64,000 bases of DNA from Larkinella rosea (GTDB taxonomy: Bacteria; Bacteroidota; Bacteroidia; Cytophagales; Spirosomataceae), in the NCBI RefSeq assembly GCF_003858635.1, contig NZ_RQJO01000008.1, positions 1,488,001 through 1,552,000 on the forward strand, read 5' to 3'. Shown here one piece after another: positions 1 to 64,000 of this stretch. The notes under the pieces were generated by a model. The model saw only the letters and a list, made by a program, of their open reading frames with translations. It ran no database searches and was not told the origin of the DNA. A program made the position numbers and the translations under genes. How positions within the stretch are numbered: the first letter of the stretch is position 1; each line of letters begins with the position of its first letter.

Positions 1-587
1 CGATTGCTGATGCCGACCTCTGGCGTCACTTTCGGGACGGTGATGAACTGGCGTTGGGCGAACTGGCCGAGCGGTATTACAAACGGCTGTATAACTACGG
101 GAGCAAGTTCTCCCGGGATCGCGAGGTCATCCGGGATTGCATTCAGGATCTGTTTCTGGAAATCTGGGACAAACGCCAGACCCTGAGCCAGCCGGATTCC
201 GTCAAACTCTATCTGCTGGTGTCGATTCGCCGACGGATTTACCGCCGGAAAACCGCGGATAAATGGCTGGAAGAAAGCGAAGAACTGGATTTTGATTCCG
301 GATTGATTGGCGATTTGCCCATCGAAACGGCCATCATCGAAGACGAAACCAGTCAGTATTACGTCCGAAAACTGCAGCAACTCATTCCGCAACTCTCCCG
401 TCGCCAGCAGGAAATTATTTACCTGCGGTTTTACGAAAATCTGGACAACGAAGCCATCGCCGAAGTGATGTCGCTGAGCCGCGGGGCGGTTGCTAATCTC
501 CTCTGGCGGGCGCTCAAGGAGTTGAAAGACTATTGGTACGCGGGGCTGGTTTTCCTTCTGATGGCCGGCATCGGTTTGTTGAAATAA
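1..587 (+). CDS. ECF RNA polymerase sigma factor, 5' end cut by window edge
   Basis: Partial gene. The frame is open from base 3, reading DLWRHFRDGDELALGELAERYYKRLY, the usual opening of Bacteroidota FecI-like sigma factors, so the real start lies upstream of the window. Region 2 is the part with RDCIQDLFLEIW. Region 4 is the part with LSRRQQEIIYLRFYENL followed by a helix-turn-helix (NEAIAEVMSLSRGAVANLL). The protein would bind core RNA polymerase and direct it to a small regulon, usually under a FecR anti-sigma factor. The last 15 or so residues (AGLVFLLMAGIGLLK) are strongly hydrophobic, as in some Bacteroidota sigma factors with a possible membrane-touching tail. A FecR-like gene lies 6 kb downstream, not adjacent. 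The family is certain; the partner is not. Confidence 0.93.
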   Translation, partial: IADADLWRHFRDGDELALGELAERYYKRLYNYGSKFSRDREVIRDCIQDLFLEIWDKRQTLSQPDSVKLYLLVSIRRRIYRRKTADKWLEESEELDFDSGLIGDLPIETAIIEDETSQYYVRKLQQLIPQLSRRQQEIIYLRFYENLDNEAIAEVMSLSRGAVANLLWRALKELKDYWYAGLVFLLMAGIGLLK

Positions 588-610
588 CTGAAGGATATAC
601 ACTTCTTTTG

Positions 611-780
611 GGTCGCATAGCGACCGAATGTTTGTAGGAAAAGCAGCCGAGTTTGCTCATTTTGCCGGGCCGCCGGGCGGTCGCGTAGCGACCTAACAAA
701 ATACCCTGTTAGATCGCTACGCGACCAAAAAGAATTCGTTAATCGGGTTATACTACAAACATTCAGTCGCTATGCGACTG
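611..780. repeat. Nested palindromic intergenic element (GGTCGC-type)
   Basis: Four copies of a short palindrome with core GTCGC-ATA/GTA-GCGAC lie in a 170-bp stretch (611-625, 679-693, 712-726, 766-780). They form nested arms. The inner pair is GGTCGCGTAGCGACCTAACA (679-698) against 707-726, with one mismatch. The outer pair is about 612-634 against 754-777, including the shared TACAAACATT motif. The whole could fold into a long hairpin. It fills much of the 588-1046 gap, which holds no convincing gene. The rest of that gap is AT-rich leader DNA of the subtilase. Confidence 0.8.
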
Positions 781-1046
781 GAAAGTCCGCTTAAAAAATA
801 TCCATATAGTCTGGTTTTAACTAGCCGATCGGTGGCTGCCAGGTGATTATAGCAAACCCATTTAATTTTCGAAAAAACCGCACTGTTCTCCCCTGAATTG
901 GGTGAAATTTGGTGTTCGGAACCCAATAATCAGTAAAATATATAGTAATTCACCTTCGATTCGTTATACCTAACTGCGACCAGCGCGAACACAGTCTCCG
1001 TTTCCGTTGTTAACGAAAATAACTTAACCGATAACTTTTCTTTTTT

Positions 1047-2672
1047 ATGGCGTTCAAAACGATTGTATTCCGACTGCTTAGTCTCTATACATTCATCCTG
1101 CTGGGTTCGGCCCAAAGCCAGGCCCAGTCTTCTCAATGGTTCCACCTGGATTCGAAAGCCGACAGCGTCTGGGGAATCAGCACCGACCGAACCTACCGCG
1201 AATTACTCAGCAACCGCAAACCAACACCCGTGATTGTCGCCGTGATCGACGGAGGCATCGACTCCACCCACGAAGATTTAAAGCGCGTTCTCTGGACCAA
1301 TCCGAAGGAAATCCCTGGAAACGGAATCGACGATGATAAAAATGGCTATGTCGACGACGTCCACGGCTGGAATTTCATTGGCGGCAAAGACGGTCGCAAT
1401 GTCCAGTACGAAACCGCCGAAGTGACCCGGCAATACGTCCGGCTGCGGCCTTTGTACGAAGGCAAAAAACGGTCGTCGCTCAAACCGGCGCAGCAGAAAG
1501 AATACGATCAGTTTGTGAAATACAAAACCGAGATGGAAAAGAAACGTGCTGAATACAAGGAGCAGTACGAATCCTACACCACCTTCAGCAACCAGCTGGT
1601 GACGATCATCGACGGATTGAAAAAAGCATTGGGCGTCGATAAACTCGACACGAATACCCTCAAAAAACCGGCGACCGATGTTGAATTCGTCAAGAAAGCA
1701 GCCGCAGCCATGTACGAAATGACCAGCGCGCAGGGGTTTGGTCAGGCTGAAGACATTCAGGCTGAATTGAAACGCGGACTGGAAGACCTGAAAGCGAAGG
1801 CCGAATACGCTTACAATCCGGATTATGAAAGCCGCTCCATAGTTGGCGACAAACCCGATGACATGAGCGAAACGAATTACGGCAATGCCGATATTACGGG
1901 TCCCGATGCCCTGCACGGCACACACGTCGCCGGAATCATCGGTGCCGACCGAACCAATAATATTGGTGTTTTGGGCGTGGCCGATCAGGTTCGGATCATG
2001 GCCGTTCGGGCGGTTCCCGATGGCGATGAGCGCGACAAGGATGTGGCCAATGCGATCCGGTATGCGGTCAATAACGGTGCGCAGATCATCAATATGAGCT
2101 TCGGAAAAGACGTTTCGCCCCAGCGCAAAACCGTGGATGACGCCATGCGGTACGCCCTTTCCAAAGGTGTCTTGCTGATTCATGCGGCTGGTAACGACAA
2201 CAAGTTGCTGGACACAACGGCCAGTTTTCCGTCCGACCGGTTTATGGATGGATCGGCGATTCCGAACCTGATTACGGTGGGCGCGATCACGTCCAAAAAC
2301 AACGAAGGACTGGTGGCGTCGTTTTCGAATTATGGCCGGAAAACCGTCGATGTCTTTGCGCCGGGCGCGGCCATTTATTCCACAACCCCCAGCAATGGGT
2401 ACGACAATCTGAGCGGTACAAGCATGGCCGCTCCGGTCGTGACCGGTATTGCGGCCGTTCTGAAATCGTATTTCCCGAAACTGACTTACGCCGATCTGAA
2501 GCGCATCATTGAGAAATCGGCCATCGTGCAAAACCGGCAGGTGCTTCGGCCGGAGTCCAACGATTTGGTCAATTTCACGGATTTGTCAAAAACCGGCGCG
2601 GTTGTCAATCTGTACGAAGCCGTTAAACTGGCCGAAGCCGAAGAGGCCGCTGCTGCCGAGAAGAAAGGCTAA
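1047..2672 (+). CDS. Exported S8 family (subtilisin-like) serine peptidase
   Basis: 541 aa. The signal peptide covers about residues 1-26 (hydrophobic run, then SAQSQA). The catalytic triad is in order: D68 in VIDGGID, H290 in HGTHVAG, S459 in GTSMAAP. Between Asp and His lies an insert of about 220 residues, Lys/Glu-rich and probably helical, far longer than in classical subtilisin; this is seen in many Bacteroidota S8 peptidases. There is no separate propeptide and no T9SS C-terminal domain; the C terminus is an Ala/Glu-rich tail. It probably cleaves proteins in the periplasm or outside the cell. The gene stands alone, 459 bp after the sigma gene, and ends at a strong terminator shared with the convergent gene. 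The ATG at 1047 is followed directly by the signal peptide, so the start is well supported. Confidence 0.95.
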   Translation: MAFKTIVFRLLSLYTFILLGSAQSQAQSSQWFHLDSKADSVWGISTDRTYRELLSNRKPTPVIVAVIDGGIDSTHEDLKRVLWTNPKEIPGNGIDDDKNGYVDDVHGWNFIGGKDGRNVQYETAEVTRQYVRLRPLYEGKKRSSLKPAQQKEYDQFVKYKTEMEKKRAEYKEQYESYTTFSNQLVTIIDGLKKALGVDKLDTNTLKKPATDVEFVKKAAAAMYEMTSAQGFGQAEDIQAELKRGLEDLKAKAEYAYNPDYESRSIVGDKPDDMSETNYGNADITGPDALHGTHVAGIIGADRTNNIGVLGVADQVRIMAVRAVPDGDERDKDVANAIRYAVNNGAQIINMSFGKDVSPQRKTVDDAMRYALSKGVLLIHAAGNDNKLLDTTASFPSDRFMDGSAIPNLITVGAITSKNNEGLVASFSNYGRKTVDVFAPGAAIYSTTPSNGYDNLSGTSMAAPVVTGIAAVLKSYFPKLTYADLKRIIEKSAIVQNRQVLRPESNDLVNFTDLSKTGAVVNLYEAVKLAEAEEAAAAEKKG

Positions 2673-2694
2673 CGGTTTTTGGAACTATACATTG

Positions 2695-2736
2695 ACGGGG
2701 CGCACTATCGGGTCAGACTGAGTGCGCCCCGTTTTT
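2695..2736 (+). terminator. Bidirectional intrinsic terminator of the subtilase and 2705-4231 genes
   Basis: Perfect 12-bp stem ACGGGGCGCACT / AGTGCGCCCCGT with a 14-nt loop, followed by a T run on the + strand. The right part overlaps the last codons of the convergent gene. Confidence 0.85.
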
Positions 2737-4231
2737 GTTCTGCCAGCACGCCGGTTCCCTGATTCAATGTATACTGAATCAACCAGCCATAGACGCCGGA
2801 GGGAGCGGTTTTTCCGAGGTAATTTCCATTCCATTCAAAAGGCGGTACGTCGGTTCGGAAAATCAGTTCGCCCCAGCGGTTGAAAACCGATAGGGATTTA
2901 ATGGTAATATCTCCGCAGCCAAACGGCTGAAAGACATCGTTTTGCCCGTCGCCATTGGGGGTAAATACATCGGGGGTGTACAATACACACCCGCAATCGC
3001 TGTACGAAATACCGATGGTGTCACTGACCGTGGCGCAGTCATTGCTGACCGACGCCCGGAATAAACCGGTTTGGCCCACCGTCCGGACCACTTCCACGGT
3101 CTGATCCTGCCAGGCAAATTTTCCTTCGGCATAGTCGGGTCGGATCGTGTACACTTCGGCCCCACACAGATTTTGATCCAGCCCCAGATTCAGGCGGGGC
3201 GGCCGAACAAACCGGATTTGAATGCTATCCGTAACAACGCAACTGGCCTGCTGAACCCGCAAACTATACAAACCGCCCTGTTCGACCGGATAGGTAAGCG
3301 TGGTTGAACCGTCCTGCCAGCGAAAGGTCGGCGGCACATTCGGCGGTGTTTTGAGCGTAATGGTCTGGCCGTCACAGAGTGTCGTATCGCGGCCAAGGTC
3401 AAAATCCAGGGCATAATCCACCTTGATCGTGTCGCGCAGCGTTTTGCAGGGCGTCGTAACTGTGACCGAATAACTACCGGCTTTGGTGACCAAAAACGTC
3501 GGCGAGGTGCTGCCGTCCTGCCAGCGGTATTCGGTGGCACCGGGCGTGGTGGCATCGAGCAGCAGGGTACTTTTCCGGCCGCAGAGCGTGGTGTCTTTCC
3601 CTAAATCCGTTTTAATTGGTAACAGCGCAACATCGTCGACGAAGAGGTAGAAATATCCCAGAAAAACCGGCAGTTTTTTGAAACTTCCGATGGTCAGGTA
3701 TTGCTCCCCGCCTTTGGCTTTGACATACCCCGAAATTTTCTCCCAACGCAGCATCGGAATGCTGGTGGTCAGCACGTTGTCAATCACCTGGGCATCCGCC
3801 GTGAACAGGCCTTTTTCCGTTGAATTGAGGGCTTTTTCGGACACATACGCACCGATGGTTCCGTTCAGGTATTTGCTCGGTGTAGGCGTGGCGACGTACA
3901 TTTCGAAAAAATAGCACTCACCGGCTTCCAGCGGTTTTTTGAGTGGAGTGGCAAGGTATTCGGCCCAACTGACATCCAGAAACAGCCGGGCCAGGCCCTG
4001 CCCGGAATGGGGCGGCAACTCCATCTGGACGGTCGGAAAACATTGGTGGTAAAAGTCGGGCGTGGCGCCGTTGGGATTGTACCAGGGAGTTGCTTCGATG
4101 AGCAGATTATCCTGACGCGGGCAGGAGCGGTACGTTTCAAAACCGCCATTCTGAACGAGGTTTTGACTTACAGCCATTCCGGGCAGGAATAAAACCAGCC
4201 AACACACCATCCGAACGGTACGGCTTCGCAT
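2705..4231 (-). CDS. Secreted T9SS type B substrate with Ig-like repeats
   Basis: 508 aa. Signal peptide 1-22 (ending AVSQ). The N-terminal domain opens NLVQNGGFE, a common start of Cytophagales secreted proteins. Three repeats follow that begin DLGKDTTLCG, DLGRDTTLCD and GLDQNLCG and contain FRWQDGSTT-type cores, which fits PKD/Ig-like folds. The C-terminal 90 residues match the gliding-motility-associated CHU_C sorting domain: YTPDVFTPNGDGQNDVF, FNRWGELIF and SGVYGWLIQY. Such proteins pass through the type IX system and stay on, or leave, the cell surface. No enzymatic domain is visible, so an adhesin or structural role is possible but unproven. The gene converges with the subtilase. Confidence 0.88.
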   Translation of the reverse strand: MRSRTVRMVCWLVLFLPGMAVSQNLVQNGGFETYRSCPRQDNLLIEATPWYNPNGATPDFYHQCFPTVQMELPPHSGQGLARLFLDVSWAEYLATPLKKPLEAGECYFFEMYVATPTPSKYLNGTIGAYVSEKALNSTEKGLFTADAQVIDNVLTTSIPMLRWEKISGYVKAKGGEQYLTIGSFKKLPVFLGYFYLFVDDVALLPIKTDLGKDTTLCGRKSTLLLDATTPGATEYRWQDGSTSPTFLVTKAGSYSVTVTTPCKTLRDTIKVDYALDFDLGRDTTLCDGQTITLKTPPNVPPTFRWQDGSTTLTYPVEQGGLYSLRVQQASCVVTDSIQIRFVRPPRLNLGLDQNLCGAEVYTIRPDYAEGKFAWQDQTVEVVRTVGQTGLFRASVSNDCATVSDTIGISYSDCGCVLYTPDVFTPNGDGQNDVFQPFGCGDITIKSLSVFNRWGELIFRTDVPPFEWNGNYLGKTAPSGVYGWLIQYTLNQGTGVLAEQKRGALSLTR

Positions 4232-4299
4232 CTTTCAGTACATCGCTTAGGTGATTGGGGAAACGAAAGATACGGTTTTTTTGAGAAATTTTAGTGATT

Positions 4300-5523
4300 T
4301 TATAACCTCAGCCGAATGCCCGCTTTACTCAGAAAACCGGTTATCCAGACACACAGCAACGCAAACAGAAAGGATTTTAGCAGACCCATTCCACCAATCA
4401 GCAAGAAGTCCGGCAGATGAATACCGAGTAAAGCCGTGGTGGCATAGGCAAAATACGGAATCAGGTAACACAGCAGCGTGTCGGTTCCGGCGGGTTTGAT
4501 GAAGCGGAACCAATGATCTTTTCCCAGTACATCGACGAGCCAGTAAATAACCGTAAATGCCAGCATCGTGAAGGCGCTGCACAGAAACAGCCAGGCCGGT
4601 GTTTCGTCCAGTTTCGATAGTCCCCAATACGGGCGCGTGAGTACCGATAGACCGATAAGTAAAACCGAAATGGCCAGAAAAACGAGCGTCATTTGTCGGT
4701 TATTGGCTTTCTTTCGGTACTGCTGAAACAGCGTTGCGATCACGACACCGCCCAGGCTCAGACCCGCCAGCGTTCCGTTGCGAATGGCACCGGGAATGAA
4801 ACTGACGGCTTTGGGCAACAGGTCCGCGTGGGCTACCAGGCTTAAAACCGCAAAACCGCCCCAGGCCGCGATCAAAACCGCCAGCCGGTTTCGGGCAAAA
4901 ACCGTGACCAGCGCAGCCGCCAGATACGACCAGCCGATGAGCCCCAGAATGCCCCACCAATGGGGCTCGAAGCGGGTTAATGCGCCGTTGTCACCACCAC
5001 GATACAGAATTGCTAGTGTCAACAAGATCAGCAAACCAATGATTTTCAGACACCGACTCAACCCTTTCGGCATCGATTTTGGGTACGCATTCCAGATCAG
5101 GATGAAGCAGCTACACGAAATGGCATACCACAGCAGCCGGTGCATGCCCGTCGCTTCGGCGTTGATCGATTCACCGTTGACCAGAAAAACGCCCATCGTC
5201 AGCAACGCAACCGACCGCTGCAAAACGTGACTCACCAGTTGAAAATCCGAATCGCCTTTTTTCCGGCGGTTGTCAATCGCGAAGGGCAGCGACATGCCCA
5301 CAAGGAACAGAAAAGCCGGGAAAACAACGTCGGCCAGCCCGATGCCGTCGGCTCCTGCTGGCACGTGTTCAAGCCAGACGGGAATGGCCTTTAGTGACCA
5401 GAGATCATTGACGAAAATCATCAGCACCATCGTCAACGCCCGCAGCATATCGATCGCTCCGACCCGCGCCGGGCTAATCACCGGTTGGACGGTTTGGGGG
5501 AATACGGGTTCAGGTTTACTCAT
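4300..5523 (-). CDS. DUF5009 / HGSNAT-like membrane acyltransferase
   Basis: 407 aa with about ten to eleven hydrophobic segments. The N terminus (ARVGAIDMLRALTMVLMIFVND, then ADVVFPAFLFLVGMSLPFAI) is characteristic of the DUF5009 and heparan-alpha-glucosaminide N-acetyltransferase-like family of the acyltransferase_3/YeiB clan. Known relatives move acetyl groups across a membrane to amino sugars; whether this one does is inference. In Bacteroidota such genes often sit beside glycan-degradation genes, and here it is next to a ThuA-like gene on the same strand. The start ATG at 5523 precedes a proline-rich cytoplasmic tail. There is no truncation. Confidence 0.85.
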   Translation of the reverse strand: MSKPEPVFPQTVQPVISPARVGAIDMLRALTMVLMIFVNDLWSLKAIPVWLEHVPAGADGIGLADVVFPAFLFLVGMSLPFAIDNRRKKGDSDFQLVSHVLQRSVALLTMGVFLVNGESINAEATGMHRLLWYAISCSCFILIWNAYPKSMPKGLSRCLKIIGLLILLTLAILYRGGDNGALTRFEPHWWGILGLIGWSYLAAALVTVFARNRLAVLIAAWGGFAVLSLVAHADLLPKAVSFIPGAIRNGTLAGLSLGGVVIATLFQQYRKKANNRQMTLVFLAISVLLIGLSVLTRPYWGLSKLDETPAWLFLCSAFTMLAFTVIYWLVDVLGKDHWFRFIKPAGTDTLLCYLIPYFAYATTALLGIHLPDFLLIGGMGLLKSFLFALLCVWITGFLSKAGIRLRL

Positions 5524-5636
5524 AGGTTAGTTATTGATAATTGGATAGGAACGCGGCCGGGTCGCCGTAGCGATTGAACGGATGATACGGATTCTTACGG
5601 ATAAAAAATCAGTTTAAATCAATTAAATCGGCTTAA

Positions 5637-6416
5637 TCAGTGGTTTGCGGCCCAGAATATCGAGTTTCGGAAGAGGGTTTTGAAGGAAGCGTTTTTGAAC
5701 AAATCCGGGTGATGACCCATGAAAATGTAAATATTTCGCGCTTTCATCCGCTCGTTCGACCAGATCACCGGGTGATCACCGCCCATTTTGACCTCGGAGT
5801 CGGGGGAATACGAAGCTTCATCGACCGTTGCCAGTACTTTGACGTTCGGACGCGGGCTCTTGTTGTAGCGGTACCATTCTTCTTTCTCGACCTCGAACGT
5901 GGTCGGCAATCCTTTCATTGCTGGATGGGATTGGGCTTCTACATGAACCGTCGCTTTGGCAAAATTAGGGATGTAATTGACGTACCGGATGCCGCCCATG
6001 AAGTCCGAAAACCACGGCCACATCGGATAACCGTCGAACTCGCCCAGTAGGGTAGCATGGTGAAAACCGATCCAGCCACCGCCTTTTCCCTGTTCGATGT
6101 ACTTGATAAAAGCCGCCTTCGCCACGTCGGTCCACCTGTACGGCGGATAATTCAACTGGATGAATAACTGATACTTAGCCAGGAATTTGTCATTGATCGG
6201 TTCCGTATTTTCGATGTAGTCAATGGTGAAATTGTTCTCCGTTGCCAGTTGCTGAAGCCATTCTTTCGCGGCTGCCACAAACGGCGCGTGAACTCCTCCG
6301 CCTTTTTCGGCCATCGCCACAACCCGAAAAGCCGGTTTTTTCGGCTGGCCCAAAACCGGGTGGAACAACATGAATACTAAAACCAGGCAGAAAATGCAAA
6401 ATGAAGCCTTTTTCAT
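5637..6416 (-). CDS. Exported ThuA-like domain protein
   Basis: 259 aa from the ATG at 6416. The longer open frame to 6497 has no family sequence, and the chosen start leads straight into a signal peptide (MKKASFCIFCLVLVFMLFHP). The mature part resembles ThuA/trehalose-utilisation proteins, a class I glutamine-amidotransferase-like fold: VVAMAEKGGGVHAPFV, GGWIGFHHATLLG, HPAMKGLP, MGGDHPVIWSNE and IFMGHHPDLFKN. The biochemical role of ThuA proteins is poorly known; many occur with sugar dehydrogenases and propeller-cytochrome proteins in Bacteroidota, as in this window. It follows the DUF5009 gene on the same strand after a 113-bp gap that holds only a degenerate palindrome. Confidence 0.87.
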   Translation of the reverse strand: MKKASFCIFCLVLVFMLFHPVLGQPKKPAFRVVAMAEKGGGVHAPFVAAAKEWLQQLATENNFTIDYIENTEPINDKFLAKYQLFIQLNYPPYRWTDVAKAAFIKYIEQGKGGGWIGFHHATLLGEFDGYPMWPWFSDFMGGIRYVNYIPNFAKATVHVEAQSHPAMKGLPTTFEVEKEEWYRYNKSPRPNVKVLATVDEASYSPDSEVKMGGDHPVIWSNERMKARNIYIFMGHHPDLFKNASFKTLFRNSIFWAANH

Positions 6417-6615
6417 TCGTAATAAGAGATCGGTTTGACTAGTCCTATTCGGGTGGAAAACCGTACCTGAAACGGAGTTTGGGGGAACGGTTGCCAAAAT
6501 TGGGTAAATACTGGAATGGGATACAAATCAACTCGAAATATTATTCCGAAAAAAGGAGTATTGACCGTACACACTTGCATCTTTACCCGTAATCAGCAAA
6601 GTATTACTGTTTGGT

Positions 6616-7740
6616 ATGCAAGATTATCGGAATATTGAGCCGGAGGAATTAGCGATTGATCCGTCTTTTCAGCGTTGGAAATTAATAAATGACCCTATCG
6701 AGAGTGATTTTTGGAAGAATTGGCTGGCTCAAAATCCGGATAAGGAAGAACTGATCGATAAGGCTTACCATTTGCTGAGTACGCTGACGGAGGTGTATGC
6801 GCGGTTTCCGACCGATCAGGCTCCTGTTTCGGATCGGGAAGTGAAAAACGAAATTCAACGGCTGCAACTCTCGATCGATGAAATCGAAAAACCAGCCGTA
6901 AAATGGTACCGGTTTACGCCCTGGCAGTACGGGATTGCGGCCGGAATCGTGTTGGTACTGGGCTTTTTCCTGCGGTATATGGTTCAGCAACCCGCTCCGA
7001 AAACAGGAACGACGTATCGGGAATTGATCACGCAGGTTTCAAAACCGCTCCTGGAAGTTGCCAACGCCAACAACGGACCAAAAACGATCAATTTGCCGGA
7101 CGGCAGCACCATCGTGTTGAAACCGCAGGGCCGGGTGAGTTACGCGAACGATTTCGGGGGTGAGATTCGGGAAGTCTATCTGGTGGGTGAAGCGTTTTTT
7201 GAAGTCCATAAAGACCCGAGCCGTCCTTTTTACGTGTACGCCAACGGATTGGTAACGAAGGTGTTAGGGACCAGTTTTACGGTACAGGCCCCGGAAGATG
7301 CGAGTCAGGTAAAGGTATTGGTGAAAACCGGTAAGGTATCGGTTTTTGCGGGCACGCAGGCGACGGTTTCACAGCAGAAAGAAGATTACAAACTGGGCGG
7401 AATCGTGTTGACACCCAATCAGCAGATCGTCTTTTCGCCGACCGACACGCGCATCATCAAGAGTGTGGTGCCGAAACCGGCCATGCTGGAAGGGCCCGCT
7501 AAGTATCAGCTGTTTAGCTTCAAACGAACGCCGATTGCCGAGGTTTTCGCCACCCTTGAAAAATCGTACGGAATTAAAATTGTCTACGATGAAGAGGTCA
7601 TGAAAGACTGTTACCTGACGGCTTCGCTGGACGACGAACCGCTATTTGAGAAGCTGGATTTGATCTGTAACACCATCAGTGCGCATTACGAACAAATGGA
7701 CGCACACATCATCATTACCAGCAAAGGCTGTCAGCTTTAA
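6616..7740 (+). CDS. FecR-family anti-sigma factor
   Basis: 374 aa. The N-terminal 100 residues are cytoplasmic and would hold the sigma factor. One membrane helix lies at about 104-122 (WQYGIAAGIVLVLGFFL). The periplasmic FecR domain follows (TINLPDGSTIVLKPQGRVSYA, VYLVGEAFFEVHKDPSRPFYVY, KVLGTSFTV). The C-terminal STN-like DUF4974 domain is at about 295-372 (FKRTPIAEVFATLEKSYGIKIVYD). Such proteins pass a signal from a TonB-dependent receptor to an ECF sigma factor. No receptor or SusD gene is next to it; the only sigma gene in view is the partial one at the window start. It may act with partners elsewhere. Confidence 0.93.
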   Translation: MQDYRNIEPEELAIDPSFQRWKLINDPIESDFWKNWLAQNPDKEELIDKAYHLLSTLTEVYARFPTDQAPVSDREVKNEIQRLQLSIDEIEKPAVKWYRFTPWQYGIAAGIVLVLGFFLRYMVQQPAPKTGTTYRELITQVSKPLLEVANANNGPKTINLPDGSTIVLKPQGRVSYANDFGGEIREVYLVGEAFFEVHKDPSRPFYVYANGLVTKVLGTSFTVQAPEDASQVKVLVKTGKVSVFAGTQATVSQQKEDYKLGGIVLTPNQQIVFSPTDTRIIKSVVPKPAMLEGPAKYQLFSFKRTPIAEVFATLEKSYGIKIVYDEEVMKDCYLTASLDDEPLFEKLDLICNTISAHYEQMDAHIIITSKGCQL

Positions 7741-7842
7741 AAAACCGGTTTCTTTTTTGACCAGAAATCTGGCAATAGATGTAAAAAAACGCTTATTTAC
7801 TTAAAAATTTTAGTATTCATTTATCCATTCTTCAATTTTCTA

Positions 7843-8304
7843 ATGAAATCACAACGCCGATCCCTCCTCAAACGCCTTTTTGCCTCAGTCGCCGGAATTA
7901 CCGGTCTGGGTGTCGCCACCTCGAAAGCGGAAGCCGCTGCTGCTCCGCAGAAAGAAGTCTTCAATGTGGTTACGGAACAGGATGTACCGCTGTTTTCCGG
8001 TTCGACCAAAATGGGAAATCTGGTTTTTGTGGCCGGAAAAGGCTACCACAAAGAAGGTGATATCAAAGTGCATACGGATGAGGTGTTGAAAGAATTGGAA
8101 AAAGAGCTGATTAAAGCCGGTTCGTCGATGGAAAAAGTGTTGAAAGTGACGGTTTTCCTGCACGATCTGAACGATTACAAAGCCATGAACGAAGTGTACA
8201 AAGGCCGGTTTGGCAGCAAGCCGCCGGTGCGCACAACGGTAGCGGTTTACGGCGGTGTTCCCGGCGATTCGCTCGTTGAAATGGACTGTATCGCTTACAT
8301 TTAA
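7843..8304 (+). CDS. Exported RidA/YjgF-family protein with twin-arginine-type signal
   Basis: 153 aa. RidA proteins hydrolyse reactive enamine/imine intermediates made by PLP enzymes; most are cytoplasmic. This one has a leader with RRSLLKRL at residues 5-12, then a hydrophobic stretch and AEAAAA, the layout of a Tat signal peptide. The RidA core follows, with conserved R130 (PVRTTVAV) and E146 (VEMDCIAYI) in the positions used by active deaminases. It opens the cluster that also encodes two Tat-type PLP enzymes, which fits a periplasmic clean-up role (inference). A hairpin with a T run separates it from the next gene. Confidence 0.92.
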   Translation: MKSQRRSLLKRLFASVAGITGLGVATSKAEAAAAPQKEVFNVVTEQDVPLFSGSTKMGNLVFVAGKGYHKEGDIKVHTDEVLKELEKELIKAGSSMEKVLKVTVFLHDLNDYKAMNEVYKGRFGSKPPVRTTVAVYGGVPGDSLVEMDCIAYI

Positions 8305-8315
8305 TTGAATTTCAG

Positions 8316-8348
8316 GCCGCTCTTTCGCTTCGGGAGGGCGGTTTTTTT
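8316..8348 (+). terminator. Terminator-like hairpin after the RidA gene
   Basis: Stem CCGCTCT / AGGGCGG with one mismatch, followed by a run of seven T. It lies between the RidA gene and the PLP enzyme gene and may cause partial termination or mark the end of a separate transcript. Confidence 0.6.
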
Positions 8349-8372
8349 GTACGTCTTAGTTAACCCATCGAC

Positions 8373-9596
8373 ATGATCAGTAGAAGAAAAATCCTCAAAC
8401 GGTTATCGACCATGCCGCTGCTGGGCGGATTGGTAGGCAGTACAGCGCCGTTGCAATCAGCCCTGGCCGCAACCACCTCGCTGGCTCCCCGAAACCTGGT
8501 GAAAGAGCTGGGAATCAGAACGTTCATCAATGCCGCCGGAACCTACACCGCCATGACGGGTTCGCTGATGCAGGACGAGGTGATGGAAACCATTCAGGCG
8601 GCTTCCAAAGAATTCATGATGCTCGACGATGTGCAGACTAAAGTCGGGGAGAAAATTGCCGCGTTGGTTCACGCCGAATCGGCGGTGGTAACGGCGGGCT
8701 GTTTCTCGGCCATGACACTCGGTCTGGCGGGTGTGCTGACCGGCATGGATCAGAAGAAAGTGGAAGCGCTGCCGCAACTGGAAGGCACCGGCATGAAATC
8801 CGAAGTGATCGTTCAGAAAGGCCACAACGTCGGGTATTCGCACGCCCTGACCAATACGGGCTGCAAGATGGTTTTTGTCGAAACCGTCGAGGAAGTCGAA
8901 AAAGCCATCAACGAAAAAACCGCTCTGATGTGGTTTCTGAACATCCAGTCGGATCAGGGCAAAATCATGCACCAGGAGTGGGTGAATCTGGCGAAGAAAC
9001 ACAACATCCCGACCATGATCGACATTGCCGCCGATGTGCCGCCGGTCGAAAACCTCTGGAAATTCCACGAAATGGGCTTTGATCTGGTGTGCGTTTCGGG
9101 CGGAAAAGCCATGCGCGGGCCGCAAAGCGCCGGGATTCTGATGGGCAAAAAACACCTGATTGCCGCTGCCCGGCTGAGCATGCCGCCCCGTGGTTCAACG
9201 ATCGGTCGCGGGATGAAAGTAAATAAGGAAGAAATTCTGGGCATGTACGTCGCGCTCGAAAAATTCGTCGGTCAGGATCAGCAGAAGGAATGGAAAATGT
9301 GGGAAGACCGCGTGGCGCATATTTCCGATACCGTTAAAAAAGTCAATGGCGTTTCGGTGGAAACCTTCCGGCCCGAACTGGGCAATCACACGCCGACCCT
9401 GCGAATCAAGTGGGAACCCGCCAAAATCAATCTGACGACGAAAGCCCTGCAGGAAAACCTGCGCAACGGCGATCCGTCGATTGAAGTTGTGGGTGAACAG
9501 GGCGGTATCAGCCTGACCACCTGGATGTTGAAGCCGGGTCAGGAGAAGATTGTCGCAACCCGATTAAAGGAAGAACTCACGAAAGCGTCGGTCTGA
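8373..9596 (+). CDS. Tat-exported SelA-like PLP-dependent enzyme, copy 1
   Basis: 407 aa, fold type I. The leader SRRKILKRL (residues 3-11) then a hydrophobic run to about A33 is a twin-arginine-type signal, unusual for a PLP enzyme. The domain resembles the selenocysteine synthase-like family that includes D-glucosaminate-6-phosphate ammonia-lyase. The predicted Schiff-base lysine is K245 in SGGKAMRGPQSAG and the pyridine-N aspartate is D217 in MIDIAADVPP. The reaction is probably ammonia elimination or a related step, but the substrate is unknown. The amidohydrolase gene follows after 27 bp. Members of these two families (SelA-like plus cog3964 amidohydrolase) are neighbours in other bacteria too. 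A second copy lies at 14894. Confidence 0.9.
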   Translation: MISRRKILKRLSTMPLLGGLVGSTAPLQSALAATTSLAPRNLVKELGIRTFINAAGTYTAMTGSLMQDEVMETIQAASKEFMMLDDVQTKVGEKIAALVHAESAVVTAGCFSAMTLGLAGVLTGMDQKKVEALPQLEGTGMKSEVIVQKGHNVGYSHALTNTGCKMVFVETVEEVEKAINEKTALMWFLNIQSDQGKIMHQEWVNLAKKHNIPTMIDIAADVPPVENLWKFHEMGFDLVCVSGGKAMRGPQSAGILMGKKHLIAAARLSMPPRGSTIGRGMKVNKEEILGMYVALEKFVGQDQQKEWKMWEDRVAHISDTVKKVNGVSVETFRPELGNHTPTLRIKWEPAKINLTTKALQENLRNGDPSIEVVGEQGGISLTTWMLKPGQEKIVATRLKEELTKASV

Positions 9597-9623
9597 TTTT
9601 AGTTGCTTATTACTCCTAAACCC

Positions 9624-10871
9624 ATGCGAAAACTGTATTTTTTAGTCTTGCTGATCGGTTGTATCGGGGGGACGCTTCGTGCCCAGACCTATAGCATCGT
9701 CATCAAGGGCGGGCAGGTGATCGACCCGAAAAACAACCTCAACGAAGTGCTGGATGTGGCCATTACCGACGGTAAAATCGTGCAGGTCGCCAAAAACATC
9801 GACGCCAGTAAGGCCAAGCAGGTGGTCAATGCCAAAGGCATGCTGGTGACACCCGGCCTGATCGACATCCACGGCCACGTTTTTTACGGCACCGAACCGA
9901 ATCACTACCTGAGTAACGGCCTGACGGCGGTTTCGCCCGACGGTTTTACGTTCCGCGTGGGCGTTACCACCATCGTTGATGCGGGTGGAGCAGGTTGGCA
10001 GTCGTTTCCGGCTTTCAAGAAAAATATCATTTTCTCGTCAAAAACGCGGGTTCTTTCGCTGCTCAACATTGTTGGCGAAGGCATGCGGGGCGGCAACTGG
10101 GAACAGGACACGACCGACATGGACCCGAAAATGGCGGCTGCCATGGCACTCGGAAATGCGAACGATGTGGTCGGTTTCAAAGTTGCACACTACATGGGTG
10201 GCACCTGGACGCCCGTCGACCGGGCCGTGGAAGCCGGGAAACTGGCGAATATGCCGGTAATGGTCGACTTCGGGATGCACAATCCGCCGTTGTCGCTCGA
10301 GCAACTGTTCCTGAAACACCTCCGCCCCGGCGACATTTTCACCCACACCTATACCTTGCTGGACGACAATGTTCGCGAAACGATTGTGGACGAAGCCACC
10401 GGGAAAGTAAAACCGTTTGTCTGGGAAGCCCGCAAACGGGGCATTGTTTTCGACGTGGGCTACGGGGGCGCCAGCTTCAATTATTCGCAGGCCATTCCCG
10501 CCGTCAAAGCCGGTTTTTTGCCGACTACGATCAGCACCGATTTGCACACCGGCAGCATGAACGGTTCGATGAAAGACCTCCTGAGCATCATGTCCAAATT
10601 CGTCGGGATGGGCGAGTCGGTGCCGGATGTGATCAAAGCCAGTACCTGGACGCCCGCGCAGGTGATCAAGCGCGAAATGCTGGGGCATATCTCGGTTGGA
10701 GCCATCGCCGATGTGGCCATTCTAACGATGCGGGAGGGTAATTTTGGCTTCTACGACAAAACCGGATACCGGGTGGAAGGCAAGAAAAAATTTGAATGCG
10801 AAATGACCATCAAAGGCGGTCGGATTGTGTACGATCTCAACGGCATTGCCAATCCGCTGGTCGTGCGGTAA
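9624..10871 (+). CDS. Exported cog3964-type amidohydrolase/deacylase, copy 1
   Basis: 415 aa from the ATG at 9624 (the TTG at 9603 would only add residues before a clear signal peptide ending LRAQ). Amidohydrolase-superfamily landmarks: HxH (H83, H85) in LIDIHGHVF, K186 in GFKVAHY as the likely carboxylated lysine, H241 in IFTHTY, and D306 with H308 in STDLHTGS. The strand-5 histidine expected in binuclear members seems to be replaced (PVMVDFG, D215). Characterised cog3964 relatives deacetylate small N- or O-acetyl compounds; older databases call them dihydroorotase or adenine deaminase. It acts in the periplasm with the PLP enzyme just upstream. A duplicate is at 16159. Confidence 0.9.
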   Translation: MRKLYFLVLLIGCIGGTLRAQTYSIVIKGGQVIDPKNNLNEVLDVAITDGKIVQVAKNIDASKAKQVVNAKGMLVTPGLIDIHGHVFYGTEPNHYLSNGLTAVSPDGFTFRVGVTTIVDAGGAGWQSFPAFKKNIIFSSKTRVLSLLNIVGEGMRGGNWEQDTTDMDPKMAAAMALGNANDVVGFKVAHYMGGTWTPVDRAVEAGKLANMPVMVDFGMHNPPLSLEQLFLKHLRPGDIFTHTYTLLDDNVRETIVDEATGKVKPFVWEARKRGIVFDVGYGGASFNYSQAIPAVKAGFLPTTISTDLHTGSMNGSMKDLLSIMSKFVGMGESVPDVIKASTWTPAQVIKREMLGHISVGAIADVAILTMREGNFGFYDKTGYRVEGKKKFECEMTIKGGRIVYDLNGIANPLVVR

Positions 10872-10938
10872 AGAGTAAAGAATCGAGACAAAAGAGGTGA
10901 GATAATAAACAATCGAAGTCATTGGAATTTGTCTCACG

Positions 10939-10977
10939 TCTCTTGTCTTATTTCTCTTGTCTTATTTCTCTTGTCTA
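10939..10977. repeat. 14-bp tandem repeat, 2.8 units
   Basis: The unit TCTCTTGTCTTATT is repeated head to tail nearly three times. Upstream, around 10885-10905, a loosely complementary AGACAAAAGAG segment could pair with it. It lies between the amidohydrolase gene and the propeller-cytochrome gene. Confidence 0.75.
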
Positions 10978-11002
10978 TTAAAACCTAACTCGAACGTTTT
11001 AA

Positions 11003-12760
11003 ATGTCGAAATTCTACACGAAAAGCTGTCTGCTAATTCTGCTGGCTGCTGTTGGATTTACGCAGCGGGATTCCCAAAACAACCTGCCGGCCCGGACGGC
11101 GGAAAATGGCGGACTGTTTCTGCCCGAAGGCTTTGAAGCGACTGTCGTGGTCGACAGTCTGGCGGGTCGGGCGCGGCACCTGGCCGTCAACGACAACGGC
11201 GATATTTACGTCAAAGCGCGGTTTGTGCGCGATAAGGACGAGTCGGTAATCGCCTTGCGCGATACCAATGGCGACGGTCGGGCCGACATCATCAAACGGT
11301 TTGGCGGTCTATCGCGCGAGCGGGCGTACGGAACGGCGATGCGGATTCACAACGGCTACCTGTATTTCAGTTCCGAACTGATCGTGTATCGCTACAAACT
11401 GACGCCCGGCCAACTGGTTCCGGAAGGTCCGGCGGAGGTGATTCTGACCGACGACCACGCCCACGGCATGCACGAGCACATCACCAAACCGGTTGCGTTC
11501 GACAACAAAGGCTACATGTATGTGCCGTTCGGGGCCGGTTCCAACGCGTGTCAGGAGAAAAACCGCATTCCGAGTTCGCCGGGTCTGAATCCCTGCGGCT
11601 TGCTCGCCGACCACGGCGGCATCTGGCGGTTCGATGCCAACAAAGCGGGGCAGACCCAAAAAGACGGGAAGCTATTTGCCACCGGATTGCGAAGCATTGT
11701 GGCGCTGGACTGGAATCCGGTCGATCAAACGCTCTATACCGTCGGACACGGCCGCGACGATTTTCTGATGTTATGGTCGCATTTGTACACACCCTGGCAA
11801 AGCGCCGTGTTGCCCTCCGAAGAGTTTTTGCGGGTGAAAGAAGGGATGGACGCGGGCTGGCCGTATTATTACTACGACCAGATTCAGAAGAAAAAGCTCC
11901 TGAATCCCGAATACGGTGGCGATGGCAAAAAGCAGGGCAAAGGCGCTGAGTATGAGCAGCCCATCATCGGTTTTCCGGCGCACTGGGCACCCAACGACCT
12001 CGTGTTTTACCAGGGAACCGGTGCCAAAAACGGTTTTCCGGCGCATTACAAAAACGGCGCTTTCATTGCTTTCCACGGTTCGACCAACCGCGCACCTTAT
12101 CCGCAGGCCGGTTATTTCATCGGTTTTGTTCCCGACAAAAACGGCTCACCATCCACCGATTGGGAGGTGTTTGCCGACGGTTTTGCGGGGGTCGATCCCG
12201 TCGTGAACGTAAGCGATGCGGTGTATCGGCCGATGGGGATTGCAATGGGACCCGATGGGTCGCTGTATATCGCCGAAACCGAAAAAGGCAAAATCTGGAA
12301 GATTACGTACAAAGGCGATAAGTCGAAATTTGGATCGGCGCAACTGGCGCAGATGGAAAAACGGAAGACGATGTCGACCATCCGGACGCCGGACCAAATT
12401 GCCGACAACCTGGACAAGGACAAACCGGTGATGGGCAGTAAAGTCTACGCCGTGTATTGTGCCGCCTGCCACCAGCGCAACGGTCGGGGCGACTCGCAGC
12501 GGTTTCCACCCCTGGCCGATTCCGAATGGGTTTTGGGCGACAAAAACCGCCTGATCGAAGTGCTTTTAAAAGGACTCGACGGACCGATTGAAGTGAAAGG
12601 CCAGTCGTACAACAACGTGATGCCGCAACACGACTTTCTGAAGAACGAAGACATCGCGGAGGTGCTGACGTTTGTCCGGCAAAACTTCGGCAATTCAGCC
12701 ACTGCCATTACGGCGGATGAGGTGGGTGCCGTTCGGAAGACGGTTAAAAAGAAGAAATAA
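11003..12760 (+). CDS. Sorbosone-dehydrogenase-like propeller fused to cytochrome c
   Basis: 585 aa, with a signal peptide of about 20 residues. Residues 35-440 form a six-bladed beta-propeller of the soluble glucose/sorbosone dehydrogenase type (LPEGFEATVVVDSLAG, MRIHNGYLYFSSE, ADHGGIWRFDANK, GLRSIVALDWNP, PMGIAMGPDGSLYIAETEKGKIWKI). A class I cytochrome c domain follows with heme motif C486-AA-C489-H490 (YCAACHQRNGRGD) and NNVMPQHDFL holding the probable axial Met. Such fusions oxidise sugars or alcohols in the periplasm, probably with PQQ, and hand electrons to the respiratory chain. Substrate and cofactor are inferred. The C terminus is a Lys-rich tail. Confidence 0.88.
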   Translation: MSKFYTKSCLLILLAAVGFTQRDSQNNLPARTAENGGLFLPEGFEATVVVDSLAGRARHLAVNDNGDIYVKARFVRDKDESVIALRDTNGDGRADIIKRFGGLSRERAYGTAMRIHNGYLYFSSELIVYRYKLTPGQLVPEGPAEVILTDDHAHGMHEHITKPVAFDNKGYMYVPFGAGSNACQEKNRIPSSPGLNPCGLLADHGGIWRFDANKAGQTQKDGKLFATGLRSIVALDWNPVDQTLYTVGHGRDDFLMLWSHLYTPWQSAVLPSEEFLRVKEGMDAGWPYYYYDQIQKKKLLNPEYGGDGKKQGKGAEYEQPIIGFPAHWAPNDLVFYQGTGAKNGFPAHYKNGAFIAFHGSTNRAPYPQAGYFIGFVPDKNGSPSTDWEVFADGFAGVDPVVNVSDAVYRPMGIAMGPDGSLYIAETEKGKIWKITYKGDKSKFGSAQLAQMEKRKTMSTIRTPDQIADNLDKDKPVMGSKVYAVYCAACHQRNGRGDSQRFPPLADSEWVLGDKNRLIEVLLKGLDGPIEVKGQSYNNVMPQHDFLKNEDIAEVLTFVRQNFGNSATAITADEVGAVRKTVKKKK

Positions 12761-12792
12761 ACAGAAAAAAGATCGGTACGGAAAATTACCAG

Positions 12793-12933
12793 CCCACGGT
12801 TTCAACCGTGGGTTCGCGGAAAACACCGGATCATTCCAACCGTTTTAACGGTTTTGATTGCCGAAAACCGTTAAAACGGTTTCAGGAGTTTCGGGTACTT
12901 ATTTCATTTGAAACCCACGGTTTAAACCGTGGG
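12793..12933. repeat. Palindromic element, CCCACGG/AAACCG family, copy 1
   Basis: Four hairpin units in nested order. The outer ones are CCCACGGTTTCAACCGTGGG (12793-12812) and CCCACGGTTTAAACCGTGGG (12914-12933); the inner ones are AACCGTTTTAACGGTT (12838-12853) and AAACCGTTAAAACGGTTT (12865-12882). The outer units can also pair with each other to fold the whole 141 bp. The same design, with the same ATTACCAG left flank, recurs at 60340-60482. Confidence 0.88.
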
Positions 12934-12977
12934 CTATTAATTTAAAATAAACAGCCTATTATTTTTAGTTTCAATTT

Positions 12978-13418
12978 ATGCATTTGTTTAGACGATATCC
13001 TGTCGGTCTTTTAATCCTGGGTTTGATTGGCATTATGGGTTTTACTCATAACCTCAAAACCGATGACCCCAAACCGGAAAGATGGAAAGCCCCGGTTTGG
13101 GCCGATACGCTGAAAAGCCACTTCCCGACGGAGCCGCTGACGCTGGCGCAGGGCGAAGAATTATTCATGGAATATTGTTCGTCCTGCCACGGCGAAACCG
13201 GTTTTGGCGACGGTGCTGCGGGTCGTTCACTGGGATCAAAACCGGCCAACTTCCATGACCCCGAAGTAACGAAGCAAACGGATGGAGCTTTGTTCTGGAA
13301 ACTGTCGAACGGGCGCGGAAATATGCCGCCTTTTAAAGACGTTTTTTCGGAAGAACAACGCTGGCAGCTGGTCGCCTTTCTGCGCAAATTAAATACAACG
13401 AAGACCGATACGAAATGA
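12978..13418 (+). CDS. Small c-type cytochrome
   Basis: 146 aa. An N-terminal hydrophobic segment (about 8-22) acts as signal or anchor. The single heme motif is C67-SS-C70-H71 in MEYCSSCHGETGFGDG, and NGRGNMPPF supplies the probable axial methionine. It is a monoheme class I cytochrome c of the periplasm. Its stop overlaps the start of the next propeller gene (ATGA, 13415-13418), so the two are translationally coupled, and the cytochrome is probably the electron acceptor for that propeller protein (inference from context). Confidence 0.92.
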   Translation: MHLFRRYPVGLLILGLIGIMGFTHNLKTDDPKPERWKAPVWADTLKSHFPTEPLTLAQGEELFMEYCSSCHGETGFGDGAAGRSLGSKPANFHDPEVTKQTDGALFWKLSNGRGNMPPFKDVFSEEQRWQLVAFLRKLNTTKTDTK

Positions 13419-14869
13419 ACCCGTTAAACGCATTTTTTGGAAAAATAAACCGGTTGCTTATCGTGATTTGCTGCCCGGTTTTAGCCGTTGCGCAAAGCCC
13501 GGATGCAAAACCACCGGTTCCGCCGATGGCCCTGCGGCCGGATATCAAGGTGGAACACTACATGGCCGTCGGTCCCGAAGCCGTGCGGCTGATTCAACAT
13601 CCGGTTTCCGGTGAAATGTATTACACCACGTTTACCGGTGATGTGTTCCGAATCAAGACGGCAGAGGGGCAGCCGCCGGTGGCGGAGAAGGTTTTTTCGG
13701 CGGAAGATCACGGCATTACGCGCTTGCAGGGAGCAGCATTTCTGAAAAATACGCTGTTTCTGGCCGGTAACATCAGCGTCAACAACAACAAGGGAACGAA
13801 GGGCCGGATGGTCCGCTACGACCTGGCGTCGGGCGAAAAACCGGAGATGACGGTCGTGTTCAACACCGTTGAATACGGCACGAACAAAACTACCTTTGAT
13901 CACGGCTGGAATGCGCTCGAGGTAAGCCCGGATGGGAAATACATTTACGTCAATACCGGCGCGCGGACCGATCACGGTGAGGTGCAGGACAATGGTGGCG
14001 TGTATCCGAATGCGCGGGATAATGCCCTGACAGCCCGCATTTTCCGGTTTCCGGTCGATGCGAAAAACCTGGAGCTGGCGAATGATGAAGCCAAACTACG
14101 GGCGGCCGGATACGTTTACGCCGAAGGAATCCGGAATGCGTACGACATGGCTTTTGACGCGGATGGAAAGCTGTTTGCGGTTTCCAATTCGGGCGATTAC
14201 GACCACGCCGAAGACATGTTCTGGATCCGGCAGGGGCATCATTACGGTTTTCCGTGGGTGATGGGCGGCATCGATAATCCGCAGCAAAATCCCGACTGGC
14301 AGCCCGACCCGGAAAAAGATCCGTTTATGAGCAAGTTCGCCCACGCATGGCTGATGCGGTATTTCCGGAACGACCCCGATTTTCCGAAAAAACCGGCGGG
14401 TGTCAAGTTTACCGGCCCGGTTTTGAATATGGGCCCCGATGCCAACGAATACCGGGAACTGAAAACCGGTGTCGTCATGGACGGTGATTCAACGGGCGTT
14501 GGCGTTGGAACCTTTAATGCGCACAGCTCACCGCTGGCTTTGTTTTTTGATACCAAAAAAGTGCTGGCCGATGAATTTAAAGGCGATGGTTTTGTCATTC
14601 GCTACGCCGGTCCGCGACGCGGTTCAACCCTCATCAACCCGCTCAAAAAACAGGGCCGGGACTTATTACATCTTGATTTAGCTTACAACAAAAGCACGGA
14701 TAATTATACGGTCAAAACCACCCGAATTGTCGACGGTTTTACGGAGCCAACGGATGCGTTACTGGTGGATAATACTGTCTATATTATTGAATACGGCGGC
14801 AAGGGCGGCAACATCTGGAAGATTACGTTACCCGCCGATCCGAAAGCCACGAAGAAGAAACGTAAGTAG
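13415..14869 (+). CDS. Exported sugar-dehydrogenase-like beta-propeller protein
   Basis: 484 aa. Signal peptide to about AVAQ (residue 27). The body is a glucose/sorbosone dehydrogenase-type propeller: FDHGWNALEVSPDGKYIYVNTGARTDHG, YAEGIRNAYDMAFDADGKLFAVSNSGD, WIRQGHHYGFPWVMGG, TGVGVGTFNAHSSPLALFF and DALLVDNTVYIIEYGGKGGNIWKI. There is no heme motif of its own; the coupled cytochrome upstream would take the electrons. The conserved HG and GxRN segments fit the PQQ-site architecture of soluble aldose dehydrogenases, but cofactor and substrate are not proven. The C terminus is Lys/Arg-rich. The second PLP enzyme gene follows after 24 bp. Confidence 0.85.
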   Translation: MNPLNAFFGKINRLLIVICCPVLAVAQSPDAKPPVPPMALRPDIKVEHYMAVGPEAVRLIQHPVSGEMYYTTFTGDVFRIKTAEGQPPVAEKVFSAEDHGITRLQGAAFLKNTLFLAGNISVNNNKGTKGRMVRYDLASGEKPEMTVVFNTVEYGTNKTTFDHGWNALEVSPDGKYIYVNTGARTDHGEVQDNGGVYPNARDNALTARIFRFPVDAKNLELANDEAKLRAAGYVYAEGIRNAYDMAFDADGKLFAVSNSGDYDHAEDMFWIRQGHHYGFPWVMGGIDNPQQNPDWQPDPEKDPFMSKFAHAWLMRYFRNDPDFPKKPAGVKFTGPVLNMGPDANEYRELKTGVVMDGDSTGVGVGTFNAHSSPLALFFDTKKVLADEFKGDGFVIRYAGPRRGSTLINPLKKQGRDLLHLDLAYNKSTDNYTVKTTRIVDGFTEPTDALLVDNTVYIIEYGGKGGNIWKITLPADPKATKKKRK

Positions 14870-14893
14870 TCAAACCAATCGATTAAAAACCGT

Positions 14894-16111
14894 ATGTTAA
14901 GCAGAAGAAAACTCATCAAACGCCTGTCGAGTGTCCCTCTTTTGGGCGGATTGGTTGGCGGACTGCCCTTATCGTCCGAAGCCGCTGCAATGTCGGCTCC
15001 CAAGCGCGATCTGTTCAAAGAACTCGGTGTTCGGACGTTCATCAATGCCGCCGGAACACTGACTTACATGACGGGCTCGCTGATGCACGACGAAGTGCTC
15101 GAAGCCATCAATTATGCCTCGAAAGAGTTCTGTCTGCTCGACGAACTGGAGGACAAGGTCGGGGAGAAGATCGCCAAACTGGTGCATTCAGAAGCCGCCG
15201 TCGTGACGTCGGGCGCGTTCTCCGGGATGACGCTGGGCCTGGCCGGGATTCTGACGGGCATGGACCAGAAAAAAATCGAAGCGTTGCCGCACCTGGAAGG
15301 CACCGGCATGAAATCCGAAGTGATTTGTCAGAAAGGCCACGAAATCGTTTACAACCACGCGCTGATCAATACCGGCTGCAAGATGGTCTACATCGAAACC
15401 GTCGAGGAACTGGAAAAGGCCATTAACGAAAAAACCGCCCTGCTGCATTTTCTGCACATCCAGTCGGACAAGGGCAAGATCATGCACGAGGAGTGGGTGG
15501 CGCTGGGCAAAAAACACAACATCCCGACTTCCATCGACATTGCCGCCGACGTGCCGCCGGTCGAAAACCTGTATAAATTCAACGATATGGGTTTCAGTTT
15601 TGTGGTTGTATCGGGTGGAAAAGCGATGCGCGGACCGCAAAGTGCCGGTTTGCTGATGGGTAAAAAAGACATCATTGCGGCTGCCCGGCAACACATGCCC
15701 CCGCGCGGCTACAACATCGGTCGCGGGATGAAGGTGAACAAGGAGGAAATTCTGGGGATGTATGTCGCGGTCGAGAAGTTTCTGGCGCAGGATTTTGCCA
15801 AAACCTGGAAAGGCTGGGAAGAAGGTGTTGCGCACGTGGAAAGCACGGTGAAAACCGTTAACGGTGTGAAAACCGAAGTCCGCGTGAATCCGTTGGGCAA
15901 CCATACCCCGTCACTGCGCATTTCCTGGGATCCGGCGGTTTTGAAAGTGACCGGAAAACAGGTTCAGGAAGCGTTGCGGGCGGGCGATCCGTCCATTGAA
16001 GTGGGCGGAGGTGGTCCCAGCAGCATCGGCGTGACGGTCTGGATGCTGAAACCGGGTCAGGAAAAAATCGTCGCGAAACGGATCAAAGAGGAACTTTCGA
16101 AGGCGGTTTGA
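14894..16111 (+). CDS. Tat-exported SelA-like PLP-dependent enzyme, copy 2
   Basis: 405 aa. A close paralogue of the 8373 gene along its whole length, with long identical blocks such as SGGKAMRGPQSAG, IGRGMKVNKEEILGMYVA and DIAADVPPVENL. The leader is SRRKLIKRL at residues 3-11, again twin-arginine-like. The predicted lysine is K243 and the cofactor-binding aspartate D215, so it should be active. It lies between the propeller gene and the second amidohydrolase copy. The two copies may handle related but distinct substrates or form a hetero-oligomer; the sequence does not decide. A proposed reaction is deamination or elimination on an amino acid or sugar-acid substrate. Confidence 0.9.
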   Translation: MLSRRKLIKRLSSVPLLGGLVGGLPLSSEAAAMSAPKRDLFKELGVRTFINAAGTLTYMTGSLMHDEVLEAINYASKEFCLLDELEDKVGEKIAKLVHSEAAVVTSGAFSGMTLGLAGILTGMDQKKIEALPHLEGTGMKSEVICQKGHEIVYNHALINTGCKMVYIETVEELEKAINEKTALLHFLHIQSDKGKIMHEEWVALGKKHNIPTSIDIAADVPPVENLYKFNDMGFSFVVVSGGKAMRGPQSAGLLMGKKDIIAAARQHMPPRGYNIGRGMKVNKEEILGMYVAVEKFLAQDFAKTWKGWEEGVAHVESTVKTVNGVKTEVRVNPLGNHTPSLRISWDPAVLKVTGKQVQEALRAGDPSIEVGGGGPSSIGVTVWMLKPGQEKIVAKRIKEELSKAV

Positions 16112-16158
16112 GGCCGGTAACGAGTCGGATTTGTTATTTCTACCCTAAACTATTCCCC

Positions 16159-17439
16159 ATGAAAAAACCGTTTCTTTTCGTCCTGACCGGCTTGATTGCC
16201 ATCGGTCAGCTCGCCTGGGCGCAGCCGTATCACGTTGTGATCAAGGGTGGCCACGTCATCGACCCCAAAAATAACCTCAACGGCATCATGGATGTGGCGA
16301 TTCTGGACGGCAAAATTGCAAAAGTAGCCAAGGACATCGACGCAACCGGCGCCCGGCAGGTGGTGAAAGCCAAAGGCTTATACGTTACGCCCGGTTTGAT
16401 CGACATCCACACGCACGTTTTTTTCGGAACGAATATGGATCAGACCTACAGCAACGGTCCGAATGCGCTGCCGCCCGACGGTTTTACGTTTCGGAACGGC
16501 GTGACGACCATCGTCGATGCGGGTTGTTCGGGCTGGCGTGATTTTGAAACGTTCAAGAAACAGACCATTGATAAGTCTCAGACGCGGGTGCTGGCGTTGC
16601 TCAACATTGTCGGCAGCGGCATGCGGGGCGGCAAGTTCGAGCAGAACATCGAGGATATGGATTCCAAAGCGACGGCGGAAATGGCCCAGAAATACCCGGA
16701 TCTGGTGGTTGGCGTTAAACTGGCGCACTTCAACGGCCACGACTGGACGCCCACCGACCGCGCCGTGGAAGCCGGAAAATTAGCGAACAAACCGGTGATG
16801 ATCGACTTTGGCGGTAGTAAACCGACGCTTTCCATCGAAGAATTGTACCTGCAACACCTGCGTCCGGGCGACATATTCACCCACTGTTTCGGGCAGTTGG
16901 GCACCCGCGAACCGATTCTGGACGTGACGACCAACAAGATAAAACCGTTCGTTTGGGAAGCGCAGAAGAAAGGAATTATTTTCGACGTCGGCTACGGCGG
17001 CATTAGTTTTGCCTTCTCACAAGCCATTCCGGCCCTGAAAAGCGGTTTTTTTCCGAACACGATCAGCACCGATATTCACACCGGCAGCATGAACAACGCG
17101 ATGAAAGACATGCTGAACGTGATGTCGAAATTTCTGGCGATGGGCATGGACCTGAAAAGCGTCATCAAAGCCAGCACGTACAGCCCGGCGCTGGCGATCA
17201 AACACCCCGAACTCGGTAGCCTGAGCGAAGGCTCGGAAGCGGACGTCGCCATTCTGGACTTGCAGGACGGTAAATTTGCGGTTCGTGACACCGGTTATTT
17301 TGGTTTCTTCGATTACACTGGTCACAAAATTGAAGGCAAACAAAAGCTGACTTGCGAAATGACCATCCGCAAAGGCCGGATCGTCTACGACCTGAACGGC
17401 ATTGCCGACCCGATTGTGGTTCAGCCGCGGGCGCAGTGA
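16159..17439 (+). CDS. Exported cog3964-type amidohydrolase/deacylase, copy 2
   Basis: 426 aa from the ATG at 16159, chosen because it begins a typical signal peptide (MKKPFLFVLTGLIAIGQLAWAQ); the frame is open from 16108 without family sequence. Metal-site residues: H84 and H86 (IDIHTHVF), K187 (VGVKLAH), H242 (IFTHCF), D305 and H307 (STDIHTGS). The strand-5 position again reads PVMIDFG (D216) instead of His. It is paralogous to the 9624 gene, with YFGFFDYTG and GRIVYDLNGIADP near the end. It ends just before a palindromic repeat, after which the symporter gene has its own promoter-like box. Confidence 0.9.
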   Translation: MKKPFLFVLTGLIAIGQLAWAQPYHVVIKGGHVIDPKNNLNGIMDVAILDGKIAKVAKDIDATGARQVVKAKGLYVTPGLIDIHTHVFFGTNMDQTYSNGPNALPPDGFTFRNGVTTIVDAGCSGWRDFETFKKQTIDKSQTRVLALLNIVGSGMRGGKFEQNIEDMDSKATAEMAQKYPDLVVGVKLAHFNGHDWTPTDRAVEAGKLANKPVMIDFGGSKPTLSIEELYLQHLRPGDIFTHCFGQLGTREPILDVTTNKIKPFVWEAQKKGIIFDVGYGGISFAFSQAIPALKSGFFPNTISTDIHTGSMNNAMKDMLNVMSKFLAMGMDLKSVIKASTYSPALAIKHPELGSLSEGSEADVAILDLQDGKFAVRDTGYFGFFDYTGHKIEGKQKLTCEMTIRKGRIVYDLNGIADPIVVQPRAQ

Positions 17440-17446
17440 CGTTGAC

Positions 17447-17534
17447 GTACCCACGGACTTCAGTCCGTGACATTCTCCGGTTTTTCAGCATCATCTGGAA
17501 TAGCTTGGGCTCACGGACTAAAGTCCGTGGGTAC
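17447..17534. repeat. Palindromic element, CCCACGGACT family, copy 1
   Basis: The left arm (17447-17469) holds CCCACGGACTTCAGTCCGTG; the right arm (17511-17534) holds CACGGACTAAAGTCCGTGGG. The two 24-nt arms are inverted copies with one mismatch, each itself a palindrome, around a 40-nt centre. The same family recurs at 63278-63400. Confidence 0.88.
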
Positions 17535-17549
17535 ATCACCGTAAACTGT

Positions 17550-17557
17550 TATATTTG
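17550..17557 (+). promoter_or_regulatory. -7 box TATATTTG before the symporter gene
   Basis: Perfect match to the Bacteroidota TAnnTTTG element, 32 bp before the ATG at 17589. No clear TTTG is seen at the -33 position. Confidence 0.5.
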
Positions 17558-17588
17558 GATGTTTTTCCTAAACCTTTGAAAAATTACC

Positions 17589-18701
17589 ATGTATAAACTG
17601 ATTCTGGGTTTGGCGGGCATCAGCCTGCTGGTCGCGCTTGGATTGATGATTTCCGGAAATCTCCCGATGGCCGGACCTTTTCTGATTGCCTTCTTTTTGG
17701 CCGTTGCTATCGGTTTTCGGGGTTTCGAAAATTTGAAAGGGTTTTCGTACACGGTCATGATTTTTGCCGCGGTCACCACGGCTTTGTTTTATCCGACGTA
17801 TTTTGTTTCCTACAACGGCTTTAAATTCAGCACATTAATTACGCCATTGATTCAGCTGATCATGTTCGGGATGGGTACGTCGATGAGTCTCAACGATTTT
17901 GTGGGCGTGGTTAAAATGCCGCGCGGGGTATTGATCGGTGTCGTCAGTCACTTCATCATCATGCCTTCCATTGGGTTTACACTGGCGAGCATCAGTGGTT
18001 TGCCGCCCGAAATTGCTGCCGGTATTATCCTGATCGGCTGTTCGCCCAACGGCATGGCTTCCAACGTGATTTCATACCTGGCCAAAGCCAACTTAGCCTT
18101 ATCCATTACGATTACGGCCATTTCCACCATGATGGCTCCTTTTGTGACACCGATTCTAATGCGGACGTTGGCCGGGGCTTTCGTCGAAATCGATACGCTG
18201 GCGATGATGTGGGACATTACCAAAATGGTGATTCTGCCGATTGGCGCAGGTCTGCTGTTCAATCACTTTTTGAGCGGAAAAGCCAAGTGGCTGGACGATG
18301 CCATGCCGTATGTGTCGATGTTTGGCATCACCTTTATCATTGTCATTATTACCTCGGCGGGGCGCAATAGCCTGCTTTCGATTGGCCCGATTCTGCTCGG
18401 TCTGGTCCTGATTCACAACCTGTCCGGATATTTTCTGGGCTATTGGTCGGGGCGTTTGTTCCGGATGAGCGAGCGCGACTGCCGTACCATCGCCATTGAA
18501 GTGGGTATGCAAAACGGCGGTCTGGCGTCGGGCATTGCCAATCAAATGGGCAAAATGGCCACCGTTGGTCTGGCTCCGGCCATTTTTGGGCCGTTGATGA
18601 ACATTACCGGCTCCATTCTGGCGTCGTGGTGGCACCGCCGGATGCCCAAAGAAGAGCGGGAAGCCCCGCAGGAAATGGTGCACGGGCACCGGAGTTTGTA
18701 G
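17589..18701 (+). CDS. Bile acid:sodium symporter (BASS/SBF) family transporter
   Basis: 370 aa, about ten membrane helices. The crossover region typical of the family is visible: GFTLASISGLPPEIAAGIILIGCSPNGMASNVISYLAKANLALSITITAISTM. GMQNGGLASGIANQ matches the second repeat. Members move organic acids (bile acids, pyruvate, pantothenate and others) with Na+. Placed at the end of the periplasmic catabolic cluster, it probably imports an acid product (inference). The start follows a good -7 box at 17550. The C terminus is a short charged tail. Confidence 0.92.
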   Translation: MYKLILGLAGISLLVALGLMISGNLPMAGPFLIAFFLAVAIGFRGFENLKGFSYTVMIFAAVTTALFYPTYFVSYNGFKFSTLITPLIQLIMFGMGTSMSLNDFVGVVKMPRGVLIGVVSHFIIMPSIGFTLASISGLPPEIAAGIILIGCSPNGMASNVISYLAKANLALSITITAISTMMAPFVTPILMRTLAGAFVEIDTLAMMWDITKMVILPIGAGLLFNHFLSGKAKWLDDAMPYVSMFGITFIIVIITSAGRNSLLSIGPILLGLVLIHNLSGYFLGYWSGRLFRMSERDCRTIAIEVGMQNGGLASGIANQMGKMATVGLAPAIFGPLMNITGSILASWWHRRMPKEEREAPQEMVHGHRSL

Positions 18702-18711
18702 CTTTTAATCC

Positions 18712-18768
18712 GTTTATGGTTTTGTGTTGATAGATATTACTTCCAACCATAGACACTAAACCATAAAC
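18712..18768. repeat. Imperfect inverted repeat (TTTATGGTTTT type)
   Basis: GTTTATGGTTTTGTGTT (18712-18728) against GACACTAAACCATAAAC (18752-18768), 15 of 17 pairing. It fills most of the gap between the symporter and SMP-30 genes. No T run follows, so it is not a canonical terminator. Confidence 0.75.
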
Positions 18769-18784
18769 TAACCAACCTTTTTTG

Positions 18785-19693
18785 ATGAAAAAAGTATCGC
18801 TTGTTGCAGCGGCCACGTTTGCCGGGCTTGGCCTATTATTCGTTTCGGCGAAAACCGCTGAGGACTTGTTCAAATCGACGGTTTTTACACCGGTGAACGG
18901 TTTTACGTCCGGCGTCGAAGGTCCGGCGGTGGATAAATCCGGGACGGTTTACGCGGTCAATTTTGGCAAGCAGGGCACGATCGGACAGGTTACGGCGGGC
19001 GGTGAAGCCAGCGTATTCGTTGAATTACCCGAAGGCAGCATCGGTAACGGCATCCGGTTCAGCAGGAAAGGCGATATGTTCATCGCTGATTATCCCAAAC
19101 ACAACATCCTGAAAGTGGCGGCCGGCACGAAAACCGTCAGTGTGTTTGCCAACGAACCGCGTATGAACCAGCCCAACGACATTGCGATCGACAGCAAGGA
19201 CCGGCTTTACGCGAGCGATCCGAGCTGGAAAAACAATACCGGAAACATCTGGCGAATCGACACGGACGGCAAGGTGACCGCGCTGGAAGAAAACATGGGC
19301 ACCACCAATGGCATCGAGGTGAGCCCCGATGATAAAAGGCTGTACGTCAACGAGTCGAACCAGCGAAAAGTCTGGGTGTACGATTTGTCGGCGAGTGGTC
19401 AGGTGAGCAACAAACGGCTGCTGATCGAGTTTCCGGATTTCGGCATGGATGGCATGCGCTGCGACGCCGACGGTAATTTATACATCGCCCGGTTTGGCAA
19501 AGGAACCGTCGCCAAAGTGTCTCCGGACGGCAAAGTGGTGCAGGAAATCCAGTTGGTCGGCAAACGCCCCACGAACATCTGTTTCGGTGGAAAAGACGGC
19601 CGTACGGCCTACGTCACGCTCCAGGATCAGGGCAATCTGGAAAGTTTCCGGGTCGACAAACCGGGCCGGGAGTGGGCAATGCGCAAGAAGTAA
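18785..19693 (+). CDS. Exported SMP-30/gluconolactonase-like protein
   Basis: 302 aa from the ATG at 18785 (a TTG three bases earlier is also open). N-terminal signal peptide MKKVSLVAAATFAGLGLLFVSA. A six-bladed SMP-30 propeller with the usual metal-site stretches: E45 in GVEGPAVD, NQPNDIAIDSKDRLY, GTTNGIEVSPDDKRLYVNES and FGMDGMRCDADGNLYIARFGKG. Family members hydrolyse sugar lactones; one would be produced by the sugar dehydrogenase-like proteins upstream, so a place in the same pathway is reasonable. It is the last gene of the + strand cluster and converges with the regulator gene 14 bp away. Confidence 0.9.
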   Translation: MKKVSLVAAATFAGLGLLFVSAKTAEDLFKSTVFTPVNGFTSGVEGPAVDKSGTVYAVNFGKQGTIGQVTAGGEASVFVELPEGSIGNGIRFSRKGDMFIADYPKHNILKVAAGTKTVSVFANEPRMNQPNDIAIDSKDRLYASDPSWKNNTGNIWRIDTDGKVTALEENMGTTNGIEVSPDDKRLYVNESNQRKVWVYDLSASGQVSNKRLLIEFPDFGMDGMRCDADGNLYIARFGKGTVAKVSPDGKVVQEIQLVGKRPTNICFGGKDGRTAYVTLQDQGNLESFRVDKPGREWAMRKK

Positions 19694-19706
19694 AACCGCC
19701 GTCTCC

Positions 19707-20762
19707 TTACCAGCGTGACCGTTTCAGCTTTTCGGGCTGGAGCACGCGGATGTTGGTGCCGTTGATGTCAATCAAACCGTCGGATTTAAATTCGCTCAGC
19801 GTTCGGATGAGTGATTCCGTTGCCGTTCCGACCATGGCGGCCAGGTCATCCCGTGAAAATTGAATAACCGGTTCGTTATCAGTGGCCTGAAGATTCGAGT
19901 GTAGCCGAAGCAACGTATCGGCTACCCGCCGACGCAGCGAACTGTACGCCATGTTCAGCAATTGTTGTTCGCGGTCGGTAACCCGGTTGGCCAGTAACTG
20001 AACAAACCGCCGGGCCACTTCGCCGTCGCGCGAAAGCAGATCGATGAAGATTTCCTTCGGAATGTACACCAGTTCGGAATCTTCGAGCGTCACGGCCGAA
20101 TCCGTATGATCGGATTGCTCCAGCAGATTGACATACCCGAAAAAATCGCCCGCTTGATACAAACCGGTGATGAATTCCTTGCCGTCGGCATTGGTTTTGA
20201 ACGTTTTTATCCGACCCGCCTGCACGAAATAAAGCCGCGTCGGTTCGTCGCCTTCCGAATAAACAAACTGCTTTTTCTTGACAAAATGCCCTTTCCGATC
20301 CACCGTCAGCGAGTCGATGCCGGTCAGGGTGTGGGCGTCGTCCAGAAATTGCCCCAAACCGTCTTTGGTCGGTTCGTAGGCGGGCCGCATCTGGTCGAAC
20401 CGTTTCAGCCGTCCTTCCACCGCGCTCAGCAATTCAATTTCGTCGAAGGGTTTGGTCAGGTAATCATCCGCGCCCATTTCCATGCCCCGGCGGAAGTCGG
20501 CCCGCTCGGTTTTGGCGGTCAGAAAAATGAACGGTATGCCCGACAGATCCGGGTTTTTGTTGAAAATATGCAGCACGCCAAAGCCGTCCAAAACCGGCAT
20601 CATAATATCGCAAATGACCAGATCGGGCCGGGTCGCCAACGCTTTTTCCACGCCGATCTTGCCGTTTTCGGCCATCAGAACGTGGTAGCTGGCTAGTTCC
20701 AGAATTTCGGCGGTATTTTCCCGAATGTCGTCGTTGTCTTCAATGAGCAGGATCGTCTTCAT
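19707..20762 (-). CDS. Receiver-Crp fusion transcriptional regulator
   Basis: 351 aa. Residues 1-120 are a CheY-like receiver with phospho-acceptor D52 (LVICDIMMPVLDG), T82-type switch region (FIFLTAKTE) and K104-type lysine (YLTKPF). Residues 155-265 are a cyclic-nucleotide-binding fold (FVYSEGDEPTRLYFVQAGRIKTFK, GDFFGYVNLL). Residues 280-345 are a Crp-type helix-turn-helix (SRDDLAAMVGTATESLIRTLSEFKSDGLI). It is a DNA-binding regulator that could respond to phosphorylation from the PAS kinase whose gene overlaps its start by 23 bp, and perhaps also to a ligand or redox state. Targets are unknown; the neighbouring catabolic cluster is one possibility. Confidence 0.93.
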   Translation of the reverse strand: MKTILLIEDNDDIRENTAEILELASYHVLMAENGKIGVEKALATRPDLVICDIMMPVLDGFGVLHIFNKNPDLSGIPFIFLTAKTERADFRRGMEMGADDYLTKPFDEIELLSAVEGRLKRFDQMRPAYEPTKDGLGQFLDDAHTLTGIDSLTVDRKGHFVKKKQFVYSEGDEPTRLYFVQAGRIKTFKTNADGKEFITGLYQAGDFFGYVNLLEQSDHTDSAVTLEDSELVYIPKEIFIDLLSRDGEVARRFVQLLANRVTDREQQLLNMAYSSLRRRVADTLLRLHSNLQATDNEPVIQFSRDDLAAMVGTATESLIRTLSEFKSDGLIDINGTNIRVLQPEKLKRSRW

Positions 20763-21957
20763 GACTAAAGGATAAGGTTACGGTGGTTCCGTCGTTAGGC
20801 TTACTCTGGAAATTGATGGTGCCGTTCAGCAAGGTTAAATACTGGGCGACGATGTGCAGCCCCAACCCGGTTCCCTGAATGGCGGTGACGTTTTTGGCCC
20901 GGTAAAACCGCTCGAACAAATGCTTCTGGTCTTCGTCCGACATGCCGATGCCCTCATCCTGAATCGAAATGCGAACCCGGCCGTCGCGGCACCAGAGGTG
21001 AATGCGGATCACCTTGTTTTCGCCGGAATATTTAATGGCATTCGACAGCAGATTCACCATCATTTTGCGAACCAGCGACTTATCCAGCCAGACGCTGGAG
21101 GCACAATCGTGCTCGATCTGAATGGTTTGTCCGGCTTTCAATAAACCCTGTATGTCTGCGACAATGTTGGTTACCAGGTCGTTAAGATCAAACAGGGAAT
21201 ACGACGCTTCAATTTTGCCTTCTTCCAGTTTGCCAACCGACAGAAACTCCTCCAGAATGTCGTTGAGGTGATTCACCGATGCTTTGATGCGCTGGATGTG
21301 GCGGTTTCGTTTGTCCTGCTGCTCGGAAGTTGTGTATTTATTCAGCAAATCGGCGGAGGTAAGAATGGCGCTCAGGGGGGTCCGGAACTCGTGCGACGCC
21401 ATCGTAACAAACCGCGATTTCAGCTCGCCCAGTTCGCGCTCGGTCGCCAGCGCCTTGGAAAGTTCGTCTTTCGATAGCTCCAGCTGGTGTAGCGTCACCA
21501 TGAGCGCATTGGTTCGGTCGGCTACTTTTTGCTCCAGTTCGGCATTCAATTGCTCGATGCGGTTTTTCTGTTCGATGAGCGACTGTTCTGCTTCTTTTTT
21601 ATAAGTCGTATCGATGATGTAAGCCACAATGTACAATTGTTCGTCCTGGTAAAAATAGCTCAGGCTGATTTCGGCGGGAAACAGCGAACCGTTCTTCCGT
21701 TTGACGTACAAATCGCGTCCGTGGCCCATCGGTCGTACTTCCGGGTGCGCGTTGAACGATTTCCGAAGATTTTTGTGAAGGTTGACCAGGGAGTCCGGTA
21801 CCAGCAATTCAATGGTTTGGCCAACCATTTCGGCTTCGGTATACCCAAAGAGTTTCTGGGCAAAGTGACTCACCGAAATCATGCGCCCGTGGTTGTCGGA
21901 GAGAATAATGCCGATGGTGGCATTGGCAAAAACGGCAGAAAACAGGTCGGTAATCAT
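20740..21957 (-). CDS. PAS sensor histidine kinase
   Basis: 405 aa from the ATG at 21957; the frame is open to 22062 but the family sequence begins at MITDLFSAVFANATIGIILSD. Domains: PAS (about 5-120, with FGYTEAEMVGQTIELLVPDSL and PMGHGRDLYVKRKNGSLFPAEISL), a coiled linker, HisKA with H189 in MASHEFRTPLSAI, and HATPase_c (VNLLSNAIKYSG, DEGIGMSDEDQ, GTGLGLHIV). No membrane segment in the chosen form, so it is cytosolic. It is translationally linked to the receiver-Crp gene and probably phosphorylates its D52. The PAS ligand is not evident. Confidence 0.92.
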   Translation of the reverse strand: MITDLFSAVFANATIGIILSDNHGRMISVSHFAQKLFGYTEAEMVGQTIELLVPDSLVNLHKNLRKSFNAHPEVRPMGHGRDLYVKRKNGSLFPAEISLSYFYQDEQLYIVAYIIDTTYKKEAEQSLIEQKNRIEQLNAELEQKVADRTNALMVTLHQLELSKDELSKALATERELGELKSRFVTMASHEFRTPLSAILTSADLLNKYTTSEQQDKRNRHIQRIKASVNHLNDILEEFLSVGKLEEGKIEASYSLFDLNDLVTNIVADIQGLLKAGQTIQIEHDCASSVWLDKSLVRKMMVNLLSNAIKYSGENKVIRIHLWCRDGRVRISIQDEGIGMSDEDQKHLFERFYRAKNVTAIQGTGLGLHIVAQYLTLLNGTINFQSKPNDGTTVTLSFSHEDDPAH

Positions 21958-22161
21958 ACGGTTCGGTCCGGTAGGTTGCAAAGAAAACCGTATCCCGGAA
22001 TTTGTTGCAAGATAAGTCGGAAAAAAAAGGAAAAGGCTGACAAGGATCAGTTGCCCAGCCAACCGATCTCATGTTTCAAGCCCCGTAAAGGTGGCAATTT
22101 TACAGTGCGCTGTTGACACGTGAATAAGTCACTGGCTCAGTTAGCTCCGTTCTCGTAAACG

Positions 22162-22512
22162 ATGAACCAGAAACCACAATTTGATTTTATGAACTCGACT
22201 CTTTTTCGGCCGCTCATTGTTCCCGCCAAAACTGCGGTTCTGCTGGTATTTGTGCCTAACTCGATTAAGCAGCAGGCAGCGGTCAATCAGGCGCTGGAGC
22301 AGGTTGGAAAGGAATTAGGTGAAAGCATCCGGATTACGCGCGTCGATGGCATTATTCATCCCGAAGTCGTCTTAAGTTTTGGAATTCAGCGGCTTCCGTC
22401 GTTTGTGTTGCTGAAACACGGGATCGAAATCTGGCGCTACAACGGTTTGCCCGACGCAGAGGAGTTGATCGGGCATTTGACAACCCAATTGCAGGAAGAA
22501 GCAAAAGGGTGA
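22162..22512 (+). CDS. Thioredoxin-fold protein lacking the CxxC motif
   Basis: 116 aa. The pattern fits a thioredoxin: AVLLVFVPNSIKQQAAVNQALEQVGKEL, RITRVDGIIHPEVVLSFGIQRLPSFVLLKHGIEIWRYNGLPDAEELIGHL. The cis-proline (RLPSFVLL) is kept, but the active-site WCxxC is replaced by PNSIKQ and there is no cysteine in the protein. It cannot act as a disulfide reductase and may be a chaperone, a partner or a decayed thioredoxin. The start could be the ATG at 22162 or 22189. It stands alone, divergent from the PAS kinase and followed by an intrinsic terminator. Confidence 0.8.
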   Translation: MNQKPQFDFMNSTLFRPLIVPAKTAVLLVFVPNSIKQQAAVNQALEQVGKELGESIRITRVDGIIHPEVVLSFGIQRLPSFVLLKHGIEIWRYNGLPDAEELIGHLTTQLQEEAKG

Positions 22513-22600
22513 AAAGAACAGAATGCAAAAGTGTGTTTTAATAAAGTTGAAGTAATCCTGACTTGCTGTTCGGAAACGTAAAAAGGAGTGCAGTTGAAAT

Positions 22601-22640
22601 AAAACCCTGTCAGAGTCTAAACCGCTCCGGCAGGGTTTTT
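22601..22640 (+). terminator. Intrinsic terminator after the thioredoxin-fold gene
   Basis: Arms AAAACCCTGTCAGAG (22601-22615) and CTCCGGCAGGGTTTT (22625-22639) with two mismatches, ending in a T run. The rest of the 22513-22897 gap holds no supported gene; a 70-codon frame there runs through this hairpin and is judged spurious. Confidence 0.75.
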
Positions 22641-22897
22641 AGCTACCATCTTACTCAAAACGCGCTCAACCATAACGATCCGGAATCCGAACAGGCGGGA
22701 TTCTCAGCAGGATCGGTTCGCAAATTGATGAAGGAAAGTAAGAAGGAGCTTAATAAAAACTTAGAATTGGCTTAGAATGCCCCGGATGTACTCCGCCGGC
22801 ATACCCCTTCCCGATTTAACGTAAATGACGACGAATTTACGGGCGATTGCTTGGGCTCCTCCGTCGTTTTATCGACTTTTAGGGTAAAAACCGCCGA

Positions 22898-24322
22898 ATG
22901 ACAAGTCGTAAACCAGGTAGCCGAACACGCTCGAAACCAAAAGCCGGAATCCGAATGGCCGGATTGCTGGGACTCACCACCTTCGTTCTATTCGGGGCAA
23001 TCCGCCTGGTTGATCTGCCTGAAAAAGCGATGTCGCCCGGAAAACCAAACCTCATTTTCCTGTTGACGGACGACCACCGCTGGGATGCGCTCGGCGCAAT
23101 GGGTAATCCGATCATTAAAACTCCCAATCTGGATGCGCTGGCGAAAGGCGGTTTGTTATTCCCGAACGCGTATGTTACGACGGCCATCTGCTGTGTCAGC
23201 CGGGCCAGTCTGTTGAGCGGGCAGTACGAATCCCGGCATAAGATCAACGATTTCGCAACGGATTTTTCGCCGGAAGCGGTTGCCAATACCTATCCGTTGC
23301 TGCTCAAAAAGGCCGGTTATCAAATTGGATTTGTTGGAAAATACGGCGTGGGCGAAAATCCGCCCGATACCCAGTACGATTTCTGGGCCTGTAATCGAAA
23401 AGGCCAGCCGCCGTATGCGCTTACCAATGCAAACGGAAAACCGATCCACCACACCGATAGTGTCGGCCACGCCATCAGCCGGTTTCTGACCGATTTTGCC
23501 GGAAAAGAACCCTTCTGTTTGTCGGTTAGTTTCAAGGCACCCCACGAGCTGGACGGCAATCCGCCTACGTATCCGATTCAGGAGCGGTTTCGGGATTTAT
23601 ACAAAAACGTTACCGTTCCAACGCCCGAAACCGCCGATCCCGTGTATTGGAACAGTTTTCCGGATTTTTTCCGAACCGACCAGAATATTGGCCGGGAACG
23701 CTGGAAACCGCTGTTTTCAACGCCGGAGCTGCACCAGAAAACCGTCAAGGATTATTACCGCCTGATCACGGGCGTCGATGAAGTGGTGGGCAATCTGGTG
23801 GCGCAGCTCAAGCAACGGAAGCTGGATAAAAATACGATCATCGTGTTCATGGGCGACAACGGGTTTTACCTGGGCGAACACGGCATGGAAGGCAAGTGGT
23901 TTGGGCATGAAGAGTCCATTCGGGTGCCACTGATCATCTATGACCCATCGCTGCCCGCGAGCCAAAAAGGGACAAAACCGGCCAAAATAGCCCTGAACAT
24001 CGATATTGCCCCAACTCTGCTGGCTTTTGCCGGAATCGAAATCCCGAAAACGATGCAGGGAATGGATTTAATGAAGAACACGGCCCGAACCGATTTCTTT
24101 TACGAACACACGTTTATGGGTAGCCCACGGTTGCCGAAAGTAGAGGGCGTTGTGACGCGGGATTATAAATACATGAAGTTTATCGAACACGGTTACGAAG
24201 AGCTGTACAGTATCGCGGCCGATCCGCACGAAACGAAAAACCGGGCCAGCGATCCGGTTTATACCCAAAAACTGAACGAACTGCGGAAGCGGTATGCGGT
24301 TTTGAAGGAAACCGTCAAATAG
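22898..24322 (+). CDS. Exported type I sulfatase
   Basis: 474 aa. An arginine-rich N terminus then a hydrophobic segment (about 21-36) acts as signal anchor; M20 is an alternative start. Alkaline-phosphatase-superfamily sulfatase: metal ligands D58-D59 (LLTDDHRWDALG), the formylglycine site C98-C99-V100-S101-R102 (TTAICCVSRASLLSGQY), KYGVGENPP, HELDGNPPTYP and FMGDNGFYLGEHGMEGK. The usual Pro/Ala at the third position of the C-x-P/A-x-R motif is Val. An anaerobic or FGE-type maturase elsewhere must convert C98. It likely removes sulfate esters from glycans in the periplasm, in line with the esterase genes nearby. It has a leader gap of 385 bp and no close operon partner. Confidence 0.93.
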   Translation: MTSRKPGSRTRSKPKAGIRMAGLLGLTTFVLFGAIRLVDLPEKAMSPGKPNLIFLLTDDHRWDALGAMGNPIIKTPNLDALAKGGLLFPNAYVTTAICCVSRASLLSGQYESRHKINDFATDFSPEAVANTYPLLLKKAGYQIGFVGKYGVGENPPDTQYDFWACNRKGQPPYALTNANGKPIHHTDSVGHAISRFLTDFAGKEPFCLSVSFKAPHELDGNPPTYPIQERFRDLYKNVTVPTPETADPVYWNSFPDFFRTDQNIGRERWKPLFSTPELHQKTVKDYYRLITGVDEVVGNLVAQLKQRKLDKNTIIVFMGDNGFYLGEHGMEGKWFGHEESIRVPLIIYDPSLPASQKGTKPAKIALNIDIAPTLLAFAGIEIPKTMQGMDLMKNTARTDFFYEHTFMGSPRLPKVEGVVTRDYKYMKFIEHGYEELYSIAADPHETKNRASDPVYTQKLNELRKRYAVLKETVK

Positions 24323-24434
24323 CCAGGCCGAAACCGCCGGAATTAATTCAGAAACGATCGGCAAACCCATGGGTATGATCAGGCGAAGGACGTCTTTAGT
24401 TGACAGTTTCGTTTGACCGTAACCATCCCCTGCT

Positions 24435-26459
24435 GTGACCCTTCGCTTAAGTCAATTGCTTCTGTTTCTGGTGATTATCGCGCAATCCGGGCAGGCCCGG
24501 ATTGTCCGGATCGAGATCGGCAGTCGTCAGTCACCCGCGTTTGAGGGGCGCGTGTTCGGGTCGGTAGGCGCCTACGAAAAGCTGCGTGGAAAAGCCTACG
24601 GTGAACTCGATCCGAATCGGCCGCAGAATGCCGTGATCACCGATCTTCGGTTGGCGCCCCGTAACGCCCGGGGCATGGTCGAATACGTGATGGATATTTA
24701 TATCCTGAAACCGATTGACCTGAAAACCGGGAACCACAGACTCTTTCTGGAAGTCAACAACCGGGGCGGCAAGCTCTTCGGCGGATTGAATAACAGCATG
24801 GGTGGTAATGACCCCACAACGGCCGCCCAGGCCGGAGAAAGCTTTCTGATGAACCGGGGCTACACGCTCGTCTGGAACGGCTGGGACCCTTCGGCCGCTG
24901 CTACCAATAACAACCTGACCATCAGCGTTCCTGTTGCCAGACAGACCGACGGTTCTGCGATTATGGGGCCTTCGTACGAATACATTTCCTTCGATAACGC
25001 GACTTCGGCTTCGTACAGCCTGGCGTATCCGGCGGCCAATCTCGACAAATCCAGGGCGGTTTTGACGGTTCGTAATCGGTTGCAGGATACCGCAACCCCG
25101 GTTCCGGCCGACGGCTGGGAATACGTCAACGACCGGACCATCCGGTTGCTGCCCGCCGGAACAACGTTTCGGCAAAGTGCGGTGTATGAGTTTGCCTATA
25201 CCGCCCGTGATCCCATCGTTGCGGGTATTGGTTTTGCCGCCACCCGGGATTTTGTATCGTTTCTGCGCTACGCCAAAACCGATGATGTTGGTCACCCCAA
25301 TCCACTGGCGGACGATGTTCAATATACGTTTTCGTACGCCCTTTCGCAGCCCGCCCGGTATCTGAACGATTTTCAGACACTCGGTTTCAATGCCGATGAA
25401 CAAAACCGGCGCGTGATCGATGGCATGGAAAACTGGCTGGGCGGTGGCAACGGCATCGGCCTGAACGTTCGCTTTGCCCAACCGTCGCGCACGGAACGCA
25501 ACCGGCAGAATCACCTGTACCCCGAAGGTGTTTTCCCATTTGCTTACCCGGTTTTGACCGACCCGTTATCCGGGAAAACCGCAGGTCGAGGTGCGGCCTG
25601 TTCCGCTACCAATACCTGCCCGAAGGTTTTTGAGATCAATTCGGCCAACGAATATTGGGTAAAGGCCGCGTCGCTGCTGCATACCGACCCGAAAGGAAAC
25701 GACCTGCCCGATCCCGAAAACGTGCGGTTTTTTCTGGTATCGGGTGCACAACACGGTACGGGAAACGCGACATCCCAGGGGATGTGTCAGCAATTGCAGA
25801 ATCCGACCAACGCCGAACCGCTGTTGCGGGCGCTTTTCGTTGCGCTGGATGAATGGGTGACGAAAGGCACCCAACCGCCCGAGAGCGCAGTTCCGCGCCG
25901 ATCCGATGGCACGGCCGCCGTGGCGATTCCTCAACCCGGTAGTCAAACCGGTCTGGTTCCGCAGGCTGATCTGGGCTGGCCCACAATTCCGGGGGTGGCC
26001 TATACCGGGCTGATTACCACCCGCTACCAACTCGATTTCGGGCCGGATTTTGCGCGGGGAACGATTGGCAACTACCCACCGACAGTAACCGATCGACCGG
26101 TTTATGTGACTTTTGTATCGAAAGTCGATCCGGACGGCAATGAAGTGGCCGGTATTCGGTTGCCGCCCGTTGCAGTTCCGGTGGCAACGACCACCGGCTG
26201 GGCGCTGCGCCGGAGCGGTTTTGGCGAAAACGAAGGTTGTGAGGGTTCCGGACAGTACATTCCGTTTAAAACCACGAAAGCCGAACGGCTGTCGGTTCAC
26301 GATCCGCGTTTGTCGTTGCAGGAACGCTACCAAACGCACGCAAACTACGTCGAAGCGGTTCGGAAAGTTGCTCAGGATCTGGCGAAACGGCGTCTGTTGC
26401 TGGAGGAAGACGTTCAAAAATACATCCGAACCGCCGAAGCCAGCGACGTATTGAAGTAG
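24435..26459 (+). CDS. Exported large alpha/beta hydrolase domain protein (Abhydrolase_10-like)
   Basis: 674 aa with a GTG start at 24435, followed at once by a signal peptide (MTLRLSQLLLFLVIIAQSGQA). The rest matches a long family annotated only as alpha/beta hydrolase domain: VFGSVGAYEKLRGKAYGELDP, LFLEVNNRGGKLFGGLNN, LMNRGYTLVWNGWDPS, GIGFAATRDFVSFLRY, EGVFPFAYPVLTDP and FEINSANEYWVKAASLLHTDP. The segment VSGAQHGTGN is a probable catalytic histidine region. The substrate is unknown. It is the middle gene of a group of hydrolases (sulfatase upstream, two esterases convergent downstream). Confidence 0.8.
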   Translation: MTLRLSQLLLFLVIIAQSGQARIVRIEIGSRQSPAFEGRVFGSVGAYEKLRGKAYGELDPNRPQNAVITDLRLAPRNARGMVEYVMDIYILKPIDLKTGNHRLFLEVNNRGGKLFGGLNNSMGGNDPTTAAQAGESFLMNRGYTLVWNGWDPSAAATNNNLTISVPVARQTDGSAIMGPSYEYISFDNATSASYSLAYPAANLDKSRAVLTVRNRLQDTATPVPADGWEYVNDRTIRLLPAGTTFRQSAVYEFAYTARDPIVAGIGFAATRDFVSFLRYAKTDDVGHPNPLADDVQYTFSYALSQPARYLNDFQTLGFNADEQNRRVIDGMENWLGGGNGIGLNVRFAQPSRTERNRQNHLYPEGVFPFAYPVLTDPLSGKTAGRGAACSATNTCPKVFEINSANEYWVKAASLLHTDPKGNDLPDPENVRFFLVSGAQHGTGNATSQGMCQQLQNPTNAEPLLRALFVALDEWVTKGTQPPESAVPRRSDGTAAVAIPQPGSQTGLVPQADLGWPTIPGVAYTGLITTRYQLDFGPDFARGTIGNYPPTVTDRPVYVTFVSKVDPDGNEVAGIRLPPVAVPVATTTGWALRRSGFGENEGCEGSGQYIPFKTTKAERLSVHDPRLSLQERYQTHANYVEAVRKVAQDLAKRRLLLEEDVQKYIRTAEASDVLK

Positions 26460-26536
26460 TCGGCATAACCGCTTTCTCTAGGGTATCTGCCGCCGGAGCT
26501 CCGTGCTCGATTGACAAGCCGAAACCTGCCTGTCAC

Positions 26537-27916
26537 TTAGTTGAAATACCGATCGGCAAAAAGCAGGAACGTGGGCCAGTTCGGGCCGGTGGTATGACCC
26601 CCGCTGTGCTGCCGAAAAGCCACGTCGCCGTCGACCAGGGCGGTTTCGATGGGCGGAAATTCCATCGTTCCCATGTCTTTTCTGCCCAGTAGTTTATAAA
26701 CCGGTCCGGCATACGCGCCCCCCAGAAACATTCCCTTGGCATCGACCCAGTTGCCCTCCACTTTGGGCGAACCGGAGCTGATGAAAACCGGTCGCGGGGC
26801 GCAAAGGGCCACCAGTTCGTGCGCATCGACAGGTAAATCGTTGGGTGTCAGTGGTCCGGCGTATTTGATGAAATTGCCCGCCATCCAGTGGTATTCGCCG
26901 GATGCCGCCACATTTTCGACCTGCTCACCGAATTTACGCCGGTGAATTTTGACTCCGCCTTCGCCCGACGACCCCACAAAGGCAATGGCAAACCGGGGTT
27001 CATACGCCATCGTAACGGCAGTTGCCTTGCCGTAGCGCGAAAGCCCTTCGATACCTACTTTCCTGGCGTCGACGGCTTTGTCGGTTTCAAAGTAATCGAG
27101 CGCCCGGCTGGCTCCCCAGGCCCAGGCCCGCAAGGCCCCCCAATCGTCGGGCTTCCGGGGCTGCCCTTTGTTGACCAGACCAATGATGCCCTTCGTCAAA
27201 CCCGCGCCGTTGTCGGCCTGGTAACTGGTGGGATAAATGACCGCATAGCCCCAGCCCTTGGCCAGCAGTTGCTGCTGCCAGGTCGGTTCGGGCTTGGCCG
27301 GTAGCGTAGTAGCGGGCGGATTGGGCATTCGAAAACCGGGTGGAAACCGAAAACCGTAGCTCATCATGACCGGTACCGGGCTGGTCGAATTGGCTGGCGT
27401 CGAGAGGGTTAGTTCAATGTCAACCTTGATGGCCGGGTAGGATGAATTGTCGACGTGGCCTTGTAGCGTTTTGGTAATTACCGGAAAATCGCCGTTCATT
27501 TCTTTCTTCTCGCTGATCACTTCCCAGGTCACTTTCGGCAGGTTTTTCGGCACGCGTCCGTAAATTTCCCGATCAAAATCCTCCACAATTTCCGGGCGTC
27601 GCTGTTGCCACCATTGTTTCGCCGTCGTTACTTTTTTGCCATTTTTCAACACCAACGGATCGGGTAAACGGGTATATGGACTAGCCTGCGATTCGTCGAC
27701 GTTGGCGGCATTGGGCGCTTCCGGATTGCCCGACGGACCGGGCCGGAGCGCGGTGATGTGCAACTGCTCCAACATCTGTTTATGATCCTTTTCCGACTGC
27801 TCTTTGATGATTGCCTGGGCCGCCAGAAACGCTTTTCGGGTCGAATCCGGCTCCTGCGCTCTGGCCGTTAATGCGGTCAGGACGAGGGCTGTAAGAAAAT
27901 AAATACTACTTTTCAT
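26537..27916 (-). CDS. CE15-like (glucuronoyl methylesterase-type) esterase
   Basis: 459 aa with signal peptide (LTALTARAQ). An alpha/beta hydrolase with nucleophile S293 in GIEGLSRYGKAT, close to the G-C-S-R-x-G-K signature of carbohydrate esterase family 15, with R294 and K297 conserved. Further marks: SYGFRFPPGFRMP, GWGYAVIYPTSYQADNGAG, AWGASRALDYFETD, PRFAIAFVGSSGEGGVK and FISSGSPKVEGNWVDAKGMFLG; the catalytic His is expected in the final HSGGHTTG. CE15 enzymes cut ester bonds between lignin and glucuronoxylan. The sister gene upstream on the same strand is a sialate O-acetylesterase, so both may trim decorated plant polysaccharides. Confidence 0.85.
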   Translation of the reverse strand: MKSSIYFLTALVLTALTARAQEPDSTRKAFLAAQAIIKEQSEKDHKQMLEQLHITALRPGPSGNPEAPNAANVDESQASPYTRLPDPLVLKNGKKVTTAKQWWQQRRPEIVEDFDREIYGRVPKNLPKVTWEVISEKKEMNGDFPVITKTLQGHVDNSSYPAIKVDIELTLSTPANSTSPVPVMMSYGFRFPPGFRMPNPPATTLPAKPEPTWQQQLLAKGWGYAVIYPTSYQADNGAGLTKGIIGLVNKGQPRKPDDWGALRAWAWGASRALDYFETDKAVDARKVGIEGLSRYGKATAVTMAYEPRFAIAFVGSSGEGGVKIHRRKFGEQVENVAASGEYHWMAGNFIKYAGPLTPNDLPVDAHELVALCAPRPVFISSGSPKVEGNWVDAKGMFLGGAYAGPVYKLLGRKDMGTMEFPPIETALVDGDVAFRQHSGGHTTGPNWPTFLLFADRYFN

Positions 27917-27954
27917 GAGCGATTCAGTTGCTGGTTAGGAATAGACAGAAAACG

Positions 27955-29913
27955 TTAGTGACTGGTGGTAAAGGGAGAAGCCGGTAACCCCTCCCGATTA
28001 GACAGATTAGCTCCTTCCGGATTGTCGGCCCAGGCGTAGCGCACCGTCACCGGATTCGGCACCTGATCGTTCCAGACAACAACCTGATTGCCTTCGATTT
28101 TGGCACTTGCCCAGACAAACCGGTGGTCGGCACCCGCAATGGCGAAATGCTTCAATGCACCACCGCCTTTAGCCACCAACCCGCTGCCCGTTTGGGAAAA
28201 CGTGAGCCTGATTTTCGAACCTTCCCGCTTCATCGATTGGTAAACCGGGCCGGAATAAACGACGGTTTTACCGCCATAGGCCAGGTGTTCGGCGGCCAGG
28301 GCCAGTCGTTTGCCGACGGTTTCTTTGTTCAACGGATGAATATCGTTCCACTCGCCCACATCCGTTGCAACCACCATGGCGGTTTTCGGAACGGATAAGG
28401 TTTTGAACTGTGCGTCGCGTAATTCGGCCCACTGGCTTTCGGAAGGCTGGTTTTTTGCCGGGAGGTAATTAGCCAGCTGAACGAACAAAAACGGAAACTG
28501 ACCTTGCTGCCAGTGGTTCCGCCAGTCGGCGATCAGCGCCGGAAACGACCGGCGGTATTCGCTCGCATTTTCTGTGTTGGCTTCGCCCTGGTACCAGATA
28601 ACTCCTTTGATCGCGTAATTCAGCAGGGGCGCAATCAGGGCGTTGAACAGACCTTCCGGTTTATACTGGAAAAACGTCGTGCCGGGCATCGGTCCCGACA
28701 CCGCCCCAACCTGATACTGCCAGCTTCCCTTGAGGTCAATCATTTGCCCGTTAGCCACCAGCTGATACGGTTTGTCGGGAATAAAACCGCCCTTTTCGGC
28801 TGTATTGATCACCCGAACGACCAGCGTATTTTTGCCGGTTTTCAGCAGATTGGCGGGTAGTTCATACCGCCGGGGCGGGTATTGGTAACCGATCGAACCG
28901 GCGAATGTGCCGTTGATAAAAACCGAATCGCTGTCGACAATCCGACCCAGAAAGAGTTTGGCGGGTTTATTCGTCATTTCGGCCGGAACCTCGATCTCTT
29001 TCCGAAACCAGACCACGCCGTTGCCTTTTGGTACGCCCGCATCTTCCCAAAAACCGGGTAGTTGCATGGTCGGCCAGTCCGATGCGTCGTAGGTTGGATC
29101 GGTCCAGTTTTTCTCGCCCTGCCAGCCTTTATCATTTTTACGTAAATTGTTGTACCACAAGCCAATAGCGGTTTTTTCGCTTTGCTGAACTCCGGCTACA
29201 TACGCGCTGTCTTTTACTTTCTCGGCCGTTGCCAGATGATTTGGGAAACGTTTCAGAGCGTCTTCGCTCAGCCAGGCTTCGGCCGGAGAACCACCCACGC
29301 TGGCGTTGATGAGGCCAATCGGAACGCGGTATTTTTCGTAAAGATCGCGGGCGAAAAAATAGCCGACCGCCGAAAACCGCAATACGTTCTGAGGAGTTGC
29401 GGCTTCCCAACGTCCCGGCGGCACATCGTCCTGCGGCTGTTGAAAGTTGTAGCGGGTCGGCAGGAAAAAATGCCGGATGGCCGGATTCTTCGCCTGCGCA
29501 ATTTCGTTCGGATAGCGCTCCTTGACCCGTTCCATCGGTAACACCATGTTCGACTGCCCGGAGCAAACCCAGACATCGCCGATCAGTATATCGTTGACTT
29601 TCAACTGATTACTGCCCTGAACGGTAAGTTGATAAGGCCCTCCCGCTTTCATGGCGGGCAGTTGGAGCTTCCATTTGCCGTCGGAGCCGGTTTGGGCTTT
29701 ACCGGTTTTCCCATTTAAGGTCACTCCGACGGTTTCCCCGGCTTTGGCCCAGCCCCAGACGTTGATGGGGATATCGCGTTGCAAAACCATCCCATCGCTG
29801 ATCAGACGCGGAAGCCGAACCTGACCAAAAACCGCCTGACTGCTCATCACCAGCAGCCAGACAAACCCAATTTGGAGGGCAGAAACGCGTAAGACGATGA
29901 ACCCGGTTTTCAT
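27955..29913 (-). CDS. Exported sialate O-acetylesterase family protein
   Basis: 652 aa from the ATG at 29913, where a signal peptide begins (MKTGFIVLRVSALQIGFVWL); the frame extends to 29973 without signal features. A SASA/SGNH-type esterase: catalytic S121 in WVCSGQSNMVLPM, GNGVVWFRKEIEVP (jelly-roll domain inserted at about 270-400), GVIWYQGEANTEN and VGEWNDIHPLNKETVGKRLA holding the Asp/His pair. It removes acetyl groups from sugars such as acetylated xylan or sialic acid. It is probably co-transcribed with the CE15-like gene 38 bp downstream. The length is normal for the family. Confidence 0.93.
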   Translation of the reverse strand: MKTGFIVLRVSALQIGFVWLLVMSSQAVFGQVRLPRLISDGMVLQRDIPINVWGWAKAGETVGVTLNGKTGKAQTGSDGKWKLQLPAMKAGGPYQLTVQGSNQLKVNDILIGDVWVCSGQSNMVLPMERVKERYPNEIAQAKNPAIRHFFLPTRYNFQQPQDDVPPGRWEAATPQNVLRFSAVGYFFARDLYEKYRVPIGLINASVGGSPAEAWLSEDALKRFPNHLATAEKVKDSAYVAGVQQSEKTAIGLWYNNLRKNDKGWQGEKNWTDPTYDASDWPTMQLPGFWEDAGVPKGNGVVWFRKEIEVPAEMTNKPAKLFLGRIVDSDSVFINGTFAGSIGYQYPPRRYELPANLLKTGKNTLVVRVINTAEKGGFIPDKPYQLVANGQMIDLKGSWQYQVGAVSGPMPGTTFFQYKPEGLFNALIAPLLNYAIKGVIWYQGEANTENASEYRRSFPALIADWRNHWQQGQFPFLFVQLANYLPAKNQPSESQWAELRDAQFKTLSVPKTAMVVATDVGEWNDIHPLNKETVGKRLALAAEHLAYGGKTVVYSGPVYQSMKREGSKIRLTFSQTGSGLVAKGGGALKHFAIAGADHRFVWASAKIEGNQVVVWNDQVPNPVTVRYAWADNPEGANLSNREGLPASPFTTSH

Positions 29914-30178
29914 AAATTCCCTTTGGGAAGACGAGCAATCCGTTCGTGGTTTAACAGAAACCCACCCCGGCAATATCGGAAGTTTTCTGACTAAAAAAGC
30001 CGCCTGTTCCCAATGGCCGGAAAAAATAATCGAATCCCACGCGTTTTGAACCTACTCCGAAAAAACCGGGCTACTGGCAGGCAACCGCCCCGCCCGGGCA
30101 TTTTTATTTATCCCGAAAGTAGACTTACTTCGTGTTCGATTACTCGCGACCCACAAAGAGCTTTTACTCCGAAAAACC

Positions 30179-32845
30179 ATGTTAAAAATTTCCCTCAGTC
30201 TGGTGTATGTTTTTCTGATCCTGATCGCCCTGGTAGGGAAATTCGGGACATCGGAAAAATCGCTCAAAAATATTGATTATCAGGCCGCTGCATCGCAGCC
30301 CAAACCCAGAGTTCAGCCCCAGACGAGCGGGCCCGACGATATTGTGCTGACCACCTTTGCCGGCCCCGATCTGACCCCCAGCCCGGCCTGCCTGGCCGTG
30401 GCGCCTACCGGTGAGGTTTACGTGGGCGTGGATATGATCGGATCGCTGGGGAAAACGCCGGGCAAAGGATATGTGATCAAACTGGTTGACAGCAACAACG
30501 ACGGCAAGGTTGATCAGCACACCCGGTACGCGATGGTCGATAATCCGCGCGGGATCATCGCCAACGGCGATCAGCTGTTTGTTCTCCACACGACGTTTTC
30601 GGCCGAAACCGGCAAAGCCAGCGGCATGGATCTGGTGGTTTTCGAAGATAAAAACCAGGATGGCGTGGCCGATGGACCGTCGAAACCGCTCATTCAAAAC
30701 ATCAGTTCACCAAAATTCCTGCAAAGCCGGGGTACCGACCACGCGACCAACGGAATCCGGATGGGCATCGACGGCTGGATTTACATCGCCGTTGGCGATT
30801 TTGGGTTCCACGATGCCGTGGATCGTTCCGGTAAAAAGATGACGCAACTCGGCGGAGGCATCGTGCGTGTTCGGCCGGACGGCACCGAAATGGAAGTATA
30901 TACGCACGGGATGCGGAATATTTACGACGTTGCCATTGACCCATTGATGAACACGTTCACCCGGGATAATACCAATGACGGCGGGGGATGGAATATTCGT
31001 TTCAGCCACCAGATTCAATCGGGCGAATACGGTTATCCGGTTCTGTTCAAGGGCTTTACGGATGAAATTATTCCTGCTTTGGTCGATGTGGGTGGTGGTT
31101 CCGGTACGGGTTCGCTGTTTCTGGACGACCCGACCTGGCCGGAAAAATACAATCGCGTTCCGATGATGGCCGACTGGGGGCGTAGCCAGTTGTATATCCA
31201 CCGCGTGACGCCGGATGGACCAAGTTACACGCAGAAAGAAGAGGAATTTATTAAACTGGCGCAGATCACCGATGTGGATGTCGACGCGTCGGGTCGGATG
31301 TATCTGTCGGCCTGGGATGGCGCAGGGTACTCCGGAAATCCGGCTAAGGGATTCGTGGAGCGGGCCGTACCCGTCAACTGGAAATACGAGCCTTTTGAAA
31401 ACGTTAAAAAAGCCTCTGTCAATCAGTTAAGTGTCTTGTTGAAATCCGGTAGTGCCGTGGCCCGTCTGGCAGCCCAGCAGGAATTGTTGACCCGCCCCGC
31501 TAAAAATGCCGCTCCTGCCGCCTGGAAAATTGCCGCCGACAAAAGCCTGTCGCTGTCTGCCCGCGTGGCGGGTATGTATACCTACGCGCAGCTTGCGGGT
31601 GAAGAAGGCGTTCCGAATCTGGTGAAACTGACAACGGAGAACGATTTCCGGGAATTTGCCTTGCGGGCCCTGGCCGATCGAAAACCGTATCTCAAAACCG
31701 TACCCATCGAGCCCTTTCTACAGGGACTAAAAGATCCTTCGGAGCGCGTTCGACTCGCGGCTACCATCGGTTTAGGCCGTTTGGGACGGATCGAAGCGGC
31801 TCCGGCCTTGTTGCAGGTGAAAGTTCCGGCGTCGTTTGTGGCCCCGGCCAAGGGAACGGAAGGTCCGCATGCGACGCCTAACGCGGCCCTGGTTCCGGCG
31901 CACATTGCGGTGCGGACGCTGGTGAGCCTGAATGCGGTCGATGCGTGTGTGAACGCCATTGGGACCGAAAATTCGACGATTGCCCTCTGGGCGTTGCGGT
32001 ATATGCACGACCCGAAAGCCGTCACCGGGTTGATTGCGGCTTATCAAAAGTCGAAGGATGAAACCTTGAAAAAACAAATTCTGATTACGTTGTCGCGGTT
32101 GTATAAAAAGGAAGCCGATTACGACGGTTCCTGGTGGTGGAGCACGCGCCCCGATACACACGGTCCTTATTACAAAGGAGTTACGTGGGCGTCGTCGCCG
32201 GTAATCAAGGATTTTCTGACGCAGGAATGGTCGAAAGCCGACGAAACCGGTAAGCAATTTTATGCGGATCTGAACGGTCGGCACCGCATGGAAATTACCG
32301 AGTTTGGGGGCGAAGAAGTCGTGGCTGCGAAGGAAGAAACGAAAGTCGATCTCGAGAAAATCAGAAACCAGAAGGGGCAGGTTGGGAAAGCGTCGATTGA
32401 GGATGTGATGCTGGCAATGGCGAAAATCCCGGGCGATCCGGCGTTGGGCAAAACGTTGTTTACCCAACAAGGCTGCATTGCCTGCCACAGCCTGAGCAAA
32501 ACCGAGACAATGAAAGGCCCATTTATGGGACAAATCGGTTCGATCATGAACCGGGAACAGATCGCCGAATCGATTCTGAAGCCCAATGCGTCGATTTCGC
32601 AGGGGTTTGCAACGGTACAGATCACGGCCAAAGGTAACAAAACGTACCTGGGCTTTGTCACGGAAGAAAGCTCCAGCCGCGTGGTGCTGCGGGATATTAC
32701 GGGGCAGGTTTCTACGATCAAAGCCAGCGACATTCTTTCGCGGAAAGAACTGGAAACATCCATGATGCCGACCGGTTTGGCCAATGCGCTCTCGTACGAA
32801 GAATTTGCCTCGCTGATCACGTTTTTGTCGCAGCAGAAAAAGTAA
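30179..32845 (+). CDS. Propeller, HEAT-repeat and cytochrome c membrane-type dehydrogenase
   Basis: 888 aa. Signal or anchor segment at 5-20. Residues 50-430 are a glucose/sorbosone dehydrogenase-like propeller (LAVAPTGEVYVGVDMIGSLG, DHATNGIRMGIDGWIYIAVGDFG, LGGGIVRVRPDGTEMEVYTHGMRNIYDVAIDP). Residues about 440-690 are HEAT-like helical repeats (VRLAATIGLGRLGRIEAAPAL, STIALWALRYMHDPKAV). The end is a cytochrome c domain with heme motif C766-IA-C769-H770. This is the architecture called PVC-type or DUF7133-containing dehydrogenase. It likely oxidises a sugar-like substrate in the periplasm and passes electrons onward; cofactor unknown. It stands alone, divergent from the esterase pair. Confidence 0.88.
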   Translation: MLKISLSLVYVFLILIALVGKFGTSEKSLKNIDYQAAASQPKPRVQPQTSGPDDIVLTTFAGPDLTPSPACLAVAPTGEVYVGVDMIGSLGKTPGKGYVIKLVDSNNDGKVDQHTRYAMVDNPRGIIANGDQLFVLHTTFSAETGKASGMDLVVFEDKNQDGVADGPSKPLIQNISSPKFLQSRGTDHATNGIRMGIDGWIYIAVGDFGFHDAVDRSGKKMTQLGGGIVRVRPDGTEMEVYTHGMRNIYDVAIDPLMNTFTRDNTNDGGGWNIRFSHQIQSGEYGYPVLFKGFTDEIIPALVDVGGGSGTGSLFLDDPTWPEKYNRVPMMADWGRSQLYIHRVTPDGPSYTQKEEEFIKLAQITDVDVDASGRMYLSAWDGAGYSGNPAKGFVERAVPVNWKYEPFENVKKASVNQLSVLLKSGSAVARLAAQQELLTRPAKNAAPAAWKIAADKSLSLSARVAGMYTYAQLAGEEGVPNLVKLTTENDFREFALRALADRKPYLKTVPIEPFLQGLKDPSERVRLAATIGLGRLGRIEAAPALLQVKVPASFVAPAKGTEGPHATPNAALVPAHIAVRTLVSLNAVDACVNAIGTENSTIALWALRYMHDPKAVTGLIAAYQKSKDETLKKQILITLSRLYKKEADYDGSWWWSTRPDTHGPYYKGVTWASSPVIKDFLTQEWSKADETGKQFYADLNGRHRMEITEFGGEEVVAAKEETKVDLEKIRNQKGQVGKASIEDVMLAMAKIPGDPALGKTLFTQQGCIACHSLSKTETMKGPFMGQIGSIMNREQIAESILKPNASISQGFATVQITAKGNKTYLGFVTEESSSRVVLRDITGQVSTIKASDILSRKELETSMMPTGLANALSYEEFASLITFLSQQKK

Positions 32846-32850
32846 GTACA

Positions 32851-32989
32851 GTTTACGGTTTTTGGTATTCGGTTTACGCCGGACCATCGCTACGGTAGCT
32901 GACGCACGCTTTCGGAACGTGTCAGTCCCGGCGGGGGAACTGCACCGCTCCGGCAGCCCGGCGTAAACTGAAAACCGAATACCGTAAAC
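32851..32989. repeat. Long palindromic element with inner hairpin
   Basis: The left arm 32851-32882 begins GTTTACGGTTTTTGGTATTC and the right arm 32958-32989 ends CCGAATACCGTAAAC; both meet GTTTACGCCGG / CCGGCGTAAAC at the inner edge. The arms differ by a shifted seven-base block. Inside is a second hairpin with CTGAC (32899-32903) and GTCAG (32921-32925). It lies between the propeller gene and lutA. No gene is seen in 32846-33075. Confidence 0.8.
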
Positions 32990-33075
32990 CTATTATTGGA
33001 TTTAACCCATAATTTTTAGTAAATCCATCGGTCTGACTGCTTTAGGTAGGAAAAGCGCCTAAGCCACTCTGCTCT

Positions 33076-33813
33076 ATGACCGTCGGACTGTTCATCCCTT
33101 GTTACGTAAACCAGTTTTACCCACAGGCAGCCATTGCCACGCTTCAACTGCTGCAGAAACTGGGGGTCGATGTGGTGTATCCGCCCCGGCAGACGTGTTG
33201 CGGACAGCCGATGGCCAATTCCGGGTTTGAACACCTGACGCAGGAATGCAATGATCTTTTTCTGGAGAATTTTGCCCGCTTCGATTACATCGTTGCGCCC
33301 TCGGCCAGTTGCGTACTGCACGTTAAACAGCACTTGCATTCGACTGAGGATCAGGCACTGGCGGATCGTACTCGGTCGAGTGTTTACGAATTGGTCGAGT
33401 TTCTGACCGATGTGCTGAAAATCGATGCTTTGAAAGCACGGTTTCCGCACAAAGTCGGGATTCACCAGAGTTGCCACGGTTTGCGGGGCCTGTATCTGGC
33501 GCAAATGAGTGAACTCAACGCAGTGCCGTTTTCCAAACCGGTTCAGCTATTAAACATGGTGGAAGGGCTGGAGCTGGTCGATCTGGACCGGCCCGACGAA
33601 TGCTGCGGTTTTGGGGGTACATTTTGTGTGGCCGAAGAAGCGGTTTCGGTTAAAATGGGCCGGGACCGGGTGACTGACCACGTGAAAAACGGGGCCGAAT
33701 ACATTACGTCCGTCGATCTTTCGTGCCTGATGCACCTCGAAGGCATTCTGCACCGGAACAAGAGCGCCGTAAAAGCCGTACACATTGCAGAAATTTTAAA
33801 TTCGACCATGTGA
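33076..33813 (+). CDS. lutA: Lactate utilisation protein A, (Fe-S)-binding
   Basis: 245 aa. Two cysteine-rich CCG domains: CYVNQFYPQAAIATLQLLQKLG with RQTCCGQPMANSG, and HQSCHGLRG with DECCGFGGTFCVAEEAVS. These bind an iron-sulfur or related centre as in LutA/YkgE and the glycolate oxidase GlcF family. With LutB and LutC it forms the flavin-independent L-lactate oxidase complex in the cytoplasm. Its stop codon overlaps the start of lutB by one base (ATGTGATG context at 33811-33815). No lactate permease gene is adjacent. Confidence 0.93.
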   Translation: MTVGLFIPCYVNQFYPQAAIATLQLLQKLGVDVVYPPRQTCCGQPMANSGFEHLTQECNDLFLENFARFDYIVAPSASCVLHVKQHLHSTEDQALADRTRSSVYELVEFLTDVLKIDALKARFPHKVGIHQSCHGLRGLYLAQMSELNAVPFSKPVQLLNMVEGLELVDLDRPDECCGFGGTFCVAEEAVSVKMGRDRVTDHVKNGAEYITSVDLSCLMHLEGILHRNKSAVKAVHIAEILNSTM

Positions 33814-35207
33814 TGGAAACCAAAACGAAAGATCATGCCGCGCTGGCGGAAGCGTTTATCAAAGACGAGGAACACGTCAACTGGCACGACGGGGCGCTTT
33901 GGTGGATTCGCCAAAAACGGGATATTGCGTCGAAACAAATCCCGGAATGGGAAGCCCTGCGCGAAGCCGCTTCCCAAATAAAAAGCAACGTGTTGTCGAA
34001 TCTGCACGATTACCTGTTGCAGTTTGAAGCCAATCTGATCAAAAACGGCATCACCGTTCACTGGGCGTCCGACGCGGAAGAGCACAACCGCATTGTGTAT
34101 TCGATTCTGAAAGCGAAGGAGATCAACCAGATGATCAAGAGCAAATCGATGCTCACCGAAGAATGCCACCTGAACGAATACCTGGCCGAACGCGGCATCG
34201 ACGTCATCAATTCCGATCTGGGTGAATACATTCAACAGCTTGATAATGAGCCACCCAGCCACATTGTCTTGCCCTGCATTCACAAACGGAAGGAGGAAAT
34301 TGGCGAGATTTTTCACGAACACCTCGGCACCGAAAAAGGTGTTTCGGACCCGACCACACTGACCCGGTTTGCCCGACGGCACCTTCGCAATGCCTTCATT
34401 ACCCGTCGCGCGGCCCTGACCGGTGTTAATTTTGCCGTGGCCGAAACCGGTGAGTACGTCGTTTGCACCAACGAAGGAAATGCCGACATGGGTGCGCATT
34501 TGTCAGACGTGCAGATTGCCTCGATGGGCATCGAAAAGATCGTTCCGCAGAAGAAGCATCTGGGTATATTTTTACGGCTACTGGCCCGCAGTGCGACCGG
34601 CCAGCCGATCACCATTTACTCCAGCCATTTTAAAAAACCGCGCGAAGGGCAGGAAATGCACCTGATTCTGGTCGATCTCGGACGAACCCGCCAGCTGGGC
34701 CGGCCCGAGTTTCGGGAATCATTGAAATGTATCAAATGCGGGGCTTGCATGAATACCTGCCCGGTCTACCGGAAAAGTGGCGGCCTAAGTTATCATAACA
34801 CCATTTCCGGGCCAATTGGGGCCATTCTGGCCCCGAATCTGGATATGAAACGGCACGCCGATCTGCCCTTTGCCTCAACCCTCTGCGGTTCCTGTTCCAA
34901 TGTCTGCCCGGTAAAAATTACTATTCATGATCAGCTGTATCAGTGGCGGCAGGTCATTGTGAAAGAGGGGTTTGCGGCCAATACCAAGGTGTTGGGTATG
35001 AAAGCAATGGCCTGGACGTTGTCGTCGCCGGGCTCGTATGCGCGCATGGGGCGGGCCGGTCGGTGGGTGTTGAACAACATTCCGTTTGCCATCAATAATA
35101 AGCTCAATCCCTGGTATAAACAACGCGAAATGCCGGACGGGCCGAAGGAGTCCTTTGGGGAATGGTATGCCAGGAACCAGAAGGAAAACGGTTCCGATAA
35201 AAAATAA
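33813..35207 (+). CDS. lutB: Lactate utilisation protein B, iron-sulfur
   Basis: 464 aa from the ATG at 33813; the frame is open from 33723 inside lutA but the family sequence starts at METKTKDHAALAEAF. The LUD domain (HWASDAEEHNRIV, KSKSMLTEECHLNEYLAERGIDVINSDLGEYIQQL, GVNFAVAETGEYVVCTNEGN) is followed by a double [4Fe-4S] ferredoxin-like region (CIKCGACMNTCPVYRKSGG and CGSCSNVCPVKI) and a C-terminal DUF3390-like tail. It is the electron-transfer subunit of the LutABC lactate oxidase. LutC follows after 31 bp. Confidence 0.95.
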   Translation: METKTKDHAALAEAFIKDEEHVNWHDGALWWIRQKRDIASKQIPEWEALREAASQIKSNVLSNLHDYLLQFEANLIKNGITVHWASDAEEHNRIVYSILKAKEINQMIKSKSMLTEECHLNEYLAERGIDVINSDLGEYIQQLDNEPPSHIVLPCIHKRKEEIGEIFHEHLGTEKGVSDPTTLTRFARRHLRNAFITRRAALTGVNFAVAETGEYVVCTNEGNADMGAHLSDVQIASMGIEKIVPQKKHLGIFLRLLARSATGQPITIYSSHFKKPREGQEMHLILVDLGRTRQLGRPEFRESLKCIKCGACMNTCPVYRKSGGLSYHNTISGPIGAILAPNLDMKRHADLPFASTLCGSCSNVCPVKITIHDQLYQWRQVIVKEGFAANTKVLGMKAMAWTLSSPGSYARMGRAGRWVLNNIPFAINNKLNPWYKQREMPDGPKESFGEWYARNQKENGSDKK

Positions 35208-35238
35208 AAACCGCTGATCACTGTAACTGAAAACCGGA

Positions 35239-35823
35239 ATGAACACCCGAGAAAGTATTCTGGCTGCGGTTTTGAAAAACCAGCCACCCGCGAGCCCGCT
35301 ACCCGACATCTCCGCGTTTAAGGGCAGTCGTCAGGACGTTGTCGACAACTACCAGGCGGTTTTTACCAGCATCGGCGGAATCGTCCATGTTGTCAATAGT
35401 TTCGCCGAAATCAACGACCGGATTCGGGCGAATTTCGATCCAACGAAACGCATCATTACAACTTTGCCAGCGATGGCCGGTTATGTCGAGTTGATGTCCG
35501 CGACGGCAGATCCGCGCACATTCGATGACGTGGAACTGGCCGTGATTGATGCCCAATTGGCCGTGGCGGAAAATGGGGCGGTCTGGTTACCGGAACAGCA
35601 CATGGGGCAGCGGATCATACCTTACATCTGTCAGCATCTGGCTGTTGTGGTTCCGGCCGAAATCATTGTTCCGACGCTTCACGAAGCTTATGCGCAGATC
35701 GGAGCGGGAGATTACGGTTTTGCGGCTTTCATCGGCGGACCTTCCAAAACCGCTGACATTGAACAGGCTCTCGTGATGGGGGCGCACGGTCCGATTACGA
35801 TGACGGTTTTTATATTGGTCTGA
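35239..35823 (+). CDS. lutC: Lactate utilisation protein C, LUD domain
   Basis: 194 aa, a single LUD domain: DDVELAVIDAQLAVAENGAVWLPEQHMGQRIIPYICQHLAVVVPAE and IGGPSKTADIEQALVMGAHGP. It is the third part of the L-lactate oxidation operon and shorter than some LutC proteins, but complete at both ends. The operon stops at the strong terminator at 35860. Confidence 0.93.
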   Translation: MNTRESILAAVLKNQPPASPLPDISAFKGSRQDVVDNYQAVFTSIGGIVHVVNSFAEINDRIRANFDPTKRIITTLPAMAGYVELMSATADPRTFDDVELAVIDAQLAVAENGAVWLPEQHMGQRIIPYICQHLAVVVPAEIIVPTLHEAYAQIGAGDYGFAAFIGGPSKTADIEQALVMGAHGPITMTVFILV

Positions 35824-35859
35824 TAATCTGTTAATAATTAGTTAATTAACGATTTGCTG

Positions 35860-35895
35860 AATAATGTTGCCAATCTGGCAACATTATTTTTTTCG
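35860..35895 (+). terminator. Intrinsic terminator of the lut operon
   Basis: Perfect 13-bp stem AATAATGTTGCCA / TGGCAACATTATT with a 3-nt loop and a run of T on the + strand. It overlaps the last codons of parB and may also affect that transcript. Confidence 0.9.
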
Positions 35896-36789
35896 ACTCA
35901 TCATTTCTTTCGCTTCCTGAACCAGCTGGATAATTCGGTCGCAGACCGCTGCAAACGTTGGCGCTTCCGGATCCAGTTTGGAAACCGTATTCGCGATTTC
36001 GGTTACCATTCGGTTTACCTTCGCTTTATTCCCGGTGGGTTTCGCGATTTCAGGCTGATCCGGTTCCTGAAAGGCTACTAAATCGGCCAGGGAAAGGGGC
36101 GAAGCGATCGGTTGAGCCGATCGTCCAAGCGCCCGGATGACGTCCTTCGCTATTTTTTGATTTCCCCGCAGCACATCCTGTTTCAGTTCAGGCGTCAACT
36201 TGTCGATGCCTTCCGAGAATTCCCGGTCGCGGTGAATGGTACGCGGAGAGACATTGAACTCCTTCGCCAGCCGATCCTGCGTTCGCTGACCGGTTTTCGT
36301 TTCCGCGTCCTCCTCCTGAACCGGTCGCCCGGCGGCCTGTCGTTCATTCCGGTATTTGAGTCCGCGCAGGTACGACATTTGTTCGGGCGTCAGATTCCGG
36401 CGACCCAACTGGTTTTCGATCATGAATTCGCGAACGGCCTGAAGCGTTGGAAACTCACGAAGCATGACCTTAAAATCAATGCCGTGTTGGGTGCAGATCG
36501 CATACCGATTGTGTCCGTCGATCAACACATTCAGGGGAGAATCGTTGTCCGAATTGTCGATTACGCCCTGCGTCGTTTGCCAGATCAGCAGTGCTTCCCG
36601 GCAGCCATCCTTGCGAATATTGGCTTCTAATTGCTCATATTCAGCGGTTTGCAGCGCGGGAATCAGCGATTGGAGCTCGGGCAAAACCGTAATACTCTTC
36701 TTGACTTCGTCCAGCACATTCTGCATTAAATTGGCGGTATTTCGGTGGAGAACCGGGGCGTCGCCGGAAGCCGTTGCGAATCGTTTCAT
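35884..36789 (-). CDS. parB: ParB-family partition protein
   Basis: 301 aa. The ParB/RepB/Spo0J N-terminal domain is recognisable (LEANIRKDGCREALLIWQ, LNVLIDGHNRYAICTQHGIDFKVML, FMIENQLGRRNLTPEQMSYLRGLKY), followed by a helix-turn-helix (DRLAKEFNVSPRTIHRDREFSEGIDKL). The usual GxxRxxA box reads DGHNRYAIC. A C-terminal helical tail (VNRMVTEIANTVSKL, IIQLVQEAKEMM) may dimerise. It would bind a centromere-like site and stimulate ParA. The start overlaps the parA stop by four bases. The family is typical of plasmids and secondary replicons. Confidence 0.9.
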   Translation of the reverse strand: MKRFATASGDAPVLHRNTANLMQNVLDEVKKSITVLPELQSLIPALQTAEYEQLEANIRKDGCREALLIWQTTQGVIDNSDNDSPLNVLIDGHNRYAICTQHGIDFKVMLREFPTLQAVREFMIENQLGRRNLTPEQMSYLRGLKYRNERQAAGRPVQEEDAETKTGQRTQDRLAKEFNVSPRTIHRDREFSEGIDKLTPELKQDVLRGNQKIAKDVIRALGRSAQPIASPLSLADLVAFQEPDQPEIAKPTGNKAKVNRMVTEIANTVSKLDPEAPTFAAVCDRIIQLVQEAKEMMSRKK

Positions 36790-37751
36790 GCGAAAGAAAA
36801 GGAATCATTTTTGGCCAGTACTTCATCGGCAAGCGACTGATAATCAACCGATCCTGCTGAGTTGGCTTTGTAATCAAAAATAGTTTTACCGACGTATTGG
36901 GATTCCGCGATGGCGATATTTTGCCGGATTTCTGTTTTGAAAAAGGGCTGTCCCTTTAAATCGCCCCGGACTTTCGACATTAATTCGCGGTGGAGCACCA
37001 ACTGCGGATTCACCTGCGCCATGACGATGCCTTCCACCTTCAGCCGGGGATTGAACGATTCCTTTATGTCAAAAATCAACTCCAGCAAATTATACATTCC
37101 CTTAACGGCGGAAGCTTCCGGTTCGAGCACCACCAGCGCGGCCGTTGAAGCCACCAGTGCCGAATACGTAAAGATATTGAGCGAAGGCGGACAGTCGATC
37201 AGAATGTAATCGTACTGGGCCCGGAAAGGAGCGAGGGCGTTCCGGAAACGCAGAACGCCACTGGGTGTTTTGATCAGTTCGGCTTCGGCTCTCGCCAGTT
37301 CCAGGTCACTCGGCACCACGTCGTATCGATCCGAAAGCGTCATAACGGGCAGTGGCGCGTTCCGGGTCAGTGCCTGTAGCAACTGATTTTCCGGGTTATG
37401 AATGCCCAGGCTTTGGGAAAGATTGCCCTGCGAATCCATATCGATCATCAACACGGACTGATCGCGGTTCACCAATCCTTTGCCCAGATTAATCGTTGTC
37501 GTGGTTTTGCCCACTCCACCTTTGTGATTAACCACGGCCAGCACGATAGCCCGTCGGTTGCGAAACTCCTCGAAGCCGTACTGAACCAAAACCGGTTCCA
37601 GGGCCCGCAGGTGGGTGTCCGTCAGGGTGCGCTGCCCACTCATTGCTTTCGCCAGCGTACCGGTTGGCAACCCGGCTTCTTTCGTAAGACCCGCGTAGGA
37701 GAGCGTCGGTTTCTTTTTAAGAAAAGCGTACACTTCTTGGTGTGTAATCAT
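36786..37751 (-). CDS. parA: ParA-family partition ATPase with N-terminal DNA-binding domain
   Basis: 321 aa. Residues 1-60 form a helix-turn-helix-like domain (SYAGLTKEAGLPTGTLAKAMSGQRTLTDTHLRAL), the arrangement of plasmid type Ia ParA proteins that also repress their own operon. Residues 68-315 are the deviant Walker ATPase: NHKGGVGKTTTTINLG (77-84 the P-loop), MIDMDSQGNLSQSLG, YDYILIDCPPSLN and VLEPEASAVKGMYNLLELI. With ParB it segregates a replicon. The promoter region carries a short inverted repeat (37812-37827) that could be its operator. Confidence 0.93.
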   Translation of the reverse strand: MITHQEVYAFLKKKPTLSYAGLTKEAGLPTGTLAKAMSGQRTLTDTHLRALEPVLVQYGFEEFRNRRAIVLAVVNHKGGVGKTTTTINLGKGLVNRDQSVLMIDMDSQGNLSQSLGIHNPENQLLQALTRNAPLPVMTLSDRYDVVPSDLELARAEAELIKTPSGVLRFRNALAPFRAQYDYILIDCPPSLNIFTYSALVASTAALVVLEPEASAVKGMYNLLELIFDIKESFNPRLKVEGIVMAQVNPQLVLHRELMSKVRGDLKGQPFFKTEIRQNIAIAESQYVGKTIFDYKANSAGSVDYQSLADEVLAKNDSFSFA

Positions 37752-37811
37752 AAACAGCCGGATTATTGTCGCCCTAAATGTATACCCATTTTTTTGATGG
37801 ACCGGTTTTTT

Positions 37812-37827
37812 GGTATGAAAAGATACC
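37812..37827 (-). promoter_or_regulatory. Candidate parAB operator, GGTAT-N6-ATACC
   Basis: Inverted repeat GGTATGAAAAGATACC 60 bp upstream of the parA start. A related TATACCCA sequence lies at about 37780-37788, on the way to the start codon. Fits autorepression by ParA, by position and symmetry only. Confidence 0.45.
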
Positions 37828-37951
37828 CAAAGCAGAGGTTTGGGCTTCCAACGGGTTGGGGATAATTAGTAAAAATACCGGGATAAGGACCGGTTTTCCG
37901 TGAAAGCCATTCCGTACAAAACCGCTCGCTGGCAGGGCCGATCCGGGTACC

Positions 37952-37974
37952 TGATCAATTTTTGTGATCAATTT
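37952..37974. repeat. Tandem TGATCAATTT pair in the parA leader region
   Basis: TGATCAATTT occurs at 37952-37961 and again at 37965-37974, 13 bp apart. A GGACCGGTTTT direct repeat (37799-37809 and 37887-37897) flanks it. Possible ParB or replication-protein sites, though two copies alone are weak evidence. Confidence 0.4.
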
Positions 37975-38032
37975 CGGATTCGTGTGACTTTTTTGCGGGA
38001 GGCCAGTCTATATAAGCAAAGTCTTTGTCAAT

Positions 38033-38064
38033 AATGCCCTAATAACTGGATTAAGGGCATTTTT
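38033..38064 (+). terminator. Orphan terminator-like hairpin
   Basis: AATGCCCT (38033-38040) pairs with AGGGCATT (38054-38061), followed by T. No gene ends just upstream on the + strand, so it may close a small leader or short RNA. The 37752-38162 gap contains no other supported gene. Confidence 0.5.
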
Positions 38065-38162
38065 ACGGGTAAAGCAGCCTTGCGGAATGACCAGAAACAG
38101 GTTCTTTTTTTGAGAAAATGTTCCGGGAGTACCTAAAATCTTTGTATGTAGCTAGATACACT

Positions 38163-38794
38163 ATGAAAAAAAAAATCTACCTCCTGGTGGGTCTTTTCCT
38201 GTTTGTTGCGGGTACCTCTTTCGCACAAAAAGGTAGATTCCACGTCCGCTTTCTGGTCCAGGCTATTAATTGTAATACCGGGAAAGCGGTTATCAACGTA
38301 CAGGTGAAGGCCAGTGTCGCCGATAGTACGTTTTTGATGGGTGATGCCAATTACCGGTTCGATTATGATCCGCGAATTATCAATAATCCGACCATCCTGT
38401 CTCAGGTGAACTTTTCCAGCCAGGCACCCGCCAGCGACGTACGTTATGGTGTGCAGAACCTGAACGGGAGTACGTTTGGACCCACTAAAGGGACCGTTTC
38501 CCTGAATACGACCTACGGTGGCTCCGGAACCGGTGCCGCTCCCGTTGGCACCGACTGGATGACGGTTTCCACGATTCAGTTCGACATTGTCAATACCCAG
38601 TTAATTCAGAATAATTGCTTTCCGATTGTATGGCACACCGATAAACCAACTGATTTTCCAAATTGTGGAAGGACGAGAGCGGCATCTTTGATCAATACCG
38701 GTACGGTGACTTTAACATGGACGCCGACGTGAACTTCTCCGACAGCGTGTTGTGGAAGAAAAACAACGGCCGCTATTCCAAAGTACCACATTGA
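38163..38794 (+). pseudogene. Secreted cohesin-like-fold protein with dockerin-like end, frameshifted
   Basis: The frame from the ATG at 38163 gives a signal peptide (MKKKIYLLVGLFLFVAGTSFAQ) and a domain similar to the next gene (FLMGDANYRFDYDPRIINNPTI, GTVSLNTTYGGSGTG, STIQFDIVN), then runs into unrelated residues and stops at 38732. In the -1 frame from about 38660 a clear family ending appears: LWKDESGIFDQYRYGDFNMD, ADVNFSDSVLWKKNN, GRYSKVPH, stop at 38792. That tail has the D-x-N-x-D spacing of a dockerin-like calcium loop. One missing A in CCAAATTG would restore the reading frame. Either a true pseudogene or a sequencing error. The ATG at 38118 gives no signal peptide. Confidence 0.82.
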
Positions 38795-38880
38795 TGGAAA
38801 CCGCCGGTTCGATGCGCTCTGCCATTGAACCGGCGGTTATCTGCAACAGTTTGAATGGGGTTTAACGAAAAATAAGGTCT

Positions 38881-39765
38881 ATGAAACGGTTTCTCTTTTT
38901 AGTAGCGGTCTGTGTTTCATTTTTTGCCGAAGCGCAAAATGGTCGTTTCGATGTGCGTTTGCAACTAAATAAAGTAGACTGTGCCAATCAGAAATTGTAC
39001 GTCGCTGTCGAAGTCAAAGCGCATGATGAAAGCAGTTCATTTTTGATGGGAAACGCTAATTTTCGTTTTTCGTACGACGCCCGGGTGATCAAAACGCCGA
39101 CGATTGTCGATCAGCAGAATTTTACCAGCGAAGGAGCGAAAGGAAGCCTTAACTACAATCCTCTCTCGTTGAATGGATCGGCAGAGCGTAGCACGAAAGG
39201 CATTGTTTCCCTCAATATTCTGTACAGTGGCTCGGAGCAAAGTGCCGCTCAGGTAACGACGAGCTGGCTTCCCATTGCCACGATTCAGTTTGATCTGGTC
39301 AATGTCCGCGACAAAACCGGTACCCTGATTGAATGGAACGACGACAAGTCCTTCCCGGTGACGGGACTTAGTGAAGTAGTATTGAAGAAAAATGCGTCCG
39401 AATTCGACTATGATACCTACATTGCCAAAGCCGGTGGGGTATTTGAAGATTTGACTATAAAATCCGTGGCCGAGATGTGTTCCGGTTCCAATCCGGAAGC
39501 TGCGGGCGAACTGGCCATACCAGAAGGGTTTTCGCCCAATAACGATGGCACGAATGATCGGTTTGTTATCCGAAATTTGGGGAAGTTAACGGCCGATGTG
39601 ACCATCTTCGACCGCAACGGAACTGTCATTTTTGAAGCGAAAGACTATCAGAACGACTGGGATGGCCGGGATCGCAACAAAGATTTGCCCGTTGGCACGT
39701 ATTTCTACAGTATTCGCTTAAGTGATGGCCGGAAATTCACCCGATCATTGACGCTTTCCCGATGA
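38881..39765 (+). CDS. Secreted T9SS type B substrate, paralogue of 38163
   Basis: 294 aa. Signal peptide to AEAQ (residue 19). Residues 20-175 resemble the preceding gene closely (GRFDVRLQLNKVDC, SFLMGNANFRFSYDARVIKTPTI, GIVSLNILYSGSE, ATIQFDLVN), probably a beta-sandwich, perhaps cohesin- or carbohydrate-binding-like. The C-terminal 85 residues are a CHU_C sorting domain for type IX secretion (LAIPEGFSPNNDGTNDRFVI, VTIFDRNGTVIFEAKDYQNDWDG, LPVGTYFYSIRL). The two neighbours thus share an N-terminal domain but end differently (dockerin-like versus sorting signal). Exported to the surface or medium. It ends in a strong terminator. Confidence 0.88.
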   Translation: MKRFLFLVAVCVSFFAEAQNGRFDVRLQLNKVDCANQKLYVAVEVKAHDESSSFLMGNANFRFSYDARVIKTPTIVDQQNFTSEGAKGSLNYNPLSLNGSAERSTKGIVSLNILYSGSEQSAAQVTTSWLPIATIQFDLVNVRDKTGTLIEWNDDKSFPVTGLSEVVLKKNASEFDYDTYIAKAGGVFEDLTIKSVAEMCSGSNPEAAGELAIPEGFSPNNDGTNDRFVIRNLGKLTADVTIFDRNGTVIFEAKDYQNDWDGRDRNKDLPVGTYFYSIRLSDGRKFTRSLTLSR

Positions 39766-39804
39766 AAATGAGCCCGTTCGGAATTTGCCGACGGGCTCAT
39801 TTTT
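39765..39804 (+). terminator. Bidirectional intrinsic terminator
   Basis: Perfect stem AAAATGAGCCCGT / ACGGGCTCATTTT between two convergent genes, flanked by A and T runs so that it works in both directions. Confidence 0.93.
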
Positions 39805-39807
39805 TCG

Positions 39808-40512
39808 CTAATCCTCCCTTTTGTTGTTCAGCAAACTTAGAAAGCCCTGAAACCGCTCCCGGTAAGCCGCTCCGAGCGGAATTTGGTGGTCGCCGATGGA
39901 AATTGTTCGACTGGAATAGCTGGTCATCTTCGCCAGATTGACGATGTATGATTTGTGAACCCGTAAAAATTGCTCATTAGGAAGCCCCTGTTCCAGATTG
40001 GAAATAGTGTCATTGACGGCATCCACCTTCTGACGCCTGATAATCTTGGAATAAATCCCATAGGCCTGTACGTAATCGATATCCTGATAGTCAAACCGTT
40101 GAAACGAATAGCCCATTTTGAGGAAAATAAATGGATGTTTCGTTGCATTGCCAGTAGTGAGCTGAGCGCTTAACGCCCGGTTGATGGCGCGTGTAAACCG
40201 TAGAAAAGTAAACGGTTTTAGCAGATAATCCACGACACCCAGATCGAAACTATCAACGGCAAAATCCGCATGGGTCGACGTTACAATAACCGGTATGTGT
40301 TTGGGAAACGAACGAATCATGTCAAGCCCGGTCTGGTCGGGCTTGTGCATATCCAGCCATACCAGGTTGTATGATTTTTGCCGGAGCATTTTCCAGGCTT
40401 CCGTTAAGGAAGTGCATACATCGGCCGCAGAAAAAAGCGGCAATTGGTTGAGGTAATTACTCAACTCAGTCGTGTTTGAATCGCCAATGATAAGACACTG
40501 CTTTGGTGCCAT
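39808..40512 (-). CDS. LytTR-family response regulator
   Basis: 234 aa. Receiver domain at 1-120 with phospho-acceptor D54 (LVWLDMHKPDQTGLDMI) and YLLKPFTFLRFTRAI. LytTR DNA-binding domain at about 135-230 (FIFLKMGYSFQRFDYQDIDYVQAYGIYSKI, LPNEQFLRVHKSYIVNLAKMTSY, IPLGAAYRERF). LytTR proteins bind paired direct repeats two helical turns apart; such a pair lies 350 bp upstream at 40858. No kinase gene is adjacent. It converges with the secreted protein gene. Confidence 0.93.
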   Translation of the reverse strand: MAPKQCLIIGDSNTTELSNYLNQLPLFSAADVCTSLTEAWKMLRQKSYNLVWLDMHKPDQTGLDMIRSFPKHIPVIVTSTHADFAVDSFDLGVVDYLLKPFTFLRFTRAINRALSAQLTTGNATKHPFIFLKMGYSFQRFDYQDIDYVQAYGIYSKIIRRQKVDAVNDTISNLEQGLPNEQFLRVHKSYIVNLAKMTSYSSRTISIGDHQIPLGAAYRERFQGFLSLLNNKRED

Positions 40513-40857
40513 GATAAAAAGGTCAGATTACTTTGGTTGAAGGACAGAGAATTGGTACGCATTAAAAATGTCACTCCTGTAGCCGTTCATTCACGGTATC
40601 CGGCTTACTCAATTTTTAAATCATTCTGAGAACCGGCAGGCGATTCGAATTTGCCGGAAAACAGAAATGGGTGATAATGGGCCCGGTGAAAGAGTGATAA
40701 GGGTAGACGGGAAATCTCCCATTTGAAGAAAACCAGTTGCGTATTCATGGTATACGTTTCTTAAAAAATAATGATTGATTTTAAGCGTAAATGGTAGTCA
40801 TCACTCCGATAAATCATCGAAGATTTCCTAAGCAAAGAACGGATAGGAAAACATGAG

Positions 40858-40891
40858 AATCCTGCCAAAACACTGAGGTAATCCTGCCAAA
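40858..40891. promoter_or_regulatory. Paired direct repeat AATCCTGCCAAA, 22 bp apart
   Basis: AATCCTGCCAAA at 40858-40869 and 40880-40891, centres 22 bp apart. That spacing is what LytTR regulators use. It lies upstream of a LytTR regulator gene on the minus strand. Binding is inference. Confidence 0.4.
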
Positions 40892-41069
40892 CGCGGAAAA
40901 AAAGGCTTTTGGCGAACTAATTTTTGGATTCTACGTAGAAAAAAGGAAATGGAGAGGCAGGGGTTTTTAAACGGGAAGAAGAGCGGTTTTGAACCGCTGA
41001 CTGTCTGAACGAGCAGATGGGGAAGAAGAATTTGGGTAGTTTTTTGCCCTCAACCAGCCGGGCGTTTTC

Positions 41070-41100
41070 AGCTATTCCGGAAAATGGCTCCGGAATAGCT
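41070..41100 (-). terminator. Hairpin after the 41109 dehydrogenase gene
   Basis: Perfect 12-bp stem with a 7-nt loop, 9 bp beyond the stop codon. No T run follows on the minus strand, so termination would not be canonical; it may stabilise the mRNA 3' end. Confidence 0.5.
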
Positions 41101-41108
41101 GTGATGAC

Positions 41109-43421
41109 TTAGAGTCCGCTGAGTTCGGATTCGGTAAAGGCTTTCTGGCGGCCAGATAATTTAGCGCGTTTCTGGGCCACTTCGTCCGTGGTGACGGTTT
41201 CGGCGTTATTCCGCCACGATTTTCGGATGTAACTGAGCAATTGAGCAATGTCTTCACTGGGCATATCTTTGTCATAGCCAATGCCCGGCATGTCTCCACT
41301 GACCTCGGGCGTTTGGTAGATGTGGCCGTTTACTTTTACCGGTCCCGTCAATCCGAAGAGAACGATGGAAATCAGCTTGTCTTTGTTTCCGGTTACCCAT
41401 TCCGACTGATTCAACGGCGGCCCCAGCGATTTGATACCGTTTCCGTCGGCACCGTGACAGGTCTGGCAAACGGATGTAAACAACGCTTCGCCTTTGGGAA
41501 ACTGTTTTTTCAGTACTTCCGGATTACGATTCGCCAGCGTGTTTTTCGCCGTAGCCGTGGCCCGTCGCAGTTGTCGGTAAATGGTCGCATTCTGATCACT
41601 GACCGAGGCCGTAAGCTCCTGCTCAAACTGGACTTCCTGATCCTGAAGATTGCTCGTCACGGCGTCGGCCACGTAGCGGTTTTGCGGATAAACCGCCGAA
41701 AGTCGCGTCAGGAGCTGGCGCGCAGCTGACGGGTTAAACTCCGCAATTGAATGGGCCAGGAAACCGATGTAAGGGGCGGATAACGTGTCTTTTGAGTCCA
41801 GTAGTTTCGTCAACGACGCCGTTAATTTAGGCTCGCTGGTCGCTGTGATCACCGAAGGAACGGCGCTGAGTGCCTGCATCCGGATAGGCCAGACCGGTTT
41901 TTCCAGGGCAGTAAGAACGTCTTCCGAAGTGAGTTTTTCCAACCCTTCCAGTGTCCAGAGAGCGTGGATCGCCAACAAGGTGTGGCCGGATTGGGCGGCC
42001 GTTTGCAGGGCCGGAACCAGTTGAAGGTATTTCCGGTCGATGATGGTCTGTTGCGCTTTATCCCGTACCCACCCGTTCGCGTGGCCCAGCAGGCTGACCA
42101 GTTGGTCGGGAACATCCGGCAGGGCCACCACCGAAGAAGGTTTGTTTTTAGGAACTACTTTGTAAATACGACCGGCCGACAACGGCTGTGTAAGCGCCCT
42201 TTTTTTGATTTCATTCTTTAGATAAGGGGTTGCATAGGTTTTATGCTGGATAATGCCCCGGTACATGTCCACGATGTACAAGGCTCCGTCGGGGGCGTTA
42301 TAGAGGCTGACCGGGCGAAACCGCTCATCCGTACTCGCCAGAAATTCGCGGCCCTGATACGCCTGGGTTCCTTTGACAACGTAGCCGTTTTCCGAGAGAA
42401 TATTCCGTTTGATGAGGTTGGCCGAAGGTTCCGGAACGAACGCGTTCCACGAATAACCGCTCCCGAAAAGCGCACCGCGGTAAATCACCGGAGCAGAAGC
42501 TGCCGTGAATTCATTGAGTTTCAGGCTGTCGTTTAAAACGCCCTTCATATAGCCCCGATTTACGCCGGGAGTGGGCCGGATTGGATACACTTTATTGTCG
42601 GCCACCGACTTTTCATTGAAACCCGCTACGCCCCGCTGGTTTTTATTCCAGGCACCAAAACCGGGTGAGAAATAATCGCCGAGCAGGTTCTGGGAATTAT
42701 TGTTGTAGTATAACCGCCCGTAATCATCCTGACTGATGCCCCATTGCCCGCGGAAATGGGTATGTTCGATCAGCCATTTGTCGCCTTTTTTTCGGTAGCG
42801 TTTATCGGATTTTGCGTTGTAAATCCAGTTATCCAGTCCGCGCAGCAAACCGTTGGGCTGGTGTTCGACATTTCCGCCAACCGTGTATTTTGCATCGACC
42901 AGTTCGCGACCAACCACTTTGCCGTTCCGCAACGTATAAAACCACAAGTTTGTGGGTTCGGCAACCAGAATGCCATTGTCGATCAGACAGATGGCTCTGG
43001 GTAAAACGAGCGAATCGATCATTACTTTACGATCGTCGTATACACCGTCCCGGTTTTTGTCTTCCAGCAAAACCACCTTTCCATTCGGCTGATCTTCCCC
43101 GGTTCCGATGGTGTCGGGCATGTATCCGGGCATTTCGACCACCCACATCCGGGCTTTGTCGTCGAATAGCATCGCGACGGGCGTGCTGACCAGGGGCTCG
43201 GCCGCTACGAGTTTCAGCTCAAAACCGTCTTCCAGCCGAACCCGTTTCATCGACGCTTCGGGAGTCAGAAAGGGCGATTTCGTAAAATCGACCGTTTCGT
43301 CCGGAGCAGACTGAACAGCGGTCGTTGAAGTGGAAGAAGAACCCGCCTGTTGACTGGTTTTGCAATACAGCAACGACAACGAAACCAGGGTGAGAAGGAT
43401 CAGATAACGAAAGCTTTTCAT
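41109..43421 (-). CDS. PVC-type propeller, HEAT and cytochrome c dehydrogenase
   Basis: 770 aa. A hydrophobic leader ends at C20 (LSLLYCKTSQQAG), a possible lipoprotein site though not a perfect lipobox. A propeller of the DUF7133/PVC type follows (RVRLEDGFELKLVAAEPLVSTPVAMLFDDKARMWVVEMPGY, GKVVLLEDKNRDGVYD, NGLLRGLDNWIYNAKSDKRYR, HFRGQWGISQDDYGRLYYNNNSQNLLGDY, DGALYIVDMYRGIIQH). Helical repeats lie at about 435-620, and a cytochrome c domain has C652-QT-C655-H656 (VCQTCHGADGNG). It probably oxidises a sugar-like compound at the outer or cytoplasmic membrane. It is the fourth heme-linked propeller system in the window. A perfect -7 box lies upstream at 43470. Confidence 0.88.
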   Translation of the reverse strand: MKSFRYLILLTLVSLSLLYCKTSQQAGSSSTSTTAVQSAPDETVDFTKSPFLTPEASMKRVRLEDGFELKLVAAEPLVSTPVAMLFDDKARMWVVEMPGYMPDTIGTGEDQPNGKVVLLEDKNRDGVYDDRKVMIDSLVLPRAICLIDNGILVAEPTNLWFYTLRNGKVVGRELVDAKYTVGGNVEHQPNGLLRGLDNWIYNAKSDKRYRKKGDKWLIEHTHFRGQWGISQDDYGRLYYNNNSQNLLGDYFSPGFGAWNKNQRGVAGFNEKSVADNKVYPIRPTPGVNRGYMKGVLNDSLKLNEFTAASAPVIYRGALFGSGYSWNAFVPEPSANLIKRNILSENGYVVKGTQAYQGREFLASTDERFRPVSLYNAPDGALYIVDMYRGIIQHKTYATPYLKNEIKKRALTQPLSAGRIYKVVPKNKPSSVVALPDVPDQLVSLLGHANGWVRDKAQQTIIDRKYLQLVPALQTAAQSGHTLLAIHALWTLEGLEKLTSEDVLTALEKPVWPIRMQALSAVPSVITATSEPKLTASLTKLLDSKDTLSAPYIGFLAHSIAEFNPSAARQLLTRLSAVYPQNRYVADAVTSNLQDQEVQFEQELTASVSDQNATIYRQLRRATATAKNTLANRNPEVLKKQFPKGEALFTSVCQTCHGADGNGIKSLGPPLNQSEWVTGNKDKLISIVLFGLTGPVKVNGHIYQTPEVSGDMPGIGYDKDMPSEDIAQLLSYIRKSWRNNAETVTTDEVAQKRAKLSGRQKAFTESELSGL

Positions 43422-43469
43422 TCAAATGACTACGTTCAGGGTTGTATAGCGGCAGGATGAACTGCCTCA

Positions 43470-43477
43470 CAAATTTA
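43470..43477 (-). promoter_or_regulatory. -7 box TAAATTTG for the 43421 gene
   Basis: Reads TAAATTTG on the minus strand, a perfect TAnnTTTG, about 50 bp before the ATG. No clear -33 element. Confidence 0.5.
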
Positions 43478-43680
43478 GTTTTTAATACCATAACGATCCA
43501 CACCGGGAATCCGATTTAAAACCAGAAGCATAAGTCACCCGGTTCGGCGATCTAACCATTAAATTTCCATGAAAACCAAAAGGAAGGAAACTTGCTGTGA
43601 ATTGCGGCAAGGAGACTGGCGTTCTGCATCCTGAAAAAAAACTCCAGCATGCGGTACGTAGTCTTTGGGGGATTGTAGAC

Positions 43681-43714
43681 AAAACCGGAAACCAAAAACG
43701 ACCTCCGGTTTTTT
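43681..43714 (-). terminator. Terminator-like hairpin after the hybrid kinase gene
   Basis: AAAACCGGA / TCCGGTTTT arms with a 14-nt loop, about 70 bp beyond the kinase stop codon, with T residues at the end. Confidence 0.5.
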
Positions 43715-43784
43715 GGGAGAATGCGAACGAGTCGGAAAGCCGCTACCGTTTTACCAGAGCCAGCCGATTGGCGGTCGGGGGAGC

Positions 43785-46700
43785 CTATTCTTCCGATGCG
43801 GATTGGGCCTGACGCTGGAGAGCGGCCTGTTGCAGCGCCGACTTCAATTCTTCGATCACGATGGGTTTAGCGATGTAATCATCCATTCCGGCCTGCAAAC
43901 ACGCTTCCCGATCGTCGGCCATGGCGTTGGCGGTCATGGCGATAATGGTCGGCTGCGCGCCGGACTGCTGGCGGATCCGGATGGTGGCTTCCAGACCGTT
44001 CATTTCCGGCATCTGTACATCCATCAGAATGACGTCATAAAACCGGCGCTGAAACAGATCCAATACTTCGCTGCCATTTTGGGCCAGATGGGCCTGGTAG
44101 CCCAGTTTACTCAGGATGTTGAGGGCCAGTTTCTGATTGGCCGGATAGTCTTCCGCCACTAAAATCTGAAGCGGATATTCTATGGAAAAACTCTCTGACA
44201 GCGCATGATGCGTAGGTTTGGTCGAAACGGCCTGCAACTCGCCCGATTGTTTTAATTGTTTTTGTACCAGATCGAAGAGCTGCTGCTGCTTGACGGGTTT
44301 GGTCAGAACCGCCGAAAAAAGATCGGGGGACGACTTCCGGGTTTCTTCGCCAATGGAACTCAACAGGATGATCGGGACCGACAGATTTCGCCCCCGGATG
44401 GCTTTCGCGAACTGAACGCCGTTCATTTCGGGCATTTGCATGTCGGTGATCACCAGTTGAAAAGGCGATTCCTGCGTCATCAGCGCCAGCGCCTGTTTGC
44501 CCGAACCGGCCGCAACCACCACCAGCCGCCAGTGCTCGAGGTGCGCTTTCAGAATGGTGAGATTGGTGGGGTTGTCATCAACGAGCAAAATCCGCTTGCC
44601 GTCGTTTTCGCCGGTATTGAAAAAAACATACTGCCGCTGGACCTGCTGGCTGATCTGGCACTGAATCGTAAACGTGAACGTCGTTCCGATCCCCACCTCA
44701 CTATCGACCGTAATGGTTCCGCCCATGAGGTGAACCAGCCGCTCGCTGATGGCCAGACCGAGGCCGGTGCCGCCGTAGCGCCGGGTCATCGACGAATCCA
44801 CTTGTGAGAATGCTTTGAAAAGCCGCTGCAGTTTGTCGGTTGGAATCCCGATTCCGGTATCCCGAACCCGAAAAACCAGTTCCAGGTCCTGATCACTGAG
44901 CCGTTGGTGAAGTCCAATGCTGACAAAAACTTCGCCCCGTTCGGTAAACTTGATGGCATTGCCGACAAGGTTGATCAGAATCTGCCGCAAACGCAGGCTG
45001 TCGCCGATGATTTGGGTCGGCACCTGATGTTCAATTTCATAGACCAGATCCAACTCCATTTCGGCGGCTTTGCTCGCAAAAAGATCAAGTACGTCTTCGA
45101 TGCAATGCCGCAAATCGACATCCTGCAATTCCAGTTCCAGACTCCCGGATTCGATCTTGGAAAAATCGAGAATGTCGTTGATCACACCCAGCAGATTGGT
45201 GCCGCACTGGTGAATCGTATCGACGTATTCGTGCTGCTCTTCCGATAATTCCGTTTCCTGCAGCAGATAGGTCATGCCCAGCACGCCGTTCATCGGAGTT
45301 CGGATCTCGTGGCTCATCGTGGCCAGAAACACACTTTTTGCCTGGTTGGCCTTTTCAGCGTCTTCCCGGGCCAGTTTCTCCTGAATCCGCTGTTCGTGAA
45401 TTTCTTCCACCAGCACCTGTAAATGTTCCGACTGGGTCTGGAGTTCCTCGCTCTGGTAAAGTACCTCGGCCGTGCGCTCACCAACGACTTTTTCCAGCTC
45501 ATTTTTCTTGGCTTCGATGGCCTTCACCCGCCAGCGGTAGAGCGCATAGGCACCCACGAGCAACACCAGCACCAGACCGGTCCGAAACCACCAGGTTTTC
45601 CAGTAGGGCGGGGTAATGATAATTCGCAGCGACCTTCCCTGGTTGTTCCAGACGCCGTCGTTGTTGGACGCTCTTACCCGGAAAACATACTCGCCGGGGT
45701 CCAGATTGGTATAGGTTGCCGAGCGGTGATTACCGACCTGGTTCCAGTTCTGGTCGAAACCTTCCAACCTGTATGCATACTGATTTTTTTCGGGCAGGCT
45801 GTAGTTCAGGGCAGCAAACGTCACCGAGAACATCGACTGCCAATAGGCCAGCGTGATTTCTGTGGTTTCATCGATGCTTTTCTGTAGTGGGGAATCCGGT
45901 ACGCCAATCGCAACCGGTTTGTTGAAAAGCTGAAAGTCGGTAATGAATACAGGCGGAATGGTGGGATTGTCCCGCAAACTGTCGGGATAAAACGTGTTCA
46001 AACCATTGGTTCCTCCAAAAAACAACTCGCCGGAAGCATCTTTGAAAACCGCTCGCCGGTTGAACGAGTTGCCCTGCAAACCGTCGCTGATTTCGTAGTT
46101 ACGAAACGTTCCGTTGCGGGGGTTAAACCGGGAAAGCCCTTTGTTCGTGCTGATCCAGAGATTGCGGTGGCTGTCTTCGGCGATACTCTGAATCACGTTA
46201 TTGGGCAAACCTTCCTGCTGATGGTAGGCTGTAAACGATTGCGTTTTGGGATTGAACAGATTGAGACCGCTGTCGGTACCGATCCATAATCGGCCGCTGG
46301 AATCTTCAAAAATGCTATTGACCAGGTTGTTGCTCAAACTTTCCGGCACTTTTCGGTTGTAGCGATAGGCCATGAACGTGTTGCTCTGGGGATCGAACCG
46401 GTTGAGGCCACCTCCTTCCGTTCCCACCCAGATCGTACCGCTGCGATCGCAATACAACGACCGGATCACCGCGCGGTTGATGCTGCCGGCCACCGTCAGG
46501 TTGGGCCGGAAGTGGGTAAATGTTCCGGTTTTTTTATCATATCGGCTTACTCCGGCGCCCAGCGTTCCCAGCCACAGATTTCCGGCTTTGTCTTCGGCAA
46601 TAGCGCAGATGCTTTCGTGACTGACACCATCTGCTCTGCCGGTTTTGGGAAAATTGATGAAATCACGGGTTCCTTTTTTCAGCAAGCTCAGTCCGCCCTT

Positions 46701-48014
46701 GTAATTCCCCGTCCAGATGTCGTGATCACGGTCTTCGTATACGCACATGACAAAATCGCTGCCAATGCTGTTGGGAGTATCGGAATGGTGGGTGAAACGG
46801 GTAAACTGGTTGGTTTTGCGTACAAACCGGTTCAGCCCACCGCCGTCCGTTCCCATCCAGACGATGCCCTGCGAATCTTCAATCACCGATAAGACATTGT
46901 TATTACTCAGGCTGTTGGGGTTGTATTTGTCGTTTTCGTAAAGCTCAAATTTGCGTGGTTCGCGGTCGTAAAAATTGATTCCTCCACTGTAAGTCCCAAT
47001 CCACATATCGCCTTTCCGGTCGCGGCAAATCGCATAAATCGACCCATTGTTCAAGCCATGATCGTCGGTTTCGTTGTAGGCATAGCGGGTAATCTGGTTC
47101 AGGTCCCTGCTGAGGACACTGATACCGCCGTTCCGGGTACCAATCCACAGGCTCCCCGCCCGACTTTCTTCCAGTGAAATAACATCATTGTGACTGAGGG
47201 AGTTGGCGTTGGCCGGGTTGTTGAAAAAGTGCGTAAACGTTTTCTGATCGGCATTGAGCAGATTCAGCCCACCGCCCTCGGTCGCTACCCAGATCCGCTT
47301 CTGCGAATCCTCCAGCAGTGCCGTGAGGTTGTTGTTGCTCAGTGAAGTCGGATCGGCAGGGTTATTAGTGAAGTGGCTGAATGTCTGGCTTTTAACATCG
47401 AACAGATCGAGCCCGCCCCCGCCCGTAGCCATCCAGATACGCCCTTTGGAATCGACTAAAATATCGTAGATGAAATCGTTGCTCAGGCTACCGGTTTTCG
47501 TCGAATCGTGGGTAAAATGGATAAAAGAGTTGACGGTTGGATCGAATCGGTTTACTCCTCCGCCGTACGTTCCGACCCACAAATGCCCCTGCCGGTCTTC
47601 CCGTATGGCCATCACCTGATTGTGACTCAAGCTGTTGAGGTTGTCGGACGTCCGCTGGTAGGTGATAAAATTATTGGCTTCCCGGTTAAACAGGCACAAA
47701 CCGCCGTCTTCGGTGCCCACCCACAGGCGGCCTTTCCGGTCTTCATAAAGCGCCCGGATATAATTATGACTTAAGCTGGTGGGGTTTTTCGGATCATTGC
47801 GATACACCGTGAACGAATAACCGTCGTACCGGTTTAATCCGTCCTGCGTACCAAACCACATGAACCCTTTTTTGTCCTGCAGAATGCAGGTTACATTACT
47901 TTGTGAAAGACCTTCATTCGTGGTGATATGCTTGAAACGTATCGGATTCGAGTGGGCGTTAAATGGCTGTGTTAGCGATAGTAAGAGCAATAGTATAGTA
48001 TATAATACTTTCAT
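43785..48014 (-). CDS. Hybrid two-component system protein with propeller sensor and two receivers
   Basis: 1409 aa. Signal peptide 1-20. Residues 25-700 hold about fourteen reg_prop blades (pattern [46 protein letters not shown]), forming two seven-bladed propellers, then a Y_Y_Y domain ([27 protein letters not shown]). A membrane helix lies at about 808-827. The cytoplasmic part has a coiled linker, HisKA with H902 ([12 protein letters not shown]), HATPase_c, and receivers with D1191 and D1332. Unlike classical HTCS regulators of glycan use, it ends after the second receiver without an AraC-type DNA-binding domain, so it must signal to another protein, or its second receiver acts on a partner. 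It probably senses a saccharide in the periplasm. Confidence 0.95.
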
Positions 48015-48429
48015 AATAAGCCCGTTGAGTTATTTTTATTAAAATAACTTTTTCTTGATAAATTATAAATATGTCTGGCAATTTGAATATTCCAACAAAA
48101 ACCGTGCGTAAATTTCTACTTTAATTCCGGATGACGGGAATAGGCGTTTTACGGTATTGATTCGTTGAAAAATAGCGGATTTTTGAATCATTCCATTCCG
48201 GTGAGGTATAAAAAAGCGCCCGGTTTTCAATAATTTTTCGTGCCACCTTGCCTTCTCAATCTGCAGGAGTCCCGGAAAATCGGGCTCTTCATTCCCGCTT
48301 TCAACCGGAGCAACGGGTCGCAACCACTTCGTCAGGTATGGGCATTTTCGGCGCGGCTGTTTACCCAACCCTACCCGGTATTGATTCCGGCGTAAATACC
48401 GGCTCATTCATCCGTTACTTTGGCCCATC
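48015..48429. other. Gene-free interval between divergent genes
   Basis: Leader DNA of the hybrid kinase and the membrane protein. It includes a small hairpin GTTATTTT-TATT-AAAATAAC (48029-48048) in the kinase 5' leader. An 85-codon frame at 48248 shows no protein features. Confidence 0.6.
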
Positions 48430-49134
48430 ATGGAACGATTTATCAGCCTGCTGGTCGCCAGCGTTTGTACGGCACCCTTGTTTTATTTTCTGGTCTCCGG
48501 CCTAGTCTTCGTGTCGAATAAAGGACTCACCGGCGACAGTGGTTTGGCCGTGGCCTACCTCGGCACCTGGGGCGGTTTTCTGGCTGCTTTTGCCGGTTTT
48601 TTCGTTGTCTGGTTTCTGGCCCGGTACTTTCTGGTCGAAAATTACCTGCGCTATATCCAGATTTACGATGGAATGGCGCTGGTTGCCTGGCTTGTCCTTT
48701 ACCTGAGCTGGACATCCGATCAGCCTTATACGCTGGATTATTCCGACCGCCGGGCGGTTTTGAGCGTCGAAGCCCGTCTGACAAAATCATTTCTGAAAGG
48801 AGCCGCCATCGATTCACTCATCGAATTTCAGTACATCGGGCAGGATCTGGATGAGCCGCATCCGGACCGCATCCGGGAGGAGGGAGAGTTTGTCATTCTA
48901 CCGTGGGACACCACGCCCCTGGAAGCCAATAAATGGGAAGTGCGGGTATTTGTTCGGAATAAACCGGTCGATTTTATGCTGAACATACCCCGACGTCCCC
49001 AGCAATCGACGGACTGGTCGGGTTGGACGGCGCCTGCTCCCGGGCAGCAGGATGAGTTGCTGCCAGCCGACGTGCAGCAGAATTTCACGATTCGCTACCG
49101 CTTTCGGCTGATTCCGTACGGCGCTCAGGAATAA
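48430..49134 (+). CDS. Membrane protein of unknown function
   Basis: 234 aa, not recognised. Three hydrophobic segments are visible at about 4-26, 42-66 and 80-95 (LLVASVCTAPLFYFLVSGLVF, GTWGGFLAAFAGFFVVWFLARYFLV, GMALVAWLVLYL). The remaining 130 residues form a soluble beta-rich domain (LDYSDRRAVLSVEARLTKSFLKGAAIDSLIEFQYIG, NKWEVRVFVRNKPVDFMLNIPRRPQQ, NFTIRYRFRLIPYG). It lies between the hybrid kinase and carbonic anhydrase genes. No operon partner. The start at 48430 is the only one that includes the first segment. Confidence 0.7.
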   Translation: MERFISLLVASVCTAPLFYFLVSGLVFVSNKGLTGDSGLAVAYLGTWGGFLAAFAGFFVVWFLARYFLVENYLRYIQIYDGMALVAWLVLYLSWTSDQPYTLDYSDRRAVLSVEARLTKSFLKGAAIDSLIEFQYIGQDLDEPHPDRIREEGEFVILPWDTTPLEANKWEVRVFVRNKPVDFMLNIPRRPQQSTDWSGWTAPAPGQQDELLPADVQQNFTIRYRFRLIPYGAQE

Positions 49135-49173
49135 AAAACCGGGGTAGTTCATCCACTGAACTACCCCGGTTTT
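49135..49173 (+). terminator. Strong bidirectional terminator
   Basis: Perfect 17-bp stem AAAACCGGGGTAGTTCA / TGAACTACCCCGGTTTT, loop TCCAC, between convergent genes. Confidence 0.95.
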
Positions 49174-49189
49174 ATGACAATCAGCGGTT

Positions 49190-49828
49190 TTATTCTTCCA
49201 CTGGGTAGAGATTGTAAATCTCCCGGATGCTCTTCATTTTCTGGTCAAAATCGATTTTAAGGTCGATCAGTCGTCCGGAATGAATATCGAAAACCCAGCC
49301 GTGTACGCGGACGCCCCGGTCGCGGTAGGCTTCCTGAACAGCAGCGGTTTTGATGAGGTTCATGCATTGTTCCTCCACATTCAGTTCCACCAGCCGCTTA
49401 TAACGGAGTTCGGTGTCTTCAATGGCGTTTAATTCGTCCTTGTGTAGCCGATATACATCCCGAATGTTGCGCAGCCACGGATTCAGAAGTCCCAGATCGA
49501 CCGCTTGCATGGCCGCTTTGACACCCCCGCAATTGTAGTGGCCACACACCACCACGTGATTCACTTTTAAATGCCGAACGGCATAATTCACCACCGACAT
49601 GACATTCAGATCGATGTTGTTGACCAGGTTGGCAATGTTGCGGTGAACGAATGCTTCGCCCGGTTTAATACCCATCAGGTCTTCGGCGGTAACGCGGCTG
49701 TCGGAGCAACCAATATAGAGAAATTCAGGTTGTTGCCCTTTCGACAAGTCGCTGAAGTAGTTTTCATTAGCGGCCAGTTTGTCGGCAATCCATTTCTCGT
49801 TATTTTGAAATACTGTTTCGATTTTCAT
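49190..49828 (-). CDS. Beta-class carbonic anhydrase
   Basis: 212 aa, normal length. Zinc ligands C41, H97 and C100 and the catalytic dyad D43-R45 are in place (YIGCSDSRVTAEDLMG; VVVCGHYNCGGVKAAM). Interconverts CO2 and bicarbonate in the cytoplasm. The next gene on the same strand ends 123 bp upstream with its own terminator, so it probably has its own promoter. Confidence 0.97.
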   Translation of the reverse strand: MKIETVFQNNEKWIADKLAANENYFSDLSKGQQPEFLYIGCSDSRVTAEDLMGIKPGEAFVHRNIANLVNNIDLNVMSVVNYAVRHLKVNHVVVCGHYNCGGVKAAMQAVDLGLLNPWLRNIRDVYRLHKDELNAIEDTELRYKRLVELNVEEQCMNLIKTAAVQEAYRDRGVRVHGWVFDIHSGRLIDLKIDFDQKMKSIREIYNLYPVEE

Positions 49829-49888
49829 GAATAGGAAGTTAACGTGGAAAGCCCAAGTTCGCTAAATTATTCTTTACTTTCAAAAAGC

Positions 49889-49918
49889 AAAAGCCCCGAT
49901 CCTGTAGCGGACCGGGGC
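49889..49918 (-). terminator. Intrinsic terminator after the SnoaL-like gene
   Basis: Minus-strand hairpin GCCCCGGTCC / GGATCGGGGC (one wobble pair) followed by TTTT. Confidence 0.75.
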
Positions 49919-49950
49919 AAAATGGTATTCTTCGGTCTGGTTACCCGGAC

Positions 49951-50472
49951 TTACCGCTGCCAGAAACCGTCTTCCTGCGCCAAATCAGCCGAATAGACTT
50001 TCGCGTTGACAATTTGATCGTTTTCAACGGAATACACATCGATGTTGTCCACGTCCAGCACCGCGCCGGTGGGTTTTACGGCTTTCCAGTGGACGAGACA
50101 GGCGACGGTATTGCCGTTGACGGCGGTTACGGTTACATCGGTTAATTCCAGCGTATGGGCCGACACTTCCAGCATGCCGCCCACCATCTGAAAAACTTCC
50201 GTACTCGACTTTTTCGTGCCCGAAAACCGGTTGTTGCCCGGTTGATTCCATTCAACGTTCGGGTGCAGACTGGCGGCTACCGTTGCATTATCCCCTTTTT
50301 TAACGGCAGTCAGAAAATCACTGACCACTTTTGCGGCTCCTTTTTCCATCTTTTCTGGTTTTTGCTGCCCGATTATGATCCGGTGCCCCGGTTCTGCCTT
50401 TTTCCCGCGAACGATCGGGACAATTCCGAAGCCGTTGATGGCCATAATCAAAGCAAGTGTGATTGTTCTCAT
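49951..50472 (-). CDS. Exported SnoaL/NTF2-like protein
   Basis: 173 aa from the ATG at 50472 (the frame begins at 50508, but the later start gives a signal-like MRTITLALIMAINGFGIVPI). The domain is a cone-shaped NTF2-like fold: EKGAAKVVSDFLTAVKKGDNATVAASLHPNVEWNQPGNNRFSGTKKS, ELTDVTVTAVNGNTVACLVHWKAV and LDVDNIDVYSVENDQIVNAKVYSADL. Family members serve as isomerases, hydrolases or ligand carriers, so the function cannot be told. A -7 box (TACCTTTG) stands 10 bp before this start. Confidence 0.75.
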   Translation of the reverse strand: MRTITLALIMAINGFGIVPIVRGKKAEPGHRIIIGQQKPEKMEKGAAKVVSDFLTAVKKGDNATVAASLHPNVEWNQPGNNRFSGTKKSSTEVFQMVGGMLEVSAHTLELTDVTVTAVNGNTVACLVHWKAVKPTGAVLDVDNIDVYSVENDQIVNAKVYSADLAQEDGFWQR

Positions 50473-50481
50473 TTTTTTTGA

Positions 50482-50489
50482 CAAAGGTA
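50482..50489 (-). promoter_or_regulatory. -7 box TACCTTTG for the SnoaL-like gene
   Basis: Perfect TAnnTTTG on the minus strand, only 10 bp from the chosen ATG, so the mRNA leader would be very short. Confidence 0.45.
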
Positions 50490-50562
50490 CCGGGCCGAAA
50501 CCGGGCAAATTGTACCCGAAAACGACAACTACTTACCCGTTTACGACAGAAAAACTGGGGCG

Positions 50563-51444
50563 TCAGGCGGTTATCTTTGCGGCCGCGGCTTCGTCGATCA
50601 GCCGTTGCAGGGTCGGATCAAGGTTGGGAGCCTCGGGCAATTGGATCTGGAAGATGTCTTTGAGAACGGTACGAAATTCGGCTACACTGGTCAGCTCCCG
50701 CTGCTCGGAGGCTCCCCCCAGGTGATGAATGGTCAGCAGGGTGTTCCGGAGGCCGTAGCGCCGGTCGGGGATGGTGCGGGCAACGGCCAGACTGCTGGTA
50801 AAATAAGAACCCGGATAGGTGCACAAATACCAGCTGAACATTTGATAATCAGGTAGCCGAAACTCCCGAAGGGTCAGGCGATACAGCGATTTCCACTCCT
50901 CTTTTACGTAGGCCTGAATCACCAGTTCATCGTCCAGTTCGATCAGCCGGAACGGTTCGTGGGGCGTGGTCTGTACGGTATGCAGCGCAAGCCGGAGTGG
51001 CCCCGTGGGCGATAAACCGCCAAAACCTACATCGACGAGGTACGACTCGTCACCCACTTCCACGCGCAGCACCTGGTGGGTGATGGGTTTGGTTTCGCCT
51101 TCGGGAACGTTCCAGAGAACGCGGGCGGCCAGTCCGCGCACCCGAAACCCGAGGGCTTTCAGGACAAAGCTTAACAACCGGTTTTGCTCGAAACAATAAC
51201 CGCCCCGGCCGCCGTAAATCATTTTCCGTTGCAGCGCGTCGATGTCGAGCAAAACCGGAATGCCCAGCAACGGATTGAGGTTTTCGAACGGGAAGGTTTC
51301 GACGTGCAGGCGCTGAATGGACCGGAGTGTTTCCAGCGTGGGCGTGCGTTCTCCCGTGTAACCAATGCGCTGAAGGTAAGCGTCTAAGTCAATTTCGGTG
51401 GTGGCCCGGATCGCTTCGGTTTCCTGACTCGTCGTGGTGTTCAT
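50563..51444 (-). CDS. Arylamine N-acetyltransferase
   Basis: 293 aa from the ATG at 51444; the frame is open to 51507, but the family begins near DLDAYLQRIGY. The cysteine-protease-like triad is complete: C84 (GGRGGYCFEQN), H123 (ITHQVLRVEV) and D138 (YLVDVGFGG). Transfers acetyl from acetyl-CoA to aromatic amines or hydrazines; the physiological substrate is unknown. Cytoplasmic. It is followed after 90 bp by the SnoaL-like gene and divergent from the DinB gene. Confidence 0.95.
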   Translation of the reverse strand: MNTTTSQETEAIRATTEIDLDAYLQRIGYTGERTPTLETLRSIQRLHVETFPFENLNPLLGIPVLLDIDALQRKMIYGGRGGYCFEQNRLLSFVLKALGFRVRGLAARVLWNVPEGETKPITHQVLRVEVGDESYLVDVGFGGLSPTGPLRLALHTVQTTPHEPFRLIELDDELVIQAYVKEEWKSLYRLTLREFRLPDYQMFSWYLCTYPGSYFTSSLAVARTIPDRRYGLRNTLLTIHHLGGASEQRELTSVAEFRTVLKDIFQIQLPEAPNLDPTLQRLIDEAAAAKITA

Positions 51445-51449
51445 GCGTA

Positions 51450-51457
51450 CAAAGGTA
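51450..51457 (-). promoter_or_regulatory. -7 box TACCTTTG next to the N-acetyltransferase start
   Basis: Perfect TAnnTTTG on the minus strand, 5 bp before the ATG. If used, transcription would begin at or next to the start codon (leaderless mRNA). Confidence 0.4.
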
Positions 51458-51548
51458 GGGAGGGTGTAGAAAAAAAATATGGGAAAAATTTTCAGATAAT
51501 CGAACATGGGGTTTTCACTGCTGACATAGGGCTGTCACAAGTCGGTTG

Positions 51549-51556
51549 TACATTTG
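51549..51556 (+). promoter_or_regulatory. -7 box TACATTTG for the DinB-family gene
   Basis: Perfect TAnnTTTG 23 bp before the ATG at 51580. The -33 region is not a clear match. Confidence 0.5.
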
Positions 51557-51579
51557 ATCCATACAAAAACAACCTCATC

Positions 51580-52107
51580 ATGGAACACGCAATCGCAGAA
51601 AAAACGGAACTGACGCTGGCATCATTCCTGACCGACCTGGCAATTTACAACCAATGGGCCAATCAGACGCTGGTCGAATGGCTGAAAACCAAACCGGTTG
51701 AACTAATGGAAAAAACCGTACCTTCGAGTTTCCCGAGTTTGAAAGAAACCCTGGTCCACATCTGGGATACGCAGCGGTTCTGGCTTTCGGTGTTGCAACA
51801 AGTTCCGGCCCCGCCTTCGTTCCGATTGTTGGGATTTGATGGCACTGTCGGAGAGGCTTTTGAAGGAATTGTGGAACAGTCGGCCGAACTGGCCGATTAC
51901 ATCCGGTCGCTGAACGAGTCGGATTTGCAGGAAGAGGTGACGCTGACCACGCCCTGGGTCGCGGGAGTGCGTTCGCGCATCGAATTTATTCAGCACTGCC
52001 TGAACCACAGCACCTACCACCGCGGGCAGGTCGTAACCATCGGCCGGAATATTGGCCTGACCGACGCGCCAATGACTGATTATAGTTTTTATTTTTTGGT
52101 GGGATAG
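51580..52107 (+). CDS. DinB/YfiT-family metal-binding protein
   Basis: 175 aa four-helix bundle. The histidine triad of the family is visible: H60 (KETLVHIWDTQRFW), H143 and H147 (HCLNHSTYHRGQ). YNQWANQTLVEWL is the typical first helix. DinB-like proteins are thiol-dependent or hydrolytic enzymes in several pathways, but most have no assigned reaction. Cytoplasmic. It is followed by a palindromic repeat and then the AlkZ-like gene. Confidence 0.93.
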   Translation: MEHAIAEKTELTLASFLTDLAIYNQWANQTLVEWLKTKPVELMEKTVPSSFPSLKETLVHIWDTQRFWLSVLQQVPAPPSFRLLGFDGTVGEAFEGIVEQSAELADYIRSLNESDLQEEVTLTTPWVAGVRSRIEFIQHCLNHSTYHRGQVVTIGRNIGLTDAPMTDYSFYFLVG

Positions 52108-52190
52108 GAGCACGGATTGAACGGATGCAACGGATTTTAACGGACATCATCAGTTTTAATCTGTTGCATCCCTTCAATCCGTGTTCCTAT
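52104..52190. repeat. Imperfect inverted repeat (CACGGATTGAACGG type)
   Basis: The 31-nt left arm (52104-52134, containing GCACGGATTGAACGGATGC) pairs with 52160-52190 with three mismatches, with 25 nt between. It lies between two + strand genes and overlaps the DinB stop codon. Confidence 0.82.
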
Positions 52191-52203
52191 TTCGCATTCG
52201 AAA

Positions 52204-53268
52204 ATGACCCATTCCGATATTACAAAATACCGGCTGCACAATCAGCAACTGACGCAGCAAACGCTGACGACACCCGGCGAGGTCGTCGCGTGGTTTGGGG
52301 CGGTTCAGGGACAGGACTATGCCGCCAGCAAATGGGCCATTGGCAGTCGGCTGCCCGGTTTGACGGATGCCGACATCGAGCGGGCCATCGCCGATCGAAT
52401 CCTTATCCGCACCTGGCCGATGCGCGGCACGCTCCATTTTGTGGCGGCTGCGGATATTCGCTGGATTCTGGAACTGCTTCATCCCCGTTCGCAGGCGCTG
52501 TACGCCAATTACTTGCGCCGACTCGAACTGGACGAATCCGTGATTACGAAATGCTACGGCGTGATGACCAACGCGCTGGAGGGCGGGAAACAGTTAAAAC
52601 GCAGTGAGTTGAAAAGTCGGTTGCAGGAAGCCGGGATTTCGACAGACGAAAACCGCCTGGGCATTCTGCTCGGTCGCGCTTCTTACGACCGCCTGATTTG
52701 CCATAGTGGCCGTAGCCAAAACGAATTTACGTTCGCACTGCTCGACGAATGGGCTCCCAAAACCAAAAGTCTGTTACGCGACGAGGCCCTGGCCGAGCTA
52801 ACGAAGCGGTTTTTTACCAGCCACGGCCCGGCTACAGTGGTGGATTTTAGCTGGTGGTCGAGCCTGACGCTGACCGAGGCCCGGTCCGGTCTGGAATTGA
52901 TCAAATCCGGATTTGTGTCAGAAGTTGTTGAGGGCCAGACGTACTGGATGCCGCGGTCGATCCCGGCACCAGCCCAACCGGCGGTAACGGCCCATTTTTT
53001 ACCAGTTTATGATGAATATGTAGTGGCTTACAAAGACCGAACCGCTCCGTTTGCGGGACTGAACCCTGAACAGATTACGGCTTCGGGCAATGGTATTTTC
53101 AGTCCGGTAATTCTGGTGGACGGTCGGATTGTCGGCACCTGGAAACGGAAGCTGAAAAAGAATACGGTTTTGATCGAAACCACTCTTTTTACGACGCTCA
53201 ACGAGGAGCAGCAGCAAGCGTTATCGGATGCGAAAGAGCGATACATCCGGTTTTTAGCCTTGGCCTGA
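52204..53268 (+). CDS. AlkZ-like winged-helix protein (HTH_42 family)
   Basis: 354 aa. Matches the winged-helix DNA-binding family that includes the DNA glycosylases AlkZ and YcaQ/AlkX: HNQQLTQQTLTTPGEVVAWFGAVQGQDYAASKWAIGSRLPGL, RTWPMRGTLHFVAAADIRWIL, GILLGRASYDRLICHSGR, VVDFSWWSSLTLTEARSGL and FLPVYDEYVVAYKDR. The glutamine pair Q35-x-Q37 corresponds to the QxQ catalytic motif of AlkZ, which unhooks interstrand crosslinks and other bulky adducts. Most Bacteroidota members are uncharacterised, so DNA repair is inference from the family. Confidence 0.82.
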   Translation: MTHSDITKYRLHNQQLTQQTLTTPGEVVAWFGAVQGQDYAASKWAIGSRLPGLTDADIERAIADRILIRTWPMRGTLHFVAAADIRWILELLHPRSQALYANYLRRLELDESVITKCYGVMTNALEGGKQLKRSELKSRLQEAGISTDENRLGILLGRASYDRLICHSGRSQNEFTFALLDEWAPKTKSLLRDEALAELTKRFFTSHGPATVVDFSWWSSLTLTEARSGLELIKSGFVSEVVEGQTYWMPRSIPAPAQPAVTAHFLPVYDEYVVAYKDRTAPFAGLNPEQITASGNGIFSPVILVDGRIVGTWKRKLKKNTVLIETTLFTTLNEEQQQALSDAKERYIRFLALA

Positions 53269-53460
53269 GGCCAGTAGAATGGGTTTCAGCCCTGGCGGTA
53301 TAATTGACTGTCAGGCTGAACAACCCTATCCGAACCTTTGCAATTCGTTGATTAGCTGCTTGCGGTTGCTCTTTCGTTCGGGGTTCAAAACCGAACGTCT
53401 ACCTGATTATACTCTCCCAGGATTCTTGCCGGAAAATCTTTTCCCAAACGTCGCCGAAAA

Positions 53461-53492
53461 TTTGCGTAGTTAAATGGCTACACATATATTTG
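53461..53492 (+). promoter_or_regulatory. Promoter of the ArsR-led operon
   Basis: TTTG at 53461-53464 and TATATTTG at 53485-53492, 20 bp apart, close to the Bacteroidota consensus. The transcript would start near 53500, just before the ATG at 53511. Confidence 0.7.
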
Positions 53493-53509
53493 TAGTCAAA
53501 TAGCTACAC
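53467..53509. promoter_or_regulatory. Candidate ArsR-type operator
   Basis: The palindrome CTACACATATATTTGTAG (53478-53495) covers the -7 box. In addition TAGTTAAATGGCTACAC (53467-53483) is repeated as TAGTCAAATAGCTACAC (53493-53509), 26 bp on. The layout fits autorepression by the downstream regulator. Confidence 0.55.
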
Positions 53510-53510
53510 G

Positions 53511-53846
53511 ATGAACTTACGACGCGACGTATTCCAGGCCATCGCCGACCCGACCCGACGGGCGATCCTGCTGCTGGTGACTTCCCACGCCATGACAGCC
53601 GGGGCCATTGCCGCTAATTTCGACACGGCCCGCCCGACGGTTTCCAGGCACCTCCAGATCCTGACCGAATGCGAACTATTGAAGCAGGAGCAAACCGGTC
53701 GGGAAATTTATTATCACCTCAACGGACAGAAAATGAAAGAGATAGCCGATTTTATTGAGCCATTCCGCAACCTGTGGGACGACCGGTTTAACAAGCTGGA
53801 AGCCATCATGAAAAATTATACGCAGAAAAAAGAAGAAAGAGAATAG
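53511..53846 (+). CDS. ArsR-family transcriptional regulator
   Basis: 111 aa winged helix: [60 protein letters not shown]. There is only one cysteine and no CVC metal box, so it is not an arsenic or cadmium sensor; it resembles SdpR/YczG-type repressors that sit with SRPBCC genes. It leads an operon of five further genes. Likely binds its own promoter and lets go on an unknown signal. Confidence 0.93.
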
Positions 53847-53890
53847 ACAAGAGATTAATAAAATCAACGAAGTCTTTCCTCTCTTGTCTA
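53844..53890. repeat. Inverted repeat TAGACAAGAG / CTCTTGTCTA
   Basis: Perfect 10-bp arms with a 27-nt centre in the gap between the ArsR and SRPBCC genes. The sequence resembles the TCTCTTGTCTTATT tandem at 10939. Confidence 0.7.
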
Positions 53891-53920
53891 ACGGTCTATT
53901 ATACAAATCCAAAAAATAGC

Positions 53921-54403
53921 ATGGAGCGCAAAACCAAGATCAACGCCGAGGACGGCAAACAGGACCTGCTGATCACGCGGGAATTCGATTTGCCGTTGGA
54001 ACTGCTGTTTAAAGCGTACGAGGAACCCGAAATTGTGGCGCAATGGATGAATACGAAGGTGCTGAAACTCGAGAATAAGAAGCATGGCAGCTGGCAGTTC
54101 GAAACCAGCGATGCGCACGGAAACGTGGTGATGCGGGCCAACGGAACGATTCATGCGTTTGTCCCGAATCAGAAAATCATCCGGACGTTCGAAATGGAAA
54201 ATGCGCCCGATTCGGCGACCCGATTTCCGGTTCAGCTTGAGTTTCTGGAATTCGAATCCCTGGCGGACAACCGCAGCAAACTCAGCATGCAAATCGTGTA
54301 CCGATCGGTGGCCGACCGGAATCGGATGCTGCAATTGCCTTTTGCGCAGGGCATTAACATGGCCCATAACCGCTTGCAGGACGTCGTCAACAACTTAAAA
54401 TAA
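53921..54403 (+). CDS. SRPBCC (AHSA1-type) protein, first copy
   Basis: 160 aa. A START/Bet v1-like fold with a deep ligand cavity: ITREFDLPLELLFKAYEEPEIVAQWMNTKVLKL, SWQFETSDAHGNVVMRANGTIHAFVPNQKIIRTFEM and NRMLQLPFAQGINMAHNRLQDVV. Likely binds a hydrophobic small molecule. It belongs to the ArsR operon; the next gene begins 8 bp later. A second SRPBCC protein is encoded at 55394. Confidence 0.9.
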   Translation: MERKTKINAEDGKQDLLITREFDLPLELLFKAYEEPEIVAQWMNTKVLKLENKKHGSWQFETSDAHGNVVMRANGTIHAFVPNQKIIRTFEMENAPDSATRFPVQLEFLEFESLADNRSKLSMQIVYRSVADRNRMLQLPFAQGINMAHNRLQDVVNNLK

Positions 54404-54410
54404 CCGCATC

Positions 54411-54794
54411 ATGTCAAAAAGGAACAAAATCATCTATTGGGTAGCCACGCTCTGGTTGTCCCTCGGAATGGTATCCACGGCGATTGTTCAACTGATCAAA
54501 ATGAACGAAGAAGTTGATTTGTTTACACGTCTGGGTTACCCGATTTATCTCCTGACCCTGCTGGGTGTCTGGAAAATTCTGGGGGTGATTGCCGTGCTGA
54601 TTCCTAAATTTCCGTTGCTGAAAGAATGGGCGTATGCCGGTTTTTTCTTTGCCATGTCGGGGGCGGTTTTTTCGCACGTCATCAGCGGAGATGACGCCAG
54701 GGAGAATTTCGGACCGGTTTTATTGCTCGTCCTGACAGCGGTTTCGTGGTATTTCCGCCCGATGGATCGAAAATTGATTCCCGTAACCTATTAA
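54411..54794 (+). CDS. DoxX-like membrane protein
   Basis: 127 aa with four hydrophobic segments (YWVATLWLSLGMVSTAIVQL, YPIYLLTLLGVWKILGVIAVLI, EWAYAGFFFAMSGAVFSHVI, VLLLVLTAVSWYF). Matches the DoxX family; members are small quinone- or thiol-related membrane proteins of unclear role. It is tightly packed in the ArsR operon (8 bp before it, 10 bp after). Confidence 0.85.
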   Translation: MSKRNKIIYWVATLWLSLGMVSTAIVQLIKMNEEVDLFTRLGYPIYLLTLLGVWKILGVIAVLIPKFPLLKEWAYAGFFFAMSGAVFSHVISGDDARENFGPVLLLVLTAVSWYFRPMDRKLIPVTY

Positions 54795-54803
54795 CTGAAG
54801 CGC

Positions 54804-55382
54804 ATGAATCCCAGGGTTGATTTCTATTTTGACAAGGCCAAAACGTGGCAGGAGGAATACCGGCTTTTGCGAACGATTGTTCTCGGTTGCCACCTGACCG
54901 AAGAATTGAAGTGGGGCGTTCCCTGCTACACGTTTGAGAAAAAGAACGTTGTGTTGATCCACGGATTTAAGGAATACTGCGCGCTTCTGTTTCACAAAGG
55001 GGCTTTGTTGAAAGACCCCAGCGGCATCCTGATCCAGCAAACGGAAAATGTGCAGTCGGCACGGCAGATCCGGTTTACGAGTGTGGACGAAATCCACGAT
55101 CTCAAATCCGTACTGGAAGCCTATCTTTATGAAGCCGTGGAGGTGGAAGAAGCCGGTTTGAAGGTGGCATTAAAAAAGACGCCGGAATTTACCATGCCGG
55201 ACGAATTTCAGCATAAATTGGACGAAATCCCGGCGTTGAAAACCGCTTTTGACGCCCTGACGCCGGGCCGGCAACGGGCTTATCTGCTGCATTTTTCGCA
55301 AGCGAAACAGGCGAAAACCCGGGCGTCGCGGATTGAGAAATGGATGCCCGCCATCCTGAATGGAAAAGGATTGGAAGACTAA
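54804..55382 (+). CDS. YdeI/DUF1801-like protein with OmdA-type C terminus
   Basis: 192 aa. The first part is a DUF1801-like domain (RVDFYFDKAKTWQEEYRLLRTIVLGCHLTEELKWGVPCYTFEKKNVVLIHGFKEYCALLFHKGALL). The end is the bacteriocin-protection YdeI/OmdA region (EFQHKLDEIPALKTAFDALTPGRQRAYLLHFSQAKQAKTRASRIEKWMPAILNGKG). Soluble, function unproven; relatives in other Bacteroidota lie beside SRPBCC and DoxX genes as here. Spacing to the next gene is 11 bp. Confidence 0.88.
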   Translation: MNPRVDFYFDKAKTWQEEYRLLRTIVLGCHLTEELKWGVPCYTFEKKNVVLIHGFKEYCALLFHKGALLKDPSGILIQQTENVQSARQIRFTSVDEIHDLKSVLEAYLYEAVEVEEAGLKVALKKTPEFTMPDEFQHKLDEIPALKTAFDALTPGRQRAYLLHFSQAKQAKTRASRIEKWMPAILNGKGLED

Positions 55383-55393
55383 CACAACTACCC

Positions 55394-55855
55394 ATGGAAA
55401 CACCGGAAATCCTGCGCACGTCGCCGGAATGCGAGATTGTAACCACCCGCGTATTGGCCTTTCCGCGCCAGCTCGTTTACCGGGCCTGGACCGAACCGGA
55501 GCATCTCAAAAACTGGTGGGGGCCTAACGGTTTTACCAACACCTTTCACCTGTTCGACTTCCGGGTGGGCGGGCGGTGGCTTTTTACGATGCATGGCCCC
55601 GAAAAAGGCAACTACCCCAACGAATGCACGTTTTTGGTCATCCGCGAACCGGAACGGCTGGTCTGGAACCGTCAATCCAAACCGCTGTTTCAGGTGGAAG
55701 TCCTTTTTGACGAAATCGCCGAAAAGGAAACCCGGGTCACGTTTAAGCAGCAATTCGAAACGGAGGAAGAATGCAATAAACTCCGAAAGTTTGTCCCGGA
55801 GAAAAATGAGGAAAATATGGACCGACTGGAAAATGAGTTGGCGAAAATGTCGTAA
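55394..55855 (+). CDS. SRPBCC (AHSA1-type) protein, second copy
   Basis: 153 aa from the ATG at 55394; upstream in frame lies the previous gene. CEIVTTRVLAFPRQLVYRAWTEPEHLKNWWGPNGFTNTF and GGRWLFTMHGPEKGNYPNECTFLVIREPERLVW are typical of the AHSA1 family. It shares fold but little direct sequence with the first copy at 53921, so not a recent duplicate. Ligand unknown. Confidence 0.92.
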   Translation: METPEILRTSPECEIVTTRVLAFPRQLVYRAWTEPEHLKNWWGPNGFTNTFHLFDFRVGGRWLFTMHGPEKGNYPNECTFLVIREPERLVWNRQSKPLFQVEVLFDEIAEKETRVTFKQQFETEEECNKLRKFVPEKNEENMDRLENELAKMS

Positions 55856-55873
55856 GCCTAAACCAATCAATAC

Positions 55874-56440
55874 ATGAATAATCCTAAAAACGAGTTGTCG
55901 CCGGAGCAGCGGGAAGAACTGCTCAAGACCCTGAAAACCCGGTTTGAGAAACATAAAAACCGCCATACCGGTCTGGAATGGCCGGCCGTGCTGGAAAAAC
56001 TGGAAGCCCGTTCGGATAAATTGTGGTCGCTCAGCATCATGGAAGAAACCGGTGGGGAACCGGATGTGATTGGCCACGATCCGGAAACGGGCGACTACCT
56101 CTTCTGTGATTGTTCGGCGGAAAGTCCGAAGGGCCGCCGGAGTGTCTGCTTCGACCGGGAAGCGCTGGATTCGCGGAAGGAAAATAAACCACACGATAAC
56201 GCCCTGGATATGGCTGCCGAAATGGGCGTTGAACTGTTATCCGAAGAACAATACCGGGCCTTGCAGCAACTGGGCGCGTTCGATGCAAAAACCTCGAGCT
56301 GGGTGCAAACGCCCGCTGAGATCCGGAAACTCGGTGGCGCGCTCTTCTGTGATCGCCGGTACAACACGGTTTTTCTGTACCACAACGGGGCCGAATCCTA
56401 CTATGCCGCCCGGGGATTCCGGGGTTTGCTCCGGGTTTAA
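55874..56440 (+). CDS. DUF4256 family protein
   Basis: 188 aa. Recognised as DUF4256: LSPEQREELLKTLKTRFEKHKNRHTGLEWPAVLEKLEA, LWSLSIMEETGGEPDVIGHDPETGDYLFCDCSAESPKGRRSVCFDREAL and FDAKTSSWVQTPAEIRKLGGALFCDRRYNTVFLYHNGAESYYAARGFRGLL. No known activity. The last gene of the ArsR operon, 18 bp after its neighbour. Confidence 0.9.
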   Translation: MNNPKNELSPEQREELLKTLKTRFEKHKNRHTGLEWPAVLEKLEARSDKLWSLSIMEETGGEPDVIGHDPETGDYLFCDCSAESPKGRRSVCFDREALDSRKENKPHDNALDMAAEMGVELLSEEQYRALQQLGAFDAKTSSWVQTPAEIRKLGGALFCDRRYNTVFLYHNGAESYYAARGFRGLLRV

Positions 56441-56654
56441 ACTGGCGCGGGCGGTCAGCGGTTTTCCTGCTGTTCTTAAAAAATAGACGCAACACGACAG
56501 CGAACCGATCGTGTATTGAAAATCCCTATTTTGCCAAACGAGTCAGGGTTGGCAACTAACTTCGGAATCCTTGATATATTAGGGGAAGAAACGGGATGGA
56601 TAGGCGAGTTGGCCGAGAATCCATAAGCGACTATTTTTTAGAAAGATAAACACA

Positions 56655-58238
56655 ATGCATAGCCTTTTACCTTTTCTGCTCGCCATGATCGCGGCCATCG
56701 TGCTGTTGAACATGTGGGCCAATAAACTTAAAATTGCGTATCCGATTCTGCTGGTAGTTGCCGGGTTGCTGATTAGTTTTATTCCGGGATTACCCATGGT
56801 TCGGATCAATCCCGATCTGATCTTTTTCATTTTTCTGCCGCCCCTGCTGTTTGAGGCATCCTGGACGATCTCGTTCAAGGAAATGAAAAAGTGGTGGCGC
56901 ATCATTGGCAGTTTCGCCTTTCTCGTCGTGTTTTTCACTGCCCTGTCGGTTGCGGTGGTCGCGCACCATTTCATTCCGGGGTTTACGCTAGCCCTGGGGT
57001 TTTTATTGGGCGGAATCGTGTCGCCACCGGATGCAGTCAGTACCGGAGCGATCACCAAATTTGTGAAAATCCCCAACTCCACATCGGCCGTTTTGGAAGG
57101 CGAAAGCCTGCTGAACGATGCATCATCACTGATCATTTTCCGGTTTGCGCTGGTTGCCGTCGGGACGGGGCAGTTCATCTGGCAGGATGTGGCGTTGAGT
57201 TTTGTGTGGATGGTGCTGGGCGGTGCGGGCATTGGCCTGGCGCTGGCCTGGATTTTTGTGGAAACGCACAAACGTCTTCCGCTCGATGCGCAATCAAACA
57301 TCACCCTGACACTCATCGAACCGTATTTTTTGTATTGGGTGGCAGAACAGGTTCATTGTTCGGGCGTGCTGGCGGTCGTAACGGGCGGTTTGTACATGTC
57401 GGCCAGACGGCTGGTTTTTCTGAACAGCGCCAGCCGGATTCAGGGCTTTAGCGTCTGGGAAAGTTTTGTGTATATCCTGAACGGGATTGTCTTTCTGATC
57501 ATCGGTCTGGAGCTTCCCGAAATTGTGGAAGGGCTGCACACGCAGGGCATTCCGTTGCGCACCGCCATTGGTCACGGTGTTTTGATAACCGGGGTATTGA
57601 TTGCCGCCCGGATGATTAGCTCCTACACCGCCATGCTGGCGACACTGATCTTTCGACCCAGCGTTTTGCCCCGGGCCCGTTCCAACCGAATGCGCTGGCT
57701 GATGCCCCTGCTCCTGGGCTGGACGGGAATGCGGGGTGTCGTGTCGCTGGCTGCGGCTTTAGCGATCCCCATTACGTTGGATAATGGCGTAGCTTTCCCG
57801 CAGCGAAACCACATCCTGTTCGTCACGTTTGTCGTGATTCTGCTCACCCTGCTGGTGCAGGGACTGACGCTTCCTGCTTTCATCACCCGGACGAAATTAT
57901 ACGATGGTGTACTGGATGAAGAATCCGAAGCACTGACCAGACAAAAAATGAAACGAGGGCTGAAACAGCACGTCTACGAGTTTCTGAAAAGTAAATACGA
58001 AAATGAACTGAATGGTCACGTCGGTATGGAGAAGTTCCTGAAGCAATGGGAAGAGCGGGCCAAAGCCACCGACGACAGCTGGATGAATAAAAAGACCAAG
58101 GTGATTTTTGTGGAAGTGCTCGAAATCCAACGGCAATACCTGACCGAACTCAACAAAGACCCAACAATCGACGAAGAAATCATCCGCCAGCAGTTATACC
58201 AGATCGATCTGGAAGAAGAACGGCTGAAAATCATTTAG
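56655..58238 (+). CDS. CPA1-family Na+/H+ antiporter
   Basis: 527 aa. About twelve membrane helices, then a cytoplasmic tail of about 100 residues. Family motifs: FLPPLLFEASWTIS, GGIVSPPDAVSTGAITKF (proton/sodium site region), AVLEGESLLNDASSLIIFRFAL and LGWTGMRGVVSLAAALAIP. Exchanges Na+ (or K+) for H+ and helps keep pH. The tail is charged and may be regulatory. Its own transcription unit; converges with the kinase gene 30 bp on. Confidence 0.95.
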   Translation: MHSLLPFLLAMIAAIVLLNMWANKLKIAYPILLVVAGLLISFIPGLPMVRINPDLIFFIFLPPLLFEASWTISFKEMKKWWRIIGSFAFLVVFFTALSVAVVAHHFIPGFTLALGFLLGGIVSPPDAVSTGAITKFVKIPNSTSAVLEGESLLNDASSLIIFRFALVAVGTGQFIWQDVALSFVWMVLGGAGIGLALAWIFVETHKRLPLDAQSNITLTLIEPYFLYWVAEQVHCSGVLAVVTGGLYMSARRLVFLNSASRIQGFSVWESFVYILNGIVFLIIGLELPEIVEGLHTQGIPLRTAIGHGVLITGVLIAARMISSYTAMLATLIFRPSVLPRARSNRMRWLMPLLLGWTGMRGVVSLAAALAIPITLDNGVAFPQRNHILFVTFVVILLTLLVQGLTLPAFITRTKLYDGVLDEESEALTRQKMKRGLKQHVYEFLKSKYENELNGHVGMEKFLKQWEERAKATDDSWMNKKTKVIFVEVLEIQRQYLTELNKDPTIDEEIIRQQLYQIDLEEERLKII

Positions 58239-58268
58239 GCTGCACACAAAGAGCGGTTTTAGGGCCGA

Positions 58269-59543
58269 TTACGCGGTTTCCGGTTTTGGAGAAATGCAAA
58301 ACCGGTGCCAGCTATTGGTTTCCTGGTAGTGCACCTGCAACCCGTAATTGTCGCAGATTTCCTTGATAATGGCCAGCCCCAAACCAACTGAGTCGGGGCT
58401 GCCTCCTTCTTTTTTAAACCGTTCGAACAGGCGTTCCGGGTCCGTCGTCAGCGAACTGCCGGTATTGCTGAACCAGAGTTTATCGGCGTGGGAAAGCAGT
58501 TCCACGCGTCCTTCGGGATGGTTGTGTTTGATCGCGTTGTTGACCAGATTCGTCACCAGGCTTTCGGCCAGTGCAGCGGGTAACGGGACTACAAACGGCT
58601 CACTATTGCGGATATCGACGGCGATTTTTTTGTGCTGAAGAACTTCGTCCATGTCTTCGAGTTTCTCGGTCAGGAGGGCCGTCAGATCGATTGTTTGGTT
58701 GTCCGTAAACTGGTGATTTTCAATCTTCGCCAGCAGCAACAACCCTTGATTGAGCCGGGCCATGCGCCGGGACGCCTGGTAAATGGCCTCGATCCAGCGC
58801 CCCTGCGTTTCGGTCAGTTTTTCCGACTGAATCAGTTGCTCGACTTTCGCGTTGATCAGCGCCAGCGGAGTTTGAATTTCGTGGGACGCATTTTCGGTAA
58901 ATTCTTTCAGGCTGCGGTAATCCTGCTGCATCTTGTCGCCCATTTTGCGCAGCACTTCGTTCAATTCCCGGAACTCATTGATCTCCGGTTTGTCGAGTTG
59001 CAGGGGCGTTGCGTTCGCCAGATTAAACCGCTTGATGCGCGACAGCGTTTCGTAAAACGGATGCCACAGCCGCCCCGAGAGTTTCCCCTGAAACCAGAAC
59101 GTGCCCAACAACAAGAGCCCCAGACAAGCCGCCATTGTCGCTGTAATGACCTCCATGAGCTGGTACGATTGAATCAGCGATTTCCGGATCGAAACCCGGT
59201 GTGTGATGCCCTGAATGGGTACATAAAACGTGAACTGCCGGAACGGCATCAGCTCGTTGTCGTAGCGGTTGCGGATCAGGGTATCCGTAAAGGATTCCGT
59301 TTGCGGTGTATGAGCGCCGACCGGGTCAACGTCAATCTTGTTTTCAACGAAGTACGTGCTGTCCGACCAGACTTTGTGCAGGCGGATATACGCTTCAAAA
59401 TCCAGCCGTTCGACCCGCAACCGGCTTTCGACTTCCCGGTAAATCATAATCCGGACCACCTGGTAAAAGGCCAGCCCGGCGAAGAGGTAAATGACCAGCG
59501 AAAAAGCCAGATAAATTTGATTGGTTTTGGCGAGAAGTTTCAC
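58269..59543 (-). CDS. Membrane sensor histidine kinase
   Basis: 424 aa starting at a GTG (59543) that overlaps the stop of the response-regulator gene by four bases (GTGA), a typical coupled start; the longer frame upstream lies inside that gene. Two membrane helices (LAFSLVIYLFAGLAFYQVV and a second near 155-175, MAACLGLLLLGTFWF) enclose a periplasmic sensor of about 125 residues. HisKA has H221 (NASHEIQTPLALI), followed by HATPase_c (TNLVNNAIKHNH, GLGLAIIKEICDNYGL). Its partner is the OmpR-type regulator. Signal unknown; the loop carries no recognised domain. Confidence 0.94.
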   Translation of the reverse strand: MKLLAKTNQIYLAFSLVIYLFAGLAFYQVVRIMIYREVESRLRVERLDFEAYIRLHKVWSDSTYFVENKIDVDPVGAHTPQTESFTDTLIRNRYDNELMPFRQFTFYVPIQGITHRVSIRKSLIQSYQLMEVITATMAACLGLLLLGTFWFQGKLSGRLWHPFYETLSRIKRFNLANATPLQLDKPEINEFRELNEVLRKMGDKMQQDYRSLKEFTENASHEIQTPLALINAKVEQLIQSEKLTETQGRWIEAIYQASRRMARLNQGLLLLAKIENHQFTDNQTIDLTALLTEKLEDMDEVLQHKKIAVDIRNSEPFVVPLPAALAESLVTNLVNNAIKHNHPEGRVELLSHADKLWFSNTGSSLTTDPERLFERFKKEGGSPDSVGLGLAIIKEICDNYGLQVHYQETNSWHRFCISPKPETA

Positions 59544-60217
59544 GGTTCCCCAAATTTGTACCCAATTCCGTACACCGAGCGCACATAATCCGAACCGCCT
59601 TTTTCGAGCAATTTCCGGCGCAGGTTTTTGATGTGCGAATACACCATATCCAGCGAATCGGCGGAGTCGATGTTGTCGCCCCACAAATGTTCGGCAATAG
59701 ACACTTTGGTCAGCACAACGTCGATATTCGACAGAAAATACAGCAATAAATCGTATTCTTTCCGGGAAATGACCGTCAGCTGGCCGTTGACATACACCTT
59801 CCGCGACGACGGATTCACCCGGATTTCCCGAAACCGGATTTCGGTATGGCCGCCAAAATTCCGCCGACGGATCAGCGATTTAACGCGGGCGTTCAGTTCT
59901 GACAGGTGAAACGGTTTGGTCAGGTAATCGTCCGAGCCAATTTCCAGCCCCCGAATCTTGTCTTCCAACGCATTTCGGGCCGAAATGATGATCACGCCGG
60001 TGGTCGCCAACAGCTTTTTCAGCGTCTCGATCAACTGAAACCCGTTGCCGTCGGGCAGCGTCAGGTCCACGATCACACAATCGTAATCGTAGAGGTAAAT
60101 CCGCTCGTCGGCTTCCCGAAACGTGGCCGCTGTTTCGCAAATATATCCCTCCTTGTTCATATAGTCGCTGATGCTTTCGGCCAGGCCTTTTTCATCTTCT
60201 ACTACCAGTACTTTCAT
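59540..60217 (-). CDS. OmpR-family response regulator
   Basis: 225 aa from the ATG at 60217, where the receiver begins (MKVLVVEDEKG); the frame to 60304 adds no family sequence. Phospho-acceptor D51 (VIVDLTLPDGNG), K104-region YLTKPF. The C-terminal winged helix is of the OmpR/PhoB kind (VISRKEYDLLLYFLSN, HLWGDNIDSADSLDMVYSHIKNLRRKL, SVYGIGYKF). It forms a pair with the overlapping kinase. A TACCTTTG -7 box is present at 60245. Confidence 0.95.
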   Translation of the reverse strand: MKVLVVEDEKGLAESISDYMNKEGYICETAATFREADERIYLYDYDCVIVDLTLPDGNGFQLIETLKKLLATTGVIIISARNALEDKIRGLEIGSDDYLTKPFHLSELNARVKSLIRRRNFGGHTEIRFREIRVNPSSRKVYVNGQLTVISRKEYDLLLYFLSNIDVVLTKVSIAEHLWGDNIDSADSLDMVYSHIKNLRRKLLEKGGSDYVRSVYGIGYKFGEP

Positions 60218-60244
60218 CGTTCCACAGTTCGTCTCTATAAACGC

Positions 60245-60252
60245 CAAAGGTA
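60245..60252 (-). promoter_or_regulatory. -7 box TACCTTTG for the two-component operon
   Basis: Perfect TAnnTTTG on the minus strand, 28 bp before the ATG at 60217. No clear -33 element. Confidence 0.5.
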
Positions 60253-60339
60253 TTGGACAATGTTGGAAAGATTTGGGAAGTTTTGCCAAACCGGAATTTT
60301 GCAACAGGAATAATGGCGTATGTGACAGTCAATTACCAG

Positions 60340-60482
60340 CCCACGGTTTGAACCGTGGGAAACTGGAATGGTGATTGGAAAATGGGGAAACCGTTTTAAC
60401 GGTTTTGAAATCCTGAAACCGTTAAAACGGTTATTGAGTAACGGGTATCAAATACACAAAAACCCACGGTTAAAACCGTGGG
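60340..60482. repeat. Palindromic element, CCCACGG/AAACCG family, copy 2
   Basis: Same design as 12793-12933: outer units CCCACGGTTTGAACCGTGGG (60340-60359) and CCCACGGTTAAAACCGTGGG (60463-60482), inner units AAACCGTTTTAACGGTTT (60388-60405) and AAACCGTTAAAACGGTT (60416-60432). The flanks AATTACCAG and CTGGTAATT extend the pairing. It lies between the two-component operon and the OsmC gene. Confidence 0.9.
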
Positions 60483-60511
60483 CTGGTAATTATTTTTTAA
60501 TAGGGCATTAC

Positions 60512-60928
60512 TTACGCCAGCGTTGCGTCCACGCTGATCGTCGTATTGAACAGCTTCGAGATCGGACAATTGTGTTCGGCGTGGTCCACCAGCTCGTCAA
60601 ATTTGGCCTGATCCAAACCCGGTACGCTGGCGGTCAGCGTCAGTTTGGAACTGGTGATGCCGCTGTCTTCCAGCGTGATGGCGCAACTCACATCCAGCGA
60701 ATCGGCGGCAAAACCGGCCTGCTGAATGTTGAACGCCAGTTGCATGGCAAAACAGCCCGCGTGGGCGGCCGCCACGAGTTCTTCCGGGTTGGTGCCGATG
60801 CCGTCGGCAAACCGGGTGTTGAACGAATATTGCGTCTGATTCAGAACCGTACTGGCGGTTGTCAGGGTTCCTTTTCCGTCTTTGCCGGTTCCGGCCCAGT
60901 GTGCAGAAGCTTTGCGTGTGATTTTCAT
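60512..60928 (-). CDS. OsmC-family peroxide-reducing protein
   Basis: 138 aa, full length for the small OsmC class. The two redox cysteines are C59 ([14 protein letters not shown]) and C121 ([11 protein letters not shown]), with catalytic-site E50 ([12 protein letters not shown]). Reduces organic hydroperoxides in the cytoplasm with a thiol donor. Divergent from the Crp-like gene, with 154 bp between. Confidence 0.95.
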
Positions 60929-60972
60929 GGTGAACTTTATTGAAGGTGTTTGTGATTTGTTTTTTGATGGCT

Positions 60973-60980
60973 CAAAGGTA
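60973..60980 (-). promoter_or_regulatory. -7 box TACCTTTG for the OsmC gene
   Basis: Perfect TAnnTTTG on the minus strand, about 45 bp before the ATG. Confidence 0.55.
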
Positions 60981-61082
60981 GCGGGCGGTTTTTTGAGATT
61001 TTTTCACCTATGTTAAAAAGCGTCGGTTGCATCAAAAATTCCGGCAACAGAAAACCGGTTTTAAAAGCAGTTCATAAAACGA

Positions 61083-61679
61083 ATGACACTCCCCCAACAC
61101 ACGGTTTTACACGATCATTTGCACCAGTTTGCCCAGCTTTCCGAAGAGGATTGGCAATTGGGTAATCCATTCTGGCACGTTCGGGCCATGCCGAAACACG
61201 ATTATTTTAACTTCCGGAATTCGGTCTGTCGGCAGGTCGGTTTTATTCTGAAAGGGTTGTTTCGGGTGTATTACATCGATCCAAAAACCGAGTTGGAACA
61301 CAATCTCTATTTCATCCCCGAACACGCCTTTCTGACCTCGCTGAAAGGACTGCTGACGCAAACGACCTGCCCGTATCTCATTGAAGCCCTGGAAGATGCC
61401 GAGTTGCTGGTGATTGACCGCGATCATTTGCAGCAGCTGTACGCGCAGTCCCACGGATGGGAGCGGTTTGGCCGCTTGTTGGCCGAACAGTATTTCCTGT
61501 TCAACCAGATGCGTTCGGAAAGCCTGCTCACCCAAACCGCCGAAGACCGTTACGTCGATCTGCTGAACAACTTCCCGGACATCCTCAACCGGGTATCGCT
61601 GGGGCATATTTCGTCGTATCTCGGCATCAAAGGCCCTTCCCTCAGCCGCATCCGCGCGCAGGTTGCCGCCAAGCGGTGA
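61083..61679 (+). CDS. Crp/Fnr-family transcriptional regulator
   Basis: 198 aa. A cyclic-nucleotide-binding-like beta-roll (WHVRAMPKHDYFNFRNSVCRQVGFILKGLFRVYYIDPKTELEHNLYFIPEHAFLTSL) and a short C-terminal helix-turn-helix (NRVSLGHISSYLGIKGPSLSRIRAQVA). Bacteroidota have many such proteins with poorly conserved ligand pockets, so the effector is unknown. Control of the divergent OsmC gene is a reasonable guess from position. Confidence 0.92.
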   Translation: MTLPQHTVLHDHLHQFAQLSEEDWQLGNPFWHVRAMPKHDYFNFRNSVCRQVGFILKGLFRVYYIDPKTELEHNLYFIPEHAFLTSLKGLLTQTTCPYLIEALEDAELLVIDRDHLQQLYAQSHGWERFGRLLAEQYFLFNQMRSESLLTQTAEDRYVDLLNNFPDILNRVSLGHISSYLGIKGPSLSRIRAQVAAKR

Positions 61680-61690
61680 AAAGAATACTA

Positions 61691-61755
61691 TTTCGCAGAG
61701 TTTAGCGGAGAATTTCTCTGCTAAGCTCTGATTTTCTCCGCTAAACTTTGCGAAA
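61691..61755. repeat. Inverted repeat, CGCAGAGTTTAGCGGAG type, with inner copy
   Basis: Arms TTTCGCAGAGTTTAGCGGAGAA (61691-61712) and TTCTCCGCTAAACTTTGCGAAA (61734-61755) with one mismatch. The centre (61714-61730) is a further near-complementary copy. It lies between the Crp-like and TolC genes. Confidence 0.85.
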
Positions 61756-61860
61756 CAACTTTTCTCTCCTCTCCAACTTCCCAAATGTTTCCAGAATTGC
61801 CCCTTTGTTTTGCAGGCACTTACCGCGGTATTGTCACCATCACCGCTAAGCTAGTTGCCC

Positions 61861-63273
61861 ATGAAACAGTCAACTTTTTGGTTCCGCCGATCCCGAATCG
61901 GTTTACTAACGGCCACAACCGGTGCTTTGTTGCTGGGGTCTGGCACCGGTCAGGCGCAAACCCTGACGCTGGCGCAGGCCATCGAGCAGGGCACGCAGGC
62001 GTATCCGTTCCTGAAATCCAAACAGGCCGAAATCCACAGCGCGGAGAAAAGGGTACAATCCAGCCGGACCGAGTTTCTACCCAGCCTAATTGTGCAGGAT
62101 CAGTATACCTACGCGACCAGCAACGCCCTGAACGGGTCGTTTTTTCCCAACGAAGGAACCTCCATTTCAACCTCCGGCGGCATTCGGCCCGATAATATTT
62201 ACCGGGGCACGACCGGCAGTTTCGCCAGTGCCGTCATCGACTGGCGGATCGTCAATTTCGGGCGCGTGAAAGCCAGCGTTAAAGCCGCCGAAGCCGACCT
62301 GAATCGTTCGCAAACCGATTATGAAAACGAGCTGTTTCAGCACCAGATCCGGATTGTCGATGCGTACCTGACGTTGCTCGTCAACCAGAAACTGGTGGAT
62401 GTGCAGCGCGCGAACCTGCAACGGGCGCAAACGTTCAAAAACGTGGTCGATGCGGGCGTTCGGTCGGGCATGCGGGCGGGCGTCGATAGCTCACTGGCGA
62501 CCGCCGAAGCCGTTCGGGCCCGGCTGCAACTGCTGGAGAGCGAGCAACGTGAACAGGTGCAGCGACTGCGGTTGTCGGAACTGGTCGGGAAAGTGCAGCC
62601 CGGCATCCGGGTCGATAGCATGCGGTTTTATAACACCTTGCCCCAAACCAGTTTTCAGTCGGATTCCCTTTCGCCGAAAAACCCCGTTTTGCGGTTTTTC
62701 CAATCCCAGATTAATCTGTCGTCCGCCCGGTCCGTCGCGCTGCAACGGTCCATGCTGCCGTCGATTTCGCTGGTGGGCGCGGGCTGGGCGCGGGGCTCCG
62801 GTTTTACCAATGCCGACGATTCGTTTCGCATGGATTTTAATCAGGGCCTTGGTTATCAGGCGTATAACTATCTGTTCGGTGTCGTGGCCCGCTGGAACCT
62901 GACCAACACGCTGCGGCTCAAACACGACTACCGCGCGGAACAATTTCAGGTCGAGCGGTTCCGGTACCTCTACAACGACCAGCAACTGCGGATCACCCGG
63001 CAAAACCGGGAAGCTGAAACGCAGCTCGTGCTCGGTCTGGAACAGGCCCGGCAGGCCCCCGTCCAACTCCGGGCCGCCCGGCAGGCCTACAGCCAGGCGC
63101 AGGCCCGTTACCAGAACGGTCTGGCCGACCTGCCCACGCTGCTGCAAAGTTTCGTCACCCTCAACCGGGCTGAAACCGACGGCTACGTCGCCACCAGCAA
63201 CGTCTGGCGTTTTCTCCTCCTGAAAGCGGCCGCCGAGGGAGATTTGTCGCTGTTTATGAATCAATTGAAGTAA
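61861..63273 (+). CDS. TolC-family outer-membrane efflux protein
   Basis: 470 aa from the ATG at 61861 (a TTG two codons earlier is less likely). Signal peptide to GQAQ. Two coiled, Ala/Gln/Glu-rich repeats form the TolC barrel-tunnel: QTLTLAQAIEQGTQAYPFLKSKQAEIHSAEKRVQSSRTEFLPSL, QTDYENELFQHQIRIVDAYLTLLVNQKLVDVQRANLQRAQTFKNVVDAGVRSG and QAPVQLRAARQAYSQAQARYQNGLADLPTLLQSFVTLNRAE. It is the exit duct of a tripartite pump; the RND subunit gene follows after a palindromic element, and the adaptor gene must lie beyond the window. Confidence 0.95.
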   Translation: MKQSTFWFRRSRIGLLTATTGALLLGSGTGQAQTLTLAQAIEQGTQAYPFLKSKQAEIHSAEKRVQSSRTEFLPSLIVQDQYTYATSNALNGSFFPNEGTSISTSGGIRPDNIYRGTTGSFASAVIDWRIVNFGRVKASVKAAEADLNRSQTDYENELFQHQIRIVDAYLTLLVNQKLVDVQRANLQRAQTFKNVVDAGVRSGMRAGVDSSLATAEAVRARLQLLESEQREQVQRLRLSELVGKVQPGIRVDSMRFYNTLPQTSFQSDSLSPKNPVLRFFQSQINLSSARSVALQRSMLPSISLVGAGWARGSGFTNADDSFRMDFNQGLGYQAYNYLFGVVARWNLTNTLRLKHDYRAEQFQVERFRYLYNDQQLRITRQNREAETQLVLGLEQARQAPVQLRAARQAYSQAQARYQNGLADLPTLLQSFVTLNRAETDGYVATSNVWRFLLLKAAAEGDLSLFMNQLK

Positions 63274-63277
63274 TGTA

Positions 63278-63400
63278 TACGGTTTTCGGTACGTACCCAC
63301 GGACTTTAGTCCGTGTGAGTTAATATGACCAATCAGATGGAATAAACTCAAAAAACACGGACTAAAGTCCGTGGGTACGTACCGAAAACCGAAAACCGTA
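63278..63400. repeat. Palindromic element, CCCACGGACT family, copy 2
   Basis: A nearly perfect 39-nt inverted repeat (63278-63316 against 63355-63400), with a 7-nt duplication (GAAAACC) in the right arm; TGAGTT/AACTCA continue the pairing towards the centre. The core CCCACGGACTTTAGTCCGTG is the same as at 17447. It lies inside the tolC-RND operon. Confidence 0.92.
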
Positions 63401-63405
63401 AGATT

Positions 63406-64000
63406 ATGTATCAACTCATTCGTTCCGCGTTGCGGAAACCCATTTCGGTGGTGGTGCTGGTGCTCGGGATTCTGTTCTTTTCGGGGCTGTCGCTGGTGAC
63501 AATTCCGGTGGATATTTTCCCGAACCTGGATTTGCCGACGATTTACGTGGTGCAGCCCTACGGCGGGATGGCTCCCGACCAGATGGACGGTTTTATCGCC
63601 ACCCGCTACCAGGACCACTTTCTGTACGTTTCCGGGATTCGCGACATCGACGTGAAAACCATCCAGGGCTTGTCGCTCATCAAGCTCGCATTTTATCCGG
63701 GTACCGACATGGCCCAGGCGGCTGCCGAGGTCGCCAACAATGTTTCGAGGGCCAAGGCCTACATGCCGGAAGGAACCGTGCCGCCCCAGGTGGTACGGTT
63801 CGATGCCAGTTCGGTGCCGGTGGGGCAGTTGGTGTTCGAAAGCCAGAGCCGTTCGCTGAACGAAATTCAGGACTTTGCTTCGTCGCGGGTGCGGCCGATG
63901 TTCTCCCGGATTCCGGGCGTTTCGAGTCCTCCGCCGTTCGGGGGAAATCAGCGGACGGTCATTATCAAAGTCGATCCGCAGCGGGTGCGCAGCTATCAGC
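63406..64000 (+). CDS. RND efflux transporter, 3' part beyond the window
   Basis: Starts at the ATG at 63406 and stays open to the edge (198 codons seen). First membrane helix ([20 protein letters not shown]) then the porter domain with [90 protein letters not shown] and [16 protein letters not shown]. This is the AcrB/CzcA-like family of proton-driven pumps. Substrate cannot be told from this part. It is in an operon with the TolC gene. Confidence 0.95.

Follow-up and report, generated by a model that had tools for sequence, protein, structure and literature searches.

Predicted Tat export of SelA-like PLP enzymes and a Rid protein in a conserved gene module of Larkinella rosea, with a possible role in periplasmic amino-sugar breakdown

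A run of ten genes in Larkinella rosea (GCF_003858635.1, contig NZ_RQJO01000008.1) raises the question of whether PLP enzymes and a Rid protein leave the cytoplasm in the company of the enzymes encoded beside them, and on what compound such a set might act. The window, that is, the whole stretch of 64,000 nucleotides analyzed, covers positions 1,488,001-1,552,000 of the contig on the forward strand, and coordinates below are window positions. The ten genes occupy 7843-19693 and, in the list of open reading frames, all lie on the + strand. Pfam and NCBIfam models assign them to a Rid protein, two SelA/DgaE-like enzymes, two cog3964 amidohydrolases, two sugar-dehydrogenase propellers, a cytochrome c, a SMP-30 lactonase-like protein and a BASS symporter, in agreement with the families and positions given in the initial annotation.

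The module opens with the genes for Rid (7843..8304; PF01042, 153 residues), the SelA/DgaE-like PLP enzyme SelA1 (8373..9596; 407 residues) and the cog3964-type amidohydrolase/deacetylase Amd1 (9627..10871). These are followed by SorbCyt (11003..12760), which joins a glucose/sorbosone dehydrogenase propeller to a C-terminal cytochrome c domain, by the separate cytochrome c (12978..13418), and by GSDH2 (13415..14869), another glucose/sorbosone dehydrogenase-type propeller. A second pair, SelA2 (14894..16111; 72% identical to SelA1) and Amd2 (16159..17439), precedes the BASS (SBF) Na+ symporter (17589..18701), matched by the PanS and TIGR00841 models below the cut-offs of both, and the SMP-30/gluconolactonase-like propeller (18785..19693). 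The starts used here for Amd1 (9627), Amd2 (16159) and the SMP-30 protein (18785) lie downstream of the listed ones and are the likelier. A terminator-like hairpin of 14 pairs with a T run separates Rid from SelA1 (8314..8344, + strand) and another lies 5' of the cytochrome c gene (12914-12933), so the ten genes may not share a single transcript; in all, 13 terminator-like sites were found, below the shuffle mean of 21.8. A FecR-type protein is encoded upstream of Rid on the same strand (6616..7740), with no SusC or SusD gene between the two; at many other loci the genes for SusC and SusD stand between FecR and the module.

All nine soluble proteins bear apparent export leaders, three Tat-type and six Sec-like, and the tenth protein is the membrane symporter; where eight exported proteins had been counted before, the leaders hold and the count becomes nine plus the symporter. 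Twin-arginine leaders are confined to Rid (QRRSLLK), SelA1 (SRRKILK) and SelA2 (SRRKLIK). The leaders of Amd1, SorbCyt, the cytochrome c, GSDH2 and Amd2, and the N-terminal hydrophobic leader of the SMP-30 protein, were classed as Sec-like on visual inspection and, in relatives, on a simple count of hydropathy. As far as sequence can tell, the marks of a Tat substrate are present, namely an N-terminal twin arginine, a hydrophobic stretch and a TatC in the genome (one match). Generic Tat-signal HMMs run against the window proteins gave nothing at E ≤ 1 except TIGR02811 on SelA2 (E = 0.11, below cut-off), and the Tat assignment is for this reason based on how well the N-terminal motif is conserved.

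That conservation is extensive. Across 74 named loci, a pattern search found the N-terminal RR in 84/84 SelA and 65/67 Rid proteins, compared with 0/90 Amd, 0/41 GSDH2, 0/35 CytC, 2/62 SorbCyt and 1/22 SGL. One of the 65 Rid matches is odd (FRRLFSS), and the two Rid proteins without the pattern come from L045 (RQRHS) and from L086, where the frame is cut short. Scored by alignment column, the twin arginine is present in 64 of 66 Rid proteins and the remaining two have Arg-His. It also occurs in 26/26 SelA proteins of a smaller set, made up of 24 chosen among the 37 relatives listed and the window's two. The leader RR is conserved whereas other leader residues vary. Leaders arising as an artefact of early start assignments were considered and rejected, as in the SelA frames no more than about ten residues separate the RR from a plausible Met, except in the fragment of L012 (6981). 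One Rid relative, in L030 (35% identical), lacks the twin arginine and belongs to a Rid type other than that of the module. In a more distant class, two of the four Rid proteins examined, one from L119 and one from L120, have RK for RR.

The module recurs well beyond Larkinella. Co-occurrence was counted by tblastn (matches with E ≤ 1e-8 over half of the query or more) in 66 full-size loci, the eight of the 74 named loci shorter than 20 kb being excluded. SelA, Amd and a Rid are found together in 65/66 and are joined by SorbCyt in 56/66. When both Rid types are counted, all 66/66 loci have a Rid, and gene order varies between loci. Lactonase genes accompany the set in 38/66 loci, GH20 in 5/66 and RraA-like genes in 6/66, with SusC in 37/66, SusD in 28/66 and FecR in 38/66. 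Carriers include Dyadobacter, Spirosoma, Larkinella, Chitinophagaceae and other genomes, and the spread is patchy (8/395 genomes across the phylum). The same gene set occurs in a second class and, complete with its Tat signals, in the acidobacterium Granulicella, and hence in a second phylum. A plasmid search with Rid placed Granulicella first (57%) and gave otherwise weak matches among the best 15 of 166; of six plasmid homologues examined, five lack a twin-arginine leader and the sixth, that of Granulicella, has one. Both the existence of the module and the predicted export of its Rid and SelA proteins are strongly supported. The initial annotation had proposed that Tat exports the two PLP enzymes together with Rid, and had named two outcomes that would speak against it, retention of these proteins in the cytoplasm and absence of the gene combination elsewhere; the leaders do not favor the former, and the recurrence is the opposite of the latter.

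What the PLP enzymes might do is suggested by their closest solved relative, DGL, which leads by sequence and ranks first by E-value in Foldseek (7lc0; TM-scores 0.72/0.79, SelA1 model pLDDT 79.8). Family, fold and PLP lysine are shared, the last being K245 in SelA1 (9105-9107) and K243 in SelA2 (15620-15622), conserved in 84/84 relatives; the column of the DGL carboxylate residue Arg226 holds K or R in 83/84, with one gap. Beta-elimination is likely to be common to both. The window enzymes are nevertheless not DgaE equivalogs by score (158.1 and 192.1 bits for SelA1, 145.8 and 177.9 bits for SelA2, short of cut-offs that include 385.3 bits for TIGR01437). In contrast to DGL, whose substrate is phosphorylated during PTS uptake, they have Tat-type leaders and lack the phosphate arginines: R301, R332 and R346 align to T342, a gap and W384, and no Arg occurs at columns 342 and 384 in the 84 relatives. 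Also missing is the His162/His163 pair, which aligns to Q192-S193 of SelA1 (S193 at 8949-8951), with no His at 191-195 in 84/84 relatives. A His at 190, three columns before that of DGL His163, is present in SelA2 and in 42/84 relatives and might act as a proton donor. Selenocysteine synthase activity was rejected, the SelA match being weak and DGL far closer. According to the available text of PMC9529869, H163A DGL still turns over at a high rate and sets a reactive enamine free, and such release could explain a co-exported Rid. A strict rule that loss of His163 calls for Rid is contradicted by a cytoplasmic Rhizobium homologue that keeps the His pair, yet has a Rid neighbor of another type.

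The Rid protein appears equipped for imine hydrolysis. Its Arg130 (8230-8232) corresponds to Arg105 of E. coli RidA and its Glu146 to Glu120, both conserved in 66/66 Rid proteins; the register was set on an E. coli RidA sequence and agrees with solved chains. A Rid devoid of the catalytic arginine, as its deviating C-terminal motif had suggested, was discarded when the alignment placed the Arg in an invariant PVRTT motif. In common with RidA imine deaminases it has PF01042 membership (72.5 against a cut-off of 27.3) and the catalytic Arg and Glu, to which it adds the Tat-type leader, and it scores below the TIGR00004 cut-off (69 against 106.25 bits). In RidA the Arg is required for imine hydrolysis, as described in the parts of PMC4433059 consulted.

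Amd1 and Amd2 exceed the NF006689 cut-off of 371 bits (441.8 and 451.7 bits) and belong to a family related to deacetylases and weakly to D-aminoacylases. Residues H82 and H84 (each 87/88), K185 (86/88), H240 and D305 (each 88/88) of Amd1, which are presumably metal ligands, are conserved and are also present in alignments to 2ogj and 8je0. Both propellers pass the PF07995 cut-off of 25 (36.7 and 30). The GIRN motif of GSDH2 is kept in 40/41 relatives; a sequence search of solved structures returned no relative of this protein, and Foldseek with a weak model (pLDDT 64.8) gave 2ism, 3a9g and 2g8s among other propellers in its top matches. For SorbCyt, the matching solved chains align with the cytochrome domain, the one exception being a short match to teneurin. 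The four chemistries envisaged at the outset (deacylation, elimination, imine clean-up and oxidation) fit these families.

We propose, with a probability of roughly one half, that enzymes of the module oxidize, deacetylate and deaminate N-acetylhexosamines in the periplasm, and that the 2-oxo-3-deoxy acid so formed is then imported. The propeller dehydrogenases would oxidize the sugar at C1 and pass electrons to cytochrome c, and the lactonase would open the resulting lactone to a 2-acetamido-2-deoxy-aldonate such as GlcNAc1A. The amidohydrolases, deacetylases by family, might then remove the acetyl group to leave a 2-amino-2-deoxy-aldonate, a compound similar to a beta-hydroxy D-amino acid. 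The SelA/DGL-like enzymes, presumably folded and loaded with PLP in the cytoplasm before Tat export, would eliminate the C3 hydroxyl and, without the His-163 proton donor of DGL, set the enamine free. The co-exported Rid could convert the enamine or imine to a 2-keto-3-deoxy acid of the KDG type and ammonia, and would thereby protect PLP enzymes where PLP is not easily renewed. The BASS symporter would take in the 2-oxo acid, and the KDG-kinase-like and KDPG-aldolase (eda) genes found elsewhere in the genome could complete its breakdown. The two SelA/Amd pairs may handle two epimeric substrates. Given the Na+ symporter and these distant genes, the pathway is, contrary to the earlier claim, probably not wholly exported, and the suggested substrates, N-acyl amino sugars and D-amino acids, are narrowed at about even odds to an N-acetylhexosamine or 2-amino-aldonate.

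In favor of the hexosamine are the lactonase, GH20 and RraA-like genes of the related loci, the eda and KDG-kinase-like genes, and the published Ong analogue. GH20 lies between SusD and Rid in L103, and has five matches in the L. rosea genome. Against it, 61/66 loci lack GH20, as does the window operon, GSDH2 gave a weak model, and the His at 190 and the Rhizobium exception loosen the tie between His163 and Rid. LPMO-driven chitin oxidation by this strain was rejected, with no AA10 match in the genome in a search that detected 1/14 controls. A genome search for PqqC was likewise silent, as was its control. More tentatively, we propose that amino-sugar-acid catabolism has been relocated to the periplasm down to the 2-keto-3-deoxy acid, by Tat-exported holo PLP enzymes and a dedicated Tat-exported Rid needed because the proton donor was lost, and that Bacteroidota and Acidobacteriota share this periplasmic control of enamine damage.

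Gamma-glutamyltranspeptidase genes in the L029/L030 operons and an S15 peptidase gene in that of L087 would also fit amino-acid amides. With an M19 dipeptidase upstream in L042 and the kinship of Amd to deacetylases and, weakly, D-aminoacylases, they lend some weight to the breakdown of N-acyl-D-amino acids, such as N-acetyl-D-serine or -threonine, or of D-amino-acid peptides. Amd would deacylate, the PLP enzyme would dehydrate the beta-hydroxy amino acid, Rid would clear the enamine and the symporter would import the 2-oxo acid, leaving dehydrogenases and lactonase to other substrates. Clustering of RidA genes with threonine dehydratase and other PLP enzymes, reported in the parts of PMC4433059 consulted, is in keeping with this. 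We judge it unlikely, as SorbCyt, the lactonases, GH20 and the RraA-like genes go unexplained and the nearest solved PLP relative is a sugar-acid lyase.

Cap15 (8t7j), a Streptomyces enzyme of capuramycin biosynthesis that acts on a beta-hydroxy-alpha-amino acid with O2 and PLP (PMC7497351, in part), is second to DGL by E-value in both sequence and Foldseek searches, with about 24% identity over the fold and a TM-score equal to or slightly above that of DGL. In the alignment it also lacks the His pair, though with a His one column further on. The SelA-like proteins could accordingly be O2-dependent enzymes that, in the aerated periplasm, oxidize a beta-hydroxy-alpha-amino acid to a 2-oxo acid, an amide or an imine, the imine being hydrolyzed by Rid; the available portions of the sources describe PvdN, a Tat-exported PLP enzyme, as thought to use O2 (PMC7497351, PMC6206403) and Arg-bearing Rids as clearing imines from amine oxidases (PMC4433059). 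The lead of DGL in both searches makes this quite improbable. The natural-product origin of Cap15 and PvdN (PMC7497351, same portions) and the patchy distribution would suit modification or detoxification of a natural product or antibiotic amide in place of nutrition, a very improbable reading given the SusC, SusD and FecR genes, which suggest nutrient uptake. That the leaders are non-functional and the PLP enzymes and Rid stay cytoplasmic is scarcely probable at all: the silent Tat HMMs and the RK and RH variants (2/4 distant-class and 2/66 named-locus Rid) are outweighed by a motif kept while the rest of the leader varies, the acidobacterium included, by its absence from the five plasmid homologues other than Granulicella, and by the Sec-like leaders of the partners.

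The nearest published pathway found is Ong, by which Pseudoalteromonas prydzensis uses chitin oxidatively, in which, according to the available sections of PMC9537276, amidohydrolase-type deacetylation of an acetylated amino-sugar acid is followed by PLP-dependent deamination to KDG, accompanied by GH20, TonB-dependent receptors, a Na+ symporter and a RidA that is essential on GlcNAc1A and whose role is left open. The order proposed here for deacetylase and PLP enzyme, the Na+ symporter and the RidA-family protein have counterparts there. In these sections, however, the deacetylase and PLP enzyme are predicted to be cytoplasmic, whereas their counterparts here have leaders; OngB is D-aminoacylase-related and OngC of fold type III, in contrast to the cog3964 amidohydrolases and the SelA/DGL-like enzymes with Tat-type leaders; the symporter is SSS, not BASS; and the oxidized sugar comes from an LPMO, where the present cluster has dehydrogenases and a lactonase. 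Exported PLP enzymes as such have precedents, as PvdN and PtaA of Pseudomonas are folded, PLP-loaded, Tat-exported and periplasmic; these tailor siderophore side chains by other reactions, and the portions of PMC6206403 and PMC7497351 consulted mention no Rid partner.

If the proposed hexosamine pathway is correct, PLP catabolism would take place where PLP is not made, and the cell would have to retain the cofactor and control enamine damage beyond the cytoplasm. The pathway would also offer a reason for the tie of RidA to sugar-acid deamination left open in PMC9537276, extend PLP-carrying Tat substrates beyond the Pseudomonas siderophore enzymes, and give a function to gene sets known by family names only in Dyadobacter, Spirosoma, Larkinella, Chitinophagaceae and others.

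In some relatives, an exported RraA-like putative aldolase could cleave the 2-oxo acid outside the cytoplasm. RraA-like genes occur in further loci beyond the 66-locus count, and the Granulicella locus encodes RraA, a lactonase and a BBE-domain protein with no obvious leader. The exported RraA-like proteins were not accepted as proven aldolases, the string GxxRD being found in 1/5; the R-D pair is kept in 8/9 sequences that reach it.

The interval from 7843 to 19693 is occupied by ten genes, all on the + strand, in a host genome of 8.17 Mb (completeness 99.94%). Rid, a PF01042 protein, is encoded first. Pfam and NCBIfam models further assign two SelA/DgaE-like PLP enzymes (SelA1 and SelA2, 72% identical), two cog3964-type amidohydrolase/deacetylases (Amd1 and Amd2, scoring 441.8 and 451.7 with NF006689 against a cut-off of 371), a GSDH propeller with a cytochrome c domain (SorbCyt), a cytochrome c, a second GSDH propeller (GSDH2), an SBF/BASS symporter and an SMP-30-like propeller (SGL). 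The nearest relative of SelA1 among named loci, which may omit the window's own record, belongs to Larkinella terrae (99% identity).

A GTDB genome scan returned 416 stretches with relatives, and the best 80 of the 416 gave 74 loci from Larkinella, Spirosoma, Dyadobacter, Xanthocytophaga, Rhodocytophaga, Lacihabitans, Flavihumibacter, Aquiflexum, Lunatimonas and other genera. Co-occurrence was counted by tblastn, using the 66 loci that were 20 kb or longer. As the loci are related and were picked by SelA, the counts are not independent draws: SelA was found in 66, Amd in 65, a Tat-type Rid in 61, a second Rid type with a Sec-like leader in 15 and a Rid of either type in 66, with SelA, Amd and a Rid jointly present in 65/66. 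The whole window genome contains six Rid matches. The accompanying genes encode SorbCyt (56 loci), GSDH2 (39), the cytochrome (37), CBM9 (43), SusC (37), SusD (28) and FecR (38); one or the other type of lactonase occurs in 38 loci, BASS in 12, an RraA-like protein in 6 and GH20 in 5. Gene order is reshuffled among the loci. A phylum-wide sample held a SelA1 relative at E ≤ 1e-60 in 8 of 395 genomes, three of them outside the class. These three gave four stretches, of which L119, L120 and L121 each carry relatives of SelA, Rid, Amd, SorbCyt and SGL, with RraA-like, BASS and CBM9 genes in addition in L119 and SusC/SusD relatives in L121; L125 is a contig end with SelA alone. All five SelA proteins of these stretches begin with a twin arginine. 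Membership of the PLP enzymes and Rid in one module is well supported, and the co-occurrence elsewhere that the initial annotation had proposed as a check was found, also outside the class.

The N-terminus of Rid reads MKSQRRSLLKRLF, and those of SelA1 and SelA2 read MISRRKILKRL and MLSRRKLIKRL; in all three proteins a moderately hydrophobic stretch comes next. Across the 74 named loci, the twin arginine is present in 84/84 SelA proteins and, by pattern, in 65/67 Rid proteins; by alignment column the Rid count is 64/66, the other two having Arg-His. The identical test on the partner proteins was positive for 0/90 Amd, 0/41 GSDH2, 0/35 cytochrome, 2/62 SorbCyt and 1/22 SGL sequences. Because the partners are almost all negative, Tat-type leaders are nearly limited to the PLP enzymes and Rid. 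SelA1 relatives at E ≤ 1e-30 occur in 21 of 99 nearby genomes (the window's own included), and in their loci, apart from one SelA fragment (L012) and one Rid relative of 35% identity (L030), the SelA and module-type Rid frames carry the twin arginine, the remaining leader being variable. The alignment of SelA1 to DGL, a solved SelA-family sugar-acid lyase with a phosphorylated substrate (7lc0), begins at query residue 41. Five of the six plasmid homologues read start without a leader, whereas the one from Granulicella tundricola, an acidobacterium, bears its own twin-arginine leader. On that plasmid, consecutive genes encode an RraA family protein, a SelA-like protein (leader TRRRFLG), RidA (SRRGLLK), a further PLP protein with the leader SRREVLK, an amidohydrolase of cog3964 type, a lactonase whose leader reads TRRSILA, and a BBE-domain protein with no obvious leader. 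TatC has one match in the window's genome. Two results count against the Tat reading: no generic Tat-signal model of Pfam or NCBIfam matched the window proteins, and two of the four distant-class Rid proteins read, those of L119 and L120, have RK. Judged from the sequences, Tat-type leaders on the PLP enzymes and Rid are well supported, in agreement with the Tat targeting of all three proteins claimed initially.

By sequence, the best solved relative of SelA1 is DGL (E 8.5e-34), followed by Cap15 (8t7j). Foldseek with the predicted SelA1 model (pLDDT 79.8) gave the same order by E-value, with Cap15 level or slightly ahead by TM-score. In the sequence alignment, the DGL lysine (chain residue 213 by count; Lys-217 in PMC9529869) falls on K245, which is invariant over 84 relatives. 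DGL Arg226, placed near the carboxylate by docking in PMC9529869, corresponds to K259 (K in 67, R in 16 and a gap in 1 of the 84). The DGL phosphate ligands Arg301, Arg332 and Arg346 align to T342, a gap and W384, and His162 and His163 align to Q192 and S193. Histidine is found at 191-195 in 0/84 relatives and at 190 in 42/84, as in SelA2. SelA1 is therefore DGL-like but not DGL; it probably acts on an unphosphorylated substrate and lacks the aligned proton donor.

The H163A variant of DGL retains a high rate and lets an aminoacrylate-type enamine escape into solution; the histidine was suggested to protect from the enamine product, and RidA was named among enamine-degrading enzymes (PMC9529869). 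Imine hydrolysis by RidA requires the arginine corresponding to Rid Arg130 (PMC4433059). Arg130 and Glu146 of Rid occupy the positions of E. coli Arg105 and Glu120 and are kept in 66/66 sequences. Our main mechanistic proposal is that the PLP enzyme would release an enamine and be partnered by Rid in the same compartment. A strict rule pairing loss of the SHH string with Rid is contradicted by a cytoplasmic Rhizobium homologue that keeps SHH yet lies next to a Rid of a different type; a Lacticaseibacillus DgaE keeps SHH, and no Rid is annotated in the part of its neighbourhood viewed. The simple rule is also disfavoured because the Natronosalvus, Sinorhizobium and Mesorhizobium homologues have neither the SHH string nor an annotated Rid neighbour in the stretches viewed.

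The Ong cluster of Pseudoalteromonas converts GlcNAc1A into KDG, a 2-keto-3-deoxy acid type product, through a deacetylase and a PLP deaminase, both predicted to be cytoplasmic, and requires a RidA protein of unknown role (PMC9537276). By comparison, the module looks like an exported counterpart drawn from other protein families. Tat export of PLP enzymes is described for PvdN and PtaA (PMC6206403). A literature search, with coverage mostly outside subscription journals, found no description of the module in its present form among the papers listed.

β-Elimination requires a β-hydroxy (C3) amino acid, and an RraA-like aldolase would require a 4-hydroxy-2-oxo acid. Sugar dehydrogenases and lactonases yield aldonates, and a deacetylase gene stands next to theirs. 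GH20 enzymes release N-acetylhexosamines, and the gene order in Spirosoma arboris is SusC, SusD, GH20, Rid, SelA, Amd. Combined, these clues from elimination, RraA, dehydrogenase/lactonase, deacetylase and GH20 point to an N-acetylhexosamine substrate, which would be converted to its aldonate, then to the free 2-amino-aldonate and finally to KDG; this reaction sequence is a reasoned model. The window genome has KDG-kinase-like matches, below cut-offs, and two matches to eda (KDPG aldolase), one above the cut-off. BASS carriers such as PanS and plant BASS2 transport 2-oxo acids, and the cluster symporter scores 228 bits with NF047939 (PanS), below the cut-off of 400. Speaking against this substrate, some module operons contain peptidase or gamma-glutamyltranspeptidase genes, and other N-acyl amino compounds are therefore conceivable substrates. 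The cog3964 enzyme Atu3266 reportedly hydrolyses N-acetyl-D-serine weakly and acts better on acetyl-(R)-mandelate.

Several neighbouring and related genes were also recorded. Next to the cluster, 4300-5523 (-) encodes an HGSNAT/DUF5009-like membrane protein, possibly linked to amino sugars, whose family recurs by gene order in six further loci of Larkinella as well as in L101 and L108. Downstream lie genes for three glycan-related proteins, namely a sulfatase with an SGSH-type C-terminus (22898-24322, +), a glucuronyl-esterase-like protein (26537-27916, -) and a sialate-esterase-like protein (27955-29973, -), and for a putative dehydrogenase (30179-32845, +) with a DUF7133/GSDH-like propeller, HEAT repeats and a weak match to cytochrome c. 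Elsewhere in the window's genome, a galactonate dehydratase (L117:4270-5499, +; G000:C10 about 604270-605499; NF010624 441 bits, cut-off 311) has the Tat-like leader SRRNVIQ and is apparently a second exported sugar-acid dehydratase; SusC/SusD relatives precede it, and one unassigned gene and eda follow. A third SelA-like gene (G000:C12:684198-685298; L005:9198-10475), about 60% identical, has a twin-arginine leader; no relative of Rid or of the amidohydrolases is present for about 9 kb around it, and about 5 kb downstream is a gene resembling lactonases (45% to the 7-bladed type). Longer SelA-like proteins (about 540-560 aa, about 35% identical) with twin-arginine leaders and a C-terminal extension occur in L032 and L033 and, next to genes of the module, in L031, L034 and L124. 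Finally, the L029/L030 operon includes a gene for a 451-aa protein (L030:10754-12106, -) without a Pfam match at E ≤ 0.01.
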